Origin: Gracilaria domingensis
Taxonomy: Eukaryota; Rhodophyta; Florideophyceae; Gracilariales; Gracilariaceae
Length of the DNA: 64,000 nt
Assembly: GCA_022539475.1 (NCBI GenBank)
Contig: VCMS01000249.1
Span: 1 to 64,000 of the forward strand
Reading direction: 5' to 3'
The notes under the pieces were generated by a model, which was given only the letters and a program-made list of their open reading frames with translations, did not search any database and was not told the origin of the DNA. Of the stretch, positions 1 to 64,000 are shown piece by piece. Position numbers and translations under genes: made by a program. The number at the start of each line of letters is the position of its first letter. The first letter of the stretch is position 1.

Positions 1-39
1 ACACGAACGTTCGGCACATGTGAAACCAATACATTTTAC

Positions 40-534
40 ATGAATATGCAGACGTTGAAGTATACAGCGCTAGAGACACGGGAGTCTGGTTATGCCCCGC
101 CGAGCCAGAGTACTCGATTCAACACAAAGGATGTGCCACAGAGCAGTACTAGTGGATCGGTGGAGACCTTGAGTGATGAATGCGATACAAACCTGCGAAT
201 ACTGGCTAAGGAGTTTTTGACAGACCTCGAAACCATATGCACCCACGATAGCCTCTATAGCTTACGGGTTGATCAGATGAGGAACTGGATAGAGTTTTCG
301 GAGATACGGATGGATACCGTATCTAGCTCTGACTCCGGTGAGTTGCCTGCTCGATTTCAGAAGTTTTCGGAGTTGCTATGGAAACCGATACAGGATATGC
401 GTCATGCGGCAGGGTTCCATGTCGGCATTCACGCGAAACCTGATATTGAACTGACGAAAACCCCTAAAACTTCCGGTAATGCCGAACCTTCTTCGACCAA
501 GTCTGCCCACCCCCACCTCGTCGAGAGTATATGA
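40..534 (+). CDS. Unknown 164-residue protein, first ORF of the transposon cargo
   Basis: I do not recognise this protein. It is 164 residues, rich in Ser, Thr and Glu in the first third, with a helical-looking middle around LRILAKEFLTDLETIC and no membrane segment or zinc motif. Its TGA stop overlaps the ATG of the methyltransferase reading frame (ATGA at 531-534), so it is either a separate upstream gene of the same transcript or the N-terminal part of the methyltransferase joined by a -1 shift. The start at 40 is the first ATG, only 39 bases from the window edge, so the true start could lie outside. It is probably part of the transposon. Confidence 0.4.
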   Translation: MNMQTLKYTALETRESGYAPPSQSTRFNTKDVPQSSTSGSVETLSDECDTNLRILAKEFLTDLETICTHDSLYSLRVDQMRNWIEFSEIRMDTVSSSDSGELPARFQKFSELLWKPIQDMRHAAGFHVGIHAKPDIELTKTPKTSGNAEPSSTKSAHPHLVESI

Positions 535-1807
535 ACCTCGTGAGCTCCGATAGCGACGAGTTCGAGAAGCCGGTGAATCTTGCGGAGCATGAATCTCGGG
601 TTGCCGGTTACAACATCCAAAAGACTGGTATTGAGCCGCCCATGAAGGGGATATCCAGTCTCCTTCGAATGAATATGGACAAGGTGTGGAAGGGGATGAG
701 AAAGTCACACTTTGTAGCGTACAACTGTGACATGAAGGACCTGAGGCACACACACGAAACGTTTGTGAATCAGAGTGAGATTTTATGGGGTGAGGCACAG
801 CTTGTCCTAACAGACCCTCCCTTTAACACTCGAAGGAAGAGGAACAAACGGAATAGTGGTCACGATGTCTTCAGTGAGGAAGACATGATCCGTACGGCTG
901 ACTTAATAAGTTCCGCGCTTCGGTCAGGTGGGCACTTCATTATATTCTGTGCCATGGCACAGTTTCATGTGTGGCACAGGATACTTTCGGAAACGGCGAG
1001 TACGAAAGATGAAGCTGGAAGCGAAGGTAAACCAGAACTCATGCCTTCGTTTAAAGTGGATGCGAATCCACTGGTGTTCATCCGGGATCGCAGTAATGTT
1101 GGAGGGAATCCACGGAAGTTTGGGATACAGCCCGTAACGGAGTACGCCGTTCATGGGGTGAAGCGTGGATTGCGACCATCGGAGGAAGCCAGTCTTACTC
1201 CATTTGAGGAGAACAATTTCATTCCTTCCACTTTCCCGGCTAACAGGAATGTAATTGACCGGGTGCCCAAACCGAGGCGGGGGAGTGGTTGACATGGAAG
1301 GTACATGAGCCAGGTAGCTCAGTACCAGGTGGGCAGTACATAAGACCGGAGCAGAAGTCGAGGGAGTTGATGAAGGAGTTGATATGTCGCTTCACAAGAC
1401 CGGGTGATCTTGTCATGGACATGTTCGCGGGAACTTTTTCTACGGGTATGGCGTGCCTATCGCTGACAAAGCATAGGAAGTTCTTGGGGTGCGAGAAGAA
1501 TAGGCCATGTTTCAGCCATGCGAAGCACCATCTAACGACTCTTATGGCCGAAGTTATTCGCGGGGGGAAGAATGACATCCTGGTTGAACAGGAGGTGGTG
1601 GATGCGGCTTCAACGACCTATGAACGGGTTCCACATCGGGACCGAGGTCGGCTTGAATGGGAGGCTCCATTTGGTTACCCCCAGTACCAAGTGATGCCTG
1701 GACATATTACTCAGTTCCTAGGAAGATACTGGAAGGACTGGGACTTTGTCGACAAGTGTGGAGAGCGTACTGTAGATCTTTGGGAGGGAAGTACCGAGGA
1801 GCTCTGA
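531..1807 (+). CDS. Beta-class DNA methyltransferase (N6-adenine or N4-cytosine type), split by a frameshift near 1260-1290
   Basis: AdoMet-dependent amino-methyltransferase of the DPPY/F family, acting on exocyclic amino groups in DNA. The first frame (531-1292, 253 residues) carries motif IV, TDPPFNTRR, at about residues 94-102, followed by a beta strand and helix (GGHFIIFCAMAQF). The second frame (ending at 1807) carries a motif X-like GGQYIRPEQKSRELMKELI and motif I, VMDMFAGTFSTGMA. The order IV then X then I is that of the beta class. The two frames are halves of one enzyme: the second is open from 1259, so a single -1 (or +2) shift near the run GGCGGGGG restores continuity. The break may be decay, an assembly error or recoding. 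Target base and site cannot be read from the sequence. Neighbouring ORFs abut within five bases on both sides. Confidence 0.8.
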
Positions 1808-1812
1808 ATCTT

Positions 1813-2418
1813 ATGGATATGCATATGCTGTTGACTGTTGAAGCCAATCGCTATCGCTTACATATAGCATCTTCTAAGATTCGACATCCCCGTGCTGGTA
1901 TGGGGGTGTTCACGGAACATAAGATATTGGCTGGGGAAACTATCTGTCATTTCTATGGAACTTTGGTATACACGGATCTGACGAACCGGAAGGAAAGACA
2001 CTTAACGTATGGAAGTGGCTGTCTCGGAGCAACTCCAGTGCGGTACAAGTTGTTTTCTATGATGGTCACTGTGACTGGTACGGAGTTTCTGCACCTGAGG
2101 AACAGACCAGGACAGGCTCAGGATAGAAAGGAGAGCGAAGTCTACATTGTCCCGGCGCCTTTTTGTATCGGGGGCTACATTAACGACGCCGGATATCATG
2201 CCGGGGATCCCGATTTATCGGAGCCCCGGTCAAACAGGACTCGAAGTGCCAATGTGCAGGTGGTGGAAGCGAAGTCCGTGATACAGTTCAAGTCAGACCT
2301 TTCTAACTATGCTCTACTTCGTTGTAGAGCAGTAAGAGATATTGAGAGGGGCGAAGAGTTGTATTTCAACTACGGAGAGCAGTACGCCTGGGACTGGGCT
2401 CTGACATTGGAGCAATAG
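1813..2418 (+). CDS. SET-domain protein (probable protein lysine methyltransferase)
   Basis: About 201 residues from the ATG at 1813, five bases after the methyltransferase stop. The protein is almost only a SET domain. The N-terminal part has the glycine-rich cofactor segment (RAGMGVFTEHKILAGETICHFYG, near residues 28-50). The middle has GGYINDAGYH followed by a RSANVQ stretch, which corresponds to the pseudoknot motif RFxNHxCxPN. The C-terminal end has RDIERGEELYFNYGEQY, the usual GEELxxDYG segment. No pre-SET, post-SET cysteine cluster or chromatin-reader domain is visible. The asparagine-histidine of the canonical motif is only partly kept (IND rather than NHS), so activity is not certain. 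The frame is open upstream to 1657, overlapping the previous gene, so a -1 fusion is possible. Confidence 0.8.
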   Translation: MDMHMLLTVEANRYRLHIASSKIRHPRAGMGVFTEHKILAGETICHFYGTLVYTDLTNRKERHLTYGSGCLGATPVRYKLFSMMVTVTGTEFLHLRNRPGQAQDRKESEVYIVPAPFCIGGYINDAGYHAGDPDLSEPRSNRTRSANVQVVEAKSVIQFKSDLSNYALLRCRAVRDIERGEELYFNYGEQYAWDWALTLEQ

Positions 2419-2666
2419 ATGAGTTCAGTACCGAATAGAAAGTAAATATGCTTGTGAGTGTTGCAGCTGCCTGCAATACGCGTTGTTGTACATGTACACT
2501 GGAGCTCTTCATCTGTAACGGCGATATTTGCGACCCATTGGGCACCTCAAATTCCTAAAAAGCAGGAACTGCGGAGTCTCCCGGAATATCTGAACCATGA
2601 CCCCCCCCCCACCCCCTCCCCCCCTCCCCAACAATTTCGTTTCATTACCCTGTTTATCTCCACAGC
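2419..2666 (+). other. Intergenic region with C-rich tract and a possible 5'-leader intron
   Basis: No gene is seen in these 248 bases. A tract of almost pure C lies at about 2600-2630, followed by a pyrimidine stretch and TCTCCACAG at 2658-2665, one base before the next ATG. Together with GTGAGT near 2454 this would make a leader intron of about 210 bases. It is only a match to splice-site consensus. The region could equally hold the promoter of the next gene. Confidence 0.3.
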
Positions 2667-5062
2667 ATGGGTATAACGCCGAGAAAGCGAAATAGTACGC
2701 AGCCGAACAAGAGTGGACAGAAGAAGAGAAGAGCATCGGATGATACGAATCAGGCTACAAGCACCGCACTTCCTAAACGGAAGTCGTCCTCGACGAAGGA
2801 GAGAGTCAGTGGGCGTCCTTCTACAGGACTCTCTCGCCCATCTCGCAGCGGAGCGTCTTCCGGGATCGCGTCAAGAATTCGTGGATCAGCGAATGATGTC
2901 GTGCCGTCAACTGCCGGTAATGCAAATCGTGCATCTGTCTCTGCTCCTCAAGAAGATGAGGTAACTCGGCCCAGCGGGTCAGGACAAAGGGCATGACAAC
3001 TGGAACCGAAGAGATTCGTATGACACCAAAACCTTCATGTCCCCGGCCGATATCGAAGACCGGAGCTACTGGGGCGCGGGTTACGCCGCCCAGTGGATCT
3101 GGACAACAAGGGACAATGACGAGAAGTCGTGAGAGCCCTAGTATGTTAAGATCGTCACGTCCATCCCTGTCTTCTAGAACTGGGGCCGCCATGATTCGTA
3201 TCATGCCTCGCAATGGGTCCGGACAAGGGAGAAACACAATAAGAAATCGAGAGACAACTGATAGACGAGTTACTTTTCGACCTTCCGCTCTTTCCAGAGC
3301 GGGGGCCGTTGCAGCTCGTACGAGGCCCAATTCATCTGATATACCATGCCATGGAGGAGGACAGACACGGAAGTTGGAGCTCGGAGCCGTGCCAAGGGTG
3401 GACACAGAACGCCTGCAGCCTCTCGTGGCTAAGGCTATGGCACATGAGGATATTTCCGATAACGAAATAACACCGAATCCTGCGGCATTACCGGGGCCTG
3501 TCGCCGAAGAAGCTAGGGAAATAACGGAAGATATCCAAACTGGTGTGAATTCAAGCTCTATGAACAGACCTGATCTTTTAAATGAACTGAATTGCTTGAA
3601 AGAAAAGGTTAAGACGCTACAAGAGGACTTGATGGTTCGGGGAATTCTAGTGAAGGTCGCCCAAGAGCAGAGTACGGCTTTGAAAAAGAGGCTTGAAGAG
3701 AAGGATCTAGTCATTGAAGGGCTACAAGGGGCACTGAAACAGGAGGGAGATAGAAGTACACGTGCTGGTGAACCTGGGCAGACAGGTCGAAAGAAGCATA
3801 AAATTGAGGTGTGCGACGAGTTTCGAGGGGTTGCTCGAGCAGTGTATTACAACATGCTGACGTGGGCAAGGAGAGAAACAAGTGAGCTATGGCTCGAAGG
3901 TGAGTCGCTCACCCGAAATTGGGGTAACCGTGCCGAGAATGTGGAAAACGCAACTGAGAGTGGGAAAGAGCTTATTGAGCCGGAGGAAGGTGGTTCATAC
4001 ATGGTTCCTAAAAACCCCGTGGAGCTCTTGGGCAGTTTTGGCATGTTCACACCGTCGGTAGAGGGGGGGCCAGATGCTTTGCTGAAGAAAATGGTTGAAA
4101 GCGAGTTGAAGGAGTTGAGCTGGGAAGGTATTAGAAAAGCATCTCTTACCGACAGGTGTATACTGGAACTTTGTGCAGATATGTGCCTTAGGCAGAGAAT
4201 GCGGCAGACCATGAGTGACGTCGTTGGCGTTCGTAAGAGAAATACGAGGGATAAACTATTTCTGCTCCTGGGGTACGATCTGATTTGGAGAAGAACAAAG
4301 CTGGTAGAAGAGAATGCTGACGAACTCACAATGCAGTTGAAGGAAGCGCAGGAGAACATACTGCGTCTTGACGAAAATGGTGTACCGAACACTTCATGGT
4401 GGAGAAAAGCCCCATTTGTTCGTCTAAAGTACTCTAATGCGGACAATGTCGAGGATATGCCGACGGAAGATCAAGACTTGTTCTTCCGAAACCGTGTCGG
4501 GGTACAAGTGCTGAAGGAATTTATTGGGTATGATGTGGAAGACAAGGATACGGGCACCTTTTTAGATGGCACAATACTGTTGCTCGCACGTTTGGACGCT
4601 TGGGTGTTGACGGTTGTGAGCCTTCTAAGTACGGATGTTTCAAGGGGTGGCCAGAGACAGAAACTGTTTACAAAGAAGTTTGCCGAACTGCTACCTCTGT
4701 GTTTAAAGAATGTTCTGGGGGATGTTAGGCAACGTGTCTTGAGGACCAATTCCAGCGAGTTTCATAATTTTGGAACGACAACGGAAGATTGGACTAAGGT
4801 TCTTGGTAATGACATGAGAGAGGCTACATTTGGATATCGAATGCCGTCGAACGGAAGACTTTACCTCACTGTGAAAGAACAATTTTTTATTGACAATGTG
4901 AGCCGAAGATTGGGGTCTATTAGCGATTGCTTCATTGGTGAATGCGAGGAAGGGGATATGGAGTTCAAGGAAATGGACATGAACGATTTCGAAAGTAACA
5001 CAGGATCACAAGAAAAGGCACCACAAGGCGAACATGTAGAGGATGGAGCCCTTAATGTTTAA
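2667..5062 (+). CDS. Large basic, repeat-containing coiled-coil protein of the transposon, split by a frameshift near 2990
   Basis: I do not recognise the family. Two frames (2667-2996, 109 residues; 2993-5062, 689 residues) meet at an ATGA overlap. An imperfect repeat of about 40 residues with a core T(R/P)PSGSGQ and MPRNGSGQ occurs on both sides of the junction, which argues for one original protein. Order: a very basic Arg/Ser/Thr-rich N-terminal 150 residues with three GSGQ repeats, likely DNA-binding or disordered; a heptad-rich coiled coil near residues 190-250 of the second frame (LNELNCLKEKVKTLQEDL); then about 400 residues of predicted mixed fold with no motif I know; an acidic C-terminus. 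No zinc motif or membrane segment. Its stop overlaps that of the opposing transposase. It may be a structural or accessory transposition protein. Confidence 0.55.
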
Positions 5063-8000
5063 GGCTGTACAAGATCAACGTGCTCAGTTGGTCCTTCATC
5101 TGAATCATGATAGAATCGATTGATGTAGAATCGGTGTTGAAACCATTGAAGCGGAGGACAAAAAGGTGGAGCAGGGTAGTTTGATCGAACAACATGGACA
5201 GTTCCCTGTAGTGCAGAAGCCGGAACCATCCCGTACCAAGGAGTTAACTCTACGATAGTCTCCGCTTTGGAATGACGAGGGAACGGAGGAGTGTGGTTCT
5301 TTTCATCGTTTGTAGCCCAGCATAAAGATATGCATTTCAATATGTGGTCGATGTTTGTTGCGGGGGGTAAAACCTCGAAATACCGGACGAATGCCACCTC
5401 TGGTGCGGTAAGTGCAGAATCAAGGAGAGATATTCGAATCAGAGCGACTACCTGGGCAACCCAAGTCTCTGAATCTTCTCCGCTTACCAATACAGTGGAA
5501 AACTTTGGCTTTCTACTGGGACCAAATGCTGGAGAAGCGAAGACACGTTGGATGATGGGGTATTTGGGTCGTCCCAGCTTAAGTGCCTTAGAAGACGAAT
5601 TGAAGTGTTCAAGAGTCGGAACGAAACCGCCTTTCACGAGGGCCGAATTCACCAGAGTTATCCATGTCTTTTCTGGGAAGTATGTAATAGAGTGCTCATC
5701 CAGTGTTTCTTTCACGAGACTGAGGAAAGGAGGAAGGGCCTGTTCACCAATTTGATCAAGAATCGACCTTGTGTCCGTACTTGAGAACATTTCTCTAACA
5801 GCAGTCCATGTTTTTGAACTGGACATACTTGAAACACAATGTTGAAGAGCTCGTAAAGTGAAAGAACGCCCTCTCATTGCAAACCGAAGAAGCTGTGTGG
5901 AAGTTCCTGGTAAACCTGGATTACGCTGGTAAGGAGTATTGCCATTCCATTGCTTTCTAACATGTCCGTGCTCAATGGAGCGAATAGTCTCCTCCACAGC
6001 CGTTGCTGTTCTTCTGGACGTCTTTTTGTAGTGTCTCTTAAATAGCAGGTGTGCATGTTCGTATATGCCTGCGTCGTAGTACTTGATACTTCCCAGACGG
6101 CGAATATCGTCCACGAGATGATCGAGAAGATGAAACTTCAGAGTTCCCAGTCTGGAGGGATGAAAATCCGCCAGAGTCTTTGTTGCGGAACGCTTGAAGG
6201 CTTCAATCTCCGAACTAAGACACAGGAGAGAGCTTTCAGTCCAATACGGGTCACGATTGTATCTGAATAAGGTCGAGAGCAAGTCCGAGTACTGAGAGAA
6301 AACGGTTGTGATTGGGGCAACGTCCTGTTCTCCACAGCATATGTCAAAGAATGCTCCTATGAAGGGAAAGACCATGTCAAGTGCTTTGTAGTTTTTGGCC
6401 TCCAGCATTCCACGGAGACCGTCTTTCGTGAAGATACCATTCAAAGATTTGCCTTTCTCCTGCGTGGAGAAATCGATATGTAAACCTTTGGCAGGAGAAT
6501 CGCGTTCTATGGCAGCTAGAATTGCGTTTGCATGGTTGAGGAGTTGGGTGCGTATCGTTCGAAATGAACGCGATGCAGATGTTCCTATTGTGGTGCACAG
6601 GGTGTCTGACTGCAGTCTCTCGATTGTGGCCGTTTTTATCAACTTTGAGATGCCGAGATGCAAGTTGTGGAATGGTTCGAATGAGAACAGACTGTATGGA
6701 GACAAGTCCGGGATCATTCCAAGGCTTACGGAAGTTTCGAGGAACGAAGGAATGAGAGATATGGAATTTGAACGCATCAGAGTATCCGCTTGAGATCTCC
6801 TCTCCCTCGCACGACGTGGACGTCTTTCCGCCTCGTCTTTTTGTGCATGTTGCAAGATAGCTGTGTATGTCTTTCGGATGCTTTTTGTGTGCTTTTGAGA
6901 ACGTCCGTTGAATGAGGTGGGGATAGGACTGCATAAAGATGAGCGAGGGGCTTTGCATCTATGACACGGGCATTCCGTTTTGGTCCCATGAAGAATAGAC
7001 AGAATGTCCTTAGCCTCAGGAATATCCGCACAATAACTTGCAAGCAGAGGATGGCACACTCGACTTAGTTTGTCTTCGCCGATGAACTGAAAACCTTTCT
7101 GCGTGAGATTTAGAATGGGCTCCAGGACTTGACGAAGAGATTCTTGAAGGATTTGCATCCTGGACTCGCGTAGAGACTTGCTAGAAACGAATGGCATTGC
7201 GTCTGCTTCAGATGCGGAAACCTCGATCAGTGTGGTAGGGAAGTATGCCACTACTGTGAGGTCATCACGGATACACTTACGGCGAAGCTCGTCGGAGAAG
7301 TTGAGAAATATGAGGTGAAGAGGATAGGCGGTAACCGATGTTTGCTTTAGAGTTATTGAAGACTTATCGGTGTATACCTGCAGAAGACCTACGAAAGATT
7401 CACTGTAACTTATTTCTTGGAAGTACCACACTATTCTACTATCCAAAGAGCCCATGACCATTTCCTTAAGTTTTGAGGTGGCGTCTCTTGCGAGAGAGCC
7501 AGACATGGGGTGAGATATTTTCGTGGAGTGGGTCTGAGGTATAGGGTGGAAGAATGTGTTTTCGTTGTTAGCCAACTGGAGCTGTTTCACAAGTGTCTGA
7601 ACGGGGTCTCTCGTGTAGAGGGTGGCGCTGAACTTACATCCTTCTGGCGAGACAGTTCTGCGATTGAAACCGTCCTTTGAGGCGTATCGTTCGAAAATGG
7701 CGTTCTTCAGTTCTGTACAGCGCTTGGAACTTGTTATGGTCTCGTTGAATCGCTTTTGCGAGAATCGCGGGTCCCGAAGTAGACCAATTAGCTCGTCCGC
7801 CTCACGATGACCAAGGTTGGAAGCTACTGAAGCCAGACAAACCGTGAGATAATCCATATGCAAATCACCAAGGGCCTCCTCAGAAGGCACTGGGCGGGAA
7901 CTGCTTCCGTGTTCTCGCTCTAATGACGCGGGACCCGTGAAAAGAGAAACACAATGCGAAGTGTCCGGAATGGGAGGGGCGCACGGAGTGGGGTCGACGA

Positions 8001-8239
8001 TGTCCTCGGACACCGGAGGCTCGGGAAGGCGACAAGGGGGCAGTGACCGTTTCGGAAGATGCGGCCGCGCGCGCGGAAAGCTTGAGACGCTTGCTTCTCC
8101 GAATGGGCCGGCTATTGTCGTCTTCCAGCGCTGCTTTCAGACGAAACGGGCAATGGTTGACATGCTGTTGAAGAGATGAGACTCCTCGGCGAGTAACGAA
8201 GGGGCACCCACGCTTCTTATGTGTACAGTAGTAGACCAT
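5059..8239 (-). CDS. Plavaka-like DDE transposase with N-terminal zinc finger (frame change near 8040)
   Basis: Cut-and-paste transposase. The reading frame starting at 8239 begins with a finger-like segment (CTHKKRGCPF then HVNHC) followed by a basic stretch (RRSKRLKLS). The main frame, 984 residues from a non-ATG codon at 8013, is fully open. It shows YTDKS near residue 216 followed by AYPLHLIFLNF, a CPCHRCKAP cysteine pair near 350, FEPFHNLHLGISK near 446, and YEHAHLLFKRHYKK near 652. These fit the RNase H-fold acidic residues of the Plavaka group of CACTA-related transposons, with Glu in place of the usual second Asp. Finger and catalytic frames differ by one base, so an intron, a frameshift or an error near 8010-8060 separates them. 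The gene ends tail to tail with the plus-strand gene in TTAA at 5059-5062. Confidence 0.75.
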
Positions 8240-8604
8240 GGGAAGAAGAAATGAACGAGAAACGACGACAAAGACTGCAAGGGAAGGGCGTCCGAAGGAA
8301 GAAGGAGGTCGAGCGACAGTCAATATCGACGTCTTGCTCAGAACGGAGAATATATTTTGAGTTTAAATCACGTGCTTTCGTTCAAAAAGGAACGTAGGTA
8401 CACGTCGACCTCAACACAAGGGTGTACTTCTCGTATTATCTACCACTGGTTATAAACCTGTGGTTTCCCAACGTTGTACGCTGTACACCTGTCCAATCTC
8501 GCACAGAAAAATAAATCTCTTCCCTCCGCCGCCGCCCCCGCCCGTCCGACGTCCGACCTTTTGTTACCGTCGTGATCCGTGCCATCCTCGCGTTCTACTC
8601 CGCT

Positions 8605-8668
8605 CCGTCGTACGTTTTTCCGCCCTCGCACTTGCTACGAAGTGCGAGGGCGGAAAAAAGTACGACGG
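8605..8668. repeat. Near-perfect hairpin, 28-bp arms, 8-base loop
   Basis: Arms 8605-8632 and 8641-8668 are reverse complements with one mismatch, and the loop is 8633-8640. It lies in the gene-free stretch right of the transposase. It may be a subterminal structure of the transposon, a foldback element or a small-RNA precursor. Confidence 0.85.
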
Positions 8669-8994
8669 ATTACGAAGTAGCGTGCTGAGAATGGATTCCA
8701 TTAAGCGGACATGAAGCGTACCTCATTCTCTTTCTCCGCCCTCATCGGACGCCTCCATAAAGCGGACATCATCCGTATCTCACGGATGTATTCCGTGCAG
8801 TCTTTTTGTACGTTCTCTTCCATACTCTTCTTTGTATCTTTTCTCTAAGCTAACCCATCGTCACCACGTTTTTTCGCGCTATGCGACATGTAAACGGCAG
8901 AAAATAAGCTTTGGGTTACCGGGTTCCCGTTTTCAACCTCTAGCTCGTTCTATTTGTTCAACTACGTTCTGCTTACGATATGTTCCATCTTGTT

Positions 8995-9640
8995 CTACGT
9001 CTTGTTACTCATATTGACTTGATTGAAGGTAACCACTCTTTGACGTGCGTCCTTTGTATTTCTTCCGAAGTCCACAACGACTGTAAGTACGCGACCAGTT
9101 TCATTTCGTCTCTCAAGATCAATCTCTGACTGCTCGTGTAACCTATCACGCTGTATTGCCGATCTTGGTTCACTGTCTTGCGCCATAGGCGTCTCTAGCT
9201 TCTCGCATCTTGCGCTAATTTTGGTTTGTTGGCGATCTTGGTTCCGCGATAGACTCTTCTCTCTTCTCGCGTCTTGCGCTGCTTTTCGTGTATTGGCGAT
9301 ATTGGTTGATATTGGTTGACTGGCTTGGGCGATACGTTCATCATTGGCGATCTTGGTTGACAAAGTTGCGCCATAGGATGGTCTCTCTCTTCTCGCGTCT
9401 TGCGTTACTTTTGGTGCATTGGCGATATGGTTTGACTTGGTTGCCTCATAGGCTCGCATCTCTTCTCGCGTCTTACGTTGATCTTCCTGTATTGGCGATC
9501 TTGGTTGACTAGCTTGCGGGATAGGCGATTCTGGTACTTGGTTGCGACATAGGCTGCATTCTCGATTATCGCATCTTGCGGTATGTTTGCTGCATGGGCA
9601 TTCTTGGTGTCCTTGGTTGTGAGTTCTCGCTTCGACACCT
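8995..9640 (-). repeat. Degenerate minisatellite of about 75 bp, open on the minus strand
   Basis: About six diverged units run from roughly 9160 to 9640. Each contains TTGGCGAT, a CTTGGTTG-like segment and CTTCTCGCGTCTTGCG. On the minus strand, two overlapping frames (9459-8995, 154 residues; 9638-9405, 77 residues) read the repeat as a 25-residue unit with core IAN-x-(5)-QDARREK. The unit length near a multiple of three and the lack of stops hint at a repeat-protein gene with one frameshift, but low-complexity DNA can give the same result. I recognise no family. Confidence 0.5.
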
Positions 9641-9887
9641 TTCGCGCTTTACGATGATGGTGGGCTGGTAATCAAACCGATCCCTTTCCTTCTTCTTTTT
9701 CATTTTGCGAGTTACTAGGTCCCTCGACTTTTCTAGCGCAACGTTTCTGTTTTGCTTTATCAATGGTACGTTCCATCGCATTTCAAATGTATCCAACGGA
9801 TCATTGACTAACTTATGGATACTTTCTGCTTGCGTATACAGGTAAATGACTTTTGATGCGGACGTAGCTCACGAGTTGCAGGTGCAG

Positions 9888-10040
9888 GTTCCTCAAGTAG
9901 GGAACCATGCATCTGGGCATGGTTCCCTACATGAGGAACGGAGAGGATGAGGCGCTTCGCGCCTCATCCTCTCGGAGTGCGTATTTGTTCTACCGATACA
10001 GCACTATGGTGGAGGTGCAGTCTGCGGCATCTGCCGCAGA
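9888..10040. repeat. Three consecutive hairpins
   Basis: Hairpin one: arms 9888-9910 and 9917-9939, one mismatch, 6-base loop. Hairpin two: arms 9941-9955 and 9959-9973, perfect, 3-base loop, directly adjacent. Hairpin three: arms 10021-10029 and 10032-10040, 2-base loop, flanked by a further imperfect stem (ATGGTGGAG and CTCCATCAT). Together they form a cruciform-prone stretch of about 150 bases without genes. Confidence 0.8.
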
Positions 10041-10294
10041 TTGCGCCTACACCCGCTCCATCATGGGGAAATGGTACATGTAATATAGCGAAGTAGTGGT
10101 TAGCAAAAGCGGTGGATAGAAGAATAGATACGAATAAAACGGTATGATTTCATAATGGGCATCATCTGTACTAGCACTAGTATTCCATGCGTTGCAGGGT
10201 ATCATTCCGCAGAAGGTATCGTGTAATGTGCACCTTAATGGAAACTGAACCTAGACTTCGCGAAATACAGTTCAGGTAGCCCTCGACTAAAGAA

Positions 10295-11005
10295 CTAGCA
10301 CGAGTGGAAAACCCACCAGTATTTACTGCACAGCGATTCTGGACGACCCAAGCAATTATCTGCAAATTTTGAAATAATTGATCTCGATATTTTTTCAAAA
10401 AATTTACTGGACGACCCTTGCCACTTTCTGGACGACCCTCGCCAAAAACTAGCATCTGCAAGAGACAGACGCTCCCCCTCCTTAGGTGGAGCGTTACGGG
10501 GAGCAGTCATCACGTCTGTTGACGGTGTAATAGACGCGGTGAAACGCGATTTCACCAGCGGTGTATGTTCCGATATCTCGGGTTGCGACGATATAATCGG
10601 TACCTCTGCGAGACCCCTTGCAGGATGGCGAAGCCCCACAGTAGGTGCAGTGTTCTGCGACGAGAATTCTCGGTTCTGTGTCTGTCCAGCTTCCTGCTTT
10701 GAATCCGAAACTACTTCCGCGTGCACGGTTGGGCCCTGCACGACGCGATCGCGGGAGAAACGATCATGAGCGTTGCCAACTTCCAGTACGACTGTGTCCG
10801 TATTCACGCTAATAACGCGGTATGGACCATCAGCGATGGGTGAAAGCTTATGGCGCCTCTCCTTTTCAGGGTTGTAGTACTCCTTCCTGACAAAGGCGAG
10901 GTTTCCCACTTTCAGTGCCGGTAGTGGTCTCCGTACCCGGGCATCAAAGTTCCGCTTGTAAGCGTGTTGTGCTTTCGCCATTGACGACCTGGCGACAGGT
11001 AGCAT
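10295..11005 (-). pseudogene. Gypsy integrase C-terminal part, end replaced by unrelated sequence
   Basis: The first 120 residues continue the integrase of the gypsy element: MLPVARSSMAKAQHAYKRNFD, then VGNLAFVRKEYYNPEKERRHKLSPIADGPYRV, the SH3-like GPY/F module of Ty3/gypsy integrases. The matching part of the element at 61.4-61.7 kb is almost the same. After this comes a Ser/Thr-rich linker that ends with an EGERLSL segment near 10475. From there the frame runs on through AT-rich DNA with a repeated GRP-like codon pattern (GGTCGTCCAG three times) and bears no resemblance to a gypsy element, so this marks the truncation point. It is separated from the upstream pol frame by ten bases and a frame change. 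Confidence 0.7.
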
Positions 11006-11014
11006 TGCGGATAA

Positions 11015-12946
11015 TCACTGCTTCAATTGCAAGTAGTGATCCCCTATTGACGGTGACGTATCCAACTTTGCTGATGGTTCAACCGCAACTGGCCGTGGTG
11101 TCCGTGAGAGCACAAGCTCAAAGAGCGATAAACCAGTTACTCTGTGAACTTGCGTATTATACGCATACGTCACGGTATCCGTATAGAGATCCCAAGTTTT
11201 CGGGTGTTCATCAGTATAAGCCCGCAACGCGGAGAGCATAGTCCGGTTAAACTGTTCGACTTGCCCATTGCATTGGGGATGATACGTCGTCGTGAAGAGA
11301 TTCTTCACGTCGAGTATCCGACAGACATCCTGGAAGAAACGTGAGGTAAACTGCGGGCCATCATCTGAAAGGAGATTGACCGGGGGACCGTAGACCATAA
11401 CCCAATGGCGAACGAATGCCTCCGCAACACTGAGTGCTGTAATCGACTTCAACGGAACTGTCCGGACTAGCTTACTGAATCTATCCGTAATGACGAGTAA
11501 GAACCGATTTCGTCGGGAAGTACGCAAGAACTCACCGAGTATATCGATGGCAATAAACTCCAACGGCGCCCTTGCGGGGAGAAGTGTTAGTTTCTTCGCA
11601 TGGCGACGCTGTTTAACTCGCTCGCGAGCACAATGTAGACACGCCTTCACGGTGGTGTGGCAGTCCAACGCTAACGCCGGCCAGTAGAAATCCCGACGCA
11701 GTGTCGTGTATAACCGCTTAGTACCCGGATGGGAAGCCATCCGCGAGTGATGCGAGAGATGCAATACCCTTGTTTGTAAGGAGTGAGGAACCACAATCTG
11801 TGGGGTAGAACGAACAACTCTGACGAGGTAACCTTGAGAATTAAGCCCAAAGGGGATCTTCGCACCGCCGTTAATCTGGGCGCGTATCCGCGTACAGAAC
11901 GGGTCAGACTGCTGTTCCCGCACCAGCTCTTCTGGCGTAGTAATCGGGACGAATGTACCGGATTCTGGGCCTTCACCGTCTGCGATGAGCAAATCATCAC
12001 AGATGTCGTCCGACACGATGTCGTAGTCTTCGTCACACTCCTCCATGAGGAAACAGGGGATATCCTCGTCATCCTCGTCGACGGGTAATGCCTCACCGTC
12101 CGTTCCTAATCGCGAAAGCGCATCCGTTTGCTCGTTCAAACAACCCTTCTTATAGGTGACCTCGTAGTCCAACTCGGCAAGCCGAAGACGCCAACGCATC
12201 AGGCGACCGGAAGGTTCCGTGATTGACATTAACCAACGCAATGCGGAGTGATTCGTATTGACGGTAAAGTGTATACCCATAAGATATGGTCGTAGCGTCT
12301 GCAAGGCCCATACCATGGCGAAACACTCCTTCTCGGATACCGAGTAATTGCGCTCGTGTACGTTAAGTGTACGAGACCAATAACCAATTGGTTTGCATTC
12401 CCCTTCGGATGTAGTTTGAAAGAGAGCACAGCCAATCTGGTAATCGCTCGAATCCGTATCCACCGTGTACGGCAACCCGTTCTTCGGTAACGCTAACACG
12501 GGTGCCGTAGTAACAGCCTCTTTAAGAGAGTTGAAGGCCTCCACTTGCGTGGGGGTAAGTAGTCCCAATTTGGGCGTCTGTCCCTTCTTCAAGAGTTCGT
12601 GGAGCGGTCCCGCGATCTTCGCGAAGCGAGAAATGAACCGTCTATAGACGTTGCATAGCCCCAGAAAGGAGCGTAGCTCTGTCTGTGTAGTGGGTTGCTT
12701 CGCCTCTTTGAGGGACTTCGCGCGAGTCTCCTCGATCAGCAGCTGTCCTGGACGTATGACATGGCCCAGATACTTCACTGAGTCAGTGAAAAACTCACAC
12801 TTCCTCAACTTGAGAGTAATTCCAGCATCTCGCAAAGCGGCCATTATCTCCCGAACATGTTCGAGGTGATCGTCCAAACTTTTGGAAAACACGATGATGT
12901 CATAGAGGTATACCAAGCAACTCCGCCATTTGAAGCGAGCTAACAA
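11015..12946 (-). pseudogene. Gypsy pol: end of reverse transcriptase, RNase H, integrase core
   Basis: 643 residues. It begins in the RT palm with YLYDIIVFSKS. The family has YxDD here, so the first catalytic Asp is Tyr (TAT instead of GAT, at 12902-12904). Then come the RT thumb (YLGHVIRPGQL), RNase H (DTDSSDYQIGCALFQ near residues 165-180; ERNYSVSEKEC; NTNHSALRWL, with Asn where the family has Asp), an acidic linker (DEDDEDIP), the integrase HHCC zinc finger (HHSRMASHPG then CLHCARE) and the integrase core with D (AIDILGEF), D (LLSDDGPQF) and E (QVEQFNRT). The frame is open through RNase H and integrase, but the catalytic residue changes mean that the RT, and perhaps RNase H, is inactive. 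Confidence 0.85.
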
Positions 12947-13758
12947 AATGTCCAGAGCACGCTGAAACGTGGGAGGGGGGTGTTCGTTAACCCGAACGGC
13001 ACACGCTTAAAGCGGTATAATCCTGAATGACAGGTGAACGCGGTCTTGTCACGGTCTTCCGGCCTAACTGGTACTTGCCAGTAACCCCAGTTTGCATCCA
13101 AAGTGGAGAACACAGTAGCATCGCCAAGCGAGTCGAAATACTCGTCCATACGAGGTATAGGGTACACGTCTTTGACGTTGACATCGTTCAAGCGACGATA
13201 GTCGATACAAAAGCGGCAGGAACCATCGGGTTTCGGAGCCAGTACAATTGGTGAAGCCCACGGCAACTGAGCCGGTTCTATCACGCCAGCGCAGAGCATT
13301 TTGTTGATCTGAAACTCTTCCTCTTTCAGTGCTTTCGGGCCTGCCGTGTAAGAGTGCTGAGCAATCGGCTTGGTCTCCGGCAGGAGGTCAATCCGGTGTT
13401 CCGTAGTTGAAACCTCTCCGAGGGAACTATCCCACATTGGTGTAAACTCTCGCAACATGTTGTGCAACTTCTCGCGGTGTGAAACCGGTACATGACCGAG
13501 ATTCAATTCTTCTATCTCCTTGATAGGGTCAATCTTGTCATAACTCGTAGAAGCGGTCCTAACTTCCGAGTCATTCGTTTGTTCAACCGTCTGAGACGGG
13601 TCCGACGCAGACGAGCGCGACGATTCTCCCTCCCCCTCCTTAGGGTGAAGCACACCAATGCGCTCTTCAGCAATCCCGAGCATCTCGGGGGCAGTCACCT
13701 TTGTAGGGATGAGCGCCGTAGGGTGCGGTAAGACAGTACCAATTACTTGGTTCTTCAC
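12940..13758 (-). pseudogene. Gypsy pol: linker and N-terminal half of reverse transcriptase
   Basis: 272 residues. After a variable linker comes the RT N-terminal part: HRIDLLPETKPIAQ, GVIEPAQLPWASPIVLAPKPDGSCRFCIDYRRLNDV, then DEYFDSLGDATVFSTLDANWGYWQV, which holds the first catalytic Asp of RT (TLDANWGYWQV), and TAFTCHSGLYRFKRVPFGLTN. The frame is lost right after GLTN, where a 1-base shift leads to LPRFSVLWTFC and a stop. The continuation in the next frame starts with LARFKW. It is also out of frame with the protease section upstream. The intact counterpart in the second gypsy element is at 59155-59715. Confidence 0.8.
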
Positions 13759-13787
13759 TAGATACTGGGGTTTCTTGCCAAAGTTGG

Positions 13788-14516
13788 CTAACAGAACCGA
13801 AAGGGGTGTTCGCTGTTGATTTGAACAACTCCGTTCGCCAACGCGACCTGATACTTCTCATATAACGATTTCAATGGTTGAACAACCCGCAAACCACGCG
13901 GTGCGGCGGTAACATCAACCCAAACCTGGGATTCTGGCGGAATAGAAATTGCACGCGCTACGCGGAGCTTCGGCGACTCCTTCGGAGGTGAGAAATCCTG
14001 TAAAGGAGCGGGTAGTGGTACCAGCTTAGCTGACGCTCGGCGTAATGAGCGACGAACTATCGGTAGAACCGAACCATCTTTCATTTCCACTTCACGCGCA
14101 CGCAGTCGTATGGCTTCGACACATCTGTCGCAGAAGTCACACCCTAGAATGACAGGGGCAGCGAGCGTCTTGCAGACGATGAATTCTACCTGCTCGATGC
14201 AGTTACCAATCCTGACAAGCAGTGAAACCATTCCAGCCGTTTGTAACGGGTTATTGTTAGCATCTGCCACGTCCATGACGGGTCCATGGCGGAATCGACA
14301 ACGGACTTTCGGCGGTAGTAACGACTCAACAATGAAGTTGGGGCCAGCACCTGTATCCAAGACAGAGAGATGACGCACCATATACTGGGTGGATAGGCCA
14401 AGGTCAGCAAATATCTTGTAGTTTCGCTTGGCCATCACCATGACTCGATCCGGGATCCGGTTGTTCCTGAACCGTATCCACGGGCGACGTAACACACCAA
14501 TGGTGGTAGAGTCCAC
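13788..14516 (-). pseudogene. Gypsy pol: aspartic protease region
   Basis: The protease motif VLDTGAGPNFI is near residues 52-62, followed by VILGCDFCDR near 128-137, the flap-distal segment of retropepsins. The upstream frame is open back to the gag stop, so pol is probably entered by a -1 shift at GTTAAAC (14630-14636, minus strand) just before the gag TGA. The end of this frame (GVVQINSEHPFRF) corresponds to GVVSIEPDQSFKV in the second element, where the protein continues, so the stop at 13788 is a frameshift product. Confidence 0.8.
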
Positions 14517-14626
14517 GTCTAAGACGGTCTGTTTCCTCGAAAGAATTTTGACCTGGGAGCGAGGCGGTGACGCCTCGGGCGCCGTAGACCTCGACTCGGG
14601 CTCCTCTCCATTGGAGACTCTCGCAC

Positions 14627-16710
14627 TCAGTTTAACTGAGTTCCATCCGTTCTAACGGGAACGGCGTCCTGTGCAGCAGGCATCTTCACAGATTCCTGTG
14701 GAACAGCGACAGAACTACCGGCAGCAGAGGTTGCCGCCACGGCTTGAACCGGTGAAGTATTGACCTGTGTCGAACCAGAGTGCAGTAACGCAGCTATTTC
14801 TGCGGCAGAAATTCTCCCAGGAAAGTCGGTTTTCGCCCGCAGATAAGCGGTTACCGGCACTGACGCCTGTTCGGCGGGGGTCAGCGCTTCAAAATTCGTC
14901 ACAACCGTGGCCATTTCTCTCATCGAGAAGTTACAGTTCGGAGCTGCATGACCGTGGTTGTAACACGTGAAACAGATCAAAGGTGGTCTTCCGGAACTCC
15001 GTGGGTCTTGAAACTTCGCCGTTAGCGGGTCTACCCAACCAAGTCGCTTGTAACGACTCCCTGAATAGGGTACTTGAGGACCGCGAACGAGTGGACGGTC
15101 TGCGTAAAGCAGTGCATCCTCCGTCTTCGACGAGGCTTCTGAAGTAGAAGGCAACTCCGTAGTCGGAATAGAATCCAGGTCCACCTGTGCGAGATGTATG
15201 TTATCCACACCGTGGCCAGAAAAGTCCTGCGGTAGCAGTGAAGCTGATGACCACCCTCCTTCGAGGTGCAACGCTTTGGTTGAAACCCAGGATCCTGTGC
15301 GTGCGCGCAAGGCGTCTCCCTCCGCCTTCGCGTACTGCACTAACTCCAGATAGGTAGTCTTCTTCCGGTCCTCCCGTCGCTGGGCAACCATAGTACGAAT
15401 AGCCGGATTCAATCCGTTGATAAACAGCGTACAGCGCTCGTTTCACGAGTAAACATTGCCACAACGGTGGAATGCCTTATTCAGGCGTACCAAGTACTCG
15501 GTCTCCGACTCCTTCGGGCGTTGTTTCGTCTCCCGCAACGCGGTGATTGCTTCCTCGATAAAGGTATTTGTCGCATACGAGCGCAACAAATACTGCACGG
15601 CTTTGGGCCAGCAGGTGACCCCTCCTTCAGAGGCGCGAGATGAACCTCTTACAGAGTTATACTGATCTTCAACGAGTCCACGTAGAAAATACCGTAAGGC
15701 AACATAAGCTTGCCCCTCACTCATGCCGAGGATGTCAGCCTCCGCTACAAAGCTTGAAAGAAAGTCAAGCACCAGAATGGGATCCTCCCCAGTGAATAAC
15801 TGGTTCCGAAAGGTTAAGGACATGCGTTTGATGCAGTCCTTCACCTTACCCGTGCCACGGGGCGTCCGATTCAGACTTGAATATTCCAAACGGTAATACC
15901 AGTAAGATAACAACCTTTTGAACAAGGGATTCGTCGGCTCCAATTCCCTCAAACCTGAGTGCTTTCGACCCCGTTTCCGGGTGCCACCACACCATAAGTG
16001 GACGTAGAACTCCGCGAACGCGTAGAACGAGCGCGACGTTCACCGTCAGCTGACGAGCTCGATGATAAGGAACCCGCCGAACGGTTTGAAATACCAGAAG
16101 ACTGTGACGGATCCGAGTCATACTCGTCAACATTCCTCTTCTTAGAGCGACTCTTTCCGGACTTCCGGTCACGTGTGCCACGAGACACTCCCACAGAAGC
16201 GGGGGCAGGACCGTCATCCTCACGGATGGTGGCCTCTAACGTCTCAAGACGGCCAAGAATCCGAATGAACTTCGTTTCCACCTCCTCGGTAAAACCGGGA
16301 TATCCTTGAAGTACCTCTAAAAGAGAGTTGACATCCTTCCGTAAAATACGTAGATCATCATACACACCTTCGGTGAGGGTAGCGTCAACCTTCACACGAA
16401 GTGTGTCGACCTCGGAAACGAGTGCTTCATGAGAACTCCTCATGACAGCAGTCTGAGCCTCAAGCACACGAACTTGAGTCTCCAACTCGTTTAAGAGCGC
16501 ATCCTTCGCCGCGACATCGGGAATAAGACCCTCCAAAGGAGCAGATGAAGGCCCAGCCACTGGGGCGTCAGACGACTTGACAGGCTGTTTCCGGTTTCCG
16601 GGTTTCTTTCCATCACCCTGTTGGGGTTCAGGAACAGACCGCAGACGCGGGGGCAAGCCAGAGCCAACGGAGTGAGACTTCGTAGGGCTCGAGCGTTTAC
16701 CCGACACCAT
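14627..16710 (-). pseudogene. Gypsy gag polyprotein, broken into three frames
   Basis: Starts at MVSGKRSSPTKSHS (ATG 16708-16710) and ends at 14627. The first part is Pro/Ser-rich and then a coiled-coil-like segment (LLNELETQVRVLEAQTAV; VYDDLRILRKDVNSLLEVL). The frame changes near 15950, and the capsid-like part follows (DPILVLDFLSSFVAEADILGM; SSRASEGGVTCWPKAVQYLL). A TGA at 15443-15445 interrupts the frame, which then continues in phase to the CCHC zinc knuckle CFTCYNHGHAAPNC near 14930-14970. The second gypsy element has the same layout. One frameshift and one stop make this copy non-functional. Confidence 0.8.
14630..14636 (-). promoter_or_regulatory. Possible -1 ribosomal frameshift heptamer GTTAAAC at the gag-pol junction
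   Basis: On the minus strand the gag frame reads CAG TTA AAC TGA. A -1 slip on GTTAAAC leads into the frame that is open into the protease. GTTAAAC is a known type of slippery heptamer. The related element has GAAAAAC at the same place before its gag stop. Confidence 0.45.
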
Positions 16711-17150
16711 CGTCCACGACGAAATACAACCAGAAAACTGGTAACAGGAAAGCAAAACAACAAATTAACCTCGAATGAGTGTAGCGTCTTCACACGAGTG
16801 ACAATAACCGACAAACCGGACGAACCAACCGTACCAACGGGAACAGCCGTATACGGAATTAGGGCTGATTCGACCAGATTGCTGAGAACAGTAGACAACC
16901 CAAACGGGGTGACAACAACCGTACCGACGGGAATCACACACTACGGAAATAGGTAGTGCCACCGGTAGTAAACCGTGTCCAAACAGCAACCAAAAATGTG
17001 GAAAGCAGTACCAACACGACGTCTGTCGGCAAAACCTTCCAGTACAAACTGTGTAGTGTATCTCCACGACCAGATACGAACCGGCACACCGAAAATTGAT
17101 CAGAAAACCAACTTGCTGGATCAACGCGACTTCAAAGTCGGGAAACCAAT

Positions 17151-17744
17151 TGTTGTGCAAAACCCAGCGATGCTTAAAAACACGCAAAGGCGGTTCAGAC
17201 CCTCTCTCAAGAGGTGAGCACAGCAGTAGAGCGCTCCTACAGGTACAACACGGCAATGCCGGGTGTAAGACCGGCGTCGATCCTTCTCAAGTAATGGAGG
17301 GAGCTATGTGGCAAAGAAGACGCGTCCAGCGGTAGAGAACACACGATACGAGTCGGTAGTAGCGTCACGTGCATAGTGCGCGGTACCCACGAGTGTGGCG
17401 ATGACACGCGAAAGCGGTGATAGCCCACGCGAGTGTGTCGAGCCACGAACGGTATGCACCCGTACACCAAGTAGTGCTACCTGTATAACAGGGACAGGAA
17501 TAAAGAAAACACACAGATCGTTAACACGCAAAAGCAGTAGTGGTGTTAATGGTGTCGCGAGGCGTATGATGAACCCTGCACAAGGTGTCGACTCTCTGGG
17601 AGGGGGATATCGGTCACCAAGGGTGAAACATCAGAGCCGAACACTCGGTTGTCTTGTTTACTTCCCCAGCACGGGGTGCAGCTCAACCTACTAAGTACTG
17701 CAGTAGGTTGACCCACTGTCAGTGTGGTACAGCAGATATGCTAC
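17151..17744 (-). repeat. 5' LTR of the minus-strand gypsy element
   Basis: In minus orientation the LTR starts TGTAGCATAT (right edge 17744) and ends GGGTTTTGCACAACA (left edge 17151), so TG...CA. Segments shared with the LTRs at 53131-54090 and 54437-55454 include the terminal TTTTGCAC-ACA, a GGTGTAAGACCG box and an AGCCGAACxCTCGGTT box. At 594 bp it is shorter than those (960 and 1018 bp). Directly inside is TTGGTTTCCCGACTTTG, a plausible tRNA primer-binding site; the second element has a similar TCTCCCGACTT. Confidence 0.75.
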
Positions 17745-17775
17745 AAATATCCACTTCAAATACCCCAATGAATAG

Positions 17776-18135
17776 GTGCAAACCTCCCGCACGTGTGTGA
17801 CTCACCGGCTAGGCCGTGCACCTCATAACACTAATTCTAATATTAAGTATACCCAAGAATGGGCTGATCTCACCAGTTATTCATACTGTGTACCACCACC
17901 TCCCGGTGTCGCCGTGCATATTATGATTCGCATCAGCGAAGAAGTCCCGCATTCGCGTTGCACTACAGTTTCGTCTTTATTGGACTCGGAAGCGAAGATT
18001 CTGTCAATGATGAAGGGTGTCACGGGCGATGATGAATATTCTAAGAGGCATTTGGAGAGCTGCTCACGACGACTCACACAGGTTGAGAAGATGATTAACG
18101 ACGCAATGTCTCAAAAAGAATCTGCATCTAATTAG
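17776..18135 (+). CDS. Unknown 119-residue ORF, possibly the truncated partner ORF of a Harbinger element
   Basis: The last 65 residues (ISEEVPHSRCTTVSSLLDSEAKIL to the end) look like real protein with a helical C-terminus (RHLESCSRRLTQVEKMINDAMSQ). The N-terminal part next to the gypsy LTR looks random. The stop is 53 bases from the stop of the opposing Harbinger transposase. PIF/Harbinger elements normally carry a second ORF encoding a Myb/SANT-like protein, so this may be its 3' end, cut off by the gypsy insertion. That is inference from position; no Myb motif remains. Confidence 0.3.
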   Translation: MQTSRTCVTHRLGRAPHNTNSNIKYTQEWADLTSYSYCVPPPPGVAVHIMIRISEEVPHSRCTTVSSLLDSEAKILSMMKGVTGDDEYSKRHLESCSRRLTQVEKMINDAMSQKESASN

Positions 18136-18188
18136 AGTCCCTACGGCCTGCGGCGTCCCAGAAACTGGATTTCGTTCGTAAACGATTG

Positions 18189-19376
18189 TCAAAGAGCACT
18201 GGAGTTTAAGTCGCGACGGCGTCGATGAAGTTGGACATCTAGATCGCATTCGTCTTGGAGGTGGATAGTGTAGTCGGCGGGCTCTGGGTGACCATTGGTG
18301 TCAGTACGCGAGGGAGGTGGAACAGTAACGCCACCGCCATTTTCTATAATGAAATTATGTAGTTTGCAGCATGTAACCACAACGAGAGTGTTCATTTGGA
18401 GAGTACAGCGCAGGGATCGCCAAAGTATTCCCCATCTCCCAACCAATATACCAAATGCTTGCTCGATTAATATTCTTGCCGAAATTTGCCAATAGTTGAA
18501 ACAGTCCTGCGCAACAGACAGCCGTCTACCGGACCACGGACAAAGAAGCCTCTCCGAACAAGTGTACGCGTCATCAGCCGCTATCCAGTAACCTGGCTCT
18601 AGACTTTCAGTATTTCGAGATAATAATCGAGAAAGAGAACTCATTGCATAAGCCGTTGAGTCATGCGTAGATCCCGGTGAAACACAAGAGACAAACGTAA
18701 ACCTGTAATATGAGTCACACATTCCTTGTAGGTTCAAGGTAAAGAATCCTTTTCGGTTGTAATATGTAGAAGAGTTAGCAACCTCAGAAGCCGACGGTTC
18801 GCAGATCTTCACAGGCAAGCCGTCCATTGCACCACAACAACGAGAGAATGGACTGGTTCCTTCTCGTGTGAACCTTTCTGAAACTTCTTGTAACCACGAT
18901 ATATTGGAATAAGGGAAGGTAATTTACAAGTTTTCTTTCAAGGAATGGACCGTTTCGTGAACGTGATGGTAGAAAGTAGAAGTAGATAGGTTGTGTGATA
19001 GACATATATCCAGATACGATCCCCCCGCTAACCAACGCAATTTCATAGAAAGCTTCAAGTAAATACTATGCCTGTAATCTTGCTCGTTCTTTCCGTAGTT
19101 AAATCCGATTATAGATATATAGACAAGACGGAGAAAAAGAGGAAACGGCCTTCTGTATAGACGTCGAAAGAATTTTTCAGGCATACCGTTTATGATGGAA
19201 CGAAATGTGACTATCGGGCGGTCAATGTTTTTGGAACATCGGCTTTCGAAAAGCTTGATGTGTCCGTGCCACACTGCAGCCAGAACGATAAAAAGATTTT
19301 CGGTTGATATCCTTCGTGAACGGTGCACTGCTGGGGCAGAAGCTAGTATGCGTCGACGTTGAAGTGGAGGATGCAT
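18189..19376 (-). pseudogene. PIF/Harbinger transposase, broken by frameshifts
   Basis: N-terminal frame 19376-18924 (150 residues) has the helix-turn-helix-like segment LRWLAGGSYLDICLSHNLSTSTFYHHVHETV typical of Harbinger transposases. The middle is in another frame (19035-18784). The catalytic part, 18827-18189, has GAMDGLPVKI (first Asp), SPGSTHDSTAY, AADDAY (second Asp) and ARILIEQAFGILVGRWGILWRSL (Glu). All three catalytic residues are present, but at least two frame changes around 18830-18930 separate binding and catalytic parts. It is related to the intact copy at 23214-24614 but clearly diverged, so it comes from a different subfamily. No terminal inverted repeats or 3-bp target duplication could be fixed. 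Confidence 0.85.
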
Positions 19377-19378
19377 GA

Positions 19379-19759
19379 TTGATCTTTTCTGACTTTGATT
19401 ATTTGTCTTGGATGATTTGTGTCATCACTGAAGAAGGTATTGGTGGGGTTTTGCTCTTTCTGAGCTTAAAAAGGGTGAGATTGGCGTTGGTTGTTGTTGC
19501 ATTCTGTCTGTTTATTGCAGGGTTTAACGAGCTTATTGAGCTCACTTTCTGGAGGCATGATGAGCTGCACTTTTCTCTCGTAAGGCTTAAAATTCTATCT
19601 ATGTTGACAGTGTTTATGACATTCCAGTTTTGTTACCGAACCCGGGCTTTTATTAAACCCTTGGATATGAACTCGCATTGCCCAAGTCCACGCGCATTGT
19701 ACGAGTACGAGGCTGAGCACGAGGGTTCCATGCATATTTGGTGTTGCCATTTGGAATGA
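19379..19759 (+). CDS. Doubtful 126-residue hydrophobic ORF
   Basis: Starts three bases outside the end of the Harbinger frame. It has two hydrophobic stretches (GGVLLFLSLKRVRLALVVVAFCLFIAGF; LKILSMLTVFMTFQFCY). I recognise no family, and no neighbour supports a role. It could be chance coding in T-rich DNA. Confidence 0.2.
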   Translation: MIFSDFDYLSWMICVITEEGIGGVLLFLSLKRVRLALVVVAFCLFIAGFNELIELTFWRHDELHFSLVRLKILSMLTVFMTFQFCYRTRAFIKPLDMNSHCPSPRALYEYEAEHEGSMHIWCCHLE

Positions 19760-21402
19760 CGCCAGCAATTCCATTTTTTACATATTTTGATTTTCATATT
19801 TTTTAAATATCGTTTGGAACGGCCCTGAGCAGTTACTTGTTGTGCTTGTACGCAAGCGTGTCCGTCAAACCAGGTTTTGATTGTATATCAGCGTCATGAT
19901 TAATAACACACTTCCCCATCAATTGCATACATGATCAAATCTATAGATTTGAGGACGGGAATTCAAACAATATGGAAAACTCTAACTTCAATATCTTTTG
20001 TCGAAACTGGAGGCCTGCTTCCACCCTCCGCGAGATATTTACACAGCGCGTATTGATCTCGAAATTCCTTTGCATCCTCAGCTTGCAGCTTGTGGGAACA
20101 CAAAAAACCACTAGGCCACATGTCCCGTGTGTTTACAGTGGGCAGTCTGCGGCTGTGTGACGTATATGTACTCCCGCACAGTTGACCCTTGTCTGATACT
20201 TTGATTCACTTTAATATTTCGCTTGAACCAGATTTTGGCGGTATAAGAACTTTTAGTCCCAAAAGGGTTAATTTACATACGGAAAGCTTTCAGATTTGAG
20301 TCGAGTAATAGTACGCTTGCTATTGCTTCCGAAAAGGGCTAGTTTACATTTCTCGAGTTTAGAAGCAAACAGTGTTTGCTTCTAAACTCGAGATATGCAA
20401 ACTCTTCAATGTCGCGGTTTTCAGTAATATAGGATTATTCAGGGATTTGACACTGTATTACAAATCGCATAGACTACATGCAAATGTTTAGGGGTCATTC
20501 TTCGCGTAATAGGTATTGGTTATGGCACAGGACCGTGCAGAGAGACAGTGAACCGAGTTGGATGTTTGCTCAAGCAAGGCGAGGCCAAGCATTGAGCTGG
20601 GGTCCACAATAACGCTCGGGTGTAATAAGCTCTTGGCCGGACAGGACTTCATGCTCAATGGATTCAGTAGACGTCTCGTCCTAGAGTATGATAACATTGT
20701 AAATGAGTTGAGACACACTACGAATTTGCTCAGTAGTTTTCATAAACATACCAGTTCTTCGAATATGATTTCAAGGTTATTGCTCTTACCTTTCTAACTA
20801 GAACCAGGAACCTGATTTATTGGAAATTCGCGGCTGTGACTTCTTGCTTCCAAAGGGCATGCCATCATGTATGACAGCAAGCAGTCACGACCAACAGCGA
20901 TTCTGCATCACAGCCGTCAACACCTTCTAGCGGAATCTCCTAGTTTCCTTTTTACCCAACCCCCCTCTCCACGGCACAGTTTACATCTTCTAGATGCTGC
21001 TGGAGTTTGACTTCGTTGTTTTCAAGCTTTTCTCAGTGCCTTTGACTGTTTGAAATCTGTTCGAACTATGTTTGAATGCTTGTATGAGTTTTTGAATTTA
21101 TGTTTTGTATTTGTGTTACTTACGTGATCAGTTCACAGTAGGACTACATGATCAAGTAAGCCTTTGCCTCACTATAAAGAGAGAGCGATCGTACTATACC
21201 GTGGAGTCGATCGCTCTCAGCTCTCATCGTCTTGTTTTCAACCTGCTCTTCCTCTCAAGAGGTTATGGGCCCAGCCCACGTCGTTCTGCTGCTGTTTCGT
21301 ATTTTCCTCATTTTCACGCTTTTTATTTCTTGTTCTTTCTGTCATTACTGTTTTCCACGACCAGCATTGTCGTTCAGCCAATCTTCTGCTCACCTTCGAA
21401 AC
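19760..21402. other. Gene-poor stretch with one strong hairpin; may include a decayed copia LTR
   Basis: No recognisable coding sequence. A 20-bp perfect hairpin lies at 20351-20393. The last 400 bases before the copia gag ORF are its natural place for a 5' LTR and leader, but I could not find a matching 3' copy, so no LTR boundary is given. Confidence 0.4.
20341..20403. repeat. Hairpin with perfect 20-bp core arms and 3-base loop
   Basis: Core arms 20351-20370 and 20374-20393 are perfect reverse complements; the loop is AGT. The stem extends outward about ten more bases with a few mismatches (AGTTTACAT against ATGCAAACT). It contains a CTCGAG at each side. Confidence 0.85.
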
Positions 21403-22495
21403 ATGGATTCTGATGGGTGGAAAATTCGCATTCAGCCCTTTGACGAGAAACATGATTACAAATTGTGGCGAATTCGTGTTGATGCCGCATGCAATGCTAA
21501 GGGTATTGGAGAGATTCTGTGTCAGGTTCGAAATCCCTTCAGTTCAGATGAAGAAGAAAGCCGAGTGGGAGCTCAATAAGAAGAAGGCAAGCGGTTTTAT
21601 TGTTTCCGCGCTTTCAGATGAAGCCCTACGTGTCGTACAGGGTGAGATTGGAAACCCTTGTACGTTGCTGAAAAGACTGGACGACCGCTTTGCGTCTACG
21701 TCCACAGCCTCTCGCATTGTCAAGATGTGCTGCGAGTTGATAAACATGAGGTATTCCGACATACATCAGAACATGGGCAAGCACATTGACAAAATGGGTA
21801 GTGTCATATAACAATTGGCTGCTATGGAAACCAAATTGCCTGAGGAGCTCACTGTCGCTCTTTTGGTATCTTCAATTACTGCGCTGGAACTTAATCCTGT
21901 GTGCGCAGCTATCAAGACTCTTTCGACCGAACAAGCTACATGGGACATTGTTTCAGCCCGTCTTCTTGATGAAGTTCGTACCCTTGAGAGTCATACTTCT
22001 GAACGAGCCTCTGCTGCTGTTAGACACAAATGCGCCATATGCAGCAAGGACAATCACACAACAAGCCGTTGTTATCTTAATCCCTTGAATCCGAAGAACA
22101 AGCTGAACATTCCGGTGGATCCTGCAATGGATAAACGTGGAAGTGAACCACACCCCTCGAATGGCACCAGCTTGAAGAAGAGCAACACCTCCACTCGTGC
22201 TGCGGTATTGAGACCCCGAGTTCTCGCTGCTCGGTCTGTAAAATCCAACCTTCTAATGCTGGACTCAGGTTCCACGGCGCACCTTACGGCTTCTCGTGAA
22301 CACCTTTCGACAAGCCATGAATGCAGTATTCCGATTGCACTGGGTGACAACTCTGAGATCATTCCGGGCAATCTGAACCTCCATGGCAGTACTGCTTTCG
22401 GCGATTCTCAGCACCCGGACAGAGAGGGTCAATTTCATGGGTTCAGCGCCATTTCTGAACCCAATGCTTGCGTGACTTACATACATCATGTATGA
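21403..22495 (+). pseudogene. Ty1/copia gag and protease fragment
   Basis: Starts MDSDGWKIRIQPFDEKHDYKLWRIRVDAACNAKG, the N-terminus of copia-type gag. A 1-base shift moves the frame to WELNKKKASGFIVSALSDEALRVV, and the frame ends at 21811. It resumes at 21815 with the gag C-terminal half (LPEELTVALLVSSITALE), the zinc knuckle CAICSKDNHTTSRC near 22030-22075, and the retropepsin motif LMLDSGSTAHLT at 22255-22290. The coding potential ends near 22400 without integrase or RT. It is a 5' fragment of a copia element of a different family from the one at 51.5-64 kb. Confidence 0.8.
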
Positions 22496-22914
22496 TGTCA
22501 GTAAGCCTTTTTCTGACTCAACTTTTCCTTACGTCTCGCTACCGATGAGTCTTCCTCTGTGCAGTAGCCTTGTCATGGAACTCGCGAGCTGTAAGTCACA
22601 GCTATTGAAGATCCTTTGGAACTGTTCGGCACCAGTAGCTTGGCACGGTTCTTACCTTCGGAACCCGAGATATAGTACTGCACTGTTACTTGTTTTGCAA
22701 AAACCGTGGACAGTCCTCCGTGGCGCGCTTGTGCTCGGCCGCGTTTCGCACGTTCCGCTCGCCCATGCCCACTAGCTCTGCGCACCGCTTGCTCGCGTCT
22801 ATAGCTAAGCTAAATACCGTACGCGCCCGTTGCTAACACCCTAAAGGGCAGTCTACGCGTGGTTCGAGAAATTTACGGGGATTTACAATAGGCTAGCAAA
22901 CTTAGCGAAAACTT

Positions 22915-23123
22915 GCAAAGCTTTCGCTATTCACTAGAATCTAGTGCAAAGCTTTCGCTATTTACTAGAATCTAGTGATCCAGGCACTACGGCTCAAGCG
23001 TTACGCTGCACACGCGTAACGGCTGAGCCAAAAGATCTCAGATCTCGCCGAGACAGCGAGATCGTAGGCGTCACGCACAGAAAACAAATGCGGTCGAATT
23101 GAGATCTTGACGTTATACGTCAA
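22915..23123. repeat. Cluster of a 31-bp tandem duplication and small hairpins upstream of the intact Harbinger gene
   Basis: 22915-22945 and 22946-22976 are a direct tandem repeat of 31 bases with one difference, each holding the palindrome ACTAGAATCTAGT. A stem GGCTCA...TGAGCC with inner GTTACGC...GCGTAAC spans about 22991-23029. GATCTCGC...GCGAGATC lies near 23040-23063, and TTGACGT-TAT-ACGTCAA at about 23107-23123. These may be subterminal or promoter sequences of the Harbinger element. Confidence 0.7.
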
Positions 23124-23213
23124 TCCGTATGCGACGGTAATCGCTTGTGGTAGATACGAACCGCCGGCGCACAGCATTGCTCGTAAACATGTAGTAGCCT
23201 AGAAGGCTACGCT

Positions 23214-24614
23214 ATGACAAGGATTCACAAACGAACTCGCAAACTCACCAATCGCGTCCTCGCAATATGTGGAGCACTCACGGCTCTCATGGCAACAACC
23301 AAGACCCCTCCCACACGAGTGGAACGCGAAAGGCGGTGCTTTGCACAGGTTAATCAGAGACTGAGCGATTCAGAGTTTCGGTCTTGCTACCGTCTTTGTC
23401 GCCATACATTTTTCCTGCTTTTGGCGCAATTGCGTCCGTTTCTCTCACAATATAATGAAGAGGAGTATGAATCCGAAATACAAGCGCACCTCAGTGGTTC
23501 GGCAATTGAGGCCGCAACAAAACTAGAAATCTTTCTCAGATTCATGGCTGGCGCGAGCTACTGGGATCTTATGCTAACATATGGAATCGGAAGGTCAACA
23601 TGTTATTCAATCTTTCGCGGATTTTTGACTATTTGCGACTCGTACCTAACGTTTGAAGGTCTGCCTCCAAAAGAAGATATAGCGGCCTACAAACGAAGGG
23701 CAATAGATTTTGCCATCTCGCGACGAAACTTGAACTTACTTCTGAACTTACTTCCTGGCTGTGTTGGTGCCTTGGATGGCACTCTAATTTTCTTGCAAAA
23801 GCCTTCGAAAGAGCTTAGCAACCAACAGTTCTACACGAGAAAAGGTGGTTTCGGGGTGCCTGTGCAGGCTCTGGTGGATGCTAAGTACCGTTTTATTGCT
23901 TCTTCGGCTGTCTGTGTTGGTTCTACCGTTGATGCTGTTGCGTTCGCTCACTCTAATATTGGTAGGTTTCTTCAAGAAGAAGGTCTACCAGCAGGTTTTT
24001 GGATTGCCGGTGATGAGGCCTATAGATGCACAATGTTCATTGTGACGCCAATACCAAGGAGTATGGCTCATCGTTATCAAGATGGTTTTAATTTCTGTCT
24101 GTCATCGCATCGGGTGCATGTTGAGCAAGCGTTTGGACGCTTGAAAAACCGCTGGGGAATACTGTGGAGACCACTGAAGTTTGAACTGCAGACGTCTTTA
24201 ATCATTGTTAATACAGCAATGAGGCTGGAAAACTTGTGCATTAACTCTGGTGATGCTGCGCAAATGAATGCTTCAGCTGGTGTAGAATTCGAACATGAAG
24301 CTCTTCAATGGCTTCATATCTGGCTGGCGTGGTGGGAGAACGGTTTTGATTACTCATTCGATCCGCCGAATGAGTTTGCGGGGTTTGAATCAGATGAAGG
24401 TACTCTGCTTAGTTCAACAACAACTTGTTCTATTGGTTTCGATGATAATTACTCGCTTACGCGTATACGGTTATGTATGATAACCGAGAAGTATCGGTTT
24501 AAGCGACCAATGTTCAATTACCAGGGTCATGAGTACAACTCTGGTCTCAAGAGCCGCGAGACCTACGTCTGTAAACAGAGAAGTAAAAAAAATATCGCCT
24601 TCAGCATCCAATAG
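23214..24614 (+). CDS. PIF/Harbinger transposase, intact 466-residue frame
   Basis: DDE transposase (DDE_Tnp_4 type). The N-terminal third has a helix-turn-helix-like segment (KLEIFLRFMAGASYWDLMLTYGIGRSTCYSIF, near residues 103-134). The catalytic part has GALDGTLIFL (Asp188), GSTVDAVAF (Asp240), IAGDEAYRC (Asp267) and HVEQAFGRLKNRWGILWRPL (Glu304). The frame is uninterrupted and all catalytic residues are kept, in contrast to the broken relative at 18.2-19.4 kb. A C-terminal tail of about 110 residues after the catalytic domain is unusual and may be partly read-through into flanking DNA. The start is the first ATG, just after the hairpin cluster. The IST1-like gene starts 113 bases downstream on the same strand. 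It could be a recently active element or a domesticated gene. Confidence 0.9.
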   Translation: MTRIHKRTRKLTNRVLAICGALTALMATTKTPPTRVERERRCFAQVNQRLSDSEFRSCYRLCRHTFFLLLAQLRPFLSQYNEEEYESEIQAHLSGSAIEAATKLEIFLRFMAGASYWDLMLTYGIGRSTCYSIFRGFLTICDSYLTFEGLPPKEDIAAYKRRAIDFAISRRNLNLLLNLLPGCVGALDGTLIFLQKPSKELSNQQFYTRKGGFGVPVQALVDAKYRFIASSAVCVGSTVDAVAFAHSNIGRFLQEEGLPAGFWIAGDEAYRCTMFIVTPIPRSMAHRYQDGFNFCLSSHRVHVEQAFGRLKNRWGILWRPLKFELQTSLIIVNTAMRLENLCINSGDAAQMNASAGVEFEHEALQWLHIWLAWWENGFDYSFDPPNEFAGFESDEGTLLSSTTTCSIGFDDNYSLTRIRLCMITEKYRFKRPMFNYQGHEYNSGLKSRETYVCKQRSKKNIAFSIQ

Positions 24615-24727
24615 GAGAAAGCTACTTCTGCTCTGCGGATTTGTGGTGACTACCTTGTCGGAAAACGTTGCAGCGTTCCGGAGTCTTCCCCTCGGTATAG
24701 CAATTTTCATTCTGCGTGTTTGTCAAC

Positions 24728-26044
24728 ATGGGGGTTTTCCGCCGCAGAAAGTCACGCCAGGTTACCAACGAGCCTCTTCCGGAATGGGAGGACAAACGCT
24801 GGCGTTCTCATCTTCGAGCTTGCGCACTTGGTGTTGAACACCACTGCAACTTGTATGTTGAAGTGATCAACAACGAAAGAAGGGAAGCTGACACATACTT
24901 CATAGACAACGATGAGGCGCGAGCAAGAAGTCACGCGGAGTCCTCTTTTGAGAACGAACGCATCATTTCCGATCTTGGCGCATTAGCCCCGATTACGAAC
25001 GCACTTCATCAAAGACCAGAGCCGCTGGCTGGTTATAGTTCTATTGCGACAATCCCGGACCCTGCTCGTTCCGACATCATAACCATCATCTACGCTGCTA
25101 GCCGCTTGCAAATGTCATACCTTACGGACATGGTCGAGTTTCTTCGTGAACAGTTCGGATCCTACCATATTGAGCAAATTCAGCAAGGCAGTGTTGATTT
25201 ATTCCTGCATGTCAATCCCACCGTTCGTGACTCGTTCTCCACCATGATGCCATCTCGTGAGGACGCAAATACTGAGATAGCCTCGGCAGTGAAGGAATAT
25301 TGTGTTGTTTCCGTAATTCCAGTCCCCGTTCATCCCGTTACACAAAACTCAACCTCAGTTTCAAGCAGGGTCCCACCCCCACCATTTCCAGCTTCGGCGC
25401 AGAGCAATGTAGCCAACGTGCCACTGCCGCCGCCAATGCGAAAGTCGAAAGATGCAATGCGCAAATCTCACACGACACCGTTATCTGGTCATTCTTCTGA
25501 AATTGGGCTAACGTCACCCGAGCTTCATAACCAACAGGGTGTACCGCGACATGAGCATAATCTTAAGACCCCGTCTCCCCCGCGTCCAGAACGGAATAGA
25601 ATGTTCGCCGCTCGTACGGAAACGCCACAACAGAATACGGAGCATACGCTTCGGAATCAGGAACAAATGGAAAAGCCGTTTACTTCTGCTGCTGACGATA
25701 TCGGAATACCGACGGGACGTTCTTGGTTCACGGACCAGGTTGAAGCACCCAAGAACGCGGAACAGCGCGCAGTGTCGATATTGCAACCAAGGGAACTAGT
25801 TCAAATGAACAATACTCCTGCATCAGTGAAAAAGACTCAGGATGTTTCGTCTCAGAAGTCTTGTTCTTTGCGCGAAGACAATTTGAAGCCAGATCAAAGT
25901 ACACCGGATCACTTGAAGAATTTTCAGGATTCAGATGAGATGCTGTTCAGGAGATATGGACAACTGAAGGAAGTTTGGGAACTTGTTGCAGTTTCACAAG
26001 CAAGTGATACACAGCCACGGCAAGTTCTGTGGACTTCAACTTGA
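24728..26044 (+). CDS. IST1-like protein (ESCRT-III/Vps4 regulator family)
   Basis: 438 residues from the ATG at 24728; a start at 24716 is also possible. IST1 proteins bind ESCRT-III and the Vps4 ATPase and act in endosomal sorting and membrane scission. The N-terminal part (residues 1-190) fits the domain: a basic start (GVFRRRKSRQV), helices with many charged residues (VEVINNERREADTYFIDNDEARARSHAESSFENERI), then PDPARSDIITIIYAASRLQMSYLTDMVEFLREQFGSYHIEQI and VNPTVRDSFSTMMPSREDANTEIASAVKEYCV, close to the family signature for the helix bundle. Residues 200-400 are Pro/Ser/Thr-rich and look disordered, as in other IST1 proteins. A MIT-interacting motif at the C-terminus is not obvious. The gene appears intact and intronless, and is a likely host gene. 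Confidence 0.75.
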   Translation: MGVFRRRKSRQVTNEPLPEWEDKRWRSHLRACALGVEHHCNLYVEVINNERREADTYFIDNDEARARSHAESSFENERIISDLGALAPITNALHQRPEPLAGYSSIATIPDPARSDIITIIYAASRLQMSYLTDMVEFLREQFGSYHIEQIQQGSVDLFLHVNPTVRDSFSTMMPSREDANTEIASAVKEYCVVSVIPVPVHPVTQNSTSVSSRVPPPPFPASAQSNVANVPLPPPMRKSKDAMRKSHTTPLSGHSSEIGLTSPELHNQQGVPRHEHNLKTPSPPRPERNRMFAARTETPQQNTEHTLRNQEQMEKPFTSAADDIGIPTGRSWFTDQVEAPKNAEQRAVSILQPRELVQMNNTPASVKKTQDVSSQKSCSLREDNLKPDQSTPDHLKNFQDSDEMLFRRYGQLKEVWELVAVSQASDTQPRQVLWTST

Positions 26045-26504
26045 GATGGACATTTTGACGGACTTTCCAATAAATGCAATTGGTTATCATGTATTACTGA
26101 TGCTTGACTTTCGGAATACGCGGTTGATATGTTGATATCACTTGCAATTGCGATAGCCAGGCACATGTACCATGCGGTAGGATAGAGTGATCAGCAGTTG
26201 ACGATAGAAACGTGGAGCCTTATCGCTTGTGTGTGCCGGATAAGAATCTTTGTTCACTGCGTTCAACAGAGTGTGGTGCGACGGTACCGGAGATGGGCTA
26301 TGGCGTTGCCTGCGGCGCAGTACATCACAAAGAGTCTGAGATATTATACAACGCAGCTGCAATGGAAGACAAAGAAACATGGCTTGTTGATAATGCACCT
26401 CATACCCAATGCTTTAACACGAAACCAGACGATTTCCGGATCAAAGTAACAGACTTCTTGCGTGCTCATCTTTCAGGTGCTTTACGGCATATACTAGGAG
26501 TACG

Positions 26505-27221
26505 ATGGCCCTGAACCGGGTAACGAACTGCCAAAGTAAGTACAAGCTTGATAACAATGCCATCACAGGGGGCCACGTGCTGAAGCTGAGATATTGTGAA
26601 GCCAAAGTCCAGAAACGAAACTCTTTGCCACAACCATGGAGAGCAACTCAACTTGTTCCGCAGACTGATCCAGTTCATGACCGCCTCACTGTCGAAATTC
26701 GTCGCGGATGTACTCGCGGGTGCCGCTTCTGTCTTTCGGGCATGGTGCAGCGGCCTGCTCGAGACGTAAATCCAGATGATGTGATTAGGACAGTGAAGGA
26801 AGGCGTGAAAGCCACAGGATATGACGAGTTTTCATTGCTCTCATTGAGCTGTTCAGATTGGCTTAGCTTACCCAGCGTCGAGATTCAATTGAAGAACGAG
26901 CTTCGTGAGGATGAAGAGTCGATATCACTTTCACTTGGATCGCAACGTGTTGATAGGTTTGATGAGCACCTAGCCCATGTGCTTGATGGAAGCCGAAAAT
27001 CTGGACTGACATTTGCGCCAGAGACCGGAACTCAACGAATACGAGATGTCATCAACAAAGGCTTGACCAACGAAGACTTGCTGAAAGGTGTTAAGCTCGC
27101 TTATGACTCAGGTTATCATAACGTGAAACTCTACTTCATGATCAATCTTCCATCTGAAACAGACGATGATGTTATGGGCATAGCAGACAGCAGCGCCAAA
27201 AGAACCAATCATGAAATCTAA
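26505..27221 (+). pseudogene. Radical SAM domain fragment (fused B12-type/rSAM family)
   Basis: 238 residues with PVHDRLTVEIRRGCTRGCRFCLSGMVQRPARDVNPDD: the CxxxCxxC site for the 4Fe-4S cluster and the flanking sequence typical of the bacterial and plastid radical SAM family in which a cobalamin-binding-like N-terminal domain precedes the rSAM domain. GLTFAPETGTQRIRDVINKGLTNEDLL and FMINLPSETDDDVMGIADS follow in the right order. The family protein continues well beyond the GIAD segment, but here the frame ends after 10 unrelated residues. The N-terminal domain is also missing in frame; upstream DNA at 26212-26514 is open in another frame. Either both ends are exons joined by introns, or the gene is a truncated remnant. 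Iron-sulfur binding residues are intact. Confidence 0.7.
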
Positions 27222-27389
27222 GCGACAAATGCCCACTCGTCCAGAGGGAACAATCACCTCTTCCAAAACGTGGTCTTCAGATATGCGAGCAAGAGACACA
27301 CATCAAAATATGAAATGAATAACTGCTTCGAACAGAAGTATGATGAGAAGTACAAGTGACCATAGTACGAGACAGAAGGAGCGAATGTT

Positions 27390-27770
27390 TTACGGCGAAA
27401 CTGAAAGTCCTTCAGTTCCACGATCTGTTCTGACGACATGATCAGACGCTCTTTCCATGCCATGAGAAATTTCGTCGAGCGTGACATTCCGTGAATCAAA
27501 TTCGTTGTACATCAGCCCAGCTATTCGTTTTACGGACTCCACGCCTGTAGCAAGTCCTTGGAGGTCTTTATCTTGTGTGACAAGAGCAAGCCGTTGTTGT
27601 TCCAGCACTTGCTCCGCAGAAAGCGCTGCTTCATTTAAACTGCCATAAGCGGATGCATTGGATGCAGGCTTTCGGTCACCAAGGAGTTCTTCGCGTGCTG
27701 AGAAGGACGGGGGCGCGGACCGGACGTGGACGACGCAGCGGCGGCGGACGGGCGGCTGTGCGTAGGCGAG
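27390..27770 (-). CDS. SNARE-motif protein, 3' exon or fragment (Qc/SNAP-like)
   Basis: The last 100 residues of an open minus-strand frame read as a SNARE coiled coil: ALSAEQVLEQQRLALVTQDKDLQGLATGVESV, then IAGLMYNEFDSRNVTLDEISHGMERASDHV. Heptad hydrophobics line up with syntaxin-8 and SNAP-25 C-terminal helices, where the segment reads DEQN or DTQN. The Gln of the zero layer would be Arg here (DSRN). No transmembrane segment follows before the stop at 27390, so the protein would be SNAP-like or the tail was lost. The 5' part is unclear: the same frame stays open to 28430 but this is GC-rich shadow of the uL18 gene and of a hairpin. A CTTCTCAG near 27700 could be a 3' splice site for this exon. 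Confidence 0.55.
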   Translation of the reverse strand, partial: LAYAQPPVRRRCVVHVRSAPPSFSAREELLGDRKPASNASAYGSLNEAALSAEQVLEQQRLALVTQDKDLQGLATGVESVKRIAGLMYNEFDSRNVTLDEISHGMERASDHVVRTDRGTEGLSVSP

Positions 27771-27991
27771 AGAGACGAGCAGACGAATTGTAGGTGTGTA
27801 TCGGAAGGGGAGGGACGAAGGCTTGAACGCGAGCCATGACGGACAGCGCGACTGAGCGCGACTGAACACGACGGGGTGGGCCCGTGAAGGGCAGACGGAC
27901 GGGAAGACCGAACGGAAGCGCACAAGATCAAACGCTCGCTCGGCAAAAGATGCAAAAATGAAAAGATACTGACGGTACCCAAAGGTACACT

Positions 27992-28078
27992 GCTGCGCGC
28001 CGCGCGCGCCGAAATCAAAACGCTTCGCTCTGTGTACCAGAGCAAAGCGTTTTGATTTCGGCGCGCGCGGCGCGCAGC
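27992..28078. repeat. Very long near-perfect hairpin, 41-bp arms, 5-base loop
   Basis: Arms 27992-28032 and 28038-28078 are reverse complements with a single mismatch; the loop is 28033-28037. The outer half is almost pure CG dinucleotides and the inner half is mixed. It ends 55 bases before the start codon of the uL18-like gene, so it is probably in its leader or promoter, between two divergent genes. Confidence 0.9.
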
Positions 28079-28133
28079 GCGGCGCGACGGCGAGGCGGCG
28101 GCGGCGAGCGCGCGAGCGAACGAGACGTGGAGC

Positions 28134-28469
28134 ATGGCGCGCGTGAGGGTGCGGCGGCCAGACGCCGACACGCTGCGACTGCTGCTGCGGCTGACCAGCC
28201 GGCACGTGCACGCGCAGCTGGTGGACAAGCATGCCGGACGCATCGTCGTCGCCGCGCACACTACGGATCCGGCGGTGCGCGACATGATTGACGCGGCCGC
28301 GCCGCGTGGCAGCTACGTCACTACGTCCGTGCCGGCGGCCGGCGTGGTCGGCAGGGTGTTTGCGCAGCGCGCCGTGCGCATGGGTATCTCGGACTCCGAC
28401 GTGTACTGGCCGCGGTCTGGCCGATATCACGGCAAGATCAAGGCGACCAAGCTAAGGCAGATCTCATAA
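28134..28469 (+). CDS. uL18-type ribosomal protein, probably mitochondrial
   Basis: 111 residues, the size of bacterial L18, which binds 5S rRNA in the large subunit. The family pattern is present: RLLLRLTSRHVHAQLVDKHAGRIVVAAHTTDPAV (beta strands of the L18 fold), then VVGRVFAQRAVRMGISDSDVYWPRSGRYHGKIKATKLRQIS, matching the GxLxAxRAxxxGIxxVVFDRGGxxYHGRVKA segment. Some usual residues are changed (DSDVYWPRSGRYHG for FDRGGYLYHG). The lack of the basic N-terminal extension and the divergence suggest a mitochondrial rather than cytosolic protein. The first ATG lies 55 bases after the large hairpin. The start is GC-rich (ATGGCGCGCGTG). The gene looks intact and intronless. Confidence 0.75.
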   Translation: MARVRVRRPDADTLRLLLRLTSRHVHAQLVDKHAGRIVVAAHTTDPAVRDMIDAAAPRGSYVTTSVPAAGVVGRVFAQRAVRMGISDSDVYWPRSGRYHGKIKATKLRQIS

Positions 28470-28707
28470 AGATTTGTGCAGTCTGGTCGGTGCTTCTGAT
28501 AGCGTTTAGAAAGTTCGCAGTCATCGGAGGTGGCGACATCGGAAATATGTTCTACAGGTAAAGGTTCCGAGATTATTGCGTATTGGGGGTAGCAGGACGG
28601 GGCTATCTCAATTTCTAACTGTCCTGTGATAGAAAACTGAGTATTATGAGCTCCGTTCTTACGCGTGCTTCCGTTATCGAGGTATGGCTTTATGTAAAGT
28701 AAGATTG

Positions 28708-29702
28708 TCAGTTTGTTAAAGTTTCATTTCCGTCTAGTCGAAGCCCGGCGTCTTCCAGCTCAACATCCTTAAAAGCCCTTCTTGTTAAACGAGTGATGAA
28801 GAACATCGCAGCGGCCATGGATACAACACACAAACCTTTCAATATTAACGGAAGTATGGAGGCGCCGCCAGTTATCACTCCAGCTCCGACGTCACGCGCA
28901 GCAGCTCCAACCAGGACAAGATTGAAAACGCTTGGTGCGATTCCTATCATCGTAGCGAAGACATACTCGATAAACGACACTCCCGTCACACTTAACAGGT
29001 AGTTGAGCATAAACCCAGGAAAAGGGCTTAGCCGCATGAGCAAAACAAACTTTCATCCCCCTTCCTGTTCACTTTCGAACAGAATACGTCGTAATCGTGG
29101 TTTAGACTCCAAGAAGCTTACCGCACGAGCCTTCAAACAAGTACGCCGAGGGCAAACGCAGCTGCCGGTGCAATTGTCTTCGAGATGAATAGGGCCAAAA
29201 AGGCATGTAAGGACGGTAGCACGGCTCCTGCTGCAAGCATTAGTCGCATGTTCGCCGGGAAACAACACAGAACAGTAAAGATATTCACACAAGCAAGCAG
29301 GACTGCTGCCTTGGTTGCGCCCAGACTTGCGGCATGTGTTGCAATAGTTGCCATTAGCTGCTGTTGACGAACCAGTCGTGCGAACGCATACGCACCGAAT
29401 GCCAGAGCGATAAGCGTTATTATTCGGCTTCGGAAACGTGACGGCGGTGTTCTTCTGTCTTCCGATAGGGAAGAAGGGATTGACTCGAATGCTGTTGAAG
29501 TCACGGGCGGATGTGGCTGTGATGTTGTCTCGTGCGATTCGGACACATTGTGAGTTGCTGTAGCCGTGCAGCACAGCAACGGCAGATTGCGTGGGCGCTT
29601 GCGTTTAACGGACCGAAACGCATGGGGTGCGGCAGTGGTAGAAAGCTGTACCTTTACCGCGGAGAGAGCCACAGATATCCGGAGGGAAACAATAAAGGCC
29701 AT
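28708..29702 (-). pseudogene. VTT-domain (TVP38/DedA-like) membrane protein, plastid-type N-terminus, with one frameshift and one TGA
   Basis: VTT proteins are multi-pass membrane proteins, several with lipid-scramblase activity. Start at 29702: the first 45 residues (MAFIVSLRISVALSAVKVQ, then SVKRKRPRN) resemble a transit peptide. A first membrane helix follows (SRIITLIALAFGAYAFARLV), then VLLACVNIFTVLCC, the core FPANMRLMLAAGAVLPSLHAFLALFISKTIAPAAAFALG, a soluble helix (KPRLRRILFESEQEGG), and RLSPFPGFMLNYLLSVTGVSFIEYVFATMIGIAPS, the second conserved half. A 1-base shift at about 29133 interrupts the frame. A TGA at 29053-29055 stands where the family often has Trp (EGG-stop-KFVLL), with the frame continuing in phase to 28708. 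With both lesions corrected the protein would be of normal length, so it is a young pseudogene or carries sequence errors. Confidence 0.75.
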
Positions 29703-30059
29703 GGAGGAACGCGATTTTGAGTGTGGGAAGTCAATAAAGCGGATGGTGGTAGAAGCGACCGGACGGATCGTGAACTATGAATTTAATTCAGGGGATGAGG
29801 CGGCGTGCGCATTTGTACAGCCGAAGGAGATTGTACGCCACGAACGGCGACCGAGACCACCCGTTACTCTGCTCGAAATATGTGGGTCTATCAGAGTCCC
29901 GATGTTACCCTTAAGGTTCAAGTCAAGAAAAGACGCCAAGCACGAACCACTATCTATTCGCCGTTCAAGACATTCTGACAAGCCCTCCTTCGCCCGACCC
30001 CCATTCGTTTGGCAGACCAAGCGAAAAAGAAGCTCGTCGCTTTTCGCCTGCTCAGACCA

Positions 30060-30724
30060 TCAAGCACAATCCTTCAGCGCCTGTTTGATCAGAACTACCT
30101 GCTGCTCCCACTCCTCTTTCTCGACTCCTTCTTCAACTTTTGCCTTCGCTATAGCGAGCTCGTCCAACAATTTTCTTCTGTTTCCAATTCGAGTCAACTT
30201 CGAAGACGCTCTCGCATTCTTCATGTTCTGTTCCACAATCTCGTTGTACTTTCCCCTGTCTTTTTCCTCTGCCACGAAGTAGCTGCTTGCCGACTCAAAG
30301 AACTTCATCCCAGCCTCCTGAAAATCCCCTGAAGAGCGCTTTTTCGACGTGGGCTTCGTACCGGATATTCCTCCTTGCGACTCCATATCAAACCTCCCAG
30401 CTCCGCCTTCGTGCCCAAAACTTCCAGAGTAGTCAATAGTTCTCGCCGCCGCATTCAAAATCTGCACATCTTCGTTACTAGTCCCCAAACCGAAAACAAC
30501 CGCACCCACAATGACTCTTTTCCTGTCGCGCTCGCTGAGAGTGTAACATCTCTTGCTCTTGTCCGTCTCCATAAACTCTTTAAAGTTTGGATTGTTCTGA
30601 CCACTTCGTCGGAAATTTGCAAAGGGTAGTCACGAAAGTGTTCGAAAACCGTTACTGACGGAACGCAAGTACGCGCCAGGTCGAAAGTGACTAGGCCGGT
30701 CTTCGGGAGTGTTTCGCTCATCAA
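30060..30724 (-). CDS. Unknown protein, two overlapping frames
   Basis: I do not recognise this family. Frame one (30724-30455) begins MMSETLPKTGLVTFDLARTCVPSVTVFEHFRDYPLQISDEVVRTIQTL. Frame two (30572-30060; open upstream) reads FKEFMETDKSKRCYTLSERDRKRVIVGAVVFGLGTSNEDVQIL and ends in a charged helical region (AEEKDRGKYNEIVEQNMKNAR; RRKLLDELAIAKAKVEEGVEKEEWEQQVVLI), a coiled coil of the kind found at the C-terminus of trihelix and NAM-associated proteins. The two frames probably form one protein with a shift near 30570-30590. It lies 67 bases downstream of another unknown protein on the same strand, so the two may belong together. Confidence 0.4.
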
Positions 30725-30791
30725 AGAGATACTCTAGCGCCTGACGTGGACGCAAAAGTGGGTCGTTATACCTTTTCTCAATTACGTTCAC

Positions 30792-31493
30792 TCATTCATC
30801 TACCGGCTTCTTCTTCCTATCAAGATCAGAACGCTTTGATATTGTCTGGGATGACCTGAGATAGGCTGGACGACATTCTGGATCATTTCGAATTAGAAGC
30901 ATCAACCGCGTAAATTCAGAAAGAGAGAAAGGTTTCTGCTTCGCAGGTTTCCGTTTCGCGGTCACAATATCTCCCTCCGTCAAATCTATAGCCGTAGATT
31001 TAGATATGCGGCTCTTTTTTGCAGGAGTGGTTCTGGTTTTCGCAGGGCTTTCTGCTTTCCGTTTTGAACGAGCTGAAGAGCTTTTTCCACGCGCTACAAG
31101 TTCAGAAAACCGCCTGACTTTCTCAACAACCTCAGACGGCGTACAACTTGTGAGATCGCGTAAGGCTGGAGTAACGGGTAAGGGTGGATTCTGATAAACG
31201 AGTGCCCACTTTTTTTCGAAAGTCGGATAGTCCCAATCTTTTCCTTGGAATACATCGCGGACAGTTGAGAGCGCTTCTACGACGCAATTATCATATATAA
31301 AGATCATTATTTGAGCAACGAGAACTGCTTTCGAAGAAGCCTGATGCTTGAAATGCTGCGATACATCCCAGAACTTGTAAATTTCTCGCAAGATCTCGAC
31401 GGATTGACTGCACAAAAACACGTAAGCTTTGTGAACGTCTGTGTCTCTGGCCACGGCTGCAATGTTTGTTTTGCTACCCTTGGAGGACGCCAT
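30792..31493 (-). CDS. Unknown 233-residue basic protein with SAP-like C-terminal region
   Basis: Start chosen at MASSKGSKTNIAAVARD (ATG 31491-31493) because the 80 residues before it in the same frame (to 31733) look like random Ser/Pro-rich leader translation. The N-terminal 130 residues are helical (AYVFLCSQSVEILREIYKFWDVSQHF; KAVLVAQIMIFIYDNCVVEALSTVRDVFQGKDWDYPTFEKKWALVY). A basic linker follows (SARSKRKAESPAKTRTTPAKKSRI), nuclear in appearance, then IDLTEGDIV, which resembles a SUMO-interacting motif. I know no matching family. The gene is intact. Confidence 0.45.
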   Translation of the reverse strand: MASSKGSKTNIAAVARDTDVHKAYVFLCSQSVEILREIYKFWDVSQHFKHQASSKAVLVAQIMIFIYDNCVVEALSTVRDVFQGKDWDYPTFEKKWALVYQNPPLPVTPALRDLTSCTPSEVVEKVRRFSELVARGKSSSARSKRKAESPAKTRTTPAKKSRISKSTAIDLTEGDIVTAKRKPAKQKPFSLSEFTRLMLLIRNDPECRPAYLRSSQTISKRSDLDRKKKPVDE

Positions 31494-31802
31494 AGTTTTG
31501 TAGTTGTGCTTGGAGACAGAATGCGGCAAAAAATTCTTACCCAGGCAGCCTAATGTGGTTGAACGGAAAATTAAAGAATGTGGAAGGCTTCGTTTCGACG
31601 GTGTTGGTGGAGAGAGCCGCGGCGACAGCGGTGAAGAGTTGGGAGGGGGTGCGCACGGCAACAACGAGCGTTGGGCTTTAAAACTGCATTCTGGTGAGCT
31701 AGACACCAATTTGCTGGAGTCAGGAGATGTCACTGGTGGCTCGTTCTGCGTGACACACTTGGATCGGAATGCTATGGGATTGAATCAAGAACAGAAGCTC
31801 CT

Positions 31803-31898
31803 ATCGTGAATAGATTGTGCTTTTCACAAAAACGTTTCTATTCACGAAATTGCTTGTGAATAGCTCCAGCTTTTGACAAAAAAGTTTGTATTCACGCC
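31803..31898. repeat. Two-unit AT-rich tandem repeat
   Basis: Two copies of a unit of about 50 bases: GTGAATAG, then CTTTTCACAAAAACGTTTCTATTCACG in the first and CTTTTGACAAAAAAGTTTGTATTCACG in the second. Each unit begins with GTGAATAG and ends TATTCAC, so it is also a short inverted repeat. Confidence 0.6.
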
Positions 31899-31929
31899 AT
31901 AGCGACGAATGTGCGAAGCCCCCTTTTGC

Positions 31930-32660
31930 ATCGTGGAGAAGGCCATGAGAGGAGTCTCGAGACTGTGCGAGACTGCCCTTAACGCGAGCCTCCCCACCAC
32001 TGCGAGCGCTTCTGCATCGCCAAGCCCGTTGCTATCACCCCACCGTCCCTCTCTACCTCCACGCCTGTTGCCACCGTTCTGCTGTGAGCATCCCCACCAC
32101 CGGCCCCGTCATTTTCACCGCGTCGGGCGTCTCCATCACAGCGCCCGTCGCAAACGCCTCGCCAAGCGCTTCCGCACAGCCGCCTTCGTCGCCACCGCTC
32201 TGCCGTGAAACGTTTTACCACTGCGCCGGTCCCTTACACCCCCCGGACCCTCTGTATCACCACGCCCATCGCTACCGCCCCGCCACGCGTATACCCATCG
32301 CCCGGCCCGTTTCTACCCCCCGCCGCGCGCCTCCTCATCCGCATGCCCGTCGCCAGTGCCCTGCCGCACGCCGCCCCAACACCACGCCGGTCGCTAACAC
32401 CCCGCCAAGCGCCTTACCACCCCTGCTTTCTTGGGCACCACCGCGCCACGCGCCTCCCCACAACCGCGCCCGTCGCTACCGCCTCGCCGCGCGCTTTCTC
32501 ACCGCCACCCTCGTCGCTACCACCTAGTCGCGCCCGTAGCCACCGCCACGCGCGTCGCTACCACCCCGCCGGATGCGTCGCCACCGCCGCGTGCGTCGCT
32601 ACCACTCCGCCGCGCGTCTCTTCACCGCCGCGCCCCTGCCGCTGTCGCTCGCCTACAATA
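31930..32660. repeat. C-rich degenerate tandem repeats
   Basis: About 700 bases made of diverged units such as CGTCGCTACC-CGCC-CGCGC and CCACC-CGCC. All three plus-strand frames are open over long stretches and translate to Pro/Arg/Ala/Thr-rich low-complexity protein. That all frames stay open shows composition bias rather than coding, so I do not annotate a gene. Confidence 0.6.
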
Positions 32661-34356
32661 ACAAAACGGACTCACAAAACATCACATGCCGTTGACAAAA
32701 AACAAGATGGCCGCAACTGCAATGGCTGAGCACCGTTGAAGCATCCTGCTAATGCCATGTCGCCGAAAGGTTTGACGAACCAAATAATATCATCTTTATA
32801 GAACAAGACGGCCCTATCGAAGGCAGAAGCAAAGACGCTATCCAGCCGTTCTGCTAATATCGTTCCACAGACAAGTGGGGCAAAGTAGTCTGAATCAACC
32901 CACCAGAGCAAGATGGTCGCACCATCTACGCCGGCTAATGCCCTGTTCGTGCAAAGAACTATCTCAGCAAGCGATCATCGACAGCTGTCATCAGGTTCAA
33001 GTACTGGGCCAGGTACTCCCAAAGCTACAGTGTAGAATGGCTTCCAGGAGAGACAAAAAAAGAACATTTCCGACCACGTATCCCCGAAGAAAAAGTCTCG
33101 AGATTCGCAATCCAAGTATGTTGTTTCGAGAGCTGTGAAGTCGTCACATGTTGGACAATCTAAGTCAACTATCGAGCCAGATGATATTAGTGCAAGTTCC
33201 AGGCTCAAGCAGATCGCAGACGCTATGGTAAAATTGTGGGAAGTTCAGTTCAGTTACCTCGCAGCAGCTCCCAATTGTATCTTTAGTCATGGGAACGAGA
33301 CATCCTTCACCGAAAGTGGTTTCAAATGAGCGAATTCCTAGAAACAAGGCTCTATCAGCATCCTACACATCAATTTCTCTATGAACGGACGTGCCTAGAG
33401 CACAGTCTCAGGTGCGTGAACATGCTAGTTTTTCTGGACACTCATCTTGTGCAGATAAACTCTTAGGACCAAAGACTCCTATGAAACCTGTTCCTCACAT
33501 TAGCAGTTCAAGTACGCCTCGTGCGCATGTGGAAAATGCGTCTAAGGCTCCAGACATGCTGTACTCACAGTCACTACCAAAACGGACTACAATCGCGACA
33601 AGTTAAGCTGATAGACGTCTAAAAAGTTCTAGAACAGACACCGATGGTCACAAAACACAAGCACAGCTACCTCGACCGTTTATGCCGAAAACGTCTGGAA
33701 GTATATCAAACCAAAGCCTCGTGTCAAGTCGCAAAATGTTACACAACTTCATTAGGGGAGTTTAAATCTCCAGAAATAAACCTCTTTCCGGGAGATTTAC
33801 TTCAGAGTTATATGGAATCAGCGCGACTTTTAACTTGGATTGCGCACAACGCGATCGCTCCATGGTCAGCAGCGATATCGAATACTGCTACAACTTCAAT
33901 ATTGCATGCCGTGGCGTTGGTCACGAGCACGCCAGCTGTATCTTGCGCGGTCCCTGCGCTGAGCGAGAGCAGGATACAAAAGCCCCAGGCGGTTCCACAA
34001 ACGTCGTTTCCGCTCCTGGCAGTGGGGAACGCTAAGACATCGAATGTCCTAGAAACGGGGAGGAACCAGGCATCTGTCATCACAGCTGGAAATAACCTAT
34101 CGGTCAACGATAGGTATTCAACAGATCTTCAAACATTAAGAAACATTAGACAGGCCCATGTGCACAGAGAAAGTGGTGCCGAAAGCTGTTCTCATCATCA
34201 GCGGTACTGTTCTTATTAATTGTTATCGTATACCGCTGCTCTTCGTTACGCGCTCTTTCGTTTTCGGTCTGACCCCGCATATGCTAAGCAAACCTCTACT
34301 AACTACATTCTGCTCTACGCCAGTGTGTGAGAAGCATGGGGTCGAGTACGAACCAT
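32661..34356. other. No recognisable gene
   Basis: Several short frames exist on both strands (the longest, 33644-34219 +, 191 residues), but none shows a motif, a biased composition typical of proteins, or a supported neighbour. I see no repeat or RNA gene here. Confidence 0.4.
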
Positions 34357-34992
34357 TCAACCGATACTGCAACAAGTAACAGGCGGAGAAGTGGCAGCTG
34401 GTCGGGGTGAGACGAGGCTCAATCTCCGCCGCTTCCACGTTCTTGCGGGAGACGTCACGTCGGTGTAACACTTTATGTTCACGATGAACTCATGCCCGCC
34501 GCTATAGTTCCGTTTAGGGACGAGCTGGGCGATGATTTTTACGCTCAAATGCCGTGCTGCTTGAATGTATGCAAGACGGGCAGGGTTAAACCAATCATTC
34601 CCGCCATATTTCACTCTCAAGACTAGGTACGGATCAGTGTTCGCCCGCACTTGTTTTGACAGTTGATTATTTCCAGACGGTGCTGCGTCAAACAGATCCA
34701 TTTGCGAAACGAAAGACTTGGGCGCCGTCTGCTTCAGTCGCCTTGCCTGCTGTGCGAGTATCGCCGCTTCTAAATCGTTCGGCTCATGTTCCAGAGCGGT
34801 GCTCATGAATATGTAGGGTGGATTGAAGAGGGCGATACTTTTGTCCGAGAGGTCCAGAATCTGCTGTACGCCGCTTGATCTGCTGGCCATCCGTTTTGCA
34901 CGAAGCGGGGAGATCATTCTTCTTTGCGGAGATCGCATGGCCTTATAAACAATAGTAGCAAAATGTCTTTCATAAGCCACTGCAAGAGGCAT
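34357..34992 (-). CDS. Unknown 211-residue protein, in phase with the upstream RING protein
   Basis: I do not recognise the family. The start region is basic (RSPQRRMISPLRAKRMASRSSG), followed by LEHEPNDLEAAILAQQARRLKQTAPKSF and NPARLAYIQAARHLSVKIIAQLVPKRNYSGGHEFIVNI. The frame is the same as that of the RING protein at 35430-35014; only one TAA (35014-35016) and seven codons separate them. It could therefore be the C-terminal two thirds of a longer RING protein interrupted by a stop, or a second gene. Confidence 0.4.
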   Translation of the reverse strand: MPLAVAYERHFATIVYKAMRSPQRRMISPLRAKRMASRSSGVQQILDLSDKSIALFNPPYIFMSTALEHEPNDLEAAILAQQARRLKQTAPKSFVSQMDLFDAAPSGNNQLSKQVRANTDPYLVLRVKYGGNDWFNPARLAYIQAARHLSVKIIAQLVPKRNYSGGHEFIVNIKCYTDVTSPARTWKRRRLSLVSPRPAATSPPVTCCSIG

Positions 34993-35013
34993 TATCGCTG
35001 TATTCAGTTTTCT

Positions 35014-35430
35014 TTAAGACGTTTGTTCGTCATTTTTGCGTTTCTCATTCTGTTCTTGTTTCTTTCTAAGATGGCGCTCCATCCTCTTTTTGTTCTTCCT
35101 TATTCTTCGTCCCATTTCAGCAACGCTGATGTGTTCCGAAAACGTGCGATCTCTTCGCTTTTCGTAGTCTACGTAGTGAGTAAGCTTTTCAGTATCAATT
35201 TCAGATCGGCAGAGAGGGCAAACTGAAGGAGCCGGATGAATCTCACGAACGTCTAATCTTTCTAAATGTTCATTTCGAATCTCCAATACAACTGGATCTC
35301 TTTGTTTTTCGGGCAGTATGGGCGAAATGCAGTCGTAATGAAAAACGTGTGGGCACTCAAGTTTGACAACATGGCCTTCGAGAGTATCTTGACAAATTAC
35401 GCAATTCTCTGGGTGACCGGCATGAACCAT
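35014..35430 (-). CDS. RING-H2 finger protein (probable E3 ubiquitin ligase)
   Basis: 138 residues. The ring is CVICQDTLEGHVVKLECPHVFHYDC then CPLC: Cys10, Cys13, Cys26, His28, His31, Cys34, Cys71, Cys74, a C3H2C3 pattern. RING-H2 proteins bring E2 enzymes to substrates for ubiquitination. The loop between the sixth and seventh ligands is long (36 residues) and carries EIRNEHLERLDVREIHPAPSV. After the ring comes a highly basic, Lys/Arg/Glu-rich helix (RRIRKNKKRMERHLRKKQEQNEKRKND). No membrane segment. The TAA stop is in phase with the next frame to the left, so the protein may originally have been about 356 residues long. Confidence 0.8.
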   Translation of the reverse strand: MVHAGHPENCVICQDTLEGHVVKLECPHVFHYDCISPILPEKQRDPVVLEIRNEHLERLDVREIHPAPSVCPLCRSEIDTEKLTHYVDYEKRRDRTFSEHISVAEMGRRIRKNKKRMERHLRKKQEQNEKRKNDEQTS

Positions 35431-35490
35431 CGCGTATTACGTGAATGAAGAAAGATTGGTTATCTTAAACAGTCCTACAACAATGGTTGT

Positions 35491-36844
35491 ATGCCACAGA
35501 AAGAAAATGTACAAGATGCGAATAGAGACCCAGAGAAAGAAGTTGTGTTCACCAGGTCACGGCTGCCGCTGAAAAGGCGATCGCGCCTCGCCTGCTCGAG
35601 GTGCCAGCCGCCAGCGCACGAGCTGCCGCAGCACCTGCGCACGCCGCCACGCCCCCCGGGGCCGACACCGCATTACAGCGCGACGCCGCCGCGAGCGCCA
35701 AAGCGCGCCAAAAGAGCGCCTGACCAAGACAAACGGGGCCGCTTCACGCGCGCGCGCAACTCCAAAAAAGCGTGCCACTCCTGGCGCCAGCCCGTCTCTC
35801 CTCGTCGTGCTCAGCTCAGCGGCTATCGTCCCCTGCGCGCCCAACTTCCCCCCGCGCGCCGCACTCGCTCTTCCCCAAGGGTGAAAAGTCGCCCACTCTG
35901 GGCGCCGACGAGAACACCACACCGCCGCTGCCGTCTCCCACCCCGTACACCGAGCCGCCAACCCCGCTTGACATGCCCTAGTACCTCATCGCGACTCCAC
36001 GCTTGCTGTCGCCGGGCCTGCGCCTGCTGCGTTGCCGAGCCGCACGAAAGCAGACTTCCGGCGATAAGCTTTCTGATCGTTCCCGTCCCCGTGGCAATGA
36101 CGTCGCCTCCGCCAATTCCGCGACGCCGAAAACCCCGCCTGATGCCCCTGTGCAAAAGGCGCCGCAGCTTAACCTCCATCCGACGCCGCACCTGTTGCGT
36201 AGGAGCATCCTTCTCCGGACAACTCGTCCCAGCCGATTACCCCGTCGCGTGCTAAGAAGCCACCGCAGTCCGAAATCGATGCTTCTGCACCTGCTGATTT
36301 TTCTACCCTCGCCCACACACATCTTACGGAACGTACTGCTGCCGCTACAGCATCTGAACAGCCTCCAACTGCACCGTCTTCGCCTTCGTGTGAACAACAA
36401 TTTCATTTGTCGCACAAGCCTACCACACCCAAAACGCTACGCGCAGACTCCATGCAGGTTGATCATTCCGTTGCTCAGCAATCACAAACCCACCAACGGC
36501 CGTTATAACCCGCCAAGGTCCAAACTGGGTCCGCTGAATCCGCCTTAAATCCCTCTCAACACACCAAACCCCAAGGTTACCCTGCCCAGCCCGCTACTCG
36601 GCCTTTGGCTCTGCCAGATGATGCGTTACGTGAAGCCTCCAAGATCACCGATTTAGCGTCTGCGGCGCGCACAACACCAAAATTTGCCTCCGACGCCAAG
36701 GAGCCACAAGAACGCTGTAGTGCACAAGTCGATGAGCCCACCCCAAACATTCAAAAACAACAACCACTTTTGACGCTGGTACGCGCGACGAGCCCGATGC
36801 CTCTTCTCCGCCGTAACACTATTGCTCAGCACAGTCTTGCCTAA
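35491..36844 (+). pseudogene. Decayed Pro/Ser/Thr-rich coding sequence
   Basis: Between the RING gene and the recombinase lies C-rich DNA in which low-complexity protein-like sequence jumps between frames: MPLLAPARLSSSCSAQ and GEKSPTLGADENTTPPLPSPTPYTEPPT (35772-35981), KPPQSEIDASAPADFSTLAHTHLTERTAAATASEQPP (around 36260-36360), and LALPDDALREASKITDLASAARTTPKFASDAKEPQE (36605-36844). The acidic, Ser/Thr/Pro-rich character of these pieces, in different frames, suggests one former disordered protein with several shifts, perhaps a gag-like or accessory ORF linked to the recombinase. No conserved domain is seen. The longer overlapping frames here are composition artefacts. Confidence 0.35.
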
Positions 36845-37259
36845 ACTGAAGCGCTAGCTCAAGATGAAACCACCGCGTCTTTTCCGGATAAACGGGATAG
36901 TGGTCGACCTATTTCAGTTCCTCTGCACACCCTTTCCTCGCTAAAAGATACATCTGAGCCGCAACCAATTTCGGACGAAGTGATATATTTGGCATGCGAT
37001 GGCCACTTGTCGACGCTGCCCCTCCTCAGAGTTGTTTCCTTGTTCCCCCATAGTGTCCCCATCACCATTTCATCCCGTTTTCCAGTTGAATCATTTTGCC
37101 CCAATTACGAATAAAACAGCAATCATCAGCGCTACTCTCTATCATGCAATATACACGACCAAGAATTCTGCCACCGATCTTACTCCGATACGTCTTCGTC
37201 GCAAGCTTCACTGTCTCCAAAAACCTCTTTTTCGAACTCATGGAAAGCATTCTCATCAT

Positions 37260-38390
37260 TCAGCCGAGATGCTTCTCCAGAAATAGCTCGAGCATGCCGA
37301 ACAATGTGCTCCCAACTGTTAAACCGTGGCAATTCTTGCGGCCGTCGTTGTTATACGCTGCGCAATAGTTGTAGTAAGCCTTAGATCCAACCATTCCAAG
37401 TTTTCTCATAATGTACTCATCCATGTAACCAAGGCTTTGATGCAGTTGCACACATCCACGCTTCAAGGAATGACCATTGTACGATTTAGCATCATCAACT
37501 CCTACGCCAAGATCTACCAGTCTTTTTCTCATAAACACGACCCATTTGCTGCAACTCAGTGGCTTGCTGTAATCTAGACAATATCCGGCAGAAGTGTTTA
37601 ATACGTCAGGAAATAAAAACCCGTTCTCAATTCCTCTTATCAAAACCCAAGAGTGCAACGCAATGAACGGGTCCATGAAAACTGAAAACATCAGTGGTGA
37701 GTTGCCTGCCCAGTCGGAAATCTCATAAACACGTTCGACAGTTGAATTTTTTATAGCCGTCTTTAAAGTAAGCGTGGCAGAGTGCCTGCCAATCGATACG
37801 TTTTCCATCATCAACTTTGATATCTCATCATATCGCAAACCAAGGTAGAGTCCTAAGACACAAATAGAATGAAAAACAAGGTCCATGGTCTCCACCTTCT
37901 TTGTTCCAAGCCAACAAAGCTCTGCATGATCACAAACAATTTCAGCAGTTAGTGGTCTAGCTCTAGATTTAACGTCACCATAACGTGCCAAGGTTACACG
38001 ATAGGCGCGACGAAAGTCGTCAAACTCCAGATTCGAAACAAGTGGATTACCGTGCGCAATTCCTTTCTCGACGTCCCTAAACCACGTTTCCTTATGCCCA
38101 TGCTTTGAGTAAAGGAGCCTAACTCCTTGCGCATAACCTCCCATAGTGTCCAGTTTGAGTGCAGTACCAGTGCTAAAGCGGCAACGTTGAGCGAGAAAGT
38201 TCAAAACAAGTTTACTAGACTCTGGACATACTCTAAAAGGATCTGATGCACCATGTTCTTTTGCAAATGCTGTCGAGATCTCTCCCAATGCGTGCCTTCT
38301 GGCTCTTAAGAGAGCTAGAGCACGAACCAACGATGTTCGGTCTCGCGGCCTCCAGAGAGGCTGGTTGAGCGGACGGCGTCGGGATGGCAC
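37260..38390 (-). CDS. Tyrosine recombinase, possibly Crypton- or DIRS/Ngaro-type
   Basis: 376 residues, open without a break. Tyrosine recombinases cut and rejoin DNA through a covalent 3'-phosphotyrosine. Visible active-site residues: Arg186 in LYLGLRYDEISKL, a lysine in the beta turn (TLKTAIKN, Lys210 or 214), the His307-x-x-x-Arg311 box in YNGHSLKRGCVQL, and the nucleophile Tyr339 or 340 in LGMVGSKAYYNYC. The N-terminal 130 residues fit a SAM-like core-binding domain (TMGGYAQGVRLLYSKHG). No reverse transcriptase is found within reach, which favours a Crypton-like element or a fragment of a YR retroelement. The start is uncertain: the first 40 residues are Arg-rich and may be read-in from GC-rich DNA. 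Confidence 0.75.
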   Translation of the reverse strand: MPSRRRPLNQPLWRPRDRTSLVRALALLRARRHALGEISTAFAKEHGASDPFRVCPESSKLVLNFLAQRCRFSTGTALKLDTMGGYAQGVRLLYSKHGHKETWFRDVEKGIAHGNPLVSNLEFDDFRRAYRVTLARYGDVKSRARPLTAEIVCDHAELCWLGTKKVETMDLVFHSICVLGLYLGLRYDEISKLMMENVSIGRHSATLTLKTAIKNSTVERVYEISDWAGNSPLMFSVFMDPFIALHSWVLIRGIENGFLFPDVLNTSAGYCLDYSKPLSCSKWVVFMRKRLVDLGVGVDDAKSYNGHSLKRGCVQLHQSLGYMDEYIMRKLGMVGSKAYYNYCAAYNNDGRKNCHGLTVGSTLFGMLELFLEKHLG

Positions 38391-38851
38391 AGTGGCGGCC
38401 CAAGAACGGGCTGCGTGCGCAGACGGACGTGCGGCCCCGAAGGGGCTGTGTAGCGTAGTGTCGCAAGAAGAAGTAAAGTTGAATGTACTTTATTGTAGAA
38501 GATAGATAATCGATTAGTTCTGTTGAAGTCACTCGCCAACTACTACGAGCTACTTAAGTACTATCTTGAGATAGCGTAAACCTGCTAAACCGCGTATGTC
38601 CCCATCGAGCGAGATTAATTGCAGGAGCTCTATCACTGCGCATATGCGCCTGTGATATAAATCAAATACAGTTTATCCCAGTATATCTCTCGAGAGATAT
38701 ACAGTATTATCCCTAGCGATGTACTTGCCGCACCACTACACAGTACGATACCATTCCATGACTTCCACTCCCACACCACTGGAGATCCAGATACAAATCT
38801 GGAGCATTTCATAATGTGTATATCGACAAATGCCGTGAACAACTTTTCCGC

Positions 38852-39845
38852 TCAAGCAAGGTTATCCTTCGTTGATGTGCTATAGGACACATTAACCAGC
38901 GAGTAAACCTCCTGTAGATTTCCGACATCATCCCGTTCGGTATTAATCGAAGTATCCATGGAGTTCGCAATCATGTTCTGCAGCTCTCTACTGCCGTTAT
39001 GGCTCTCGCTCGCCTTTAAAGAACGAACTGAGAGGAAGCGGCAAACCGTTGACATCCCAACGCTTGTGAAAATTTTCGACGGCGGCGTCCCAGATATGGT
39101 CCTCTCCGACTTCAAAAATTTTAATTTCCATGCCTTCTTCCGCAACTAAAGAGATAAGTTTCTTAAATTTGTAGTATGCAGCTTTTTGACCCGAAATTCT
39201 CCACCAAGAGTTTGTATAGCTCTGAACGATTTTTCTTCTTGATTTTACTCTATCAAAAAAACGAAGTAGAGTTCTTGTTCTCATGTCCCCAAACCTTCAT
39301 ATCCTAACAGCATTCTCAATACCTTTAGGAAGCCCAGGAATGAACGTCTTCCACAAAGGTTTGATAGCTGAAAGTTTCACATTCTTCTCCTTTACAGCCA
39401 CAGCTTGTTGAAAGCAGTTAAAACAGTCATTCGTGTTTTGCTGATCATGTCGACAAGAAGCGCTTAAGATTCTTAATTTAGAAATTCCATTTCCACTTTC
39501 GTCCGGTCTTTTTGTTGGTCGTAGCGTGGATGAAAATTCTATTCTCGACGATCTTAGTTCAAAGTTCTTCTTTCTGCGTTGTCGCAGCAAAAAGATTCTC
39601 CACATCATGGCTTTGTGCACCGACAAAAATTGATGTTTTGACTGAGCAATTTGCCCAAAACACCTGAGCGATGCGTTCATGATTTCCAAGTTGTGCTGAA
39701 ATCGTCTTTGTTTCACAAGTTCGTTAACATGCTCCATAATGTTATTGAGATGTTTATGTTTTTCATGTAAAATCTGTGGCGGTAGTCGGAATCCTGTTCC
39801 GGTTCCACCATCTTGGTGTGGTCTTTGTGGGCCTTTTCGCTCCAT
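38852..39845 (-). pseudogene. Unknown protein interrupted by an in-phase TGA
   Basis: I do not recognise the family. The most likely start is MERKGPQRPHQDGGTG at 39845. The frame runs with a charged helical part (ILHEKHKHLNNIMEHVNELVKQRRFQHNLEIMNASLRCF) and a short Cys-rich stretch (CRHDQQNTNDCFNCF). A TGA at 39297-39299 interrupts it, followed in phase by RFGDMRTRTLLRFFDRVKSRRKIVQSYTNSWWRI down to 38997. The frame from 39145 to 38852 overlaps in another phase. A protein of about 280 residues with a single nonsense codon is the simplest reading. It sits 460 bases upstream of the recombinase on the same strand and may be part of the same element. Confidence 0.35.
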
Positions 39846-40262
39846 AATTATTATGACATAGAGAAACGTGCAAAGTACAGTACGTGGGATCAAGCAATTA
39901 TGAGAGAAGGTAACATAACCGCAGCAATATCTGCGCTGTAATCGAAAGGAACAAACGTTCCGCAAACTGAATGCCAGCCTGGTAGAAGGGAGAAGAGCGT
40001 GATAGTTTCCGGAAGCCTACGAACCTACTATAATTTACAGTAATTTCCCTAGTTCGGCAAACCAAAGTCTAGTAGGTACGGCCGGGCTACACGCAAATGC
40101 CGAACGTGAAATGTGTACGACATGTATCAAAATTGTGACGAATCATCGTACGATCTGCAATCCCGAGTAGATGATAAAAGCGTCTATAAACCTTTCAAAA
40201 CAGAAGATAAATGCTTCTGCGAAGATCCCGGCTGAGTATATAAACTCCCAATTCGTCAAACC

Positions 40263-41587
40263 AAGTAGCAGAGGCACTGCCCGTGCTGCTCTCTCTATAC
40301 CCGGTGTGTGAGCATGGGCACTGCCCATGGTCACACAACGCACCTTCCACACATGAGCAGCACAGGCACTGCCCGTGCTGCTCACTTTATACCATGTGTG
40401 TGAGCCTGGGCACCGCCCAGGCTCACACACCACCCCCCACAAATGAGCAGCTGTAGTGCTGTAAGCTGCAGATGACAGTCACAGAGGGTCACGATAACAC
40501 CTCCGCAGTGCCAGCTTGTGGAACACATGCACTGAAGCGGCCATAGCTCAGTCGGTAACCACCTTCGTGTGCTTTTTGTGTGAGCTCGGGGTCCTGGGTT
40601 CGAACCCCAGCTCTGCTTTGCTCCCCTCACGGTTCACCACAATGATCATTCGATAGCTCGATGCATCATAGAGGGCAGTGTAGTGCTGTGAGCTGCAGAT
40701 GACAGTCACAGAGGGTCACGATAACACCTCCGCAGTGCCAGCTTGTGGAACACATGCACTGAAGCGGCCATAGCTCAGTCGGTAACCACCTTCGTGTGCT
40801 TTTTGTGTGAGCTCGGGGTCCTGGGTTCGAACCCCAGCTCTGCTTTGCTCCCCTCACGGTTCACCACAATGATCATTCGATAGCTCGATGCATCATAGAG
40901 GGCAGTGTAGTGCTGTCAGCTGCAGATGACAGTCACAGAGGGTCACGATAACACCTCCGCAGTGCCAGCTTGTGGAACACATGCACTGGAGCGGCCATAG
41001 CTCAGTCGGTAACCACCTTCGTGTGCTTTTTGTGTGAGCTCGGGGTCCTGGGTTCGAGCCTCAGCTCTGCTTTGCTACCCTCACGGTTCACCACAGCAGC
41101 ACAGGCACCGCCCGTGCTGCTCACTTTATACCATGTGTGTGAGCCTGGGCACCGCCCAGGCTCACACACCACCCCCCACAAATGAGCAGCACAAGCACCG
41201 CCCGTGCTGCTCACATTATACCAAGTGTGTGAGCCTGGGCACCGCCCAGGCTCACACACCACCCCCCCACATGAGCAGCAGAGGCCCGCCCGCGCTGCTC
41301 ACTTTATACCAAGTGTGTGAGCCTGGGCACCGCCCAGGCTCACATACCACACCCCTCACATGAGCAGCACAGGCACCGCCCGTGCTGCTCACTTTATCCT
41401 ATGTGTGTGAGCCTGGGCACCGCCCAGGCTCACACACCACCCCCCACAAATGAGCAGCACAAGCACCGCCCGTGCTGCTCACTTTGTCCTATGTGTGTGA
41501 GCCTGGGCACCGCCCAGGCTCACACACCACCCCCCACAAATGAGCAGCACAAGCACCGCCCGTGCTGCTCACTTTATACCAAGTGTA
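40263..41587. repeat. Palindromic minisatellite, about 90-bp units, interrupted by a SINE trimer
   Basis: Units contain two hairpins: GAGCAGCAC-(loop)-GTGCTGCTC and GTGTGTGAGCCTGGGC-ACC-GCCCAGGCTCACACAC. The second stem starts at 41141, 41231, 41319, 41409 and 41499, so the period is 88-90. Two further units lie at 40263-40449, left of the SINE insertion. The leftmost unit has GAGCATGGGC-ACT-GCCCATG, where both arms changed together. Coordinated changes and the near-perfect arms point to structure kept by selection or by gene conversion within the array. Confidence 0.9.
40456..41090 (+). repeat. Tandem trimer of a tRNA-derived SINE, 227-bp period
   Basis: The motif GTGCTGT-AGCTGCAGATGACAG starts at 40456, 40683 and 40910, giving a period of 227 bases. 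Each unit has a pol III A box (TAGCTCAGTCGGTAAC, 40544-40559 in the first) and a B box (GGTTCGAACC, 40597-40606), about 50 bases apart, with a perfect 5-bp T stem (CTGGG-CCCAG). No acceptor stem pairs, so these are not tRNA genes. Units one and two are nearly identical; unit three has changes in the B box (GGTTCGAGCC). The trimer sits inside the palindromic minisatellite. Confidence 0.8.
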
Positions 41588-42096
41588 AGTGTAACGTATT
41601 GAATCACTAAGTTGTATTGACGAAAACTGAATTCTCTTTTAGAAAAGCAAACTAGTTAGACTGTAGAATACTATATTGTTTTCTTTACAATAGGTAATAT
41701 ATTGCTGCTGTCATCATTTGGGTTCAGACTTGGGTTCAGAGATCACGATTGTGGTTGCACAATGAATTGTGTTTCAATTCTGAGCCGTCAAATGAACCCA
41801 CACTAGGCCTTCAAATTGCAACGTTGGCCTGATAATTGATTACTGCAAGCGGATTGCAAATTTGAATTTGGGCTGGTCTTGTGAGGTTTCAAGTTCAATA
41901 AAAACGGGAAATGTAGACAAAAAGTTTGGAAAACTGATGAAGTGGTACCTACTACAGTTATTTCTGGTATCCGAAATGTTCTACTAGTAGCCTTGCGGTC
42001 ACTGCAAGACGTAGGATGCAAGAAGTTTGGAGTCTTTTCTAAACGCTTTCAGTTGTAAGATCTGGCTTTCTTGTAGGTTGTCACACTTTCATATGC

Positions 42097-42771
42097 GTGA
42101 TGGGTACAGATTGCAAACCCAATATACCATTGGTGTCATCTGATATCGCCATGAGTCTACTTTCTATTCCCGCTCTCACTACGAAGCAACTTGCAGTTCT
42201 CTTTCTACCAACTGTTGCTTACATCATTGACTTGTACGATCATCTTCGAATCGTAGGCAGTGCTCCCAAACATTCTGATGGTCTTTATTACATTCCTGGA
42301 GACTGTCATGCTGCCACTCGTTCGTTGCCTGATGGATCCGCCAACGAGGCCAGAGCCATGATTACCCGTTTCTCTCACCTCTTCAGTACCGAAACTGATG
42401 CCAGCAATGATGACGCCGTTGTTGTGAAAGAGCTGTCGGACACTGACGAGTCGGATACTGATGCTGACTCTTTGGCAGTTGAAGTCTCTGATGATTCCGC
42501 AGACGAACTCGACAAGAAATCTTTGACACCTGTGTGGAGGCGGATGCAGGGGAGTGTCCCGCCACCCCAGGGACACTCCCGAACAATTTTTTTCTATATC
42601 TCCGACACCTTCCACCCCTGGACTGCGCCGTCACTCCCGCCGTCTGCGCCCACCGCTGCGCGCCGTGCGCTGCGACGCGGCGGCAAGGATGATGAGGTTT
42701 CGCGCCGCGCGCCGCGGCGCGCCCCCGACGGGGATGAAGAAGTCGCGTGCCGCTCGCTGCGGCGCGCCTGA
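42097..42771 (+). CDS. Unknown ORF with an acidic region, running into GC-rich repeats
   Basis: 224 residues, not recognised. Residues 1-110 look protein-like (LTTKQLAVLFLPTVAYIIDLYDHLRIVG, then LYYIPGDCHAATRSLPDG), and residues 110-145 are acidic (ELSDTDESDTDADSLAVEVSDDSADELDKK). After about residue 160 the frame enters the GC-rich palindromic repeats (42630 onward), where the translation becomes Arg/Ala-rich and is probably not part of the original protein. It may be a gene whose 3' end was replaced by repeat expansion. Confidence 0.35.
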   Translation: MMGTDCKPNIPLVSSDIAMSLLSIPALTTKQLAVLFLPTVAYIIDLYDHLRIVGSAPKHSDGLYYIPGDCHAATRSLPDGSANEARAMITRFSHLFSTETDASNDDAVVVKELSDTDESDTDADSLAVEVSDDSADELDKKSLTPVWRRMQGSVPPPQGHSRTIFFYISDTFHPWTAPSLPPSAPTAARRALRRGGKDDEVSRRAPRRAPDGDEEVACRSLRRA

Positions 42772-42900
42772 AGAGCAGGATAATGAGGTTGCGCGTCGCG
42801 CGCCGCTGGCTGCGGCGCGCCCGCCGCTAAGCAGGCTTTGGAAGCTCGCGCGCCGCACGTTGCGGCGCGCCAGCTGCAGGGTAGGAAAAGGAACGTGCGC
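42640..42900. repeat. GC-rich imperfect repeats, each with a GCGCGCC/GGCGCGC palindrome
   Basis: Four or five diverged units of 45-70 bases. Each pairs a (G)CGCGCCGC-like arm with a GCGGCGCGC arm: near 42700-42722, 42746-42770, 42796-42822 and 42846-42872. Linkers between them contain GATGA-GAAG or GGATAATGAG. All plus frames translate to RRAPRRA-like low complexity. Confidence 0.7.
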
Positions 42901-43075
42901 GCAGCACCTGACGCTGGAGGACAGTGAGTGGAGCGCTCTCTTCGGGGAGCTCAGAAAGTTGTGGCGCGCTCTATCGCGCGCGTCGCAACACATACGACCA
43001 GGGGATACAAATCAATTTAATCGAGAGGCAGAAGTTCTGTGACAAAGAGGCAATCGAAGATACGAGAAAGGGATA

Positions 43076-43534
43076 TCAATCAGAGGACAACAAAGCTTTC
43101 ACAGCGTCATGAACGAGATGAAGCGCGCGTGCGCGGGAGGGAGAGCGTAGCACCATCATGGAAAGCGCCAACCCAACACCAATCCCGCGCACGAACAGTA
43201 CTGGGAGCTCGTTAAGATTGTCTTTGAGCTCATTCATCGATATTCCACGCTTGAAGAGGAAGTCATATAGAGCCTCCTCGCAGGCGAAAAGTTGGGCTTC
43301 GGTACGTTCTTCGGTGGCAACGTCGTCTTCGTTCGCAAATGCGGCGTCCTTTTCGAGCTGAATGGTGTCCGCAGTAACTTCTTTTGCTTCGCTCTCGATC
43401 AGGACGGTTGATTTGGCACGCGGAACATCGGAATGGTCGGTGTCGTCGTCGGTCATTGCGTCCAGAGTGTCTCTAGCGGACATGTTGAGACGGGTGGTGC
43501 GATTGACTACTGGGATAGATGAGGATGACGACAC
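43076..43534 (-). CDS. Unknown 152-residue acidic protein
   Basis: Begins MSSSSSIPVVNRTTRLNMSARDTLDAMTDDDTDHSD and is acidic over the first 90 residues (ESEAKEVTADTIQLEKDAAFANEDDVATEERTEAQ). A short hydrophobic helix follows (LPVLFVRGIGVGLALSMMVL), then a basic end (RSPSRARALHLVHDAVKALL). The composition is like a real protein. I know no family. It could be an accessory gene or a transposon remnant. Confidence 0.35.
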   Translation of the reverse strand: MSSSSSIPVVNRTTRLNMSARDTLDAMTDDDTDHSDVPRAKSTVLIESEAKEVTADTIQLEKDAAFANEDDVATEERTEAQLFACEEALYDFLFKRGISMNELKDNLNELPVLFVRGIGVGLALSMMVLRSPSRARALHLVHDAVKALLSSD

Positions 43535-44574
43535 CGCTATCTAAATAAGTAAATGGAGCGTGACAGGTCACTATGCCTGCAAAGCACCAACCAGCCGCAA
43601 ATTGACAAAATGTATCGACAGAAGCGAAAATCGTGGCGCTCCGTGGGACATGGATAAGACCTGAACATTCCAACAGAAGACATAAGCCGCCAAGTGAGGA
43701 TTGGCGAGCCACCGACCACCGACCTACATAACGAAGAGCCGTGCGCTGACATCATTACATGTTATGGATGGTGAGCAGCACTAGGGTATTTAGGACTAGA
43801 CGGTGAGCAAGTTACAACTTAGGGTATACGAACCACAAGAATTGTAGATATAAACCCCCCGAGTTCGAGGCGTCGCAGCCAACCTAACTCGGGCAGACCA
43901 CTTCCCCCCTCGACGACTTCCCCCATCCTTGCCTCTCTCGCCTTTCTTCCTCCCCTTCCGTCGTCACCAACCTTCCTTCCTTTGGCAATCCCATCTTCCC
44001 TTAGCGCAGTTTGCGCCTCCCTGCCACCAACCTTTCCCCCTACATTTCCTTATTCCCGGCGGCTCGGTCTCCCGCCGTTCCCTAACCAGTCGCCTTGTGC
44101 TGCCCTCCATTGGGCTCGTTCGCACATTGCGACCATCACCCATCACTACGTCTCCGTTCTCCCAGACGGACGTTGGCAGTGTTACGCATTGCGCTGGTTT
44201 GCTTTCTTTCTGTCGCTACCTCGCCTGGTTGTTAGGTTCGTGTTGGCATCGACGACAGACTCTATCGCTTTAGTCCTACCACACTATTGTCCCGCCGACC
44301 GCTCTTGTGTGTCTTGGTCTATTGGCCCTGCTTTCTGTTGTTGTGTTGGCATTCGGCATCGAACGCCGAAGCACACTCTCGTTTAATTACTCTTCCTGCT
44401 TCCTGTTAGCGGAGAGTTTCCATCCATCTTGGGGTTATCTTGTGCGCTCCTGCAGGCATCTGAGCTACGTTAACTTGTTGCCCCTTTTGGGCTGGTACTC
44501 TCGAGCATTTATTGTGTCGCTCTCCTTGGGTTTGTCACCACCCGCGCTGTTTCCCCCAAAAATGGCGTCCACAA
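43535..44574. other. Possible LTR/leader of the copia fragment; no independent gene seen
   Basis: T/C-rich DNA with several overlapping open frames and no motif. From 43860 the sequence is pyrimidine-rich (GACCACTTCCCCCCTCG). It lies directly upstream of the copia integrase fragment and may hold decayed gag. Confidence 0.3.
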
Positions 44575-45096
44575 CCTGCATGTCTCACACTATGGGACAA
44601 TCGCCTAGGACATACTGCCTCCAAAGCTGATGTGCGAAAGTTACTCCAAGACAGGATCTTATCCCAGATGACCATTTTTTCTTTGGATTGCATCCCGTGC
44701 GCTCAAGGAAAGTTTCGTCGCAGCTTTCGTGGGTCTCTCACCTCCGCGTCTCAGCCAGGTCACCTGCACTGCGATATCACTCTCGTTGGCACCGAGTCGG
44801 AAGCTGGACACATTTACTACATGATCATCGTGGATTCTTATACTGGTTATCTGTTTGCTGCTCCACTGGTTCGTAAGTCTGACGCTTCTGAGATAATCTT
44901 GAACTACGTGAATTGGTTTGAGCGCCAATCAGGTTACAAAGTTCGTTCTCTCTACTCAGATGGAGGCTCCGAATTTTTCAAGGCGCAGAAGCAACTGAAA
45001 CGCATTGGAGTTGTCATCACCCGTTCATCTCCATACACGCCTTCCTCCAATGGACTTGCTGAACGCAACATTGCCATTCTGATGGGGCCCATCTGA
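44575..45096 (+). pseudogene. Ty1/copia integrase fragment
   Basis: The GAG-pre-integrase segment appears at the start (LWDNRLGHTASKADVRKLLQ, then CIPCAQGKFRR, the HHCC finger cysteines). The integrase core has DITLVGTESEAGHIYYMIIVDSYTGYLFAAPLV, YSDGGSEFF, and PSSNGLAERNIAIL, i.e. the Asp, Asp and Glu of the DDE triad. The frame ends shortly after (LMGPI), and no RT or RNase H follows. It is a third copia lineage here, different from the fragment at 21.4 kb by position and from the nested element by sequence. Confidence 0.85.
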
Positions 45097-45516
45097 GCCT
45101 GTCTGGAGCAAGCTAGGATAGATTTACTACATCCTAGAAATTAGAGGATGTTGTCCGCATTAAAGAAGAAGAAGAAGAGACGTACAAAGAGATCGATGCG
45201 GACGATTCGTTGGTCGCCGTGCTGCAGAAGCCGGCATGAAGCGCCGTGCCGCCGTGTTTGAGGTTGTGGGAGTGTGATGTGACGAAAGTAGTAAGTTACC
45301 TTGGAAAACGCTATCGCCAACTACAAACAGGGTCCTGGTTATCTTTTCCAAGTCTTTTGAGGCTTTCGAAGCAAGAAGCAATTGAGACAGAATTTACTTG
45401 AAGATGCGCAATGCGACGTTGTCTAACCCCACTTGAAAGCCATAGGTTTACCGGTCTCCCCTCGCACGAGCACTGCCAACCTGTTATCTATGCGTCCTGT
45501 TGACGTTGATAACAGA

Positions 45517-45957
45517 TTAAATGTCACACTGGTCCTTCTCAATGGCATCCTTAAGCTGAGCCGCGGCGTTATCCACTCCAGAGTTCGTGCAAAAAGCATC
45601 ACGAAGCGACTGCGGAAGGTCATACTCGGACCTCTGGAACCAGCAGTACGTCCTCGCCCTCGGAAATTCCGGAGCCATCACAGCTCCCGTTCCCAAGTCG
45701 TTCACGTTACGTGGCCAGCCGCGATATCCCCTGTTTCCCACTGTAGCTGTTTTCACGTACAAGTCGCCCCAGGCGCCCGAGTCAATGGGGTGGAGGGTGA
45801 TCCTACATCCACCAACGAGCTCTTTCAATCCGTAAGCGAATAAGGCCCCAGGACTCAGTGAGAGAAAGAAGCTCTTCGTGAGCTGAGTTGCGACAGAAAC
45901 AGAGGCTAAGGCGTTGAGAACCAGGAATGCCATTGTGGTCATTCCCTTGGTCATCAT
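45517..45957 (-). CDS. Unknown small secreted-type protein
   Basis: 146 residues. A hydrophobic start (MTTMAFLVLNALASVSVATQ) looks like a signal peptide. The rest, about 115 residues, contains Gly- and Trp-rich segments (SGAWGDLYVKTATVGNRGYRGWPRNVNDLG), three cysteines (GGCRITL, TYCWFQ, AFCTNSG) and a final one near the stop (DQCDI), so two disulphides are possible. I know no family. The overlapping plus-strand frame of similar length is less protein-like and I treat it as a shadow. Confidence 0.4.
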   Translation of the reverse strand: MMTKGMTTMAFLVLNALASVSVATQLTKSFFLSLSPGALFAYGLKELVGGCRITLHPIDSGAWGDLYVKTATVGNRGYRGWPRNVNDLGTGAVMAPEFPRARTYCWFQRSEYDLPQSLRDAFCTNSGVDNAAAQLKDAIEKDQCDI

Positions 45958-47094
45958 CTTTAACGAAAGAAGTTAGGTTGGGAGAGTTGTTGTCGGTACG
46001 GAGGTTGTAGTTGAGTAGCAGTTGAGTGTTGGTCGAGTGAGCGTCCATCAGATAGTGAGAAGCGATGCGGTCTTCTCAATTTATACGAAGTGTCTAGTAT
46101 GGGAGTAGGAGCTTCTGAATCGCGAGTGCTTTGCTTCAACGGGCGAAGCTGCTGCATGTCTGTACTACGGAGAAGGTATAAACTACGAAACTGTACAGAG
46201 ATGAAATGATTCCATGGAAGTCATAGAAAAGGTGTCTCTTCGAAGAGTTGCACGGAGACAGAGCAGTAGGAATGAACTCATCCAAAGCGTACCCTCGGAG
46301 TGACCTTGAAGCATAAGAAGGGGATTTCACATGCTGAAGGAGAATTCTGCAGTATCCCGTGACGAAATCTTATCCTGCCCTAAGGAAAAGGTGAAGAAGT
46401 ACGATTTCCGTCACTCTCCCATGGAAAGACTCCTGACTGACAGGCGTTCACTGAACAGTTAAGATCGTGTAGGTCGAATGGAGCACACAACGCTTTCTAG
46501 TACGAGTGAGGTGGAGGACAAAGAACAGAATTGTTGGCGTCTTCTCAGGGGTCAGTGGTACGTCCTACGGGTCTTTGTGGGAAGTCTGCAGCGTTCTGGA
46601 AGTTGCGATACGAACGTTCTGTTCTTATTACTATAAAAGGGTACAGTACAGAGGACCAGGAAGAGCGCCGGAGTTGCTCGGTGGTTTGTCCATAATTACC
46701 TTCTGTTGTGCCCTTGTTGTCCTGATCAGAAGTTTACCCGTTCAAGCATTGTAAACATGCCAACTGTATTCAGGGGTATTCGGTAGCTTGATGTTTGCGC
46801 TTTGTTTAATTCGGAGACTGGAGGCTGTCCTGGAACGATATTCTATGTACCCCTGTACTACGACTGATCGTAACGCCTGCTAAACCGATCGTTCTCCACT
46901 CTGGTTTAACAAATCGTTGCAGTCTTGCCAGGGTCTGGTAAGACTGCCTGCCACAATTGTTTGGATTTCGATGCAAGGGTCAAGTCCTATTTCAGTGAAA
47001 TGGATGAGTGGCTGACGCAGAGTGACGGTGTCCGGACGCTAACATGAGTCACGAACTAGGGAAAAAACGGCTCACGTCGGTGGCCTTCGTGTAA

Positions 47095-47290
47095 TGAATG
47101 GGAGAAGAAGGCGGAGCAGGGATTCAAACCAGTCTCGAGCTCTTCCAAAAGCGCACAAAGGCGGTGAACGATTGATCTCTGATCGCTCTCGGTGCGACGA
47201 ATCCATGCCGCACTGTCGTAGGTGTTATCCTGACTCAATGACCGTATCTGTTGCTGACTGCGCCACACTGCGGCACAGGTTAGGAGGTGT
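47095..47290 (-). repeat. Second tRNA-derived SINE copy with long A-B spacing
   Basis: On the minus strand an A-box-like TGGCGCAGTCAGCA (47252-47265) and a B box GGTTTGAATCCC (47119-47130) are present. The 3' half (CCGCCTTTGTGCGCTTTTGGAAGAGCTCGAG through CTGCTCCGCC) aligns with that of the SINE trimer at 40.5-41.1 kb. The boxes are about 120 bases apart instead of about 40, so the copy has an insertion or a different 5' part. Confidence 0.5.
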
Positions 47291-48510
47291 TGAAGCATTG
47301 ATAGCCTCTAGTCTGCATTTGCCAAATCGTAACCACAAAGCACAAGCTAATTCCATTTATAGTTCTGTAGCATCAAATTGTTTCTGATCGCAAAGCTCTT
47401 AAGAGCTTTTCGCAAAGCTCTTCAGAGCTTTGCTCTTATCGGGGTGGAACATCTGCAATCAGATCAATTTCTAGAGCTGATTTGCCCAAAATCGCGCAAG
47501 ACAGTGGAATTTGCCAATGTTTTGGAGATACTGCCAAAATGTTGGTACATTAAAAGAAATTAGCGCTTATATATAGAATGCTTACACTAGTTTCAAAAAT
47601 GATGCTGCTGGCCAATTAATTTTTTTAGAAACCGTGTCACACGGCGCATTTCGGTTTGTTTTTGGAAAACCCCCCTACATTAGATCACTACGCTACCAAC
47701 AAATTAAAATTCGAAGAGAACAAAATCCATGTATGCACAATTTTGGGAGTATACCTGAGGTATTATATATAAATAGTGGCTATCAGAAGAGCTTTGCGAC
47801 CTTTTTTGTGAAGATTTCCTCTCAAAGTGCTGATTAGAAGGGGTGTGTGCTGTGGAGTCATGAAGCTTTAGATATGCGTTGTTCTAAGCAGAGGAACGTA
47901 TCGAATGCGAGCATCAATGCAGAACTTGTAGAGCAATAAGGGACAGAAACAGGTGATCCAGCCTCAGCTTGTATGGATACGCGGACTCGAGATCATGCTT
48001 TGACACAGCAGCAAAGACTTCGAGACATTGCATTGTGTTTATGTATGAATTTGTACATCGATGTGTTGTTCCCGCTATCAGACCCCCCCGTCAACTTGTC
48101 AAACATGCAAATGGCATCGTTGGTGAGGAGGGTACCATGACCTTGCAGGGGGAGGCATCGAAGACAGCTGAGTTGCGTACTGCGGCGCTCATGCCTGTGC
48201 TCTGCATCAGATCTAAAGTCAATCGATTTGTCCATTTCTTCGGCATCTGCAGCTTTCCCAGCGGCCTGCAGAATGGATAATACGATTCGGGAGATCGCTG
48301 TAGAGGGGAAGAATGGTGAGTACTACGACGTTGTATGTGCTCAGCACTTGTGGCCACCACACCTCTCTTTATTTGCTCAGATCAAACGCAACAGTCCTGG
48401 TTAGGGTCACCATCGTGTCCACGGCCCCAGGTTTACGAAGTCACGTCTGAAAAAGCCTCTCATGCGTTCTTCTCTTGTGTAACAAACAAGAAACAGCTTG
48501 GCGTGAGGGA

Positions 48511-48535
48511 GGTGGTACCACAATGTGGTACCACC
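48511..48535. repeat. Near-palindrome with 12-bp arms
   Basis: GGTGGTACCACA (48511-48522) and TGTGGTACCACC (48524-48535) are perfect reverse complements around one base. Confidence 0.8.
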
Positions 48536-51500
48536 GTTGCTGCGTGCGTTGTGTTGTGGGACTTACAGATTTGAAACAGCTGTCGTACTGTAATGAACCT
48601 TTTAGGAATACAATTTACATATATGTGTACACGTAGTGGATTTATTTGAGCGAATCAAGAATTCGACGCTCGGGATTCTGATGAGAGATGAGATCAATGA
48701 TCTTGTCAAATTTGATGGCTACGTGTACATAGCCGTCTTCTACCTTCACGATCTGCTTTGGTTCGAGAATGCGACGTCATCGCGACGCCGGTATTCGGAG
48801 TGCCTTTCCGCTCTCGCCTTCTCAATCTGCTGAGTCTATTTCCATTGACCATGACCAAAACGCCTCGCTCTTTTTTGCACGAGAACCAAACTGACGATTG
48901 ATCGGATTCGCAAAATTCAATCGTTCATGCATGACTTCGCCACCAGGGGAGCGCGAGAAATAGCAAAAGTTTAAGTTTACTGCCGAAAAAATCTCTTTGA
49001 GCCAATCAGTGATTGTAAAATATATCAAAAGTTTTGAAGTAGGTTGCACTTTGCAGCATTGCAGCATTACAATACATTCGTGTTTGCGATCGAGGTGTAC
49101 ATGTACATCTCCGAAGATGTCGAAACGTCTCGAAATGTCGATGGTAGCCTTCTACTCTTAAAAAAATTACAAATGTCTGTAGCATTGTTTGTGAAAGCTT
49201 CTAGGTCTTGACCAAAGCATACTTTACATGAACGCATCTTTTTTTGAGTAGAGTACCCTATTTTAAATTTAGGTAAAGTATTCTATCAATAAAGATATTC
49301 CACACTCAACACAAATAAATAGCGATGGAACCGGTATATGCGGAGTTTTCAGGTGCAGAAATTCCCGTTTTACCACATTGATACTATAACTATGCATAGA
49401 TTTTCGATTTGCTCTACGACAATACTGTCTTTGTACTGCACTTTAAAAACGGAGATGATCTTGTTCGTAAAATTGAGAGCGTTCAAATTTAAGAATATTT
49501 CGTCAAAGTGAACTCTTTCCGCAAATCGAAAGAGAGTTCCTTCGGTGGAGAATAACAAAACGGTCAAATATTTTTTAGAATAAGGCTACTGTAAACAGTC
49601 AGCGTCTCTAACGTTACTGTAAATGCTATTGAAATATTGCAATATTATTTGACAAGAGCGCTTGACAGTCAAATCTAGTTTATATGCCATTTTCCGCTCT
49701 TCCCAGCGACAGCACGCTCAACAGACTAAAATCGATCTCACCAACTATCTTGAAGTTCTCTTCAAACCACAAGGCTCAAACCTACTTACTGTCGCAACTG
49801 TCCCAGTACGAAGCCACCTGGACATGCGAGGCATGCTACAACAACTCCGATCTCCCTGCGAATAATCCTCTGCAAAGATGATTAGTGATGGCTATATATA
49901 TTTTCTAGTTGTTTCTATACTGTCTGTTGAGATCTATCGCTAAATCCGCACTGTTCCCAGAGTAGGACTAAGCAGAAACAGCACAGTCCGGTGTCGCGGC
50001 CCGCGGGTGGGCTGTTCGGACGGAAGTTGCTGAGAGGCACAGTGGCGGCCTGCCGGTTAGCTGCATGTGCAACGCAACTTACGACTCCTGCGGGGAGCTG
50101 CGTCGCGTTTGTGGACTTACGACCCTGCGTACGGCGGCGTCGCGCTCGTTCAAAGACCGCCGTAAAGCTATCGTTTACTGAGTAGATAGATTGAATAAGA
50201 TAGGATAGTTACCACTAAACTAAACAGGACTTCTACCGATTCAGATCTAAGTACTACTGCGCCGGCGGCAGCGGCGGCTAGCGCGACCGTCGACAACGGC
50301 GCATCTAGCGCTTTAGCCGCCGTCGTCGAACACGGCGCAGGATGTCTGGAGTCCTTTCCATCCTTGACCCTCGACACCGTCCGAGAGTCAAGACAACTAG
50401 ATGCTGCTGGAAAGCATTTGAGAGCACGACAAGGGCACATTTTGCCAATTCCATTACAGTATGGAAGTCTTATCGCATGCCGACAATCACACAACAGGTT
50501 TCTCAACACCTGCAAGCAGTTTATCTAATATCGAAGGTAAACGTTCAGAAATATGTTTCCTTGACTCACTGCTGTTGCATTTCAGGAGAAACCCTTTTGC
50601 ATATTCTGCTTTCCTCCCGATAAACAGTGCGTGGGGAATCGATGAGAAAAAACCTTTCTGAGCACCTCCTTCCTTCGATGGGATGCGGACAAAAGCCTTT
50701 TGCCGTGCGGTGCGTCGCAAAATAAATAGAAGCATCCGAAGCCGAAGACAGTTTCATTACCAAGTTTTGCTGCGGATATGCAATATGGTTTGTGACACAA
50801 TTTACTTACATTTCAATCGCAAATTTCTCTATAGAATATTGCATCAGTACAAGGTTAGTATCGTTTCCCATCCATATCCAAGCAAAAATAAACTGTTGCT
50901 AAACTTTTACCGTCTTAAACGGTGATAGACTGGAATGTTTGTTCCGATATTGCGTTATGTGAGTTTTGTCTTTGTTTCCTATTTTCCAGAGCAGCATACA
51001 AATCTATGTATGATGGAGGCAGCTCCATGATGTGCAACAATGGCAAAGGACTTCGGCTCGAACCTCGTGAAACCGGAGTGAAGTTTTTTTCCTCAACGAA
51101 TAACATAGTTGGAATCCTCATCACAAGGCGCGCAAAGGTTTTCGCCATGAGTTGACAATATTTTCGAGAGTGGCTTTGCAAATAAAATGAAGCAAATATT
51201 TACAACTCGAATACGTGGAACAAACAGTACGTTTATATGAAAGAATACTCTATTCTAGTCATCTTTTGGAGAACGCTAAAAATATATTTGTCACGTACAC
51301 GTGGATCACAATGCAAAACTTACTGTCGGTGTACGTCAAACTTGAACAGTATGAGAATCAAATCGCCCAGCACCTTGTGAGAGGAAGACTCCGCCCGGAG
51401 GCACTTTACCCGAGAGTTTGCACATCTGACCGTGCTTACGTACTAGGTGCTACTGTAATGCTGATTGGCTTCAAAAATGTGAATCAGCAAGGGTGAAGTG

Positions 51501-51631
51501 CTGATTGACAGTCCCTGGTTGCTGATTCACATTTGGTGTGTCTACAATGTAATGTTCAGTCGAGTCCGTAGATCTTGGAAACGTTCTGAGCCGAGCAGCT
51601 TTGTAAGGATGTCCGCAAGCATATCGGCTGT

Positions 51632-53130
51632 TTATACCCTGTTCAGCGTTATCGTCTTGTTTCCAATGTGGTGTTTGAGAAATTGATGCCGGATGTCTAT
51701 GTATTTCTTGCGGCGTGTATAGGCTTCGTTGGAAGCCACGAGCAAAGGTAAGTTAGTTTCTATGTGATCTGGGGTAGGGTTGGTTGGACTGAAACTGCAA
51801 GAGCTCGAAATGTGGAGCAGCCACTTGGTGTGTCGGTTCGCAATTTTCCCTGCAATGTATTCCACCTCTGTCGTCGACAGTGCTACTACGTTCTGATTCC
51901 TTGCTTCCCGCGATATTGGTGTGTTCCCAAAGAGATAAACATTGCCGGAGACAGACTTGCGGTTTTTCTCGTTCGCGAAGTTCTCATCGCTGTACGTCTC
52001 GAGTCTGCTCGGCGTGTCGCTGTTCTTGTGCTGTGATGTACAGGAGTCCGAAATCTTGCTTCTTTGCATGCATCGGAGAAGAGTTTTCAGGGCTTGAAAA
52101 TGGTGTGTTTGTGGCTTAGCCATATGTTGTGCTAACCTGTTCGTGACGTACATTATGTCCGGCCCGGTGCTGTCGGCGACATATCATATTTCTCCGAGAA
52201 TGAATCGGTAATTTGCGGCTTCTTTTGGCGATAAGGTTTGGGTTTGTGGCTGCTTGTCGAGCTGTTTTACGGAGTTGTATGGTGTTTTCGTTGGGTTGCA
52301 GTGCTGCATTTTTGTTTGCGTAAGGATCGCTTCGACGCCGTCGGGTTGTGAGATATGGGTGTAGCCCTTTGGAGCATGCTGAATTGTCCAGTTCAAGAAG
52401 CGTGTGGGAGTTCCTAGGCGTTTGATTTTGTATTTGGTGAGAAGTTGGTGATAGAGCTCGTCGATCAATTTTCTGTTTGATGTGACTACGAGGAAATCAT
52501 CTATGGTTGTGCTGACTGGGGTGAACGTTTTGTCTGTTTTCTTTGCATATAGACAGGGGTCGTCTTCGGACGGTTGAAACTGGAATTCTGCAAGGAATTT
52601 CTTGAGTCCGTGGTTGTAATAATATACGGCCAGAGGGTGCCATAGAGGTTACCGATGAGCTGTCCGTATTGGCCGTCGTGCTTGTGCTTACCGTCAAAGG
52701 TTGGGATATGTTTTACATAGACCGGTTTGTCGTGCTGATATTCTTCATGCAGGTAGGCTGATTTAATGTCAAAATGCTCGAGGGGATATTGATGTGCGGC
52801 ATGTAGGGCAATGAGGAGGCGTTGGGTAGTGCGATCTGCCGTATATGTGGTTCGGTGATTCGGGTTGAAGTGGATTCCGGGCTTCATCAAGTCCCCCCCT
52901 AGATTGCACCTTGCTTTTCTTTGGGTTATCGTGCCTTCCGCTGAGCGTTTATACCTGTACAACATCATGAGGGGTATCGTGGCTTCTTTGGGTGGTGTAA
53001 AGTTGTTTAATAGCCATTGGATGCTGGCATGTTGATCCAAGTTTGCCAGTTCTTGGTCGTGAACTTGCTGCCAGAGGCGTGCATCGGGATATTCTCTTGC
53101 TTGCTGAAGGGTGCGCCGGGGAGGGGTACT
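51632..53130 (-). pseudogene. Copia reverse transcriptase and RNase H
   Basis: RT pieces: DARLWQQVHDQELANLDQHASI and YKRSAEGTITQRKARCNLGGDL (finger region), HFDIKSAYLHEEY with the first catalytic Asp, then a frame change near 52620 and TIDDFLVVTSNRKLIDELY, where the family has YxDD (here TIDD). YKIKRLGTPTRFLNWTIQHAPKGYTHISQPDG and PYNSVKQLDKQPQ follow, then another change near 52180 and the RNase H part: MYVTNRLAQHMAKPQTHHFQALKTLL, SDENFANEKNRKSVSGNVYLFGNTPISREARNQNVVALSTTEVEYI. RNase H acidic residues are visible, but at least two frameshifts make this copy inactive. Confidence 0.85.
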
Positions 53131-54095
53131 TGTAGAGCAAAACCCCAGCGATGGGATCGTCTCTCAAGGCGTTCGAGTCCTTGCCCTCAAGACGAGGTGA
53201 ACTCAGTGGTGAGCCCTCCGAACACGGATAGTGCGGGTGTAAGACCGCCCGTGGTACGAGATATACCTACGGAGGTTGAGGGGTGAACGGGCTTGATCCA
53301 GGAATCCGGCGAAAAGTGAGGGAAAGGTCCAGGAGGAAGGTACCGTAGAGCGGTGTAAGCCCTAGGTGTGAAAGGGGAAAAAGAAGGGAAAAACCAAGGA
53401 GGAACCCTCGACGGGGCGTGCGGCAAGCGGCAACAGACCCGGAGACGGGGGACGGGGGTTGTGTATTAAGCCCAGGCGGCAATAAGACTCTGTACGGAGA
53501 CGGAATGTCCACTAGATTTGGTTAAGCAGTAACTGCAAGTAAGTAGTGTCCGAAGACGGAATAAGCCCGAGGGCAACAGCCACAAATAGTCAAAAATGCC
53601 TGAATGATCCCGAGGAATGAAGCTAGAACGTACCGTACGCGGTGACCCTCGGGAGGGAGTTGTGCACTTCGCGACGGCGAATTAGCTCAGAGCCGAACTC
53701 GGTTACCCTTTACTGAAGGAGGAGGGGACCGGGAGGTCACCTCTTATATCGTAACCGATAAATTAGTTAAACTAAATTAAATAACCTAGTGCACACCTAA
53801 GCAGGTCCATACACGTGGTGCACGTGACAACCGGCGGCGGCGGCCAGTAAAATATCCGACAATCATAACAAAACATGTGTGAACACACCCATTCCTACAC
53901 ACGCGTCCACGCGACCAACACTCATCTGCGCCAGGTCATGGCCGACCCCTCAGGGTGCCATACCTCAATACTGCCAAAACGTACCCCATCCGTGCGCCAA
54001 TATTAATACCTTCCGAGTACCTGAAACCATCCTTACCAGGGGTTTATGAAAACAATCCCCGTGTATCGGGCGAGCACGTTTTGCTCTACAGTACT
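53126..54095 (-). mobile_element. Solo gypsy LTR, reverse orientation, with 5-bp target duplication
   Basis: The LTR is 53131-54090 (960 bp). On the minus strand it runs TGTAGAGCAAAACGTGCTCG to TTTTGCTCTACA, so TG...CA with an inverted terminal TGTAG-GCAAAA. It is flanked by GTACT on both sides (53126-53130 and 54091-54095). It belongs to the same family as the LTR of the gypsy element at 54437 but is in the opposite direction. Removing it with one GTACT restores the copia reading frame. Confidence 0.95.
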
Positions 54096-54436
54096 GAGTG
54101 TGATCTCACTGGGTATGGGCTGTTTGGGGTGAGCCCGGGTTTTGAAGGCATGTGTGTTTGTGATTGTGGGGTCTTGGGTTTTGAAATACGAGTGGAAATC
54201 TTGTGCCCTTATTTGTTGATAGCGTTGCGTATGAAGATTGAGTACGGTGATGTGAGTTAGGGAGTTGGCGTACATGTATCGTACTGGGTGTGCTCCGTGT
54301 GCCATTTTGGTCTTGGAGGCGTAAACAAGGAAGGTTCCTGTTTGACCGAATGTGTAAAGAGTCTGCAGTATGGGTTTTTGGCCGTACCAAAGGTGGTATG
54401 GTGATGTATTGATGCTGGCGTGGTGCAACAAGTTTT
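54091..54436 (-). pseudogene. Copia integrase C-terminal piece between the two gypsy insertions
   Basis: Reads NLLHHASINTSPYHLWYGQKPILQTLYTFGQTG, then the segment preceding RT (MAHGAHPVRYMYANSLTHITVLNLHTQRYQQIRAQDFHSY). These are the C-terminal integrase sequences of copia elements. Frame and order connect with the piece to the right (ends DTIFK) and the piece to the left (starts at the TSD with PPRRTLQQAREY). Confidence 0.85.
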
Positions 54437-55454
54437 TGTAGAGCAAAACGTGCTCGCCCGATACACGGGTGTAGGACAACGCGAGTGCGCGGAATCGTTG
54501 ACGATAGTGCTCCATAACTCGCCATGCGAGACGTATCTGTCATGGAAATTTGTATGAAGAATGGCCCAATTTTGGGGATTTCTGGCTAATTTTGTTTGGT
54601 ACCCCCTGGGGTTGGCGCCAGCAATGGCAGGTTATCACTGAATGGTCGCGTGTACGCGCGTGGTTATTTTGACCGTTTCGCAGGTGAATTTGGTTCGATA
54701 GTCGAATAGTTTACTGGCCGCTGCCGCGGGTTGCACACCTTCCACGTGGGGGGACCTGCACAGGCGTGCACTTTATTTATTTAATTTAGTTTAACTAAGT
54801 AATCGATTACGATATAAGGAGGTGACCTCGCGGCCACCTCCGCCCCTCAGTAAAGGGTAACCGAGTTCGGCTCTGAACTGTTTCGCCATCGCGAAATGTC
54901 TAACTCCTTCCGGAGAAACACCGCGTACGGTACGACTCAGCTTCATCCCTCGGGATCACTCAGACAATACTGATCATTGTGGCCTTGCCTTCGGGCTGTT
55001 TTATTCCGTGTCTTCGCACTGTTCTTGTTTCTTATTTGTGCAGTTGTACTGCTTTCACCGCAATTGGTAGCGTTTCCGTCTCTGTATAGAGTGTGCCGCG
55101 TGGGCTTAATACACATCGTCGTCTCCGGGCAGCCGGGTCTGTTGCCGCTTTTCGCACGTCCCGCCGCGGGATTCCTCTCTTTTCCTCCTTTGGTTTCTCC
55201 TTCTTTTCCCTCCTTTTGCCTAGGGCTTACACCGCTCTACGGTACCTTCCTCCTCGACCATTCCGTCACTTTTCGCCGGATTCCTGGATCAGGCCCGTTC
55301 ACCCCTCAACCTCCGTATGTATATCCGGTACCACACGCGGTCTTACACCCGCACTTTCCGTGTTCGGAGGGCTCATCCGCTGAGTCTACCCTTTACAGGG
55401 AGCAAGGACTCGAACGCCTTGAGTGCTTTTCCCATCACTGGGTTTTGCACTACA
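54437..55454 (+). repeat. 5' LTR of the inserted gypsy element
   Basis: 1018 bp, starts TGTAGAGCAAAACG and ends GGGTTTTGCACTACA. The terminal inverted repeat is TGTAG-GCAAAA. It shares the CGGCGGC-like stretch, the boxes TAAACTAAATTAAAT and ACCCGCACTTTCCGTGTTCGG with the solo LTR at 53131-54090, in the opposite orientation. Just inside is AGTCTCCCGACTT, a plausible primer-binding site. Confidence 0.9.
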
Positions 55455-55671
55455 AGTAGTCTCCCGACTTAGAACGGGTTGGATTCTTTCTTTCGTTCTC
55501 GTTCTTGTCGAGGAGTCTTACGGTTAGTGATCAATTGGTTTTTGGGAAGCTACTGTAAAACAGTGGACTCTCTAGAGTGTTTTATTTGTTGTTCGTTAGT
55601 TACTCTTTGGAGTATCGAGACCTCTCGTTGTTAATTTGATCTTACCGCTGTTTGGTACACCGTGGCCCGGT

Positions 55672-57767
55672 ATGGCGCCACCTGCGCCTAACCCTCGAAA
55701 CGGTGAGGCCAGAGATGCTGGTGTGCCTCTGCCAAGACCTCGCGTTCTTGTGCCTCTGTATCTGCAAGGTCGCCTGACAATGAACAGGTCCCGGAACCCC
55801 GGAGAGCTTCGTCAGTCACGTCGGGTCCGATGGCCGCTTCTACGGCAGGAGCTCTGCCCGTTATGGGTACTCCGGCCACGGAGAGACCAGATGATGTGGT
55901 TGAAACCCCTGGATACTCGTACCTCGAGGCTCAACTGCGTGTCAGTCAGCTCGCGCAAAACTCGTTGTTCGAGGATCTGCAGTATCTGAGACGGAAGCTT
56001 GACCAAGCTGAAATCGGAGATCCGACCAATGACATTCGTGTCTTACGTCAAGACGTGAATTCCATTTTGGAAAGTTTGGGTGCACCAGCCGCTTTTGTTC
56101 AAACTTACCATTCCTCTATTCAGGAGCATCGAACTGAGATCGATCGCCTAACCACTCGGTTGTCTACTCTCGAAGAGATCATCCGGATGGATAACGCATC
56201 TGATGCGAAGAATGCTAAAGAAGAAGCCTCTAAGCGCTCGGCCCGCCAATCTCCGTATCACAGCAATCGACGATCCAAAAAAGAACTCCGTTACGACTCG
56301 GATTCGTCTAGTTCTAATTCTAGCGTTCGCTCTGCGAAGTCTACTTCATCCAGTTCTTCGGACAGTGAGGAAGACTAAGAACGGTATGGGAGTAGATCCC
56401 GCGGGACGAAGTCGAAGGCGACATGTGCCACTCAAGGAGTGATTCGCTCTTGCGAGAAAGGTAGACGTCATCTTGGACTCAAGAAGTTGAAACCAACGAA
56501 TCTTCTCTACAGGAAGCTGTTGTCGCATCTTTATTACCGATTGGACGATTCATCGTCAAGTCGCACCTCGCGAAGCAGCGGTAAGGTGAAGGACCACATC
56601 AGAAGACTGAATATCGTCTTTACGAAGAAATTCGATGGCAAAGATCCAATTCTGGTACTGGACTTCTTGGCCCGCTTTGTGCAGGTAGCCGACATTCTCG
56701 GTATGAACGAGGGGCAAGCGTTTCTTGCTTTACCCTATTTTCTGTCAGGGATGGCTGAAGATCAGTTTAACTCGGTCCGAGGGTCGTCCCGTGCATCTGA
56801 GGGAGGTGTCAGCTGTTGGCCGGAAGCGGTCCAATACCTCCTGAGGTCCTATGCAACATGAAGCGCGATTCACAACGCGACGCTCGCTCTCCGAGATACT
56901 AAACAGAAGACTGAAGAGACCGAAACGCTTTACTCAACTCGGTTGAATAAAGCGTTTCATCGCTGTGGGAATGTTTACTCTGCTCAGGAGAGATGCACGA
57001 TTTTCGTGGATGGGTTGGACCCTTCCATCAAGGCTTTGGTGGCGCGATATCGCGAAGAGAAACGTAGGATTACGTATCTGGAACTGGACCAGTTTGGCCA
57101 AGCGGAGGGCGAAGTCTTGCGTGCCCGCAACCCTAAGAAGCCCCACCGCTCGAGGGCCCTTCTCGTACACGAGTCATCTCCATCTTCTTCACTGGAACGT
57201 GGGAATTCCGTTAATCCGGATTTGGATAATGTGCATTTCATTGCACGTAATCCCGATTCGTACGGGTCTTCTGAGATTCCGTCGTCGACAGCTCCGACTT
57301 CGGAAAGTGACCCAGCTCTTTATATGGGAGGACAACGGGTACCGGCCGCCCCACTCGCTTATGCGAATAACGGAAGCCGTTTCTCACGCCCAGGATGGGT
57401 TAATGCGCAACCGCAGCGTCGGATGGGTGGTAATCGACCTTTCGATAAGCCGGTAACGGCCAGCTGTCACATTTGTTACCGACACGGTCATATTGCACCT
57501 GTGTGCATGTTGCCCGCTGGACAGTTACCAAAAATTATCGGGTGGTATGAGTCCTTGTCACCAGCTGACCGTGCTCGCGTTCCGAGTAAGAATTATGAAG
57601 AGCAAAGGACCAAGTTTGTCAATCCTGTTACAGGACAGAACGTTCGAACTGAGCAACCTCGGAACCAGGCTGAACAGGTAACTGTGACCAACCGCGAACC
57701 CGGGAATTCTGTTTCCCACTCTGACCATAGTTTGCCGTCGCCGGCCAACCCCGCCCAGAAAAACTAA
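55672..57767 (+). pseudogene. Gypsy gag polyprotein of the inserted element
   Basis: The N-terminus begins near MAPPAPNPRNGEARD (55672) and changes frame to the long frame starting MAASTAGALPVMG (55830). A coiled-coil-like segment (LEAQLRVSQLAQNSLFEDLQYLRRKLDQ), a Ser/Asp-rich linker and a TAA at 56376 follow. The capsid-like part (DPILVLDFLARFVQVADILGM; SSRASEGGVSCWPEAVQYLL) continues in phase, with a TGA at 56859. The zinc knuckle CHICYRHGHIAPVC is near 57465-57510. The gag ends at TAA 57765-57767. It is clearly related to gag of the minus-strand element at 14.6-16.7 kb. Confidence 0.85.
57758..57764 (+). promoter_or_regulatory. Possible -1 ribosomal frameshift heptamer GAAAAAC at the gag-pol junction
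   Basis: The gag frame reads CAG AAA AAC TAA. A -1 slip leads to the frame CTA AAC TTG that is open into the protease. The position directly before the gag stop is the same as GTTAAAC in the other gypsy element. Confidence 0.4.
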
Positions 57768-57769
57768 AC

Positions 57770-58942
57770 TTGGGAGTTCCCCCTGCGGGAGGGACGTCTC
57801 CTGAACCGAAGTCGGAGACGCACGAGGCGTCACCGCTTCGCTCCCAGGTCACTTTCCTTGAGAAGAAGATCCTTAAGAGGAAGATGGCTCACTCTGACGT
57901 GGACTCAGAGCTTTTAACGGTTCTCCGTCGTCCGTGGGTACGGTCCCGAAATTTCCGTAACCCGGATAGAGTCCTTGTGATGGCCAAGAGGAATTATAAG
58001 GTTTACGCTGACCTCGGCTTATCACACCAGTTTATGGTTCGTCAACTGTCCGTGTTCGACACGGGCGCTGCGCCAAATCTCATTCACTTTTCGTTAGTGC
58101 CCCCGGCACTTCAGGAATTCGTCCGCTATGGTCCACGCTTGGATATCGCTGACGCGAACAATAACCTGTTGCGCACGGTTGGTTACTTAACTCTCACAGT
58201 GAGACTTGGCACCTACGTGGTGAAACTTGACTTTGTTGTCTGCGATTCACTCGCTGCACCGGTTATACTCGGTTGTGATTTTTGCGACCGCTTTGTCGAA
58301 GCAATACGCGCAAGGGCGAAAACCGTGGAAATGGAAGATGGTACAACCATTCTGATCGTTTGGAAGCCGTTGAGGCGCGCAATCCGAAAGCGCGTTCCAT
58401 TACCTGTGGCTCAGGAGGTTCCAAACGTGGATCCGAAATCAACAAAGCTTCGCATAGCGAAATCCGTTTCAATCCCGCCGGAATCCCAGGTGTGGGTGCA
58501 GTGCGTCTCCAAACAACACGGAATTCGACTAGTTCAACCGTCTTTATCGCTATACGATCAGCAACAGCTCGCTTTAGCTAATGGTGTTGTTTCTATCGAG
58601 CCCGATCAATCTTTCAAGGTACTGGTCGCCAACTTTCGCAAAACCACTCAGTGGCTAGTCAAACACCAGGTACTGGGTTCGGTCCTGCCGCATCCGAAGG
58701 CGCTCGTACACACGGGAATCCCAACGTCCGAGGTTCTCGGTGTGCCCGAAGCCAAGGAGGGGGAGGTGCGTCCTGGAAACCCCGTTTTGTCGGATTCCTC
58801 CAGAAATGGAAACTCCGCCGTACCGGAAGCAGTCGCTACTGAAGAGGTGAATCTAGTTAGTTCAGGCCACGAACGACCGTTCATTCCGGTTATATCAGCG
58901 CTACCCCTGGCACAGAACAGACGAATCCTGTTGAGGAATTAG
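57770..58942 (+). pseudogene. Gypsy protease and linker
   Basis: Frame of 390 residues entered after gag by the presumed -1 shift. The retropepsin motif is VFDTGAAPNLI near residues 99-109, and VILGCDFCDRFVEAI is near 164-178. A variable linker follows (RPGNPVLSDSS). Stop at 58942 with a frame change toward the RT section (LDHVPASHREKL in another frame). No protein is made across this break unless it is a sequence error. Confidence 0.8.
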
Positions 58943-59154
58943 AGAAGTTGAATCTGGACCATGTCCCAGCGTCTCATCGCGAGAAGTTGCGGGACATGCT
59001 CAGATAATTTACTCCCATATGGGACGGTTCCCTTGGAACAATTGGAATTACGGAGCACCGTATTGATCTGCTCCCAGATACTCGCCCAATCGCGCAACAC
59101 CCGTATCGGGCAGGCCCGAAAGCGCGGGAAGAAGAAAAGTCTCAAGTCGAGAAG

Positions 59155-60849
59155 ATGCTACGTGTCGACGTAATTGAGCCAGCTCAGTCGTCATGGGCAT
59201 CGCTCGTTGTACTTGTTCCGAAGTCGGATGGATCGTGGCGTTTTTGCATCGATTATAGGCGACCCAACTCAGTTACCGTCAAAGACGTGTATCGGATTCC
59301 ACGGATGGATGAGTACATCGACTCGCTGGGAAGCGCCAGAGTATTTACCGCCCTTGACGCCAATTGGGGTTACTGGCAGGTTCCAATTCGAAAGGAAGAT
59401 CGCGACAAGACCGCGTTTGTATGTCACCAAGGACTGTACCGTTTCAAACGGATGCCCTTCGGGCTAACAAATGCTACCGCTACGTTTCAGCGCGTGGTTG
59501 ACATTCTGTTGGCCAGATTCAAGTGGAAGACTTTTCTTGTGTACTTGGACGACATTGTCGTATTTTCCAACAGTATGGATGAACATATGTCCCATGTGAG
59601 GGAAGTGATGCAAGTTCTGCGTTTCGCAGGTGTTACCTTGAAGCTCAAGAAATGCGAATGCTTTACCGACTCGGTGAAATACCTGGGCCATATTATTCGC
59701 CCAGGGAAACTCTAGGTCGACGAGGTAAGGGTGAAGTCGCTGAAAGAAGCGAAACATCCGACAACTCAAACGGAACTCCGATCATTTCTCGGTTTGTGTA
59801 ATGTCTACCGTCGGTTCGTCCCGAATTTCGCTGATACTGCAGCTCCTCTCAATACTCTCCTCAGGAAAGAACAGCCAGTTAAACTGGAACCATTCGGCGA
59901 CGCGGATGCGTCCGCCTTTCCGGCGCTTGTCGCCGCCGTAACGTTTCTGCCAGTCTTGGCATTACCCACTCCTGGGCTTCCTTACGAAGTGGATACTGAT
60001 GCAAGTGAATACCAAGTTGGTTGTGCGCTTTTCCAGATTTCGGAAGATGGAGTACGACGCCCAGTGGGATACTGGTCCCGTTCGATGAATGTGCATGAGC
60101 GCAACTACTCGGTTTCCGAGAAAGAATGTCATGCCGTTGTATGGGCACTCTCAACTCTGAGACCGTACCTCATGGGAACCCATTTTCAGGTGCACACCGA
60201 TCATTCGGCACTGCGCTGGCTTATGGAGATATCTGAGCCATCAGGTCGCCTTATGAGATGGCGTCTCCACTTGTCGGAATTTGATTTCGAAGTCCGTTAC
60301 AAACGGGGAACCCTGAACTTGCAGGCAGATGCGCTCTCCCGCTTGGGAACTTCTGGTGAAGCAGAACCTGTCGATGATGACGACATCCCCTGCTTCTTGG
60401 CTGAAGAATTCGAGGAAGAACCAGACTTTCTGGACGACGTCTGCGACGATATAATCGCCACCGGACCGGTTACACCGTTACCCGGTTCATTTGAACCCAT
60501 TACCGCTGAAAAGGTAATACGTGAACAACACGGGGATCCTTTCTGTACCCAGATAAGGGCCCGACTCAACGGGGGATTCAAGATACTCTTTCTAATCAAC
60601 GATCAGGGATTCCTTGTCAAGATTGTTGGGCCACGCCCTCAAATTGTGGTTCCACACTCCCTACAATGGAGGGCTCTCCATATATCCCACTACGCAAAGA
60701 TTGGGGGACACCTTGGTCGCAGGAAGTTGTATCTAACTCTCCGAAGAGACTTTTATTGGCCAGCTATGGCATTCGACTGCTACGCAGTACGCCGTTCATG
60801 CACGGAATGCGCCAAGAACAACGTCAAACTTCAACGAAACTCGAAGTAG
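59155..60849 (+). pseudogene. Gypsy reverse transcriptase and RNase H
   Basis: RT: VIEPAQSSWASLVVLVPKSDGSWRFCIDYRRPNSV, FTALDANWGYWQV (first Asp), QGLYRFKRMPFGLTNATATFQRV and the YLDDIVVFSNS box, with both Asp kept, unlike the minus-strand relative. A TAG at 59713-59715 interrupts in phase; then come VYRRFVPNFADTAAPL, RNase H with DTDASEYQVGCALFQ, ERNYSVSEKEC, HTDHSALRWLM, and the integrase finger (HISHYAKIGGH; CTECAKNNVK). A TAG at 60847-60849 ends the frame in phase with integrase. Confidence 0.85.
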
Positions 60850-62282
60850 ATGACGCTGTTCCCAGCCCGGGCCCCTTTAGAGTTCGTCGCTATCGACATT
60901 CTTGGTGAATTGATCAAAACCGCCCGCGGTCACCGTTACCTTTTGGTTATCACGGACAGGTTTTCGAAGCTTGTGCGAACTGTTCCGCTTAAACGGATAA
61001 CCGCCAGTATTGTGGCACAAGCGTTTGTGACGCATTGGGTTTTTGTTTACGGACCATCTGTTCATCTGTTATCAGATAATGGCTCGAAGTTCACATCACG
61101 TTTCTTTCAGGACGTTTGTCGTATCTTGGATATCAAGAATTTGTTTACAACAACCTATCATCCCCAGTGTAATGGGCAGGTAGAACGGTTTAACCGTACG
61201 ATGCTAAACGCATTGAGATCCTACGTTGCGAATCACCCAAAGGATTGGGACCTGTACACTGATGCGATAACTTACGCATATAACACCCAGGTACATCGGG
61301 TTACGTCGCTGTCGCCGTTTGAATTGGTCCTCTCAATGATTCCGCCACCTGTGGCAATTGAAGCTCGAGCGACGCTATCGTCTTTCCCGTCTACGGGTTT
61401 GTACAGGGACACCTGGAAAAATTGGTTGAAGAAGATGGTACCGGTAGCCCGGAAGGCCATGGAGAAGGCTCAACTCGCGTACAAGCGAAATTCGACAGCC
61501 TGTTACGCGGCAAACCATCAATGGTGAAAGCTAATGACTACGTCTTCCTACGAAAGGAGTATTATAATCCTGAGAAGGAACGACGACATAAGCTGTCTCC
61601 GATCGCCGACGGACCGTATCACGTTATTTCTGTTACTCCAGATACCGTCGTGATCGACATTGATGAGCAACACAAGCCTGTATCGCGTGATCGCGTCGTA
61701 CTGGCACCTACTTCGCCTCCCAGACAATCTACAACCAATACCCAATCAGGGGATCCTCTACAGGAAGAAGTTCATTCAACGGATGCTACGCCATCGCGTC
61801 CCGCGATTCTTCCGCACCCGGATCGTGGTCTATCGGATCTACCTAAATTAAGTGACTCTGAAGAGAGAGATTCAAGTACGTTAACTTGGAATAACCCAAC
61901 CAACTCTACACGAGTGTTCACAAGGGTTACCCCCCCGCCCCACCCCATCTTCTTATGGAGCCCATGGCGACCCCTAAGGAGGGGGAGGGCAACGCTGATG
62001 AATCTGATGCAACTACTCATTCTCCGGTGTAGCCCGGTTCTCCATCTGCTGGAATTCGTAATAGTGCTGAGAACACAGCCGCTCCAGTTGGAGATTCGCG
62101 CATTCAGAACGCTGAAGAACTCGCAATCCGAGAAGACACCGCTGTACCAGTTACTGAAGTACCGAAGGTCGGTGAAGCTCGCTCGCGAGAAGAAGAGTCA
62201 GATGTCAGAAGTGAAGCCCAGTCTGGGAAGTAGCAAGTCGCGATACGGCGCATTCGCGAAGCGAAGGAAAAGCGCGCTGTGA
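60850..62282 (+). pseudogene. Gypsy integrase core and C-terminal region
   Basis: Integrase core FVAIDILGELIKTA, LLSDNGSKFTSRFF and NGQVERFNRTMLNALRSY give the Asp, Asp and Glu of the triad. A frame change near 61500 leads to the frame beginning at 61422 with KANDYVFLRKEYYNPEKERRHKLSPIADGPYHV, the GPY/F module. A Ser/Pro/Glu-rich tail follows to 62282 without a further domain. The order and motifs match the integrase of the minus-strand element at 11.0-11.6 kb. Confidence 0.85.
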
Positions 62283-62601
62283 AAACAGTATCCGCTGATC
62301 CGGAATAACCGCAGTATGCGGAGAATTAACGCGTTAACGCGAAACAGACTCGGCTGGGTTGGCTCAGAGAGTGAGTTGTCAGGATGTCAAGTTGAACTTG
62401 TTGGTTCCGTTTGGCAAAGTGGTTACCTTGGGATGAAGAAGATTTTCCGGCTTACAGATAAGAAGAGTTACACTCCGGTTTACAGATACCCATTTATGGG
62501 AAGAAGCCAATTACCGTCCAACGGTGTACTGTGAATGGTAGTGATGAAGCACGCGAAGATGAAGTTAGAAGAATCGAAGTTCGATGAAGATTAGAAGTGA
62601 T

Positions 62602-62657
62602 GAAGACTCGAACGCCTTGAGTGCTTTTCCTATCACTGGGTTTTGCACTACAGTTTT
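62602..62657 (+). repeat. Remnant of the 3' LTR (51 bp) and the target duplication
   Basis: GACTCGAACGCCTTGAGTGC through TTTTGCACTACA (62602-62652) matches the last 51 bases of the 5' LTR (55404-55454) with a few differences. The following GTTTT (62653-62657) duplicates 54432-54436. The first 960 or so bases of this LTR are absent. Confidence 0.85.
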
Positions 62658-63909
62658 ACTTGAATATTGTATCTCGAGCTGCATCCTCCCAGTACTGGTC
62701 GGGGAGTTGAGTTGCGGTGAGTAGAGCTCTTACTGATTCCATGAGAGTTATTTTGGGGCGCTCTGTTTTAGAGTTTTCGTGTGGTTGATGGGGAGTTCGC
62801 AGGTGATGTTGCAGCTTGTACACGGAATATATGGCTTTCATCTGCTTTGAGATATATTCCTTAGCATTGTCGGTGCGGAAATGATGTAGGGGGTGCAGCA
62901 TTCTGTGTGTTATGTGATGTAACGTTTGTTGGACGTATTGGGGGATGATTTTCCTACCTTTGATGAAATGGGCAGACGCAAATCGGCTTGTAGCGCAGAT
63001 GAGACTTAGGATGTGGTTGTTGAGGTGTGTCGAGGTGGGTTTCACAGATCCGCATGTATCGGAACTGATATATGCCCCTACGGGGTAATTGTGTGTCTTG
63101 TGGCGATGAGGAGCTGGATATAGCTTGGCAGTATGACATCCAGTGCACGTGAGTTGCGTGTTGGCGGGTACTGTTTTGGGCATGTTGCGTATGAGTTGTT
63201 GTTTTGCGGTGAGGGATAATTTGTTGGGATGCGCGTGATTGAGTCGCAAATTCCACTCGTTTGCTAGTCTTTGTGTGGGTGTGAGTTGCTTGGGCGGTGT
63301 GGGGGTGTCTAGCTGGCTGAGGCGTGGTGTTTTGGTGGTGGTGGGCTGTCTATGTGAGACTGCGAGATCGGATTGTGTCTGTGTTGTGCGCTCGCGTGAC
63401 TTTGGTGATAGGCGGGGTGTGGGGTGTGGTGTGGTTTGATACATTGTGTTCTTGTGAAGCTTTGGCGTTTTACGGGGCATAGTGCGTGCTGTGCGGGCAT
63501 AGGTGTGTTCTACTATGTGGCCATTGAGTTCATATTGGTTGTTGTTCAAGTGGGCTGTGGCCATGAGCTGTGCGGGTGTAGTGTTGGTGTTCACGATGTC
63601 TCCATGACGCGGGGTGAACTTAACATGGCCGTATCGCTTGGCCAGGTCACTGACCGAGAGGAGGTTGTGCCTGATGCTTTTTTTGGCTACTGCATATGTG
63701 CGCAGTGTGTTTTTATTACTGTGGGGGCGGATTTGGATTATTCTATGGTGGGTACACCTGCTCCGCTGGTTTGTTGCGGTTGTTGCGTAGGTTTCGCGTG
63801 ATACAGGTCTCATCGATCGATTAGGGTGATGCAAATGGCTGGGGTTGGCTCCGCTGTCTAGGACGAACTTACCGGTGGCCTCAGTGCCTGCCTTCGAGGT
63901 CACGTCCAC
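62656..63909 (-). pseudogene. Copia protease, GAG-pre-integrase and integrase, interrupted by the gypsy insertion
   Basis: 417 residues. Retropepsin KFVLDSGANPSHLH near residues 15-28, then a basic middle, the GAG-pre-integrase segment (LANEWNLRLNHAHPNKLSL; CTGCHTAKLYPAPHRH) and the integrase start: YISSDTCGSVKPTSTHLNNHILSLICATSRFASAHF, HFRTDNAKEYISKQM, HENSKTERPKITLMESVRALL, giving Asp, Asp and Glu (PHQPHENSKTER). The last residues DTIFK run into the gypsy insertion and the integrase C-terminal piece is found at 54436-54091. The frame extends to the right toward the window edge, where gag should lie. Confidence 0.9.
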
Positions 63910-64000
63910 CGGTGGGGGAGGGGGAGGGAGTTGAGGCTGTTGATAGTTGGCTGGGTGCGGTGGGGGGAGTGGCGGATAGGTCCATTGCGTATAAGTGGCA

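Follow-up and report, generated by a model that had tools for sequence, protein, structure and literature searches.

The window analyzed here, a stretch of 64,000 nucleotides comprising bases 1-64000 of contig C249, belongs to a genome assembly of 77.9 Mb in 680 contigs. Its first part is occupied by the right ~10.5 kb of a larger DNA transposon carrying a Plavaka transposase. Because the window starts at base 1 of the contig, its left side is the contig end, and the left end of the element lies beyond this edge. The features of the locus are as follows.

1..10471, no strand assigned: right part of the transposon (right end common to five other copies; left end known from copies C91 and C351)
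1..2418, plus strand: methyltransferase-SET fusion gene, start missing and frame broken several times (intact 1,055-codon frame in copy C465)
798..1511, plus strand: beta-class amino-methyltransferase domain, TDPPF followed by the motif I-like DMFAGTFSTG (approximate, transferred by offset from C465)
1897..2376, plus strand: SET domain (approximate, transferred by offset from C465)
2601..5062, plus strand: large coiled-coil-type protein, from ORFs, with the frame broken between 2960 and 2996
5059..8362, minus strand: Plavaka transposase (PF18759), its frame broken and its N-terminus carrying a cysteine/histidine stretch
8604..8669, no strand assigned: hairpin with 30-nt arms
9152..9611, no strand assigned: degenerate repeats of ~50 nt in the right subterminal region, which is variable in copy C47
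9888..10053, no strand assigned: three hairpins in the right subterminal region
10447..10471, no strand assigned: right terminal inverted repeat, ending in AGAGACAGACG
10472..17968, minus strand: gypsy-type retrotransposon flank with reverse transcriptase, RNase H and integrase matches, which hosts the insertion and lies outside the element

The original prediction had placed a DNA methyltransferase with a DPPF motif and a SET-domain protein next to a Plavaka transposase, and profile searches bore this out. The transposase ORF (5062-8136, minus strand), in which the motif CHRC is visible, matched PF18759 with an E value of 4.2e-19 (69.4 bits against a cut-off of 26.3). The ORF at 1259-1804 matched PF01555 (E value of 1.1e-11), with TDPPF located in the ORF at 480-1289, and the ORF at 1657-2415 matched PF00856 (E value of 1.9e-8). 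The ORFs of the large coiled-coil protein that had also been predicted exist at 2601-5062, but they matched no Pfam family, and the second of them matched no NCBIfam family either. The fungal setting that had been implied gave way to an algal one, since PF00504, the chlorophyll-binding family, is matched 11 times across 9 contigs of the genome (best E value of 1.1e-36). The top PDB match of the best of these loci was 7y5e (E value of 2.1e-71), presumably a red-algal (Porphyridium) supercomplex. These matches place the host among the algae, most probably the red algae.

The rest of the window contains further ORFs that were classified by eye. Four of them, at 18189-18923 (minus), 23187-24614 (plus), 56862-62282 (plus) and 62656-63999 (minus), resemble transposable elements, namely two of the DDE type (Harbinger-like), a second gypsy and a copia-like one. 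A 409-codon ORF at 37260-38489 (minus) looks like a tyrosine recombinase (R..H..R..Y) and had no Pfam match, and the ORF at 26418-27221 (plus) resembles a bacterial-type radical SAM protein (RRGCTRGCRFC).

The window copy is decayed, with frames broken in several places, as well as cut off by the contig edge, and the element family is multicopy in the genome. Part of these frame breaks may be assembly errors, because at least one stretch on another contig, C505, carries many small indels relative to near-identical copies. Genome-wide, the methyltransferase and the SET domain each have at least 150 copies; hence neither is a single-copy host gene, an outcome that would have told against a transposon cargo. 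A 1,055-codon open frame was present at 9 of the 150 listed methyltransferase matches and at 9 of the 150 listed SET matches, on the identical nine contigs. In C465, where the gene was examined throughout, an N-terminal region, the methyltransferase and the SET domain share one frame; residues 516-753 of the encoded protein matched PF01555 (E value of 3.9e-15, 56.8 bits against a cut-off of 26.7) and residues 883-1042 matched PF00856 (E value of 1.8e-7, 32 bits against a cut-off of 22.4). Thus, what had been taken for two genes is a single protein in intact copies.

The methyltransferase half is assigned to the beta class because DPPF precedes motif I, TDPPF being followed by DMFAGTFSTG in a domain above the PF01555 cut-off. 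Its closest solved relatives, matched mainly over the motif I half, were DpnA (5hek, E value of 3.3e-9) and CcrM (6pbd, E value of 4.1e-7), and phage proteins were 26.4-28.9% identical to the methyltransferase part among the 20 matches listed of 244. The SET half gave a weak match to the KMT2A SET domain (E value of 0.0045). Motif I of such methyltransferases usually reads FxGxG, with a second glycine, and NHS is the expected motif of SET-domain methyltransferases. The FxGxG S-adenosylmethionine motif was absent from all 15 copies compared, which have F(A/V)GTF instead, and this replacement makes the predicted methyltransferase activity uncertain. NHS was likewise missing, its position being taken by NDA, or by NDT in C9. 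TDPPF was intact in 10 of the 15 (altered in C328, C9, C100a, C100b and C208), and the first SET motif, RAGMGVF, was retained in 13. Scans that detect close relatives only revealed none of the fusion in prokaryote genomes, and none of the fusion, the transposase or a dioxygenase-like protein of the element (see below) in viral contigs.

The element proved larger than the 8.3 kb, with an end at 8400, that had been proposed. The right flanks of copies C91, C42, C157, C49 and C47 depart from the window sequence at 10471 into differing DNA, with C49 departing one base later by chance identity. Similarity had at first seemed to extend into the pol genes of the adjoining gypsy element, but the sharp end at 10471 in five copies rules out that the retrotransposon is part of the transposon; the neighbors beyond this point differ among the five, with gypsy DNA in two of them (C49 and C47). 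The far part of the gypsy element has 39 other listed copies, 27 of which end near 17968 and 12 at 17726. On the left, C91 and C351 diverge at CGTCTGTGTTCTGCAAAG, ~13 kb ahead of the methyltransferase match in C91, so that the element in C91 spans 108708-131636, or 22.9 kb, and full copies measure about 20-23 kb. Read inward, the right end is CGTCTGTCTCTTGCAGATG, and its comparison with the left end shows that the terminal inverted repeat is short and imperfect. With 26-base end patterns and up to 2 mismatches, the genome contains 574 left ends and 562 right ends, whereas the reversed control patterns found none. At two loci, L053 (C296:25273-29272) and L049 (C465:25702-28201), pieces of the element stand inverted head-to-head at 96-98% identity; these arrangements are either nested or inverted copies or else assembly errors.

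Both ends were examined in 20 copies, of which 19 have the termini CGTCTGT..ACAGACG and one (C37) differs in the last base. With the element defined as CGTCTG..CAGACG, an end that was set after inspection of the data by taking CG inside the element, the flanking 2 bp matched in 9 of the 20 copies, compared with 1.25 expected by chance (binomial p of 1.3e-6). The duplications are GG in C8a, TT in C19 and C28, AA in C37, GT in C9, AC in C27 and C8b, GA in C6 and TA in C42. The first 11 copies were scored by eye and the other 9 were tested with CG inside the element; shifting the element start 2 bases later left flank matches of at most 1 base in the first 11. Three of the duplications enclose cargo: C8b (20.1 kb) carries the methyltransferase and the transposase between AC and AC, C28 (15.4 kb) the methyltransferase between TT and TT, and C42 (13.1 kb) a SET copy between TA and TA. 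The remaining 11 copies (C34, C50, C51, C41, C91, C5, C23, C29, C54, C38 and C18), all of them pairs of at least 16.9 kb, have mismatching flanks, and these large pairs may have recombined or been wrongly paired. In C91 and C18, AA at the left flank faces TT at the right flank. On the strength of PF18759 and the 2-bp target site duplication, the element classifies as a Plavaka transposon at the superfamily level. Collectively, the many copies, common ends, inverted repeats and duplications upheld the prediction of a transposon that carries the methyltransferase and SET genes as internal cargo.

The order of the genes is conserved as well. At least 97 of the 150 listed methyltransferase copies are followed at 1-1.5 kb by a listed SET match in the same orientation, at least 26 have a listed transposase 3-9.5 kb downstream on the opposite strand, and at least 26 are preceded at 3-6.5 kb by the left gene; these counts are lower bounds, the matches listed numbering 150, 123 and 40. 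The methyltransferase-transposase spacing was 6.15-6.39 kb in 21 of the 26 cases, compared with 6.33 kb in the window, and the gene neighborhood exceeds chance. A 1,100-codon transposase frame was counted by eye in 21 of the 123 listed copies. A second set of Plavaka matches (G000 contigs, e.g., L001-L008) begins near profile position 105 as opposed to 41 and has frames of up to 1,110 codons.

In C91 and C351, the cargo begins on the left with a coiled-coil-type ORF, followed rightward by an ORF that appears Rossmann-like by eye (GTGRIG) and had no Pfam match. Next come a HAD-like protein with DVDGTL, which reached only E values of 0.11 (Pfam Hydrolase_3) and 0.015 (an NCBIfam phosphatase), a degenerate copy of it, and then a minus-strand protein of 1,308 codons that is intact on C81. 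The middle of this protein matched a phage ParB-like family (E value of 6e-4) and GmrSD_N (E value of 0.16). Its C-terminal part shows an HTD..GRGDVTHAG..R / HxD..H..R pattern that by eye resembles a 2-oxoglutarate dioxygenase, an assignment for which neither a Pfam profile nor a PDB sequence gave a match. The 1,308-codon frame occurs in 4 of 100 listed copies, two of which have a stop inside the match. Two single-sequence structure models, one of them of this protein, had pLDDT of 30.3 and 28.2 and were unusable. No tyrosine recombinase profile was found among the element ORFs scanned, which were the longer ones. The ParB-like protein and the fusion gene are separated by a divergent, promoter-like space that contains, at L047 2149-2487 (C465:30350-30688), G+C-rich nested hairpins with 129-nt arms, 91% complementary, whose number varies between copies.

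Pairing about the first hundred left ends with the first hundred right ends yielded 53 pairs, of which 4 were shorter than 10 kb, 31 measured 10.1-14.4 kb, 15 measured 15.4-24.3 kb and 3 exceeded 35 kb; a further left end lay inside 6 of the 53. Eight pairs contained a methyltransferase among the matches listed, all of 15.4-24.3 kb except one of 52 kb, and elements of ~10 kb with identical ends exist that lack both the methyltransferase and SET among these matches. One of them, C27 (10.2 kb), was examined as a whole copy. It retains the left 3.7 kb and part of the left gene, and its junction joins the stretch just ahead of the fusion gene to the equivalent of window position 5438, inside the transposase. 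Hence, C27 arose from the large element by internal deletion; it kept the identical two ends but has no fusion and a cut transposase. The idea of a smaller, ~10-kb Plavaka unit that is autonomous was considered and ruled out for C27, the one such copy examined throughout. Copies without the two genes, which could have spoken against their being cargo, therefore do not do so in this case.

To assess selection, we compared 14 copies of the fusion gene with the reference C465 over 628 codons. The dN/dS ratio ranged from 0.15 (C47) to 0.57 (C208), and in seven other pairs of copies it was 0.44-0.76; internal stops were present in 6 of the 14. Measured against a neutral nonsynonymous share of 0.785, a value set by the analyst rather than computed, nonsynonymous changes fell below the neutral share in 6 of 7 copies (p of 0.007 to 3e-7), with C237 giving a p of 0.12. 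Purifying selection acted on the fusion gene, which was functional while the family spread. At least 30 of the listed methyltransferase matches are 100% identical, and the near-identity of so many copies suggests recent activity. A strong decay signature of the 5-methylcytosine type was found neither among 15 copies, where C-to-T type changes per C/G site amounted to 0.0203 at CpG and 0.0158 elsewhere, nor in CpG observed/expected ratios across the window (0.98 in the element, 1.12 in the gypsy element and 1.04 in the rest). The copies being free of such decay, an escape from 5-methylcytosine silencing is disfavored as the purpose of the fusion.

Large Plavaka elements and Plavaka elements with DNA-mark-acting cargo are known already. 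The Plavaka giant repeats of Amoebidium are intron-poor gene clusters of up to 50 kb, whose genes find database matches nowhere but in remote lineages, dinoflagellates and red algae among them, and for which tyrosine recombinases are named as cargo (PMC11244446). The element described here resembles them in its large size (22.9 kb in C91), in its intron-poor multigene make-up with long uninterrupted frames and in its Plavaka transposase but differs in having no tyrosine recombinase among the ORFs scanned; the available portion of that description mentions no methyltransferase-SET fusion, terminal inverted repeat or target site duplication for the giant repeats. Fungal Plavaka elements carrying TET/JBP, in a superfamily placed in the CMCT clade, have target site duplications of 2-3 bp (PMC12730594). 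They share with our element the transposase, a cargo enzyme that acts on a DNA mark and the short duplication, here of 2 bp, but their cargo is a dioxygenase and their hosts are fungi, whereas the algal element carries a methyltransferase-SET fusion. Since the fungal PlavakaA and PlavakaB termini are given there as TGT..ACA or CATCA..TGATG, in contrast to CGTCTGT..ACAGACG, we file the element under neither. EnSpm-Plavaka elements have also been mentioned in a green alga (PMC12633428). A comparable domain architecture is that of N4CMT of bdelloid rotifers, a beta-subtype methyltransferase with a chromodomain (PMC8885841). Both are eukaryotic proteins that combine a bacterial-type amino-methyltransferase of the beta subtype with a chromatin domain, but N4CMT, as described there, is a host gene with a histone-reading chromodomain, and ours lies inside a transposon with SET as the partner. 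In the eukaryotic systems discussed by the same source, the connection between DNA and histone marks runs over separate proteins, CMT3 with KYP in plants and N4CMT with SETDB1 in rotifers. We propose a further analogy with VANDAL elements, in which the cargo of a DNA transposon alters its own epigenetic state. The VANC protein of VANDAL is an anti-silencing protein and is not known to be a methyltransferase-SET fusion. No such fusion on a transposon was found among the matches listed from the open-licence literature, one of these listings covering 12 of 70, and this cargo is the apparently new feature.

We propose that the fusion may act as a two-layer writer within one polypeptide. Its methyltransferase half would place methyl groups on adenine (or on cytosine at N4) within the DNA of the element itself, and its SET half would methylate the histones of that same chromatin. 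The element would thereby fix a chromatin state useful to itself, being either shielded from host silencing or kept quiet until transposition; alternatively, the marked state might be preferred by the transposase as a substrate or target. The most likely role would be chromatin self-marking that aids the persistence of copies, with an activating and a silencing mark both allowed. We hold with about as much confidence as doubt that the fusion writes marks on the DNA and chromatin of the element. The proposal is supported by the single frame for both domains, each above its Pfam cut-off, by DpnA and CcrM as the nearest solved methyltransferases, by a gene order and a distance to the transposase that are kept among copies, by the presence of both genes between paired ends, by the low dN/dS ratios relative to C465, and by the origin of C27 as a deletion derivative. 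It is weakened by the atypical motif I and NHS and the incomplete retention of TDPPF, and by the 11 of 20 copies, mostly large, that have no matching 2-bp duplication. Furthermore, deletion derivatives without the fusion also have ends and duplications, so that action in cis is not required of it. As a tentative and rather unlikely extension, the ParB-like, putatively DNA-binding protein with its putative oxygenase-like domain, encoded divergently to the fusion, might erase the mark or alter it further, in which case the element would be both writer and editor of an epigenetic mark private to its hundreds of copies.

The atypical motifs are also what lends substance to a different reading, namely that the fusion has a regulatory or binding role in place of two enzymatic ones, with a degenerate methyltransferase fold that binds the element ends or the transposase and a SET part that serves as a scaffold or acts on a non-histone protein. 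The loss of the second glycine of motif I in every copy compared and the changed NHS would fit this reading, whereas the retention of TDPPF in two-thirds of these copies and of RAGMGVF in most of them would not; purifying selection over both halves is compatible with binding as with catalysis, and overall we regard a purely binding role as possible but unlikely. Self-silencing, in which host heterochromatin drawn in by the marks would hold down the activity of copies and the element would be tolerated instead of protected, would accord with the hundreds of copies that the genome tolerates and with the report that N4CMT marks transposons in silent chromatin (PMC8885841). The many near-identical copies, with their suggestion of recent activity, sit poorly with low copy activity, and we consider self-silencing improbable. 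That the fusion is a passenger or neighboring host gene, with the true element being smaller and ending between SET and the transposase, is suggested by the ~10-kb elements without it but is highly improbable, given the internal deletion in C27, the methyltransferase or SET copies between paired ends in several cases and the conserved spacing.

If the fusion is a writer of marks as we propose, a bacterial-type DNA methyltransferase joined to SET would constitute a shorter link between DNA and histone marks than separate proteins do, and one located on a transposon. With many intact and deleted copies in one genome, the shaping of chromatin by a transposon for itself would be directly testable, and the fusion represents a concrete candidate for the source of 6mA or 4mC in an alga.
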